NCBI GenBank assembly: GCA_902607585.1
Contig: CACLKP010000005.1
Location: forward strand, 1 to 32,921
Direction: 5' to 3'
DNA length: 32,921 nucleotides
DNA from: an uncultured Pelagibacteraceae bacterium
Lineage (GTDB): Bacteria > Pseudomonadota > Alphaproteobacteria > Pelagibacterales > Pelagibacteraceae
Program-made: the position numbers and the translations under genes
Notes under the pieces: generated by a model
Seen by the model: the letters and a program-made list of their open reading frames with translations, nothing else
Databases searched by the model: none
What the model was told of the DNA's origin: nothing
Part shown: positions 1-32,921 of the stretch, piece after piece
Numbering within the stretch: position 1 is the first letter of the stretch
Layout of the letters: each line of letters opens with the position of its first letter

Positions 1-643
1 TTATGATAAAAATTCTTTTATCTCCATTCTTAATTTGCGGCAAAAATTTTTGTGCCATGACATGACGGTGTTTATGTAAATATTTAGATATTTTTCTCCT
101 AGATGAATTTTTGTTAATAAAAAGAATATTTTTACCTCCATATCCATGAGTGGGTTTAATTACTATTTTTTTATATTTATTTTTAAACTTTTCAATTTCG
201 TAAACACTTCTGGTAAAAATTGTTGGAGGCATTAATTTTAAAAAATCGATAGAATAAAGTTTTTCAGGCATATTTCTTACCGCAAAAGGATCGTTAATTA
301 TTTGCGTCTTATTTGATATCTTTTCCAGTAAAAACGTAGCTGTAATATAATCCATGTTAAATGGAGGATTTTGCCTCATTAAAATAAAACTAACTTTTGA
401 AAGATCTAATTTTTTTAAATTTTTAATAAAATAAAATTTTTTCTTATTTTCATAAAATTTAACCTCTCTACTTAAAGCAAAAATTTTATTTCTAAAAAAT
501 GTAAGATTTTTTGTTTCGTAATAATAAATTCTATAATTTCTTCTTTGAGCCTCTAGAGCTAATAATAGAGTTGTATCAGTTTTCCTATTAATCGATTGAA
601 TAGGATCGGCTTGTATTGCAATTGTTTTATTATGTTTTTTCAT
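1..643 (-). CDS. gshB: Glutathione synthetase, C-terminus truncated by window edge
   Basis: Minus-strand reading from CAT at 641-643 gives MKKHNKTIAIQADPIQSINRKTDTTLLLALEAQRRNYRIYYYE...RQNPPFNMDYITATFLLEKI...INDPFAVRNMPEKLY..., matching the GshB N-terminal and ATP-grasp pattern. It overlaps the end of the gshA-like gene by a few nt and is open to position 1. Confidence 0.85.
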   Translation of the reverse strand, partial: MKKHNKTIAIQADPIQSINRKTDTTLLLALEAQRRNYRIYYYETKNLTFFRNKIFALSREVKFYENKKKFYFIKNLKKLDLSKVSFILMRQNPPFNMDYITATFLLEKISNKTQIINDPFAVRNMPEKLYSIDFLKLMPPTIFTRSVYEIEKFKNKYKKIVIKPTHGYGGKNILFINKNSSRRKISKYLHKHRHVMAQKFLPQIKNGDKRIFII

Positions 644-1934
644 ATAAAAATTCTAAACTATTATCTTTTTGAAATTTTTCTATGGCAACTTCAGCTTTTG
701 TTTTATTGTTAGCTAATATACTTTCAACATTGCGTAAAAAGACTGATTCATCTTTTCCACTATCATTTTTAATCGATCTTTTCTCAAGGCCTTTTTTTGA
801 TAAGTCCAAAAAAATTTTGCCCCACTCTAATAATGTCTTGTTATTAAGAACAGTGTTTAAACCTCTTTTAGGAGCATCCGCATAAGCGTTTAGCACATCT
901 GAAGCTTTCCATTTATTTATAATATCAAAAGCTTCATTCAAATTTCCATAAAGCATGCCAGCATAAAAAGCTGGACCACCACAATGGCAATCCCATTCGC
1001 AAGTATCCAGTGATCTAATCTCTATATATTTTTTCAGACGAACTTCTGTAAATATGGTCGCTAAATGGTTTTTGAAATCTACAATATTTGGTTTAACATT
1101 TTTAAGTATTGAAAGTTTGCCATGCATAAAATCTTCGAATTTCTTTCCTTCTACATCAAAATGTTTGGAATTTTTGACAACAAACAATAAGGGCATATTA
1201 ATGACAAAGTCTGTATATTTTTCAAAATTCATATCCTCCAAAAAAATTTTTGGTAATCCAGCTCTTGATGTATTTTGCCAGACTTTTGAACGGTAAGATA
1301 AATATCCACTCAATCTATTTTCTATAATTGATGAATTAGCAAAAATAGCTATAGATATTGGTACTAAAAAAGCACTTAATTTAAATTTTTTTATAAAATC
1401 TTTTTCGGAAATATAATCTAAATTAATTTGTGTGCCACAAGTTTGGTACATCATATGTAAACTTAGTTTTCCATCTTTTGGCATTTCTTTTGTCATAATT
1501 TCATACCGTTGTTTTGGTGTTTGGGGAACATTCTCTAATTTCGTAAAAGGATCAAAACTTACGGACATCATTTTTAAATTAAGTTTTTTACAAGCTTTTC
1601 TTAGTTCATCTAAATATTTGTATGATTCGCTGCAGTTTAAATGAATAGAATTTAATTTTGCTCCTGAAAGCTCGATTTGGTTACCAGGCTCTAGTGTAAT
1701 ACTTTGTCCTTCCCTAGATAAACCTACAGCATAATCTTTTTCTTTTATTGCTTTCCATCCGAACTGTTTAAGAAAATTAAAAATTTTTGATATTGTTTCA
1801 AAATTTGCTCTTTGATTGGTAGAATTATCAAAGATAAATTTTTCATGTTCTACCCCAATGCTTAGTTGATTCTCTTTTTTGCAACCCTTTTCAAAATAAT
1901 TTATTAAGTCTTGTTTAGAGTTTATTTGTTCCAT
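630..1934 (-). CDS. gshA: Glutamate-cysteine ligase (alphaproteobacterial/plant-type)
   Basis: 434 aa. Contains IGVEHEKFIF, LEPGNQIELSGA, YQTCGTQINLDY and IEIRSLDTCEWD, typical of the plant/alphaproteobacterial GCL family. Adjacent to gshB. Confidence 0.88.
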   Translation of the reverse strand: MEQINSKQDLINYFEKGCKKENQLSIGVEHEKFIFDNSTNQRANFETISKIFNFLKQFGWKAIKEKDYAVGLSREGQSITLEPGNQIELSGAKLNSIHLNCSESYKYLDELRKACKKLNLKMMSVSFDPFTKLENVPQTPKQRYEIMTKEMPKDGKLSLHMMYQTCGTQINLDYISEKDFIKKFKLSAFLVPISIAIFANSSIIENRLSGYLSYRSKVWQNTSRAGLPKIFLEDMNFEKYTDFVINMPLLFVVKNSKHFDVEGKKFEDFMHGKLSILKNVKPNIVDFKNHLATIFTEVRLKKYIEIRSLDTCEWDCHCGGPAFYAGMLYGNLNEAFDIINKWKASDVLNAYADAPKRGLNTVLNNKTLLEWGKIFLDLSKKGLEKRSIKNDSGKDESVFLRNVESILANNKTKAEVAIEKFQKDNSLEFLYEKT

Positions 1935-1941
1935 TAACCAT

Positions 1942-2736
1942 TTACCTTTTCAAATAATCAAGCCAATTTTTTAACTCTTGTATCCGCATATCTTCCTTTA
2001 ACTCAGCCTTAGCGCGCTCTATAGAGTTAATATGTTGATTAATTTCATTTTGATTTTTAAAAACATTTTTATCAATTAAACGTTCTGACCTATGTTTTAT
2101 TAATTTGATCATATAATCATAAGGAATTTCAGGATGATATTGTAATCCCCATATTTCTGAATTCCCAACAGTGAAATGTAATGCTTCAAATTTGTTAATT
2201 TTATTACTTGCTAACAAAACTGCATCTTTTGGTGGAATTTCTACTTCATCATAATTGAAGGCGGGTGTTGTAAATTTGTGAGGTTTGGAAGAATAAAGTT
2301 TATGTTTTTTTCCTTCATTAGTAAGTTCTATATCATAAGCAATGCCAACATGAGCACCTTTTGGTGCTACTCTACACTTTCCGCCCGCTGCAGTGACAGC
2401 TACTTGCAAACCCCAGCATGCAGCAAAAAAAAATTTTTCGTGCTTAAAACATGTTTTTGCAAATTCTATGTGTTTTTTAACTTCGTTGCTAGAATCTTTA
2501 ATACGTAAAGTGCTACCAGTTAACACAATACCATCATATTTTTTCAAAGATGAAATGATTTTTAGAATTGAATCATCATTTCCGGGTTCAACAATATCTA
2601 TCTCGCTATTGGGTTCAAGTTTTTCGATATGTATTTTAAAATTTTGTGATTGAGGCACACAACCAGCGTTGTTAAAATTTATGTTTTCTTCTTTTGTGTT
2701 GCCTTCAACAATTAATAGTTTTAATTTATTCACCAT
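1942..2736 (-). CDS. Class-I glutamine amidotransferase-like protein
   Basis: 264 aa. Nucleophile region FFAACWGLQVA and C-terminal WGLQYHPEIPYD give the GATase class-I Cys/His/Glu triad pattern. Ends 8 nt before gshA starts, same strand. Confidence 0.8.
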   Translation of the reverse strand: MVNKLKLLIVEGNTKEENINFNNAGCVPQSQNFKIHIEKLEPNSEIDIVEPGNDDSILKIISSLKKYDGIVLTGSTLRIKDSSNEVKKHIEFAKTCFKHEKFFFAACWGLQVAVTAAGGKCRVAPKGAHVGIAYDIELTNEGKKHKLYSSKPHKFTTPAFNYDEVEIPPKDAVLLASNKINKFEALHFTVGNSEIWGLQYHPEIPYDYMIKLIKHRSERLIDKNVFKNQNEINQHINSIERAKAELKEDMRIQELKNWLDYLKR

Positions 2737-2744
2737 CTAATTAT

Positions 2745-3443
2745 ATGAAATTTTTAGTCCTACAACATATTAATATTGAACATCCTGGTATTTTTCTCAA
2801 ATTTATGAAGGAAGATAATATTCAAATAGATACTGTAGAACTAGATGAAAACGAAAAAATACCACAACTAGATCAATATGACGCAATGATAGTGATGGGT
2901 GGTCCTATGGATACATGGCAAGAAGAAACTTATCCTTGGTTAAAGCCTGAAAAAGAAGAAATTCACAAGTTTGCATGTGTACAAAAAAAACCTTTTTTAG
3001 GTTTGTGTCTTGGCGCCCAACTTCTTAGTGAAGCTGTAGGGGGTAAAGTAAAAAAAATGAAGACACCAGAAATAGGTGTGCTCCAAGTTTCTTTGGCAGA
3101 TAATAACTCATTATTTAAAGGTCTAAATAAAGAACTAAAAGTTTTACAGTGGCATTCCTATGAAGTGCATGATTTGCCACCTAACACAAATTTACTGGCA
3201 TCATCGCCTGAGTGTAAAGTTCAAGCTTTTTCTTCTGATAATGCCTTTGGTCTACAATTTCATGTTGAACAAACAAATAAAACTGTACCTCAATGGGCAT
3301 GCGTTCCTGAGTATAAATCTGCTTTAGAGAATACCCTGGGTCAAAATGCACTTGAAAAATTTAAAAAAGATGTTGAAGAAAATTTAAATGTATTTAATAA
3401 CAGCGCAAAAATAATTTACGATAATTTTAAAAAAATAATTTAA
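2745..3443 (+). CDS. Class-I glutamine amidotransferase-like protein
   Basis: Start taken at ATG 2745 (MKFLVLQHINIEHPGIF); the listed ORF start at 2694 lies inside the opposite gene. Motifs IVMGGPMDTW, LGLCLGAQLLSEA and FGLQFHVEQ. Confidence 0.82.
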   Translation: MKFLVLQHINIEHPGIFLKFMKEDNIQIDTVELDENEKIPQLDQYDAMIVMGGPMDTWQEETYPWLKPEKEEIHKFACVQKKPFLGLCLGAQLLSEAVGGKVKKMKTPEIGVLQVSLADNNSLFKGLNKELKVLQWHSYEVHDLPPNTNLLASSPECKVQAFSSDNAFGLQFHVEQTNKTVPQWACVPEYKSALENTLGQNALEKFKKDVEENLNVFNNSAKIIYDNFKKII

Positions 3444-3905
3444 ATGAAATTAAAAAGTAATTCAAAAGCTCCTAACTTTAAATTACCTTCTACAGGTAAG
3501 ACCATCTTCGAATTAAATAAAATTAAAAAAAATATCATTTTATATTTTTATCCAAAAGATGATACACCTGGTTGTACTATTGAATCCAAAGACTTTAGTA
3601 AATTAAATAATTTAATTTCTAAAAATAAAACATGCGTATTTGGAATTTCAAAAGATAGCATCGAAAGTCATCTAAAATTCAAAAAAAAATATAAACTTAA
3701 ATTTGATTTATTATCTGACGAAAAATTATCAGTAATTAAAAAATATGGTGTTTGGGGAAAAAAATCATTTATGGGAATGAAATTTATGGGAATTATAAGA
3801 ACTACGTTTTTAATAAACTCAAAAGGTAAAATTCATAGGGTATGGCCCAATGTTAGAGTTAAAAATCATGCTAAAGAAGTGTTAGAAGAAATTAAAAAAA
3901 TTTAA
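3444..3905 (+). CDS. bcp: Thioredoxin-dependent peroxiredoxin (BCP/PrxQ-like)
   Basis: 153 aa. Contains APNFKLPSTG and LYFYPKDDTPGCTIESKDF (peroxidatic Cys motif), then VFGISKDS. Confidence 0.88.
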   Translation: MKLKSNSKAPNFKLPSTGKTIFELNKIKKNIILYFYPKDDTPGCTIESKDFSKLNNLISKNKTCVFGISKDSIESHLKFKKKYKLKFDLLSDEKLSVIKKYGVWGKKSFMGMKFMGIIRTTFLINSKGKIHRVWPNVRVKNHAKEVLEEIKKI

Positions 3906-5101
3906 AATAAGCTGCCTTCAAGACTATGTTTGTACAATTTTGTCATATCGTCTAATGAAGTTTTTTTGGGATTGTCTGGTGTACAAGGATCATTTAACGC
4001 CATGGGAGATAATTTTACTATATCTTTATCCGTTATATTTGCGCAATCAGATAGCTTATGTGGAATTTTTATTTTTTCACGTAAGTCCAATACCCAATCG
4101 AGAAAAGAATTAAAAGTCGCTTCTTTTAATTCAAGATACTCGCTTAATTTTGCAATTTTGTTTTCAATTACAGATCTGTTAAAAGTTAAAACATAAGGCA
4201 TAAAAACTGCATTAGATAAGCCGTGATGAATATTAAATACTGAGTTAACCGGATGACTTAATGAGTGAATAGCCCCCAAACCTTTTTGAAAAGCCGTAGC
4301 TCCCATACTTGAAGCTGTAAGCATATTTCCACGAGCTTCCAAATTTTCTCCTTCATTAACTGCTGTTGTTAACCATTTTTTAATTAACCACATTCCTTCT
4401 AGCGCTATACCATCAGCCATTGGGTGATAACCAGGAGCACAATAAGCTTCTAAATTATGTGCAAAAGCATCCATACCTGTTGCTGCTGTCAAAAATTTAG
4501 GTAAACCAACTGTTAACTCTGGATCGAGAATAGTCAAAGTTGGAAGCATTCTAGGATGAAAAATTATTTTTTTTGTATTTGTTTGTTCATTGATAATTGC
4601 AGCAGCCCTTGATGTTTCTGAACCAGTTCCTGCTGTAGTAGGTATGGCTATAATTGGCTTAATATTTTCAGTGTTAATCATTTTATTTTTTGCCATGGAT
4701 TCAAAAAATTTATTTTCTGACCAAAAACTTCCTTCCGCTGTAAAATCCCAAATCGGTCTATTTACAGAAGCTAATAATGCTATTGATTTACCTACATCTA
4801 AACTACTACCTCCTCCAATGGCTATTACACCATCGTGACTTCCATTTTTGAATTGTTCAACTCCCTTTTGAACGTGACTACCAAAAGGATTTCCTTTTAA
4901 ATCAGAGAAGACTGTTGTGGGTAAATTGGCTTCTTTATTTATATTTATAGTTTTTGATATGATTTGTGTTTTTGTTAAATCTTTATCTGTAACTAACAAA
5001 GGTTTTTTAATATTTAATATATTGCATGCTTTGGGTAATTTATTAATTCTTCCGTTGCCAAACCAAACGGTATTAGGGTAACCCCAATTAGAATTGGACA
5101 T
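3902..5101 (-). CDS. Iron-containing alcohol dehydrogenase
   Basis: 399 aa. Contains AIGGGSSLDVGKSIA, IPTTAGTGSETS, TGMDAFAHNLEAY and HSLSHPVNSVFNIHHGLSNAVFMP, the Fe-ADH family signatures. Confidence 0.88.
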   Translation of the reverse strand: MSNSNWGYPNTVWFGNGRINKLPKACNILNIKKPLLVTDKDLTKTQIISKTININKEANLPTTVFSDLKGNPFGSHVQKGVEQFKNGSHDGVIAIGGGSSLDVGKSIALLASVNRPIWDFTAEGSFWSENKFFESMAKNKMINTENIKPIIAIPTTAGTGSETSRAAAIINEQTNTKKIIFHPRMLPTLTILDPELTVGLPKFLTAATGMDAFAHNLEAYCAPGYHPMADGIALEGMWLIKKWLTTAVNEGENLEARGNMLTASSMGATAFQKGLGAIHSLSHPVNSVFNIHHGLSNAVFMPYVLTFNRSVIENKIAKLSEYLELKEATFNSFLDWVLDLREKIKIPHKLSDCANITDKDIVKLSPMALNDPCTPDNPKKTSLDDMTKLYKHSLEGSLF

Positions 5102-5179
5102 TATAAAATACTACTTCAATTTTTTCTATTTTGTTAGTAAAATAAATTTATAAATTTATTTATAGGTGGAGAAAATTCA

Positions 5180-6520
5180 ATGACAAAAGTAGCAATTATT
5201 GGAACGGGACCGTGTGGTCTTTCAATGTTAAGATCTTTTGAACAAGCTGAAAAAAAAGGAGAAAAAATACCTCAAATAGTTTGTTTTGAAAAACAAGAAG
5301 ATTGGGGAGGATTGTGGAACTACAATTGGAGAACTGGATCTGATCAATATGGAGACCCTGTTCCTAACAGCATGTATAGATATCTTTGGTCAAATGGACC
5401 TAAAGAATGTTTAGAATTTGCTGATTATTCATTTGATGAGCATTTCGGACATCCAATTCCATCATTTCCGCCGAGAGAAGTTTTATATGATTATATAATT
5501 GGTAGAGTAAAAAAAGGGAATCTTAAAAACAAAGTAAGATTTAACACAACTGTTATGACTGTAACTTATAATGGAAAAAATTTTGAAGTAACTTCACATG
5601 ATAAAAAAAATGATAAATTTTCAAAAGATACATTTGATTATGTAATTGTGTCTACAGGACATTTCTCTGTTCCATTTATTCCAGAATATCCGGGAATGAA
5701 ATCTTTTCCAGGAAGAATATTACATTCGCATGATTTTAGAGACGCAGAAGAATTCAGAGGTAAAAATATTATTGTTTTAGGAAGTAGTTATTCAGCTGAA
5801 GATGTTGCTCTCCAATGTCATAAATATGGAGCAAAAAGTGTGACTATAGGTTATAGAAATAACCCAATGGGTTTTAAATGGCCTAACGGAATGAAAGAAG
5901 TCCATTATTTAGACAGGCTAGAAGGAAATAAAGCAATCTTTAAAGATGGTCACAAACAAGAAGCTGATGCAATAATTTTATGTTCAGGCTATCTTCATCA
6001 TTTCCCTTTTTTAACTGAAGACCTTAAACTAAAAACTAGAAACAGATTATATCCACCAAAATTGTATAAAGGCGTAGTTTGGGAAAAAAATCATAAATTG
6101 TTATACCTGGGTATGCAGGATCAATTTCATACCTTCAACATGTTTGATTGTCAGGCTTGGTATGCAAGAGATGTAATAATGGGTAAGATTAAAATTCCAA
6201 GTAAATCAGAAATCGAAAAAGATATAAATAAATGGGTTGCTATGGAAGAAAAATTAGAAAATCCTGAACAAATGATAGATTTTCAAACTGAATATACCAA
6301 AGAACTTCATGGATTATCTGATTATCCAAAAATTGATTTTGAATTAATTAGAAAACATTTCAAAGAATGGGAACATCATAAAGTAGAAGATATTATGACT
6401 TATAGGAATAAATCTTTTTCATCCCCAGTGACTGGATCAATTGCAACAATTCATCATACGCCATGGGCATCTGCAATGGATGATTCTTCAAAAGCTTTTT
6501 TAAATCAATCAAAAAAATAA
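5180..6520 (+). CDS. tmm: Flavin-containing monooxygenase, probable trimethylamine monooxygenase
   Basis: 446 aa. FAD site AIIGTGPCGLSML, ILHSHDFRDAEEFRGK, NADPH site IIVLGSSYSAEDVA, and MYRYLWSNGPKE. The overall pattern matches bacterial Tmm, and transporter and demethylase genes lie nearby. SD-like GGTGGAG precedes the ATG. Confidence 0.87.
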   Translation: MTKVAIIGTGPCGLSMLRSFEQAEKKGEKIPQIVCFEKQEDWGGLWNYNWRTGSDQYGDPVPNSMYRYLWSNGPKECLEFADYSFDEHFGHPIPSFPPREVLYDYIIGRVKKGNLKNKVRFNTTVMTVTYNGKNFEVTSHDKKNDKFSKDTFDYVIVSTGHFSVPFIPEYPGMKSFPGRILHSHDFRDAEEFRGKNIIVLGSSYSAEDVALQCHKYGAKSVTIGYRNNPMGFKWPNGMKEVHYLDRLEGNKAIFKDGHKQEADAIILCSGYLHHFPFLTEDLKLKTRNRLYPPKLYKGVVWEKNHKLLYLGMQDQFHTFNMFDCQAWYARDVIMGKIKIPSKSEIEKDINKWVAMEEKLENPEQMIDFQTEYTKELHGLSDYPKIDFELIRKHFKEWEHHKVEDIMTYRNKSFSSPVTGSIATIHHTPWASAMDDSSKAFLNQSKK

Positions 6521-6663
6521 GGTATCAAAAAAACTACACAGCCAAAAAAAAAGAAAATACTTCCAAACATAGCCCAAAAATTTCCAAGGCTAGACATAAT
6601 AAAACCAATTGCAGAAATCAAAAATAAAATCCATCCGGCAATATTTATAATTTTAGTATTCAT
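6505..6663 (-). CDS. Small hydrophobic (two-TM-like) protein, 52 aa, absent from the supplied ORF track
   Basis: Read by hand from CAT 6661-6663: MNTKIINIAGWILFLISAIGFIMSSLGNFWAMFGSIFFFFGCVVFLIPYFFD-stop. Same strand as tmoW, 20 nt downstream of its stop. Overlaps the 3' end of tmm by 16 nt, convergent. Confidence 0.55.
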   Translation of the reverse strand: MNTKIINIAGWILFLISAIGFIMSSLGNFWAMFGSIFFFFGCVVFLIPYFFD

Positions 6664-6683
6664 TTACCAATCAATTTGTAATT

Positions 6684-8837
6684 TTAAGCTAAACCAAGAT
6701 GTTTTTTTCTTTTATCTACCCAAGTTCTAATTAAATTATCAAATATCAGAGCTATGAAAGCGACACAAATACCAAGGATTAATCCTTTGCCCCCACCTGC
6801 TTTATCAGATAAAGCTTTTAGAATATATTGTCCTAAATCTTCTGTTCCAATAAATGCCCCAATTATTACCATAAACAGGGCAAATACTATTGTTTGATTT
6901 ACGCCAAGCATCATGTGAGGAAACGCTATTGGAAATTCTATATTTATTAATCTTTGTAATTTCGTTACACCTGACATTGAGCCTGCATCATGCAAAGCAG
7001 GTGGAACACTTCTTAATCCCTCAACAGTGTACCTTGTAGCAGGTATAGTTGCGTAAACAATTACTGCAATTAATACCGATGTATCCGTTATACCAAAAAG
7101 CATCATTACTGGAATTAAATATACAAAAGAAGGAAATGTTTGAAAAATATCACAAACTGCCAAAATAAATTTTGTGGTAAATTTATTCTGTGCACATAAA
7201 GTTCCAACAGTTAATCCAATTGTGCAAGATGCAATAACTCCAAAAGTTGCCATGTATGTTGTGACTAAAGCTCTATCCCACCATGGACTTAGCGCTATAA
7301 ATAATACTAATCCAGCTGTTACCAAAGCTGAACGAATTCCACCAATTATATAACCGGCTCCAACAACTAATGTTATAGTAGCCACTGCTGGCATTCTTAG
7401 ATACAAGGCTCTCATTGGTTGAAGAACTTCTGTTATTAACCAAGTATTAAATATTTTTAAAGTTTGAAAGAATGTATCCCAAATCCAATCAACACCTTTA
7501 TTCCAGAAATCTGCAAATGATATTCCTTTATTATGTGGAATCTCAGAAAAGTAATTAAAACTATCTTTAAACAAAAAAGATCCAGCGTAGGCAAATATCG
7601 CTCCAATCAATACTGCTCCAGCAAAAAATAATGTATTTTTATAACGCTGAAAAAACGTCAGGTTGCCAAAATAATCTTCTTGTTTATTTGCCCAAGCCAA
7701 AGACATTTTATCTAACAAGATCGCAATCATGCTAATACACAAACCAGCTTCTAATGCTAATCCAATATTTAGTTGATTTAAGGCTAACAATAAATTCCAT
7801 CCTAATCCTTTAGCACCTATAAAAGCTGCAATAACCGCCATAGAGAAACACACCATTATGACCTGGTTCACTCCTATTAAAATGTCTCTTCTTGCAGTTG
7901 GAATTAATACTTTGGTCATTAATTGCCAGTTATTACATCCACTCATTTTGCCAGCTTCAATAACTTCAGGAGATACTGCTCTAAGCCCTAACAAAGTTAA
8001 TAAGATCATTGGTGGAATCGCAACAACCATTGTTATAATAACTGCTGCATGATCTCCAATACCAAACAGAACCATTGCAGGAACTAGAACGGCATATTGT
8101 GGCATGGTCTGCATCACTAGGAGTAATGGATATAAAGCTTTCTCAACACGTTTACTCTTGTAAGCCATAACACCTAAAGTCAAACCAAATATGAAAGAAA
8201 GTGGTGCCGCTACTAATATAAAAGAGAGTGTTTGCATTGAAGGTTTCCATTGACCAAATACAGAAATATAAACCATGACTAAACCAGCAAATATAGCTAG
8301 ACCCTTACCGCTCAGTTTGTAACATAATATTACTGCACCCGCTGCAACGATGGTCCAAGGTAAACCTGGCAGTTCTGCCCATGGATTTTTATCTATCCAG
8401 TCCCAACTGGTAAATGCGACAACTGTTTTAGCACCACCTAATAAAATTTCTCTAATCAATTCAATAAGAAATGTCATAGATGCAGTTATAGTTCTTGTTA
8501 TTTGTAGTACTAAGGGTCGAGTTTTGTATTCTTGAGTATCCTCATTCCAAAACTCCATTGGCATCCATTCATTCAATAAGAAAAACAAAGAGTCATTTAC
8601 CCAAATAGGTAACCATCCAAGTAAAGGAGGTAATCTCCAAAGGACATCGAATGCATAATATCTTACTTCTTTGCCAAATAGTGTGTAAGTACTTTGATTT
8701 GGATCTTTAATGAATTCTGCTTGACCTCTTATAAATTTGTAGGTTTCGGGAACATCAATTGCAAAGCATAAAGCAAAAAATACAATTAACAAAAATAACC
8801 ATTGAAATAATTTTGGATATTTTTTTAATAATTCCAT
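6684..8837 (-). CDS. tmoW: TMAO ABC transporter permease, tandem-fused (two BPD_transp_1 domains)
   Basis: 717 aa with many TM segments and two EAA-loop-like copies: VIEAGKMSGCNNWQLMTKVLIPTARRDILIGVNQ and LHDAGSMSGVTKLQRLINIEFPIAFPHMMLGVNQ. Sits in an operon with the ATPase. Substrate is assigned by context. Confidence 0.82.
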   Translation of the reverse strand: MELLKKYPKLFQWLFLLIVFFALCFAIDVPETYKFIRGQAEFIKDPNQSTYTLFGKEVRYYAFDVLWRLPPLLGWLPIWVNDSLFFLLNEWMPMEFWNEDTQEYKTRPLVLQITRTITASMTFLIELIREILLGGAKTVVAFTSWDWIDKNPWAELPGLPWTIVAAGAVILCYKLSGKGLAIFAGLVMVYISVFGQWKPSMQTLSFILVAAPLSFIFGLTLGVMAYKSKRVEKALYPLLLVMQTMPQYAVLVPAMVLFGIGDHAAVIITMVVAIPPMILLTLLGLRAVSPEVIEAGKMSGCNNWQLMTKVLIPTARRDILIGVNQVIMVCFSMAVIAAFIGAKGLGWNLLLALNQLNIGLALEAGLCISMIAILLDKMSLAWANKQEDYFGNLTFFQRYKNTLFFAGAVLIGAIFAYAGSFLFKDSFNYFSEIPHNKGISFADFWNKGVDWIWDTFFQTLKIFNTWLITEVLQPMRALYLRMPAVATITLVVGAGYIIGGIRSALVTAGLVLFIALSPWWDRALVTTYMATFGVIASCTIGLTVGTLCAQNKFTTKFILAVCDIFQTFPSFVYLIPVMMLFGITDTSVLIAVIVYATIPATRYTVEGLRSVPPALHDAGSMSGVTKLQRLINIEFPIAFPHMMLGVNQTIVFALFMVIIGAFIGTEDLGQYILKALSDKAGGGKGLILGICVAFIALIFDNLIRTWVDKRKKHLGLA

Positions 8838-8840
8838 ATT

Positions 8841-9872
8841 TTAATCGTTATTTTTTCTTCCACCAAAAACAGTATGAATTATTTTTGAGGGATGAACCGT
8901 TCCCACAATTTTATTGCTTGCATCAGTGACAGCAACCGATTTTTCTTGAGTTAAAATCTTTTCAGCGACATTTTCAATGATCTCGTCTTTTGAAACTTTT
9001 AAATCACTTAAATTTTCTTTATTTGGTTTTTCCATTACATCTTCTATTTTTAAAACTTTTTCTCTAGGCACTTCTTCAGTAAATTTTTTTACATATTCTG
9101 TTGCTGGATTTAAAACAATTTTAGCTGGTGTATCTAACTGCTCAATTATTCCATCTTTCATAATTGCGATACGATCAGCCAGTTTTAGTGCTTCATCAAA
9201 ATCATGCGTAATAAACATGATTGTTTTTTTTAATTTTTCTTGAAGTCTTAAAAATTCGTCCTGCATTTCTTTTCTAATTAGTGGGTCTAATGCGGAAAAA
9301 GGTTCGTCTAAAAACCAAATATCAGGTTCAACAGCCAATGATCGAGCAATACCTACTCTTTGTTGTTGTCCACCAGAAAGTTCTCTTGGAAAATAATTTT
9401 CTCTTCCCTCAAGGCCAACAAGTTTAGCCATATCCAGAGCTTTATTAATACTATCTTCAGTTTTCATGCCTTTAATTTGAAGTGGAAAAGCAATATTTTC
9501 CAAAACTGTTTTATGCGGAAGCAAAGCAAAACTTTGAAACACCATTCCCATTTTATTTCTTCTAAGTTCAATTAGTTCTTTATTTTTTAATGAGAGTAAA
9601 TCTTGACCTTCAATATAAATTTTTCCATCTGTGGCATCTGTTAATCTAGAGATACATCTTAATAATGTAGATTTTCCTGAACCAGATAATCCCATTACAA
9701 CTAACATTTCTCCTTTTGAAACTTCAAAAGAAGCATTGTTCACACCTACAATGCATCCCATTTTCTGGAATGCTTTTGCGTCTACATTCCCATTTGCTTC
9801 TTGGAGCATCTTTTTGGCATTTACCCCAAAAATTTTATATACAGATTCACACTTGATTACAGCATCGGTCAT
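8841..9872 (-). CDS. tmoV: TMAO / glycine-betaine-type ABC transporter ATP-binding protein
   Basis: 343 aa. Walker A GLSGSGKSTLLR, LSGGQQQRVGIARSLA, Walker B DIWFLDEPFSALDP, H-loop FITHDFDEAL. ProV-like C-terminal CBS-like tail. Confidence 0.83.
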   Translation of the reverse strand: MTDAVIKCESVYKIFGVNAKKMLQEANGNVDAKAFQKMGCIVGVNNASFEVSKGEMLVVMGLSGSGKSTLLRCISRLTDATDGKIYIEGQDLLSLKNKELIELRRNKMGMVFQSFALLPHKTVLENIAFPLQIKGMKTEDSINKALDMAKLVGLEGRENYFPRELSGGQQQRVGIARSLAVEPDIWFLDEPFSALDPLIRKEMQDEFLRLQEKLKKTIMFITHDFDEALKLADRIAIMKDGIIEQLDTPAKIVLNPATEYVKKFTEEVPREKVLKIEDVMEKPNKENLSDLKVSKDEIIENVAEKILTQEKSVAVTDASNKIVGTVHPSKIIHTVFGGRKNND

Positions 9873-9937
9873 AATCTTTTAACAAGTTATACGAAATTTA
9901 GTAAAAATAAAATCTATATAATTATTGTATTGCCTCC

Positions 9938-10489
9938 CTAAAAGTTTTTAATAAAATAAACCCTTGTATCAATTCCAGTATTGAAAAAACTTAAAACCTC
10001 TCCACTAACAGTAATTGTTTCATTTACTCCAACATTACTTCCAGTTACAACAAAACCAGCAAAACATTTTTTATTCTCTTTGTTCCATTTAACAAATGTT
10101 TCTTTAATATCATTACCGTTAATAGTATATATGTGTTTAGCTTTAAAATTTGTTAAATTAGCGCCCATAACAGAACGCTGAGATACAATTTTTGTTGCAT
10201 TGCAAACTGCTTCGTGTTGTTCTTCGGACAATTTATGGCCTTCAGTTCCTTCATGGGGTACTAGAATACCTGATGGAAGGCTTGAAATCAGTTTACTTAG
10301 TTTTTGTTCTTGTGCAATTCTTTCCTCTTCTAATTTCATTTTTCTAACTAATTCATCACCTCCACCCCAAAAAATATTTAAAATAGCAAAAGATAAAATT
10401 ACGATAAATGTTAGAGTAACAAGACCGCCAAATTGTCTAACTGGTTCAGGTAACTCCTTTAATTTATTTAAATATCTATCTTGTAGCAT
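9938..10489 (-). CDS. Hypothetical protein with one N-terminal TM helix, inside the TMAO transporter gene set
   Basis: 183 aa. TM segment FGGLVTLTFIVILSFAILNIF followed by a soluble domain. I do not recognise a family. Confidence 0.7.
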   Translation of the reverse strand: MLQDRYLNKLKELPEPVRQFGGLVTLTFIVILSFAILNIFWGGGDELVRKMKLEEERIAQEQKLSKLISSLPSGILVPHEGTEGHKLSEEQHEAVCNATKIVSQRSVMGANLTNFKAKHIYTINGNDIKETFVKWNKENKKCFAGFVVTGSNVGVNETITVSGEVLSFFNTGIDTRVYFIKNF

Positions 10490-10497
10490 TATTTTAA

Positions 10498-10872
10498 TTA
10501 TTCTTTTAATTCACCGTTTTTCCAAATTCCTGTTTTTTGTGTTCCATCGGACCAAGTAAATGTTCCTTTACCATTCATGAAACCATTGGCCCATTCTCCT
10601 TCATAAGTTGCACCATCTGGAAAAGTTAAAATTCCTTGTCCACTCCACTCGCTATTTTTAAATTCACCTTTATAAATATATCCATTGGGCCAAATTTCAG
10701 TTCCTTGACCATTTTTTTTTGTACCAACCCAATTCCCTTCATAAGTTGTTTTGTCTGTATAAGTCCATTTACCAAAACCATCTACACAATTTCCTTCACA
10801 ACCCGTCTTTCGAGCTGATACTGAAGTCGTAATTAAAAAACCTAAAATTATATAAAATATATATTTTTTCAT
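10498..10872 (-). CDS. MORN-repeat protein with N-terminal signal-like segment
   Basis: 124 aa. Signal-like MKKYIFYIILGFLITTSVSA, then MORN-type repeats TTYEGNWVGTKKNGQGTEIWPNG, YIYKGEFKNSEWSGQGILTFPDG, ATYEGEWANGFMNGKGTFTWSDG. Confidence 0.85.
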   Translation of the reverse strand: MKKYIFYIILGFLITTSVSARKTGCEGNCVDGFGKWTYTDKTTYEGNWVGTKKNGQGTEIWPNGYIYKGEFKNSEWSGQGILTFPDGATYEGEWANGFMNGKGTFTWSDGTQKTGIWKNGELKE

Positions 10873-10893
10873 TGTTCCATTTTACACGAAATT

Positions 10894-10935
10894 ATATAAA
10901 AAAAAATCTCTCCCGACATAATATCGGGAGAGATT
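10894..10935 (-). terminator. Intrinsic terminator/attenuator downstream of tmoX
   Basis: Perfect 12-bp stem AATCTCTCCCGA (10905-10916) / TCGGGAGAGATT (10924-10935), 7-nt loop. On the minus strand it is followed by a run of T. Located between the tmoX stop and the MORN gene. Confidence 0.88.
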
Positions 10936-10961
10936 ATCAAAAGCTTAAGTTTTACAAATGT

Positions 10962-11918
10962 TTATTTTGTAAACTTTTTCCAAACTTTTTTGTTGTCTTT
11001 AAGCCATTTTTTACCAGCATCTTCGTGAGTCATTTTGTCAACGTCAACTAAAGCTGCCATTGCACCAATTTGACCTGTAGAGAAAGACATTTTCTTGAAC
11101 GCTGCAGCTGCCTTTGGATGAGTTTTTACAAAGTCTGCATTTACAGCCTTTTTCAAATAACCATCTGGTGAACCACATTTTCCATCACCACCGTCTTCTG
11201 GTCTACAACCAGCAGTGTATGGAGGAAAGTCTATAAATGTAAAACCAGCACCATCTGTAAAGTTTGGTGTCCAGTTGAATATTATAGTTCCTCTGTCTTC
11301 TTTTTTAGCCGCTGCTAATTCTGCCCAAAGTGCATCTGCACTTCCAGCAAACTTAACTACCCAAAGATCTCCTAACCCTAAAGCATCAATTCTTTGAGGT
11401 ATTAAATCTCCGTGCCAAGTTTGTGGACCTTCTAACATTCGTCCTTTTCCACCTGAGTCAGGTGTTACAAAGTTCTTAGCACAATCAGGATTTTTTAAAG
11501 CAGTCCAATCTGGAAGACCTGGGCATTTTTCTGCAACCCAGTTTGGATATCCCATATCTTCAAGAGTTCTTGCTTCGTGATCTCCCCAGTCAAGTAAACC
11601 GCCTTTATCTAGAGCTGTGGTAAATGATTTACCAAAAGCAGATTCCCAAACTTCGTGCGATATATCTATATCACCAATACGAATTGATTCGTAAACCGCT
11701 TGTGAGTCAGCCGGTACATATTCCACATTATTTCCCATACTTTCAAAAATTCCACCAATCACGTAAGCCATTACAACTTGACTTGACCAATTGTGTGTTG
11801 GAATTCTGATAGGTTTTTTGCTGTCAGCTGCATATGTGGCAAAACTGAATGCCGATATGATCGCTGCTACAACTAACCCTTTTATCATTTTAATTATGTT
11901 CATATTTTTTTCTCCCAT
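10962..11918 (-). CDS. tmoX: TMAO ABC transporter substrate-binding protein (OpuAC-like)
   Basis: 318 aa. Signal peptide IKGLVVAAIISAFSFATYAA. IRIPTHNWSSQVVMAYVIGGIFESMGNNVEYVPADSQAVYESIRIGDIDISHEVWE matches glycine-betaine/TMAO-type binding proteins. Divergent from the tdm-like gene. Start may be the ATG nearer MNIIKMIKG. Confidence 0.83.
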   Translation of the reverse strand: MGEKNMNIIKMIKGLVVAAIISAFSFATYAADSKKPIRIPTHNWSSQVVMAYVIGGIFESMGNNVEYVPADSQAVYESIRIGDIDISHEVWESAFGKSFTTALDKGGLLDWGDHEARTLEDMGYPNWVAEKCPGLPDWTALKNPDCAKNFVTPDSGGKGRMLEGPQTWHGDLIPQRIDALGLGDLWVVKFAGSADALWAELAAAKKEDRGTIIFNWTPNFTDGAGFTFIDFPPYTAGCRPEDGGDGKCGSPDGYLKKAVNADFVKTHPKAAAAFKKMSFSTGQIGAMAALVDVDKMTHEDAGKKWLKDNKKVWKKFTK

Positions 11919-11930
11919 TTAAACATTAAT

Positions 11931-11951
11931 TAATTAAAGTTACTTTAATTA
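11931..11951. promoter_or_regulatory. Perfect inverted repeat in the tmoX-tdm divergent intergenic region, candidate operator
   Basis: TAATTAAAGT-T-ACTTTAATTA: 10-bp arms, 1-nt centre, between divergent starts 11918 and 12029. Confidence 0.4.
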
Positions 11952-11991
11952 GACAAAGTCTATGTGCTCATTTTTTGCGAGTCAATGTTCA

Positions 11992-12019
11992 TTGCGAGAA
12001 TCTTGAGGACTGATATAGT
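11992..12019 (+). promoter_or_regulatory. Candidate sigma70-like promoter for tdm
   Basis: TTGCGA (11992-11997), 16-nt spacer, TATAGT (12014-12019). The implied start site would be only a few nt before ATG 12029. Confidence 0.35.
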
Positions 12020-12028
12020 GTGTTTTAT

Positions 12029-14365
12029 ATGGAAAAAAGCCAAACTAGCTTAGATATACGAAACCCTGGATTAATGGCTTTACCACCAGGAGTTGAAAGA
12101 TATTTCGTAAGAGGTGGTGGTTTATCAGTCTTAGAGATTTTGCCAGAAGATAAATTAGAAATAATTAACGATGAAGGTAAACAAACATGTGAAGTTGTAG
12201 TTTTTAATTCTGAAGGCAAATCTGATCTGTCAATATTAAATTTGAAAGAAAATTCAGATGCTAGTTTTTCAAAAAAAACAATTTTAGTTGATGAAAAAAT
12301 TACAAAACTATTTAAAAGAAAAAAATTCGATCTTAATAGAGCAAAATCTTCAACAATATTTGATAAGGATTGTCAAATAGGTGAAAAAATAATTTTAAAA
12401 TCTAAAGATAAGTGTACAGTTATGCTTGCGGCTCCTGGAGAAGCCATGAATGTTCATGATCAAAATCCTCCAACTGATTTAACTGTTTTTTTAAATAAAT
12501 CTAAATTTGATGGCAATAAAGAAGAGCAATACGTTTTGCCCGAACCACTTGGTGACCCTACATACGAAAAATTTATCAAAAGACGTACTGTTGAAACTTA
12601 TGAAGTAAAGGCAGGAGAATACATTCAAATTATAGACACAAGTGGTAGACAATGTTCAGATTTCTTAGCTTTTGATAAAGCTAAACTGGATAAAAGAATT
12701 GAAAGTATCATTGATGCTACAGCTACTCGTACCTTTATGGGAGCTGCTTATCCATCTCCGGGTTTATTTTCAAAATTTTTTGATATGGAACATGACCCAA
12801 TGATTGAAGTTGTTAGAGACACCGTTGGTAGACATGATACTTTTAATTATGCATGTACAGCAAAATACTATGAGGATATGGGTTACTTTGGTCATATAAA
12901 TTGCTCGGAAAATTTTAATATTGCATTAAAAAAATATGAAGTAAAATCAAGAAAAGGTTGGACTGCTATTAATCTTTTTTTTAACACGAGTATTAATCAA
13001 TTAAACGTTGCATCTTTTGACGAGCCATGGTCTAGACCTGGAGATTATGTATTATTTAGAGCATCAAAAGATTTAATATGCGCTTCTTCTGCTTGCCCTT
13101 GCGATGTTGATCCTGCAAATGGATGGAATCCAACGGATATATTTGTTAGAACTTATCCTAAGGAACAAAAATATTCGAAAGCTGTAGCGTTTAGAATGAA
13201 GGAAGATTCAGAACCAAAATTGACAAAAGAAACTGGTTTTCACAAAAAAACATCCAAACTTACTAGAAATTTTATTGATTATAATGGCTATTGGTTAGCC
13301 AATAATTATACAAACTATGGAACGATTAACGAATATACAGCTTGCAGAGAAAAAGCTATCGCAATTGATTTATCTCCTTTAAGAAAATTTGAAATTGTAG
13401 GTCCGGACTCTGAAAATTTAATGCAGTACGCGCTTACAAGAAATGTAAAAAAACTTTCAATAGGACAAGTTAGTTACTCTGCTATGTGCTACGACAACGG
13501 CTGTATGATCGATGACGGAACAATTTTCCGTCTAGGTAAAGATAATTTTCGATGGATTGGTGGCCAAGAGTACGGTGGTACATGGTTAAGAGAATTGGCC
13601 AAAAAAAAGAAATATAAAGTTTGGGTAAAATCTTCAACCGATCAAATTCATAATATTTCAGTTCAGGGACCAAACAGTAGAAAAATATTAGAAAAATTTG
13701 TTTGGACAGCACCTGCGCAACCAAAAGTAAATGAACTTCAATGGTTTAGATTTGCCATTGCCAGAATTGATGATCACTTAGGTACTCCTATTATTGTATC
13801 TAGAACAGGATATACCGGTGAATTAGGTTTTGAAATCTGGTGCCATCCTAAAGATGCCCCCAAAGTTTGGGATAAAGTTTGGGAACATGGAAAAAATTTA
13901 GGCATAGTTCCTATGGGTTTAGAAGGTTTGGATATGGTAAGAATTGAAGCTGGACTTATTTTTTATGGATACGAATTTAATGATCAAACTGATCCGTTCG
14001 AATCTGGAATAGGATTTTCTGTCGCACTAAAAACTAAAGAAGATGATTTCGTCGGAAAAGATGCGTTAATAAAAAGAAAAGGATCCCCGCAAAAAAAACT
14101 GGTTGGTCTAGAGCTAATAGGAAAAGAGCAAGCTAGTAATGGAGACGGAGTACATGTAGGAAGAGCCACTGTTGGTGTAATAACTAGCGGAATGATATCT
14201 CCTAAGCTAAATAAAAATATAGCACTTTGTAGAATGGATGTTAAATATGCGGACATCGGTACAAATGTTGAAGTGGGTAAAATTGATGGTCACCAAAAGC
14301 GAATTGGAGCAAAAGTTGTTAAATTTCCTTTTTATGATCCTGAAAAATTAAAAGTAAAATCATAA
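12029..14365 (+). CDS. tdm: Trimethylamine-N-oxide demethylase (N-terminal DUF1989-like domain plus C-terminal GcvT/THF-binding domain)
   Basis: About 778 aa from ATG 12029. N-terminal half has QIIDTSGRQCSDFLAFD and CASSACPCDVDPANGWNPTDIFVRTYP. C-terminal half is GcvT-like (VQGPNSRKILEKF, VSRTGYTGELGFEIWCHP, PMGLEGLDMVRIEAGLIFYGYEF). This is the Tdm architecture, divergent from tmoX. Confidence 0.88.
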   Translation: MEKSQTSLDIRNPGLMALPPGVERYFVRGGGLSVLEILPEDKLEIINDEGKQTCEVVVFNSEGKSDLSILNLKENSDASFSKKTILVDEKITKLFKRKKFDLNRAKSSTIFDKDCQIGEKIILKSKDKCTVMLAAPGEAMNVHDQNPPTDLTVFLNKSKFDGNKEEQYVLPEPLGDPTYEKFIKRRTVETYEVKAGEYIQIIDTSGRQCSDFLAFDKAKLDKRIESIIDATATRTFMGAAYPSPGLFSKFFDMEHDPMIEVVRDTVGRHDTFNYACTAKYYEDMGYFGHINCSENFNIALKKYEVKSRKGWTAINLFFNTSINQLNVASFDEPWSRPGDYVLFRASKDLICASSACPCDVDPANGWNPTDIFVRTYPKEQKYSKAVAFRMKEDSEPKLTKETGFHKKTSKLTRNFIDYNGYWLANNYTNYGTINEYTACREKAIAIDLSPLRKFEIVGPDSENLMQYALTRNVKKLSIGQVSYSAMCYDNGCMIDDGTIFRLGKDNFRWIGGQEYGGTWLRELAKKKKYKVWVKSSTDQIHNISVQGPNSRKILEKFVWTAPAQPKVNELQWFRFAIARIDDHLGTPIIVSRTGYTGELGFEIWCHPKDAPKVWDKVWEHGKNLGIVPMGLEGLDMVRIEAGLIFYGYEFNDQTDPFESGIGFSVALKTKEDDFVGKDALIKRKGSPQKKLVGLELIGKEQASNGDGVHVGRATVGVITSGMISPKLNKNIALCRMDVKYADIGTNVEVGKIDGHQKRIGAKVVKFPFYDPEKLKVKS

Positions 14366-14378
14366 TATAGTTTGCATA

Positions 14379-14729
14379 ATGATCAAAAATACTAAGTCCC
14401 TTTTAATGTTTTGGGAAAAACAAATGAAAAAATCTCAAAGTTCTAGTAATTATTTTTTTAGAAAATCACCTTCACATTATCATATGATGCTGCTGGTAAT
14501 GACGGCTTATTTTAATAAAAACAACTTATCAGTAGAAGAATTGAAGACAAAATTATTTAAAACATCAAGACCTAAATCTGCACTGATAATTAATGAGGCA
14601 TGTGAAAAAGGTTTTTTTTATTTAGAAAAAGGATCTACTGACATGAGAAAAAAATTTATCAAGCCAAGCACTATATTTATCAGTGAATTTAACGATTATC
14701 TTGTTACTCTTAAAAATGTAAGCAACTAA
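14379..14729 (+). CDS. Putative winged-helix (MarR-like) DNA-binding protein
   Basis: 116 aa. LSVEELKTKLFKTSRPKSALIINEACEKGFFYLEKGSTDMRKKFIKPS resembles the MarR recognition helix plus wing (S-x-D-x-R-x-K-x-x-x-P). Starts 14 nt after tdm. Confidence 0.55.
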   Translation: MIKNTKSLLMFWEKQMKKSQSSSNYFFRKSPSHYHMMLLVMTAYFNKNNLSVEELKTKLFKTSRPKSALIINEACEKGFFYLEKGSTDMRKKFIKPSTIFISEFNDYLVTLKNVSN

Positions 14730-14833
14730 TATTGCCTCATATCTAGAAGAATATTCCTTATTTTTTTTATATATATTTTTTAGTTCTAAAAAAAAATATT
14801 TTATCCTTTTAATTTTTTTTCCATCATCAAGAT

Positions 14834-15772
14834 ATGAGCCATCAACATTACAATCCTATAAAGACACGATTGCAAAGAAGCGAATTAGCAGTTCCTGGAT
14901 CATCTCCAAAAATGTTTGAAAAAGCTTTAAATTCAAATGCAGACTATATCTTTTTAGATCTTGAAGATGCCGTTTCACCAAATGACAAAATATCAGCTCG
15001 TGAAAATATAATTAAAGCTCTTAACGAAATTAATTGGAGAGCAAAGGGCAAAACTATTTCGGTAAGAATTAATAGCCTCGATACCCATTATATGTATCGT
15101 GATATCGTTGATATAATGGAACAAGCCGGCGATAAAGTTGATACTATTTTAATTCCCAAAGTTGGTACAAGCAGCGATGTGTATATGGTTGACTGTTTAT
15201 TAACTCAAATTGAAAATCAAAAAAAATTAAATAATAAAGCAGGAATAGAATGTTTAATTGAAACTGCATTGGGCATGTCAAATATTAAGGAAATTGCAAA
15301 ATCTAGTAATCGATTAGAAGCACTTCATTTTGGTGTGGCGGACTATGCAGCAAGTTTACGAGCACGAACCGTTGTAATTGGTGGATTGAATCCTGACTAT
15401 CCCGGAGATCAATGGCACCATGGTTTGTCACAATTAGTAATGACGTGCAGAGCTTATGGGTTAAGAGCAATTGATGGACCTTTTGGTGATTTTAAAGATC
15501 CTGATGCATATATAGCTTCTGCAAAAAGAGCAGCTGCAATTGGAATAGAAGGTAAATGGGCAATTCACCCGTCGCAAATTGATCTAGCAAATGATGTATT
15601 TTCTCCACCGAAAGATGAAGTCAACAGAGCAAAAAAAATTCTTGAAGAACTTGATAAAGCTGCAAAGACAGGAAAAGGTGCTGCACAATTAGATGGAAGA
15701 ATGATTGATGCTGCTTCAGCCCGTATGGCAGAAAATATTGTTAACATTAATAAACTTATTGAAAGTAAATAA
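14834..15772 (+). CDS. mcl: L-malyl-CoA lyase (HpcH/HpaI citrate-lyase beta family)
   Basis: 312 aa. Contains RSELAVPGSSPKMFEKAL, DYIFLDLEDAVSPNDK, IECLIETALGMSNIKEIA, LHFGVADYAASL and KWAIHPSQIDLANDVF. Immediately precedes malate-CoA ligase genes. Confidence 0.85.
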   Translation: MSHQHYNPIKTRLQRSELAVPGSSPKMFEKALNSNADYIFLDLEDAVSPNDKISARENIIKALNEINWRAKGKTISVRINSLDTHYMYRDIVDIMEQAGDKVDTILIPKVGTSSDVYMVDCLLTQIENQKKLNNKAGIECLIETALGMSNIKEIAKSSNRLEALHFGVADYAASLRARTVVIGGLNPDYPGDQWHHGLSQLVMTCRAYGLRAIDGPFGDFKDPDAYIASAKRAAAIGIEGKWAIHPSQIDLANDVFSPPKDEVNRAKKILEELDKAAKTGKGAAQLDGRMIDAASARMAENIVNINKLIESK

Positions 15773-15773
15773 A

Positions 15774-16946
15774 ATGGATATTCACGAATACCAGGCAAAA
15801 AAAATACTATCTAGTTTTGGTATAGGAATTCCTCGTGGTGGTATTGCATACAGCCCAGAAAATGCAGAATATAAAGCTCGTGAAATTGGCGGATCAAAAT
15901 GGGTGGTTAAAGCCCAAGTTCATTCTGGAGCAAGAGGAAAAGCAGGTGGAATTATAATCTGTAATAGCGCACTAGAAGTAGCGCAAGCAACTGATAAAAT
16001 TCTCGGCAAAAAGCTAGTTACAAAACAAACAGGCCCACAAGGTAAGATTGTTCATAGAGTTTATATTGAAGAAGCTACAGATATTCAAAAAGAATTATAT
16101 TTAGGTTTAGTTTTTGACCGAAGTTCTGAATGTATAATGGTGGTTGCTTCAACAGAAGGCGGAATGAGTGTGGAGGAAATTTCTAAACAGAAACCCGAAA
16201 CTATAATTAGATCAAAAATAGAGGTCGCTGTTGGAATGCAAAAATTTCAAGCAAGAGAAATTGCTTTTGGTTTAAATATTGATGCTAAACTCATCTCTAG
16301 AACGGCAGAAGTAATTATAGGGTGCTACCGCGCATTTAGTGAGTTGGATGCAACTATGGTAGAAATTAATCCGTTAGTAATATCAAAAAATGAACAAATC
16401 TTAGCTCTCGATTGCAAAATGAGTTTTGATAATAATGCTTTATTTCGCAGAAATCAGGTTTCTGAGCTAAGAGATAAAGCACAAGAAAATCCAAATGAAG
16501 TTTATGCCTCAGATAGAGGACTTAATTATGTAAGTCTTGAAGGTAATATTGGAAATATTATTAATGGGGCAGGTTTAGCGATGGCTTCAATGGATATGAT
16601 TAAATTAGCTGGGGGTGAACCTGCAAATTTTCTTGATGTTGGTGGAGGTGCTACACCTGAAAAAATGGTTAAAGCATTTAAATTAATTTCCCAAGATGAA
16701 AAAGTTAAAGTTATTTTAGTAAATATTTTTGCTGGTATAAATAGATGTGATTGGGTTGCTGAAGGAATAGTGCAAGCTTTAGAAAAAATTAAAATTGATA
16801 AACCACTTATTATACGGTTAGCAGGAACTAATGTTGAAAAAGGCAATAAAATTTTAAAAGAGAGCAAAATAAAATATATTGAAGCTTCTACTTTAGAAGA
16901 TGCCGCAAACAAAGCTGTTTTTGCCCTAAAAAAATTGGAAAATTAG
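15774..16946 (+). CDS. mtkA: Malate-CoA ligase beta subunit (succinyl-CoA synthetase beta family)
   Basis: Start taken at ATG 15774 (MDIHEYQAKKILSSFGIGIPRG), one nt after the mcl stop. ATP-grasp family: KAQVHSGARGKAGGI, VEINPLV, LDVGGGATPEKM, NIFAGINRCDWVAEG. Malate specificity is from context. Confidence 0.82.
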   Translation: MDIHEYQAKKILSSFGIGIPRGGIAYSPENAEYKAREIGGSKWVVKAQVHSGARGKAGGIIICNSALEVAQATDKILGKKLVTKQTGPQGKIVHRVYIEEATDIQKELYLGLVFDRSSECIMVVASTEGGMSVEEISKQKPETIIRSKIEVAVGMQKFQAREIAFGLNIDAKLISRTAEVIIGCYRAFSELDATMVEINPLVISKNEQILALDCKMSFDNNALFRRNQVSELRDKAQENPNEVYASDRGLNYVSLEGNIGNIINGAGLAMASMDMIKLAGGEPANFLDVGGGATPEKMVKAFKLISQDEKVKVILVNIFAGINRCDWVAEGIVQALEKIKIDKPLIIRLAGTNVEKGNKILKESKIKYIEASTLEDAANKAVFALKKLEN

Positions 16947-16954
16947 ATAAAACA

Positions 16955-17854
16955 ATGTCAATTCTTATCGATAATAAAACAAATATTATAGTCCAAGGTT
17001 TTACTGGTAAGTTTGGATCTTTCCATGCAGAAGAGATGATGAAATATGGCACTAATATTGTCGGTGGAGTAACTCCCGGCAAAGGAGGCAAAAAACATTT
17101 GGGGTTGCCAGTTTTTAATACCGTAAAAGATGCAGTTAAAAATACAGGTGCTACTGCTAGTATTTTGTTCGTGCCGCCAGAGTTTGCTGCCGATTCTGCA
17201 ATGGAAGCTGCTGATGCTGGAATTAAAACATGTGTAGCAATCACCGACGGAATCCCTTCTCATGATATGATTAAAATTAAACGTTATATGAGGAGATATT
17301 CTAAAAAAGATAAAATGACATTAATAGGTCCAAATTGCGCAGGTATTATTAGTCCAGGAAAAGCTTTGTTGGGAATTATGCCAGGACATATTTATATGCA
17401 AGGCAAGGTTGGTGTTATTGGACGATCGGGTACACTTGGGTATGAAGCAGCTCAACAGATGAAAAATTTAAATATAGGTGTTTCAACTAGCGTTGGGATT
17501 GGAGGAGATCCTATTAACGGATGCTCATTTCGAGATGTTTTAGAAAAATTTGAACAAGACGATCAAACCAAAGCTATATTAATGATTGGTGAGATAGGAG
17601 GTCCTCAAGAAGTCGAAGCAGGTAAATTTGCAAAAGAAAATATGTCAAAACCAATAGTAGCTTATATAGCTGGACTAACCGCTCCCAAAGGAAGGGTGAT
17701 GGGCCACGCAGGAGCGATTGTTTCAGCATATGGAGAAAGTGCTGTTGAAAAAGTTGAGCTTTTAAAGGAGTGCGGTATTACAATATCTAAAAACCCTTCC
17801 GTAATGGGTGAAACTGTAAAATTAGTTTTAAATGGTAAAAAAATACAATCATAA
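16955..17854 (+). CDS. mtkB: Malate-CoA ligase alpha subunit (succinyl-CoA synthetase alpha family)
   Basis: 299 aa. Contains IIVQGFTGKFGSFHAEEM, VGGVTPGKGGKKHLGLPVFNTV, GPNCAGIISPGKALLGIMPGHI and GHAGAIVS. Malate specificity from context. Confidence 0.83.
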   Translation: MSILIDNKTNIIVQGFTGKFGSFHAEEMMKYGTNIVGGVTPGKGGKKHLGLPVFNTVKDAVKNTGATASILFVPPEFAADSAMEAADAGIKTCVAITDGIPSHDMIKIKRYMRRYSKKDKMTLIGPNCAGIISPGKALLGIMPGHIYMQGKVGVIGRSGTLGYEAAQQMKNLNIGVSTSVGIGGDPINGCSFRDVLEKFEQDDQTKAILMIGEIGGPQEVEAGKFAKENMSKPIVAYIAGLTAPKGRVMGHAGAIVSAYGESAVEKVELLKECGITISKNPSVMGETVKLVLNGKKIQS

Positions 17855-20555
17855 AAGAAATGCAAATATAGAACTTTCTAAAATTGTTAGTTTACTAGGA
17901 AAAATATTAGGTTCTGTAATCAAAGAACAAGAAGGAATTGCATTATATAATAAAATAGAAAAAATAAGATCATTATCTAAAGCAAGCAGAGGAAAGAAAA
18001 CTAAAAAAAAAATAAAGCTAAACGAAACAAAAAAGTTTCGACAATTAATATCAAGTATTAAAAAATTAAAATCTCAAGAGTCTCTGGTTGTAGCCAGATC
18101 TTTCAACAAATTTTTAAATTTTTCAAATTTAGCAGAATCTCTTGACAGCGTTCACAAGATAGATAGCGGGAAAGTGCGTAAAGCCCAAGGCACTAATGAA
18201 TTTACTATTTTGGAAGATGCAATATTAAGATTATTAAACAATAAATCTATCTCTAAAAAAGATTTTTATGAAAGCGCAAAAAAAATAAAAATTGATTTAG
18301 TGCTAACAGCTCATCCAACAGAAGTAAAAAGACGAACGCTTATACAAAAATATACACAGGTAAATAATATTTTGGAAAAATTTAATAAATCAAGAATATT
18401 TAAACTAAAAAATATTGAAAAAGAAACTTTGGCTTTAGAACAAAATCTGCATGAAGAAATTACATCTATATGGAAAACGGATGAAATCAAAAGAAGCAGA
18501 CCAACCCCTGATGAAGAAGCTAGATGGGGGCTAGCCGTTATTGAAGACAGTTTATGGAATGCTGTACCTAAAATATGCTCTCGTTTTGATAAAGCTGTTC
18601 AAAATTATAGTGGGAAGAGGTTACCAATTAACTTTTCTCCAATCGTATTTGGATCATGGATGGGTGGAGACAGAGATGGAAACCCAAATGTCACATCAAA
18701 TATTACTAAAAGAATTATTTTACTTACAAGATGGGAGGCAGCTACTCTCTATGAAAAAGAATTTACTAAAATAATTCAGAAATTATCTATGCATGAATGT
18801 TCCAAAAATTTAAGAAGAAAAATTAGAAATAGCCAAGAACCTTACCGGGTCTATTTAAGACCAATAAGAAATAAATTGATAAATACTCAAAAGGAAATTG
18901 AACTATTTTTAAATGAAAAAAAACCTATAGATGAGTCGAAAATTGTTCAATCAATCAATGAAATAATAGATCCATTAACAAATGTTTATAATTCATTATG
19001 TGCTGTTAAATGTAAAACTATAGCTGATGGATCAATATTAGATTTGATAAGAAGAGCTTATTCATTTGGAATAAATCTTGTAAAGGTTGATATTCGCCAA
19101 GAATCTACGCGTCATCAAGAACTTATGAGAAGTATTTGTATGCATTTACGTCTCGGTGACTTCAATAAATGGACGGAAGAAGAAAAAATTTCTTTTTTGT
19201 CAAAAGAATTTAACTCAAAACGTCCTTTAGTTTCAAAAAATATGAAATTCGATAAAGAAGATAAAGAAACTTGGCTAACATTTAAAACGCTTTCTAAATT
19301 ACCGAGGGAATGTTTAGGTGCTTATGTTATCTCTATGACGTCCAATGTTTCTGACATATTGACAGTAATGGTTCTCCAAAAAAAAGCTGGTATGAAAAAT
19401 TGTTTACGCATAGTTCCTTTATTTGAAACTTTATTTGATTTAGAGAATGCTCATCAAGTAATTGAAAAATTATATAATTTATCTTGGTATTTAAAACATT
19501 TTAAATACAAACAGGAAATAATGATTGGCTATTCTGATTCAAGTAAAGATGCTGGAAAGCTTGCGGCAAGCTGGGCTCAATATTGTACACAAGAAAGATT
19601 ACAAAAAATATCAAACAAGCATAAAGTAAAATTAACTTTATTTCATGGACGAGGTGGTTCAGTGGGCCGAGGAGGAGGACCAATTTATGAAGCATTGTTA
19701 TCTCAGCCTCCTGGAACGGTTAATTGCAGAACTCGGGTAACAGAGCAAGGGGAAATTATTCAACAAAAGTTTGGTACTGAATCTTTAGCTGAGTATAGTC
19801 TCGGAACTTATATTGGTTCGGTTTTGGAAGCTACTTTGTCACCACCGATAAAACCAAAAGAAAATTGGCGCAAGTTAATGAATGATATGAGTGTTATTTC
19901 TAGCTACGCATATCGTAGTTATTTAAAAAAAGATAAAAACTTTTTAGAATATTATTATCAAGTAACGCCCCAAAAAATATTAGAACAACTTTTTATTGGT
20001 TCAAGACCTACTAAACGCAAAAAATCCCATGGTATAAAAGATTTACGTGCTATACCGTGGGTATTTGCCTGGACACAAATTCGTTTTATTTTACCAGCGT
20101 GGCTCGGAACGTTAGAGGCGTTAAATATTGCTAAAGAAGGTAAAAACAAAATTATATTAAAAGATATGTTAAGCCATTGGCCTTTTTTTTATGCAATGAT
20201 GGATATGTTGGACATGGTGTTAACAAAAACTGATCAAAGAGTAATTAAATTTTATGAAGAATGTCTTGCTGATAAAAGCCTAAAAAAAGTTGGAGAAAAA
20301 CTTAGGAAACAACTATCTTATCTTGTTTATTTAAACAAAAAAATTATACCAAGTTATATACTAGAACAGCGAAAAGAATATAGAGAATCAATAAGAATAA
20401 GAAATACTTATGCTGAAGTATTAAATTTGCTTCAAGCTGATATAATGAGAAAACTTAGTCAAAGAAAAACGAAAGGAAAAAATAGAAAAATTTTAATAGA
20501 TGCTGTATTAGTAACAGTTGCAGGAATTGCAGCAGCAATGAAAAACACAGGATAG
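17832..20555 (+). CDS. ppc: Phosphoenolpyruvate carboxylase
   Basis: 907 aa. Contains VLTAHPTEVKRRTL, FGSWMGGDRDGNPNVT, MIGYSDSSKDAGKLAASWAQY, LFHGRGGSVGRGGGP, EQGEIIQQKFG and a C-terminal ...AAAMKNTG. Start overlaps mtkB by 23 nt. Confidence 0.93.
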   Translation: MVKKYNHKRNANIELSKIVSLLGKILGSVIKEQEGIALYNKIEKIRSLSKASRGKKTKKKIKLNETKKFRQLISSIKKLKSQESLVVARSFNKFLNFSNLAESLDSVHKIDSGKVRKAQGTNEFTILEDAILRLLNNKSISKKDFYESAKKIKIDLVLTAHPTEVKRRTLIQKYTQVNNILEKFNKSRIFKLKNIEKETLALEQNLHEEITSIWKTDEIKRSRPTPDEEARWGLAVIEDSLWNAVPKICSRFDKAVQNYSGKRLPINFSPIVFGSWMGGDRDGNPNVTSNITKRIILLTRWEAATLYEKEFTKIIQKLSMHECSKNLRRKIRNSQEPYRVYLRPIRNKLINTQKEIELFLNEKKPIDESKIVQSINEIIDPLTNVYNSLCAVKCKTIADGSILDLIRRAYSFGINLVKVDIRQESTRHQELMRSICMHLRLGDFNKWTEEEKISFLSKEFNSKRPLVSKNMKFDKEDKETWLTFKTLSKLPRECLGAYVISMTSNVSDILTVMVLQKKAGMKNCLRIVPLFETLFDLENAHQVIEKLYNLSWYLKHFKYKQEIMIGYSDSSKDAGKLAASWAQYCTQERLQKISNKHKVKLTLFHGRGGSVGRGGGPIYEALLSQPPGTVNCRTRVTEQGEIIQQKFGTESLAEYSLGTYIGSVLEATLSPPIKPKENWRKLMNDMSVISSYAYRSYLKKDKNFLEYYYQVTPQKILEQLFIGSRPTKRKKSHGIKDLRAIPWVFAWTQIRFILPAWLGTLEALNIAKEGKNKIILKDMLSHWPFFYAMMDMLDMVLTKTDQRVIKFYEECLADKSLKKVGEKLRKQLSYLVYLNKKIIPSYILEQRKEYRESIRIRNTYAEVLNLLQADIMRKLSQRKTKGKNRKILIDAVLVTVAGIAAAMKNTG

Positions 20556-20561
20556 TTTATT

Positions 20562-21764
20562 ATGCATTTTATAAATCCTTTTAAAGGATTGAGACCAATT
20601 GGGGAAAAAGCTTCATCAGTATCCATCCCTAGCACAGATCATTTGTCAGAAGAAGTAATTACAAAACATAAAAAAAATAATCCATGGAGTTATTTAAATA
20701 TTTTTACTAATAAAATACTCGGTAAAGCAAAAGAACAATTTGAATTAATGAAAAATAATTCAATAATAAAGAAAGATAGCACCAAATCTTTTTATATTTA
20801 TAAAATATCGACAGAAAATCATTCTCAAGTTGGTGTAATTGGCACGGCAAAATTGTCTGCCTATGATAATTTGCACATTCGTGGGCATGAAGAAATTTAT
20901 ATGGAAAGATCTCAAAAGAGATTTGATCAAATAAATAATTTAAATGCTCAAGTTGGGCCTATTTATGTAGTTCATCCTGATGACACTAAATTAGCTCGGT
21001 TAATAAATGAACAAACTACTTTGAAACCTATATATTCTTTTGATTCACTAGATAAATGTCATCATGAACTTTGGATTGTAAATAATGAAAGTGCTGTACA
21101 TAAAATAAGTGAAATATTTAATACAATAAATAGAATCTATATTGCGGATGGTCATCACCGAATTGAAGCTTTGTCAAAATTTGCAGCATTTAAAAAACAT
21201 CAAAACCCAAACCATACAGGAAAAGAGGCATATAATTATTTTATGGTAGCTATATTTCCCAAAAGCCAAGCGCGTATACTTGACTACAATAGATTAATAA
21301 AAGATTTGTATGGTTATTCTCCTAAAGATTTTATTAAACAAGTCAAAAAGAATTTTGTAGTTGAAAAGAAAAATTCTTCATTCAAACCAAATGAATCTAG
21401 ATCATTTGGAATGTATTTAGAAAAAAATTGGTATTCAATTAAATTGAAAAAAAATCCTGAACAGAATTTATTTAGTATTATTAATTTAGATATCAATTTA
21501 TTACATTATTATTTACTTGAGCCAATTCTAGGTGTGGGTGACCCAAGATATGATAATAGAATTGATTTTATTGCAGGTTTTCATGGATTAGAATCTATTG
21601 AAAGAAAAGTAGATTCGGGAGAAGCTAAAATTGGTTTTGCTTTATCTGCAACACGAATAGAAGATGTGATTGACTTTGCAGATCAAAAATTAACTATGCC
21701 ACCCAAATCAACCTGGTTTGATCCAAAACCTTTAGATGGACTAGTTGCCTATGATTTTGAATAA
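20562..21764 (+). CDS. DUF1015 family protein
   Basis: 400 aa. FKGLRPIGEKASSVSIPSTD N-terminus, YIADGHHRIEALSKFA motif, PKSQARILDYNRLIKDL, C-terminal MPPKSTWFDPKPLDGLVAYDFE. Begins 6 nt after ppc. Confidence 0.8.
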   Translation: MHFINPFKGLRPIGEKASSVSIPSTDHLSEEVITKHKKNNPWSYLNIFTNKILGKAKEQFELMKNNSIIKKDSTKSFYIYKISTENHSQVGVIGTAKLSAYDNLHIRGHEEIYMERSQKRFDQINNLNAQVGPIYVVHPDDTKLARLINEQTTLKPIYSFDSLDKCHHELWIVNNESAVHKISEIFNTINRIYIADGHHRIEALSKFAAFKKHQNPNHTGKEAYNYFMVAIFPKSQARILDYNRLIKDLYGYSPKDFIKQVKKNFVVEKKNSSFKPNESRSFGMYLEKNWYSIKLKKNPEQNLFSIINLDINLLHYYLLEPILGVGDPRYDNRIDFIAGFHGLESIERKVDSGEAKIGFALSATRIEDVIDFADQKLTMPPKSTWFDPKPLDGLVAYDFE

Positions 21765-21851
21765 ATTATACTGTATTAATCTTGATCCCTTTTAATAAAA
21801 AATCACTAATCTGATTAGCTGCCATGTGGGAGCACCGAATTTGATTGAAAT

Positions 21852-21956
21852 TTACCACATTGGATAAATGTCATCATCTTTATTTTTCTTATTTTTCATG
21901 TACTTTAGAAAGATAAATAAGATAACTAATAAAATAAGAATATAGATATAAATCAT
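21852..21956 (-). CDS. Possible 34-aa single-TM microprotein upstream of nothing else on its strand
   Basis: Hand translation from CAT 21954-21956: MIYIYILILLVILFIFLKYMKNKKNKDDDIYPMW-stop. Hydrophobic helix followed by a charged tail. Not in the supplied ORF track. Confidence 0.35.
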   Translation of the reverse strand: MIYIYILILLVILFIFLKYMKNKKNKDDDIYPMW

Positions 21957-21968
21957 AGAACAATATAT

Positions 21969-23837
21969 TTACACATACTGCTTAAATTTTCTTAAATAAT
22001 AAACACAGTTTAAAATACCAAAAATTAAATGACTTATTTGGTTATCTTTATTTTTATTTAAAAGTGCCATTTTAACATTTTTAATATTAAGCAAAGAATT
22101 TATATATTTGTTTTCAAACATTATATTTAGCAATTTTTTATCATTGAAGTCAAAAAATTCATCAATATTTTTAAAAAAACCAATTTTTTCTCTTTGTTCA
22201 AGAATATTTTTATGGACATCTTTTTTTAAACTATCCCTAAATATACTTTTGCTAAATCCATTTCTGATTAAAAAAGAATTGGGATATGAAAAAGATAGTT
22301 CATATAATTTTGGTGAAAGTATTGGACACCTGACTTCGAGACCGTAATACATGCCAATAGTATCAGCAAGATATGTCTGTACTGGAAGAGAAGAAGAAAA
22401 TATTTCATTATAAAGTTCATTTTTAAAAAAATTTTTTAGATATCTTTTTTTAGTAAATTTTTTTACTTTGTATTTTTTAAAATATTTTTTTAAGTGCAAA
22501 GATTCAAAACTAGTTAAATCAATTTTATTATAATACTTAGAATAATTATCAAAATTTTTTAAATGATTAGACCTTATGTATTTCTTTGTGTGGATATTCC
22601 ACTCATAAAAAGATTTTAAAAAAAGTTTATTTTTTTTTTCTAATTGTAGACTTTTTAAATAGTGCAAGTGATGAATATAATATCCACCGAACATTTCATC
22701 TCCACCGACACCTGTTAAAAGAACTTTATATTTTTTTTTTTTTATTGCATTACATAAGTAACTGTACAATAAAGATGTAATAGTTGGAATAATGTTCCCA
22801 GTCTTATCTATAATATCACTTAAAAGTTTTAGATTTTTATTGTTATTTTTTTTAACTTTAACATAAGTATGTTTTAGATTGTATTTATCTATAGTTTTTT
22901 TAATATATTTAGATTCATCATATTTAGGGTCGTTAGAATAAGTGGAAAAACATTGAAAATTCTTTTTTACTTTTAGTTTAGAGACAAGCGAAGCTATTGA
23001 AGCTGAGTCAATACCGCCGCTCAATAAACATGCTACCGGAAAGTCAGAAGTCATTCTTTCTTTTATAATATTTTTATAAGTATCAGACAATCTTTTTGCT
23101 TCATTGTTGTAAGATAGAAATTTTTTTGTATTTGTTTTTTTTGGATCCCAAAATATTCTGTTTTTTACTTCTAGTTTTTCATTAATTTCTAAATACCGAC
23201 CGGGTTGTAAAAATTTTATTTCTTTAAAAAGTGTTTTTTCACCTATATTGCTGAAAAGACTTCTGTACCCAAATTTAAGATAATTCTCTATAATATTTTT
23301 TTGTATTTCAAATTTTTTGTTTACAATATTCAAAATATATTCAACATTTGAACCAAAGACTATGTTTTGACTGTTCTTGTGATAAAAAAGAGGCTTCTCA
23401 CCAAATCGGTCTCTAGATACATATAATTTTTTTTCCTTAAAATTATAATAAGAGAAAGCCCACATGCCGTCCAAAAGGTGAAGTTTGTGTGGTCCATATT
23501 TGTTTAAAAACTTAAGTAAAACTTCTGTGTCTGAATTAGTTCTAAAATTTTTGCCCAGTTTTTGTAGTTCTTTTCTAATTTTTTCGTAGTTATAAATCAT
23601 CCCATTAAAGATAATTACTCCTTCGTCATCTAAAAAAGGCTGATTTGATCTTGGACTTGGATCAATAATTGAAAGTCTAGAATGAAAAAAACCTAAAAAA
23701 AAATTATTCTTAGTCTTGTTTATATAATAACCTCTACCATCAGGACCACGATATTTCATGATTTTTGTTAATTTGACATTTTTTTTCTTTGTATTGATAA
23801 AATTAATTTTGCCTAAATAACCGGAAATACCACACAT
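21969..23837 (-). CDS. asnB: Asparagine synthetase (glutamine-hydrolysing), AsnB family in a glycan context
   Basis: 622 aa. Contains MCGISGYLG (Cys2 nucleophile), MKYRGPDGRGYY, DFPVACLLSGGIDSASIASL, LLTGVGGDEMFGGYYIHH and LADTIGMYYGLEVRCPIL. Confidence 0.87.
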   Translation of the reverse strand: MCGISGYLGKINFINTKKKNVKLTKIMKYRGPDGRGYYINKTKNNFFLGFFHSRLSIIDPSPRSNQPFLDDEGVIIFNGMIYNYEKIRKELQKLGKNFRTNSDTEVLLKFLNKYGPHKLHLLDGMWAFSYYNFKEKKLYVSRDRFGEKPLFYHKNSQNIVFGSNVEYILNIVNKKFEIQKNIIENYLKFGYRSLFSNIGEKTLFKEIKFLQPGRYLEINEKLEVKNRIFWDPKKTNTKKFLSYNNEAKRLSDTYKNIIKERMTSDFPVACLLSGGIDSASIASLVSKLKVKKNFQCFSTYSNDPKYDESKYIKKTIDKYNLKHTYVKVKKNNNKNLKLLSDIIDKTGNIIPTITSLLYSYLCNAIKKKKYKVLLTGVGGDEMFGGYYIHHLHYLKSLQLEKKNKLFLKSFYEWNIHTKKYIRSNHLKNFDNYSKYYNKIDLTSFESLHLKKYFKKYKVKKFTKKRYLKNFFKNELYNEIFSSSLPVQTYLADTIGMYYGLEVRCPILSPKLYELSFSYPNSFLIRNGFSKSIFRDSLKKDVHKNILEQREKIGFFKNIDEFFDFNDKKLLNIMFENKYINSLLNIKNVKMALLNKNKDNQISHLIFGILNCVYYLRKFKQYV

Positions 23838-23850
23838 AATTTATTTTTTA

Positions 23851-24831
23851 TTACAATCTACCACTTATTAATTTTATGAAATCAGCAATTTTTTTATTAC
23901 CATTATCGTTTAAATGAACATTATCTATAAATAAGAAATCTTTTGATGTGGAATTTTCTCTCAAATACGCATTCGAGTCATAAAATTTAATTCCACAGGA
24001 TTCGCTAGTTTTTTTAAAAAGTTTTCTTAACTTATTATATGATTTTTCAACCTTTTTATAAATATAGTTGTCAGAGCGTAAATTTGTGTAATCTAAAATT
24101 TTTTTTTCATCAACAGAGTAATTTTTACACCATCTTAAATAAGGTTGTAAAATAAAGTAGATTTTAGTATTTAAACTTTTTTCAATTAATTTCCATATTG
24201 AAAAATTTCTTAGTAAAATTTCATTAAGACTAATATTTAAAGTTTTGTTTTTACTAATATTTTGATTGAATTCAAAAAAATTTAATAAACTATTATTTTG
24301 TTTAGATAAATTATTCATGTTATTTACGAATTGATTGTTCCAGTATATAGGTCCTGGAAAATTCTTATTCATACTTTTATTGTAATTTAAAAGAATATCA
24401 TTCATACCGGACAAAATTACTATTTTATTGATCTTTTTGAGTTTGTAAAAAATTGATAAAAAAAGAATAATTTCCTGGAATTGATTATAAGCTCTAACTC
24501 CAAGATTGTAGTAATTTTCATTGTTATTACTTAAAAAAGAGCTAATTGTATTTTTATCATTACTGCTACCTATTCCAAGAACTACAGAAGAGCCAACTAA
24601 TAATGAATTTTTATTTTTTTTAATATCAAAAATAGAACCTTTTATTTTTTTTCCAACATCATTGAATCTTAAACCAAGAATGTCTGTATTAATTACATTA
24701 GATCTGTGATTTTTTTTATGCATAAACATTAAATTTGGAGTCCAATAGTCTCTAAATTCATCATATTGTTTTCTGTAAGGACACAAGCTGTATCTAAGAA
24801 TTTCTTCTTTTTTGGTTAATTTTACACGCAT
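23851..24831 (-). CDS. SGNH/GDSL-like hydrolase domain protein
   Basis: 326 aa. LLVGSSVVLGIGSSNDKNT (block I), NLGVRAYNQFQE, ILSGMNDILLNY (GxND) and LFIDNVHLNDNGNKKIADFI (DxxH). Confidence 0.72.
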   Translation of the reverse strand: MRVKLTKKEEILRYSLCPYRKQYDEFRDYWTPNLMFMHKKNHRSNVINTDILGLRFNDVGKKIKGSIFDIKKNKNSLLVGSSVVLGIGSSNDKNTISSFLSNNNENYYNLGVRAYNQFQEIILFLSIFYKLKKINKIVILSGMNDILLNYNKSMNKNFPGPIYWNNQFVNNMNNLSKQNNSLLNFFEFNQNISKNKTLNISLNEILLRNFSIWKLIEKSLNTKIYFILQPYLRWCKNYSVDEKKILDYTNLRSDNYIYKKVEKSYNKLRKLFKKTSESCGIKFYDSNAYLRENSTSKDFLFIDNVHLNDNGNKKIADFIKLISGRL

Positions 24832-24857
24832 AATTTTTATATTAATTTATAATTTTT

Positions 24858-26036
24858 TTAATTTTTTATACACTTTCTTAAATACTTTTTTAAAACCTTA
24901 TTATTTTTATTAAAGGCCATACAAAGAGAGGAATATTTTCTTGCAATAACATTCCATTTTTGTGGAGAATAATTGAACATTTTTTTTATTCTTAATTCTA
25001 TATTTGAATATGTTGGATTTTGAATAAATAAAATACTATTTTTTAGCAATTTGCCATAAAAAATTTCTTTCATCACTTGTTTAGATGGGATAATTAATAC
25101 TCTCTTGTGTTTAACTAAAGCTTCATAAGCCATTGTTGAATGATCTGTTACTACGAAAAAAGAATTGTTAACAACTTCATAGTTATAGTTGGGAATAGTT
25201 TCATAGCCAGAGGTAGAATAGAAAGATGCTAAAGAAATTCCATTAATTGTTCGTTTTGGGATATAATTCCAATTATTCAGTTTAAAATAATTTCTATAAG
25301 TATTTTCAAATTCTTCACCATCTTTTGATAAAAGGGATAATTTATAATTATTTTCGATACATATTTTACAAATTTTATTAAATATTAATATAAAATGAGC
25401 AAGCTTTTTTTTAAATGAATCATCTTTTTTAATTTTCATTTCTAGGGTATCAAAATGAAAAGAACTTATAAATAATATCTCTTTAGAATGCAATTTTTTT
25501 TTTACAATAAATAAATTTTTTTTTTTTATAAGATACTTATTATTTTCAAAACTTCCGTATTTTAAAATTTTACCATCTATAATTTTTTTATGATTATCTA
25601 AATCAATTTGACCAAAAACGAATATGTAATCAGAAAAAAATTTACAACTTGGAATTTTTTTTCTACTATCTTTAATGTATTTATAAAAATGTTTAGGCTT
25701 GGATGTAGATTGAACGCTTATATATTTACAATCTTTATAAATATTTTTAAGCATAAAAAAACCTGGGTCACAATCATTAAATGTAATTATTACTTTCGGA
25801 GATATAAATTTAAAGAAATTAACTTTATAGTTTTTTTTTATATTTTTTAAACCATTGGTAAAAATTGTATAAAATAAAACATACAAATTAATTTCTTCAT
25901 ACCTATTATAAAACACTGCATATTTTTTGGATATTGAATCCATTTTACTTTTTGATATTCCGTCATATAACAAAATATTATTATGTAGGGGCTTTTTAAA
26001 AATAAATCGTATTCTACGCAAATTTACTAAAAACAT
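24858..26036 (-). CDS. Putative surface-carbohydrate biosynthesis protein, GT-B-like
   Basis: 392 aa. C-terminal FFVVTDHSTMAYEALVKHKRVLIIPSKQ resembles the C-terminal donor-site region of surface-carbohydrate/CDP-glycerol-type GT-B proteins. N-terminal half not recognised. Confidence 0.5.
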   Translation of the reverse strand: MFLVNLRRIRFIFKKPLHNNILLYDGISKSKMDSISKKYAVFYNRYEEINLYVLFYTIFTNGLKNIKKNYKVNFFKFISPKVIITFNDCDPGFFMLKNIYKDCKYISVQSTSKPKHFYKYIKDSRKKIPSCKFFSDYIFVFGQIDLDNHKKIIDGKILKYGSFENNKYLIKKKNLFIVKKKLHSKEILFISSFHFDTLEMKIKKDDSFKKKLAHFILIFNKICKICIENNYKLSLLSKDGEEFENTYRNYFKLNNWNYIPKRTINGISLASFYSTSGYETIPNYNYEVVNNSFFVVTDHSTMAYEALVKHKRVLIIPSKQVMKEIFYGKLLKNSILFIQNPTYSNIELRIKKMFNYSPQKWNVIARKYSSLCMAFNKNNKVLKKYLRKCIKN

Positions 26037-26041
26037 TTTTG

Positions 26042-26755
26042 TTATTTAATCTTTTTTGGTTTGTTTCCAATTTGATTTATCTCATCTGTTAATTTTTTTA
26101 ATAAAACTAAATCATTATAATCCATACTTCCTAGATGTCCTTTTTCGGTTTCTTTTTGCAAATTCTTATTAATTGTAAAATGTTTCTCTAAATATTTACC
26201 TCCAAGTGAGCAGGATTTTATAGCAACCGAAATTCCTAAACTGTGATCTGAAACACCGTCAAAAATTGATTTTTCAAAATTAGGTATAACAACATCAGAT
26301 AAAAGTGTTGGATAATTTGAAATGCAACTTAAAAATATTCTATCATTTTTTTTTTCTATATTAACTTTATCAATCTCAGAAGGTCTAATGGAAATAAATG
26401 TTGGTATATTAAGTTTAAGAATTGAACTAACAAGCTTAGGATTCTCTGTGTGCATCCTTGCGGGAATTTTTAAGTATTTAAGATTAAGTTTTACACACCA
26501 ATCTAAAGTTTCCTCGGTAAAAGCCGTGGCAAAAGGAGTTATGCCGATGTCATTGCTATAATTAACTAGATCTTTAAGTTGAGAAAAGGTTAGTTCTCCA
26601 TACGATCGATCAAAACCATCTTTACTAAACATATTATTTTGTAAAAGTTGAAATTTCACTGCAGAAGCCCCTGCTAGAAAAGAATAATTAATCATTCTTT
26701 TCGCTTTATGAAGATCTCCAGAATGCTGAGGAAATATTTCTGAAATAATATACAT
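26042..26755 (-). CDS. NeuB-like (N-acetylneuraminate synthase family) TIM-barrel protein, short, no SAF domain
   Basis: 237 aa. IISEIFPQHSGDLHKAKRMINYSFLAGASAVKFQL, ITPFATAFTEETLDWCVKLNLKYLKIPA, VSDHSLGISVAIKSCSLGGKYLEKHFTINK. Confidence 0.75.
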   Translation of the reverse strand: MYIISEIFPQHSGDLHKAKRMINYSFLAGASAVKFQLLQNNMFSKDGFDRSYGELTFSQLKDLVNYSNDIGITPFATAFTEETLDWCVKLNLKYLKIPARMHTENPKLVSSILKLNIPTFISIRPSEIDKVNIEKKNDRIFLSCISNYPTLLSDVVIPNFEKSIFDGVSDHSLGISVAIKSCSLGGKYLEKHFTINKNLQKETEKGHLGSMDYNDLVLLKKLTDEINQIGNKPKKIK

Positions 26756-26768
26756 TGTTAATTATTTA

Positions 26769-28175
26769 TTAAAGTGTATTAAATTTTTTATAATTATTGG
26801 CAATTTGTTTTGCTATCTCAAAATCAAATTTATTATTAATTTTAAAGCTTGATAAATTGTTTAGCATTTCATGACCAATTCGTATATTTTTTTTTGAATT
26901 TTCATAAAAATAGCTCAACTTGTTAACGGTAAAATCTCCAGTTTCTATAAAAATTTCATCACTTTCTATTTTCATCTGAATTTTTTTACTTTTTGTTATT
27001 ATTTGTGTTTTATCGTAATTTCGTAATGGTTTTAATGATTTGCCATTGTGTTTAAAAAATAATGAATTTCTAGTAGAAACACCATAAACGATGTCCAAAT
27101 TAAATATTTGGATACTATTTATTGCGTTTTCAATATGTTTATAATTTCTAAATGGGCAGAGAAATTTTGACAAAACTATATATTCGGTTTCAAACTTAAG
27201 TTTATTTCTTAGTTTTTTAACTGCATCTTTTACAGAATCATCTACTAAAACACCTTGTGTTGATAAAATAGGATTTCTTTTAATTGCAAGTAATTTTTTA
27301 TTTTTCTTATTTTTTATATAATCTAATACTTTTGTATCTGGACTAGATACGACAACGTAGTCAATATTTTTAACTGCTAATAAATTTTCAATTGTCCAAT
27401 CTATTAAATTTTTTTTCCCTAGTTTAGCAAATATTTGCGTAAACTTTTCATATTTTTCTCCTCTAACCGGAAGAAAAGCTATAATTTTTTTTTTAGAATT
27501 ATAGTTATTTTTAAAAAAAATCTTGTTTTTATTTTCAAGTATTTTTTTCTTGTTTTCTGTTAAATTTGAACCATGCCGTCTATAATAAAATAAAGGTATA
27601 TTAATATTCATAATTTTAAATTTTTTATAAAAACGCAACCATATATCAACGCCGTCTTGACATGTGAAATTTTCATCATACCCACCATTTAAAATTAGTG
27701 TTTTGGTTCTGAAAAGGGTGCAAGCGCCGTGGGCCGGCGCATCATATAATTTTACATTTTCAAAATCATATCTTCTTATGGTATATAAAATGTTCCCATT
27801 ACCATCTACTTCGTAATAATCTGGAAAAATTAGTTCTCTGTCTCTATTTTTATCTAATTTATTAACCATTATTTCAATTGCATTTTTATCTAACCAATCA
27901 TCAGCATCTAATCTTAAGATGTACTCACCTTTTGCAGCTCTTAGGGCAATATTACAGTTTTTAATTAGTCCTTGGTTTTTGTTAAACAGAGAACTTATAA
28001 AAGGATATTTTCTTGTATATTTGTTTATAATTTTTTTTGATGAATCTGTTGAGCCATCATCGATAATTAGAATCTCAATCTGTTTAAAAGTTTGTTTTAC
28101 AACGCTATCTATAGCTTTAGATATGAATTTTCCATAATTATAGTTTGTTATATATACTGTTACTTTTGGATTCAT
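26769..28175 (-). CDS. Two-domain protein: GT2 glycosyltransferase plus C-terminal cytidylyltransferase-like domain
   Basis: 468 aa. N-terminal VTVYITNYNYGKFISKAIDSVVKQTFKQIEILIIDDGSTDSS, ILRLDADDWLD (GT2). C-terminal from about aa 228: IIAFLPVRGEKYEKFTQIFAKLGKKNLIDWTIENLLAVKNIDYVVVSSPD, like NeuA/KdsB nucleotidyltransferases. Confidence 0.7.
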   Translation of the reverse strand: MNPKVTVYITNYNYGKFISKAIDSVVKQTFKQIEILIIDDGSTDSSKKIINKYTRKYPFISSLFNKNQGLIKNCNIALRAAKGEYILRLDADDWLDKNAIEIMVNKLDKNRDRELIFPDYYEVDGNGNILYTIRRYDFENVKLYDAPAHGACTLFRTKTLILNGGYDENFTCQDGVDIWLRFYKKFKIMNINIPLFYYRRHGSNLTENKKKILENKNKIFFKNNYNSKKKIIAFLPVRGEKYEKFTQIFAKLGKKNLIDWTIENLLAVKNIDYVVVSSPDTKVLDYIKNKKNKKLLAIKRNPILSTQGVLVDDSVKDAVKKLRNKLKFETEYIVLSKFLCPFRNYKHIENAINSIQIFNLDIVYGVSTRNSLFFKHNGKSLKPLRNYDKTQIITKSKKIQMKIESDEIFIETGDFTVNKLSYFYENSKKNIRIGHEMLNNLSSFKINNKFDFEIAKQIANNYKKFNTL

Positions 28176-28252
28176 TGATTTCTATATATGTTCAATAATT
28201 GAACGGAGAATATCTAGAAATTGTTTTACTGTAAAGTAAAATTATTTATTAT

Positions 28253-29188
28253 TTATTTGGTTTTGTTAAATTGATCTAGGTAATAAGGTATTGTTTTTTT
28301 AAGTCCTGAAACTAAGTCCCATTTTAACTCATAATTGAGAAATTTTTTTAATGGTCGTGGATCCAATTTAATCTCTATTTTATGTTCGCCGGGTCTCATT
28401 TTTACAAATTTTTTATTCATTTTTTTACCCCAAGCTTCTTCCAATGCATTCACAATATCTAAAACAGAATAATTTTTACCTCTACCAACATGAATAACTT
28501 CTATTCCAGTATCTACTTCTTTTTCTACCATTCTTAAAAAAGTTTCAGCTACATCATCAACATAAATATACTCAGATTTTTGTTTACCATCTCCATATAT
28601 CGTAATTTCTTTTTTTACTAACGTATCCATTATGAAAGAGGGTATTATTTTTTGATAGTTGAATGGAGCATTAAAATCTGCTTGTAACCATCTCTCCCCC
28701 GGGCCATATATATTACCTAATTTTATACAAGAAACATTCAGCTTATATTCCTTGTTAAAAAGTTGAGCGATTCTTTCTACAGCTTGTTTAGTAATTTTAT
28801 AAGGATTCAACCATGTCACATCTGGGGTAGTCGGAATTATTACTTTTTTATAATTATATTTTTTTGTAAGTTTAAGAATTTTTGTAGTTCCTAAAATATT
28901 AGTTTTAACTACATCTTCAATATCGTATGTTGTAATTGTTTCTGAGGTGCCAAGTATTGCAGCTAAATGTATTAAATAATTATTTTTTTTTATTAAAGTT
29001 TCTAATTTTTCATAGTCATGAATATTTAAACTAAAAAAATTAATATTATTATATTTTTTTTTTAAATTTTTTATCTCTTCAGATTCCCAAAGATCTATTA
29101 CTGTAAGATTATGTTTGTTTTGAATGAATTTTTCTACAATGTGGCTACCAATAAACCCTGAGCCACCTGTGACTATAATATTTTTCAT
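28253..29188 (-). CDS. NAD(P)-dependent epimerase/dehydratase (extended SDR)
   Basis: 311 aa. IIVTGGSGFIGSHIVEKF, LIHLAAILGTSETI, IKLGNIYGPGERW, EYIYVDDVAETFLRMVE. The usual YxxxK site appears as NPYKITKQAVERIA. Confidence 0.85.
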   Translation of the reverse strand: MKNIIVTGGSGFIGSHIVEKFIQNKHNLTVIDLWESEEIKNLKKKYNNINFFSLNIHDYEKLETLIKKNNYLIHLAAILGTSETITTYDIEDVVKTNILGTTKILKLTKKYNYKKVIIPTTPDVTWLNPYKITKQAVERIAQLFNKEYKLNVSCIKLGNIYGPGERWLQADFNAPFNYQKIIPSFIMDTLVKKEITIYGDGKQKSEYIYVDDVAETFLRMVEKEVDTGIEVIHVGRGKNYSVLDIVNALEEAWGKKMNKKFVKMRPGEHKIEIKLDPRPLKKFLNYELKWDLVSGLKKTIPYYLDQFNKTK

Positions 29189-29237
29189 TTGGAGGGTGTA
29201 ATTCTAAAAAACTTAAAAGTCAATATAATCTTTGCAT

Positions 29238-30017
29238 CTATCTATTTAATGCCATTTCGGTAATTTTTTTTCTAGATTTTAAATATTTTAGTAGAAATAA
29301 ATCGAAAGGAGTATTGATATCATATGCTTCTTTTTTTGATATTTCATAGCTAATACAGGACTTAATATCAAAAGCTGCTTCTCTCAGTTTGGTTAAATCT
29401 TTATTAAAAAATTTATAAAAATACTTTGTCTTTGTTATTTGTATGCTTGATGACATTTTAAAAAAAGTTGGTCTGTCTTGAGATCTTTCAAATTTTGAAT
29501 AATTTAAATTTTTATAATTAAAAATATTGAACAAAATCCTTTTTTTATTTTTAGCAATTAGCATAAAAGGGTCATCATTGGATTTATGGATCGTGACTAT
29601 TGAATTAAACTGATCATTTTTTTTAATTCTATTAAATGAATTTATTATAGATTTTTTTTTTACAAATGGATTTGTTGAGGGAAATACACCTATATATTTT
29701 GGAAGTTTGATTTTTTTTTTTGAATAAAATTTTATTAAATGAATGACTGCAGAAATCATTGGTGAATTAGAATTTGATATTATTTTTGGTCTTAAATATG
29801 GAATTATAGCACCAGACCGTTTGGCCACTTTAGCTATTTTTTTTGAGTTTGTGGAAACTATAACTGGTCCTAAGTTCGTTTCTAAACAAACTTTTATTTT
29901 ATTTTGAATTAGTGATCTTTTTCCAATCTTCTGTAGATTTTTATTTTTTATTCTTGTTGAACCTGATCTCGCTGGAATAAACAAAATCAAATCTTTTGAT
30001 TTAAAATTCTTCTCCAT
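29238..30017 (-). CDS. Acylneuraminate cytidylyltransferase-like protein (NeuA/PseF family)
   Basis: 259 aa. LILFIPARSGSTRIKNKNLQKIGKRSLIQNKIKVCLE, PVIVSTNSKKIAKVAKRSGA, YIGVFPSTNPFVKKKSI, YDINTPFDLFL. Confidence 0.78.
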   Translation of the reverse strand: MEKNFKSKDLILFIPARSGSTRIKNKNLQKIGKRSLIQNKIKVCLETNLGPVIVSTNSKKIAKVAKRSGAIIPYLRPKIISNSNSPMISAVIHLIKFYSKKKIKLPKYIGVFPSTNPFVKKKSIINSFNRIKKNDQFNSIVTIHKSNDDPFMLIAKNKKRILFNIFNYKNLNYSKFERSQDRPTFFKMSSSIQITKTKYFYKFFNKDLTKLREAAFDIKSCISYEISKKEAYDINTPFDLFLLKYLKSRKKITEMALNR

Positions 30018-31819
30018 AAAAAATTTGTATTAATTTTTTTAACTTCCTTAATGTAAACTTTCCTTTTATCAAAAATTTTTTTATTTTTTGAATAAAAGTT
30101 CATAATATCACTCATGTTATAATTTATAAGTTTTCTTTTTTTTTGCATTGAAATCAAAAATTTCCGAACAATATTAAAATCTTGCAAAGTATCTATTGTA
30201 AGCCGTATTTTTTTATTAAATTTATTTATAACTGGTAATGATTGAGTGTTAAATTGATCCTTGTATCTATTAATATAAAAAGTGAGGTATTCAGATCCCG
30301 ATGTATCTTCTGCCAAATATTGTATCTTTTTCAATAAACTCGCATCAAATACCTCAACTTCAGTACCTCTAGGTAATAATCTATTTTCACTATAATTTAA
30401 ATTTTTGTTTAAGTGCAAATCTATAGTTTTGTCTAAAAAATATGGATCAATCAAAATATCATCTCCGGTTATTCTTATTACCACATTAGTTTTTTTACCT
30501 GATATGGCTCCAAGCATCCTATTCAATACATTTTTATTCTCACCAGCAAAAAAATTTATTTCCCACTTTTTTGCTATTTTTCTAAAAATTTTATCCTGTT
30601 TAAGTTTTGTGGTACATAAAATAATTTCGTTTACTTTCTTTGCTTTTTTTACTCTGTTGATTAGATGCTCGATAGTATAAAGGCCACAAATTTTTTTTAG
30701 AGCTTTTTTTGGTAATCTTTTCGAATCGGTTCTTGCAACAATAATTGCAGTCACATAATTTTTCAGATCTGATTTTTTAATAGGACTCTCGATAGATATA
30801 TTTCTTAGAACTTTTTTACCTATCAAATCTTCCGCAAAAACTGGATGAATATCACTTGTTGAGGGCCTTTTCATAATTAAATCACTTTTTTTTATTATAG
30901 AGTTTTTTTTAATCAAATTTTTAGAAAACCATATTTTCTTCATGTTGTTTCTGTAGTTATTTTCAGCTTTATTAATTTCAAATGATTTTTTTCCTTTAGC
31001 AATTTTAATTTGCGATCTATATTTTTGTAGTTTTTGTTTATTAAACTTAGAATTTCGATATCTAATTAATTTTACAAATTGTCTAAATTCTTGCGGCTCC
31101 AGGGATGAATAATAATCGACTCCTTTTTTTGATCTATTAAAAGTTATATGTTTTTCAATGTATCGAGCTCCCAAATCTATTGCTATTTGGGGTACAATAA
31201 AATTCAAAGGGTCATCACCTGAAATATGATCTTGATAACCGAATTCACAGCAACCTTTGAATATTTCTTTAAATAAACCAATTCTTAATAATTCGCAGTC
31301 TTCCACTTTTGTTGGAAAACTTTGAAATCCGTGAAGCAAAATAGGTATTTTATTATTTTTCTTAAATATATTAATCGCATAACCTATTTCGTTTATTGTG
31401 CTTCCCCCAGTCGACAAAAATATCTTTTTTTTAGTTTTTGTTAAATTATTGAGAAGAAAAATATTATTTAGGTCTGATGAATGTAATTTAAAACCATCAA
31501 CATCTAAATCTTTTGCTAACTTTAAAGCTTTTTCTCCAAAAACATCACAATATATTTTAACCTTTTTATTTTTTAATTTTGGAATTATTTTAAACCAGGT
31601 TTCCGGAGTAAAAGATTGTTTTTTAAAATGATTGTATCGTTTATGATTTGAAGATAATAATTCTTCGGCAAAATAAATTTGATATTTGATAGCATCCGCC
31701 CCTGAATTAATACCCTCAACACCCAAGCTATAAGCCATACCTGGATCACCTTGGTGTGCATTAGCAATCTCAGCGATTATTTCTATTTTATTTTGATTTG
31801 CTAACTGATCGTTTTCCAT
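29987..31819 (-). CDS. Fusion: NeuB synthase barrel + SAF domain + SpsF-like nucleotidyltransferase
   Basis: 610 aa. aa 1-270: IEIIAEIANAHQGDPGMAYSLGVEGINSGADAIKYQIYF, GYQDHISGDDPLNFIVPQIAIDLGARYIEKHITFNRSKKGVDYYSSLEP (NeuB). aa 300-365: KNSIIKKSDLIMKRPSTSDIHPVFAEDLIGKKVLRNISIESPIKKSDL (SAF). aa 366 onward: AIIVARTDSKRLPKKALKKICGLYTIEHLINRVKKA, NFFAGENKNVLNRMLGAI, VVIRITGDDILIDPYFLDKTID (SpsF). Confidence 0.8.
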   Translation of the reverse strand: MENDQLANQNKIEIIAEIANAHQGDPGMAYSLGVEGINSGADAIKYQIYFAEELLSSNHKRYNHFKKQSFTPETWFKIIPKLKNKKVKIYCDVFGEKALKLAKDLDVDGFKLHSSDLNNIFLLNNLTKTKKKIFLSTGGSTINEIGYAINIFKKNNKIPILLHGFQSFPTKVEDCELLRIGLFKEIFKGCCEFGYQDHISGDDPLNFIVPQIAIDLGARYIEKHITFNRSKKGVDYYSSLEPQEFRQFVKLIRYRNSKFNKQKLQKYRSQIKIAKGKKSFEINKAENNYRNNMKKIWFSKNLIKKNSIIKKSDLIMKRPSTSDIHPVFAEDLIGKKVLRNISIESPIKKSDLKNYVTAIIVARTDSKRLPKKALKKICGLYTIEHLINRVKKAKKVNEIILCTTKLKQDKIFRKIAKKWEINFFAGENKNVLNRMLGAISGKKTNVVIRITGDDILIDPYFLDKTIDLHLNKNLNYSENRLLPRGTEVEVFDASLLKKIQYLAEDTSGSEYLTFYINRYKDQFNTQSLPVINKFNKKIRLTIDTLQDFNIVRKFLISMQKKRKLINYNMSDIMNFYSKNKKIFDKRKVYIKEVKKINTNFLWRRILNQKI

Positions 31820-32921
31820 TTATAGGTGTCTTTAAATTTACAACCTGTACATATAGCAACTTTTTCTAAATTATCACTTACGTGAAGTTCCCTAACTTTA
31901 TTTATATCTTCTCCATACCAAATTTCATTAAGTTTTTTTGTAATTTGCTTCGGCTGATTTAATTTTTTAGGTAATTTTAAATTCATCATTTCAAAACCTT
32001 TCTTTTTTCTCACAGAGTCTTTTAAAACAGATTTAAAATCCTTATCACCAATTTTTAGCGCAAGATCATCAGCATAACCTACTATATGATTTGAACCCCA
32101 ATCATAACAACACATACTGACTCTTCCATCGTAAGTTATTAATATTCTTTGAAATGGTTGTTCGCATGGTAAACGCCCTTCAGAAACAAAAACTGTATTA
32201 TCTATATCAACCATAACATCAGCATTTTCGTTATAGTTATTTACCTTGCTCTTAATTTTTCCTTTAATATTATCATCTATATCTTTAAGTCTACCTCCTC
32301 TCTCAGAATATTGTTTTACAGAAACATCATCGACTATGTTCTTAAATAGATTAAAAAATTCATCTTTTTCTTTTCTAGTTTCTTGTGTTAAAACCATTTG
32401 TATTTTAGTTCGTGGAAAAACAGAACCCATTTCTTTTTTAATTTTGCTAAAGTTGCTTATATTTTTTATTACTGATTCAAAGTTATTTTTTTTAAATCTT
32501 CCCGGTCTCATTTTTTCATAATTTTTTTTTGACCCCCCATCAAATGAAATAATCATTAGATCAAGTCCAGATGAAATTATCTTTTTGGAAAGTTTTGTAT
32601 CTAATTGTGTTACATTTGTATTAATAATTGTTTCTAATATTCCTCTTGATTTTGCATATGATATGATTTCGGGCAATTCGGGGTTTAATAATGGTTCTCC
32701 TCTCCAATTAAATTTCATGGAAGGTACATTCATTTCGCTAGCTTGATCAATTAATTTAAATGCTAATTTTTTATCCATAATTTTGTCAGGCGTTGCAACA
32801 TATTGTCTATAGCAGAATGGACAAGCTAAATCACAAATTGCAGCAAGCTCAATATCTACACACAAAGGAGTTATTTTCTCTTTTTTTAATTTTTCACCAA
32901 AAAGTTTTTTTTCAAAACATT
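31801..32921 (-). CDS. Radical SAM protein with C-terminal Cys-rich (SPASM-like) region, N-terminus beyond window
   Basis: CDLACPFCYR (CxxxCxxC cluster) plus C-terminal GRVSMCCYDWG and CTGCKF. The listed start at 32865 is a TTG. The frame stays open to the window end (...CFEKKLFGEKLKKEKITPLCVDIELAAICDLACPFC), so the true start lies outside. Confidence 0.82.
   Translation of the reverse strand, partial: CFEKKLFGEKLKKEKITPLCVDIELAAICDLACPFCYRQYVATPDKIMDKKLAFKLIDQASEMNVPSMKFNWRGEPLLNPELPEIISYAKSRGILETIINTNVTQLDTKLSKKIISSGLDLMIISFDGGSKKNYEKMRPGRFKKNNFESVIKNISNFSKIKKEMGSVFPRTKIQMVLTQETRKEKDEFFNLFKNIVDDVSVKQYSERGGRLKDIDDNIKGKIKSKVNNYNENADVMVDIDNTVFVSEGRLPCEQPFQRILITYDGRVSMCCYDWGSNHIVGYADDLALKIGDKDFKSVLKDSVRKKKGFEMMNLKLPKKLNQPKQITKKLNEIWYGEDINKVRELHVSDNLEKVAICTGCKFKDTYKWKTIS

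Follow-up and report, generated by a model that had tools for sequence, protein, structure and literature searches.

A malate-splitting gene module beside trimethylamine genes in SAR11: a possible open route from amine carbon to glycine and serine

When SAR11 bacteria demethylate trimethylamine N-oxide (TMAO), does any of the carbon enter a serine cycle? The usual description of these organisms is that methyl carbon is burned for energy only. The 32,921 nucleotides analysed here (the window; contig CACLKP010000005.1 of GCA_902607585.1) come from a 55% complete genome of the SAR11 family, Pelagibacteraceae (labelled G000), in which TMA and TMAO oxidation genes lie next to genes for malyl-CoA lyase, malate-CoA ligase and PEP carboxylase, and a preliminary description took this to mean that amine-derived C1 units may be assimilated through the serine cycle. 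Placed beside the amine genes, a malate-splitting module would provide some lineages with an internal source of glyoxylate and glycine and open a path into biomass for a share of the amine carbon. Two points become testable in existing cultures, namely strain differences in glycine need and the assimilation of TMAO carbon, and a tempting error, the labelling of such genomes as serine-cycle methylotrophs, is corrected. No report of an mcl-mtkAB-ppc module in SAR11 was found in the searchable literature.

Every gene named in the preliminary description was found where it had been placed. The amine genes begin with tmm (trimethylamine monooxygenase; 5180..6520, plus strand), followed on the minus strand by a tmoW-like fused ABC permease of ProW/ChoW type with two BPD_transp domains (6684..8837), a tmoV-like ABC ATPase (8841..9872; TIGR01186, 342.9 bits) and a tmoX-like substrate-binding protein with an OpuAC domain (10962..11918), whose best solved structure is PDB 4xz6 at 279.5 bits, the next match scoring 34 bits. 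Next on the plus strand is tdm (TMAO demethylase; 12020..14365; PDB 9q59, 852.7 bits); both Tmm (750.6 bits to NF058570, cut-off 675) and Tdm (1152.6 bits to NF053776, cut-off 1100) exceed the cut-offs of these curated NCBIfam models. All that follows is also on the plus strand: a conserved 116-aa ORF (14379..14729) lies 13 nt beyond tdm and 104 nt before mcl (14834..15772), which is separated by 1 nt from mtkA (15774..16946), itself 8 nt from mtkB (16955..17854), and mtkB overlaps ppc (17832..20555) by 23 nt. A further co-oriented gene, encoding a DUF1015 protein (PF06245; 20562..21764), begins 6 nt after ppc. The cassette occurs in sister methylamine islands too, mostly inverted with respect to tdm; given this inversion, the added DUF1015 gene and the small ORF between tdm and mcl, these genes form a neighbourhood, not a single conserved tdm-mcl operon. 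No Rfam family reaches its gathering score within the window, and riboswitch control was rejected, a permissive scan of 11900-15000 having returned a chance snoRNA match alone.

The enzyme names first given to the run stand. The closest solved structure to Mcl is a malyl-CoA lyase (5ugr, 380 bits), and in the tree the protein is nested among methylotroph Mcl, apart from CitE and citramalyl lyases (support 98/95 and 100/99). Its metal and catalytic residues are conserved in the alignment, R78, E143, D170 and D292 matching R76, E141, D168 and D299 of the Rhodobacter sphaeroides enzyme, and it is predicted to be a malyl-CoA lyase of the serine-cycle type. The beta subunit of malate-CoA ligase, MtkA, scores 633 bits against NF010647 (cut-off 604), is about 63% identical to methylotroph malate-CoA ligase as against 45-49% to Pelagibacteraceae SucC, and clusters in the tree with malate-CoA ligases of methylotrophs and rhizobia, apart from SAR11 SucC (100/100); the alpha subunit, MtkB, has the GHAGA motif with its phospho-histidine at 251. 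The identity gap and the tree thus reject a misnamed SucCD, and a separate SucC was present in 10 of the 13 cassette genomes searched, the remaining three being incomplete. By sequence, MtkAB is distinct from succinyl-CoA synthetase, with a predicted specificity for malate. Neither of the placements that the preliminary description had named as fatal, mtkAB with SucCD or mcl with citramalyl and citryl lyases, was recovered. A homologue in sister family f2 (about 57% identity) was rejected as the same system: at the two wider loci examined it sits between recombinase-like and accA-like genes, with no mtkAB there.

PEP carboxylase had been counted as a core serine-cycle step, and here the first reading holds in part. 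The protein is a PEP carboxylase of PRK00009 type (926.2 bits to NF000584, cut-off 815), yet it is 27-29% identical to serine-cycle Ppc and falls on a separate branch (100/100). Two distinct SAR11 Ppc lineages, the window's among them, occur directly after mtkB, ppc having been recruited to this position from both. Ppc is found in 24/34 SAR11 genomes with mcl and 2/15 without (Fisher counts from which relatedness was not removed). This association and the repeated recruitment fit the malate-splitting direction, because reverse use needs no Ppc.

The closing arm of the cycle fared differently. In 51 SAR11 genomes, of which 34 carry the cassette, neither bacterial family of glycerate 2-kinase (PF13660, PF02595) gave an accepted match, the controls being positive, and a GckA query returned 0/18. 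Absence of the remaining serine-cycle genes was what the preliminary description had set against itself, and this is largely what was seen: glycerate 2-kinase is missing from these genomes and Ppc is not of the serine-cycle kind. A homologue of hydroxypyruvate/glyoxylate reductase (37-42% identity) was seen in most SAR11 tested, with or without the cassette, and serine-glyoxylate aminotransferase (Sga) in some islands. What survives is the malate-splitting arm and a smaller claim, of open-ended C1 incorporation into serine without net growth on C1.

The explanation we prefer, and to which we give an even chance, is that mcl-mtkA-mtkB-ppc supplies the arm of the serine cycle that breaks malate down and lacks the closing one, an open route feeding glycine and serine. 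Ppc would convert PEP and bicarbonate to oxaloacetate, a housekeeping Mdh would reduce this to malate, MtkAB would spend ATP to form malyl-CoA, and Mcl would cleave it to glyoxylate and acetyl-CoA; glyoxylate would then be aminated to glycine (by Sga where present), which with methylene-THF from methylamine and TMAO demethylation would yield serine. We infer this direction of flux, the amination step and the link to TMAO carbon from the gene content, by which some amine carbon may reach serine whereas living on amine carbon is probably excluded. In its favour, SAR11 isolates of subclade I lack serABC and require glycine or serine (PMC10030771), a route with the same Mtk, Mcl and aminotransferase steps has been built in E. 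coli (PMC6162302), and the Mcl and MtkA phylogeny with its conserved catalytic residues, the Ppc counts, the missing glycerate 2-kinase and the Sga, serA-serC and DUF1015 neighbours all agree with it. Against it, the yield of HTCC7211 is four-fold lower without glycine (PMC6775983), and according to the prediction of Sun et al. (PMC3160333) SAR11 has no net assimilation of C1. The presence of SerA and SerC, with Sga undetected, in the window's class of genomes also counts against the open route, since glyoxylate should not then be needed for serine. Overall, mcl shows no association with the absence of serC (10/34 vs 6/15, p = 0.52), and relief of auxotrophy therefore does not hold across the board.

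Mcl and MtkAB are both reversible in principle, and the pair may instead run the other way, Mcl condensing glyoxylate with acetyl-CoA and MtkAB freeing malate with a gain of ATP, to recover glyoxylate that arises from glycolate, purines or glycine. The lack of an adjacent ppc at most cassette loci would suit such a role, which we nevertheless consider unlikely: it leaves the repeated recruitment of ppc unexplained, and malate synthase is already encoded in 27/34 genomes with mcl and 14/15 without. The same counts reject Mcl and MtkAB as a replacement for malate synthase. For subclade IIIa, isocitrate lyase, one means of regenerating glyoxylate, is reported to be mosaic (PMC10030771).

Distribution raises the further prospect that the juxtaposition is incidental, mcl-mtkAB being an accessory cassette, mobile between a small number of sites or acting on another acyl-CoA substrate, that happens to lie in a variable island. 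Cassette genes are common in SAR11, with 56/84 loci beside the his operon and 22/84 in the methylamine island; presence was patchy in a first survey (6/60 Pelagibacteraceae), at least four genomic contexts occur, and about three changes of site can be placed on the tree. In the his-operon copies, which make up the majority, ppc and tdm do not adjoin, an observation that also counts against the open route. Island sites in different genera nevertheless share the same neighbours (Sga or serA-serC, mgd and ppc), a recurrence that counts against an accident, which we hold to be distinctly unlikely; together, ppc recruitment and the Sga or serA-serC neighbours in sister islands point to C1-serine metabolism.

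Less probable again is a natural modified serine cycle, in which C1 and glycine give serine and then pyruvate, PPDK and Ppc lead on to oxaloacetate, and glycerate is bypassed. If true, MtkAB and Mcl would regenerate glyoxylate for a net yield of acetyl-CoA from C1 and bicarbonate with no glycerate kinase. Several genomes combine Ppc, MtkAB, Mcl and an AGXT-type aminotransferase, PPDK occurs in 43/51, and an identical topology has been engineered in E. coli (PMC6162302); against this, PPDK is general in SAR11 with no tie to the cassette, and the iron-sulfur serine dehydratase (PF03313) found no accepted match in the 51 genomes. As for a complete classical cycle with net assimilation of methylamine-derived C1, the presence of mcl, mtkAB, ppc, sometimes sga and the reductase homologue speaks for it, but it is unlikely because glycerate 2-kinase is absent (GckA/DUF4147 and GlxK families alike, in 51 genomes, where methylotroph clusters do carry a glycerate kinase near mtkAB or mcl) and Ppc is not of the serine-cycle kind, and, the reductase being equally frequent without the cassette, this reading is already largely refuted and keeps scarcely any probability.

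Known systems set the open route in context. In alphaproteobacterial methylotrophs (Methylorubrum/Methylobacterium extorquens AM1, Aminobacter aminovorans, Paracoccus aminovorans) mcl, mtkA and mtkB likewise lie together, at times with sga, and Aminobacter has them in the window's mcl-mtkA-mtkB order; the window proteins are 58-69% (Mcl), 58-64% (MtkA) and 67-72% (MtkB) identical to those of the reference operons; SAR11 differs in its Ppc subfamily, in having no glycerate kinase found, in clusters without hprA and in islands that do not all hold Sga. The closest gene order is the partial sga-mcl-mtkA-mtkB cluster on plasmid pB of Sinorhizobium meliloti (Mcl 68% identical), which like the SAR11 cassette is without hprA or gck but also has no ppc, and, unlike the window, has neither methylamine genes nor ppc adjacent. 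The engineered E. coli cycle (PMC6162302) shares Ppc, Mdh, Mtk, Mcl, an aminotransferase and SHMT and produces serine as well as glycine out of PEP and C1 with glycerate kinase unneeded, although it is synthetic and depends on two further enzymes, a serine deaminase and one that turns pyruvate into PEP; of these, PPDK alone is evident in SAR11. The described SAR11 C1 oxidation and methylamine pathway (PMC3160333) has the same amine and THF-linked genes, with fhs and folD reported in cultured HTCC1062, HTCC1002 and HTCC7211, and the cassette lies in that island; energy only was predicted there, and malyl-CoA enzymes go unmentioned. In offshore SAR11, Sga/AGXT (agxt) has been proposed to relieve glycine/serine auxotrophy (PMC12636525), a gene that is here a cassette neighbour in some islands; no Mcl/MtkAB glyoxylate source is described in that text, from which 'malyl' is absent.

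Sga adjoins the cassette in G010, G027, G100 and G101, and at loci L049 and L057; it was not detected in G016, G019, G105, G106 or the incomplete window genome, which carries serA-serC in place of an identified amination enzyme, serA-serC-mgd making up its contig C30. In G016 and G019 serA-serC adjoins the cassette. Among nine genomes with an island ppc tested for both Sga and SerC, exactly one of the two was found in 8/9 and both in 1/9, and the complete genome G053 carries mcl, mtkAB, Sga and Ppc. In relatives of the window, serC-serA are the usual neighbours of the DUF1015 gene, the order DUF1015-serC-serA occurring in G105, G106, G107, G110 and G027, with DUF1015 beside serA-serC in G016. 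The 116-aa ORF recurs at 15 other island loci (those in the aligned set are 68-87% identical to the copy in the window), and its predicted model (pLDDT 85.5) retrieves MarR/SarX/PefR family matches in Foldseek (best E 3.9e-4), so that it is likely to be a MarR-like winged-helix regulator.

Open reading frames and family models bore out the TMA/TMAO genes named in the preliminary description (tmm, those of the tmoW/V/X transporter, and tdm), with Tdm, Tmm and TmoX giving good matches to solved or curated relatives, as well as the co-oriented run of mcl (malyl-CoA lyase), mtkA and mtkB (malate-CoA ligase) and ppc (PEP carboxylase), at whose 3' end a DUF1015 gene can be added. Spacing along these five genes is so tight (1 nt, 8 nt, a 23-nt overlap and 6 nt) that they probably form a single transcript. 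A 116-residue ORF separates tdm from mcl; it is a candidate regulator, its predicted model (pLDDT 85.5) bearing likeness to winged-helix regulators of the MarR family (best E 3.9e-4). The genome that holds the window, as contig C5, is of SAR11 type and 55% complete, with 723,634 bases in 43 contigs. Elsewhere on the window's minus strand, an iron-containing alcohol dehydrogenase gene (3902-5101) adjoins tmm in divergent orientation; two genes between tmoX and tmoV (9938-10872), one for a MORN-repeat protein and one for a 183-aa product of no Pfam or NCBIfam family, are kept in sister islands; and a surface-sugar cluster (21969-32865) encodes asparagine-synthase-like, SGNH-like, two NeuB/PseI-like and PseF-like proteins, a glycosyltransferase, an SDR and a radical SAM protein.

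The proposal that this module is of serine-cycle type stood for the identities of mcl and mtkA, and fell for glycerate kinase and for a serine-cycle-type Ppc. MtkA scores above the cut-off of the malate-CoA ligase family model and shares ~63% identity with proteins annotated as malate-CoA ligase in Paracoccus, Ruegeria and Aminobacter, against only 45-49% with SucC of Pelagibacteraceae; a 38-sequence tree places SAR11 MtkA with reference MtkA, split from SAR11 SucC (succinyl-CoA synthetase) at 100/100 support, and 10 of 13 cassette (mcl-mtkA-mtkB) genomes searched carry both genes, the remaining 3 being incomplete. Mcl, 58-69% identical to reference Mcl and nested among them, is predicted to be a true malyl-CoA lyase, retaining, in alignment with the R. 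sphaeroides enzyme, the metal and catalytic residues. Glycerate 2-kinase was not found with GckA as query (0/18 genomes), nor did PF13660, PF02595 or iron-sulfur serine dehydratase give an accepted match in 51 genomes, positive controls accompanying the two kinase family searches; since malate synthase was detected in 27/34 cassette genomes, incomplete assemblies do not account for the missing kinase. PPDK is general among the genomes searched, and hydroxypyruvate/glyoxylate reductase homologues occur with and without the cassette.

The best supported mechanism, in which we place middling confidence, is an open route that would convert PEP to glyoxylate and acetyl-CoA, the glyoxylate giving glycine (a putative step in the window genome) and methylene-THF then donating a C1 unit that turns glycine into serine. 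Such a route would amount to half a serine cycle and resemble part of an engineered route (PMC6162302); because glycerate 2-kinase was sought and not found, gene content places it outside the cycle. Its main rival, the same reactions run in reverse to salvage glyoxylate, we consider unlikely. SAR11 C1 oxidation has been predicted to serve energy with no net assimilation (Sun et al., PMC3160333), full yield of HTCC7211, which lacks the glycolate route, depends on glycine (Becker et al., PMC6775983), serABC occurs in some subclade I/II genomes (PMC10030771), and agxt has been proposed to relieve the glycine/serine need of offshore SAR11 (PMC12636525).

The expected serine-glyoxylate aminotransferase (Sga; best solved relative 6pk1) adjoins the cassette in genomes G010 and G027 and loci L049 and L057, its place being taken by serA-serC in G016 and G019. 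Nine genomes carrying ppc in the methylamine island (mgd, GMAS, mgs, tdm) were searched for Sga as well as SerC: eight yielded one or the other, and a single genome both. SerC was found in 0/15 genomes with the cassette downstream of the his operon, and over all genomes mcl and serC show no association (p = 0.52). Contig C30 of the window genome reads serA-serC-mgd, and the recurrence of DUF1015-serC-serA in SAR11 (G105, G106, G107, G110, G027) marks the window's DUF1015 gene as a predicted serine-operon partner.

Ppc accompanies the cassette in 24/34 genomes, vs 2/15 Pelagibacteraceae that lack the cassette (p = 4e-4, a statistic that ignores kinship). Directly 3' of mtkB it belongs to two SAR11 lineages, one common to the window, G010, G016, G019, G027, L042, L049 and L057, the other (L041, L054) nested among Ppc genes from unrelated sites; that both arrived at the same spot speaks for a tie between malate splitting and PEP carboxylation. 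Both lineages differ from the Ppc that serves the serine cycle in Methylobacterium and Paracoccus, which forms a separate branch and is 27-29% identical to that of the window. In G117 (C8:11890-14530) Ppc is seemingly in two pieces, with an internal TAG, through sequencing error or decay.

Close Mcl copies occur in 6/60 Pelagibacteraceae, across several genera, in a survey of 100 relatives. A public-genome scan gave at least 573 candidate relatives, the best 80 (identity >=80%) being kept. The suggested synteny with methylamine genes held in 22 of 84 loci, in variable orientation to tdm, and failed in 56, which follow hisB-H-A-F-E; 6 lie elsewhere or are too short to place, and these counts, from loci chosen by likeness to the window, are not frequencies in nature. 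On the Mcl+MtkA+MtkB tree, island membership must change state three times, and well-supported branches force two or more of these changes. Openly accessible literature yielded no description of mcl-mtkAB in SAR11 and no paper joining malyl-CoA lyase, SAR11 and trimethylamine; novelty is provisional, as subscription papers and preprints lay outside the search. The mcl-mtkA-mtkB trio is also present at further sites, and in SAGs whose label goes no deeper than Alphaproteobacteria (L091, L116-L118; 80-85% identity), and a sister family (f2) has a Mcl homologue (L037 7919-8911, L038 8439-9416; 53-57% identical) without mtkAB, flanked in these two loci by recombinase-like and accA-like genes. At L032 16645-16737 (G019) is an AdoCbl-II (B12) riboswitch (74 bits), to our knowledge unexpected in a SAR11 genome, closely followed by a 636-aa ORF for a possible TonB-dependent receptor.
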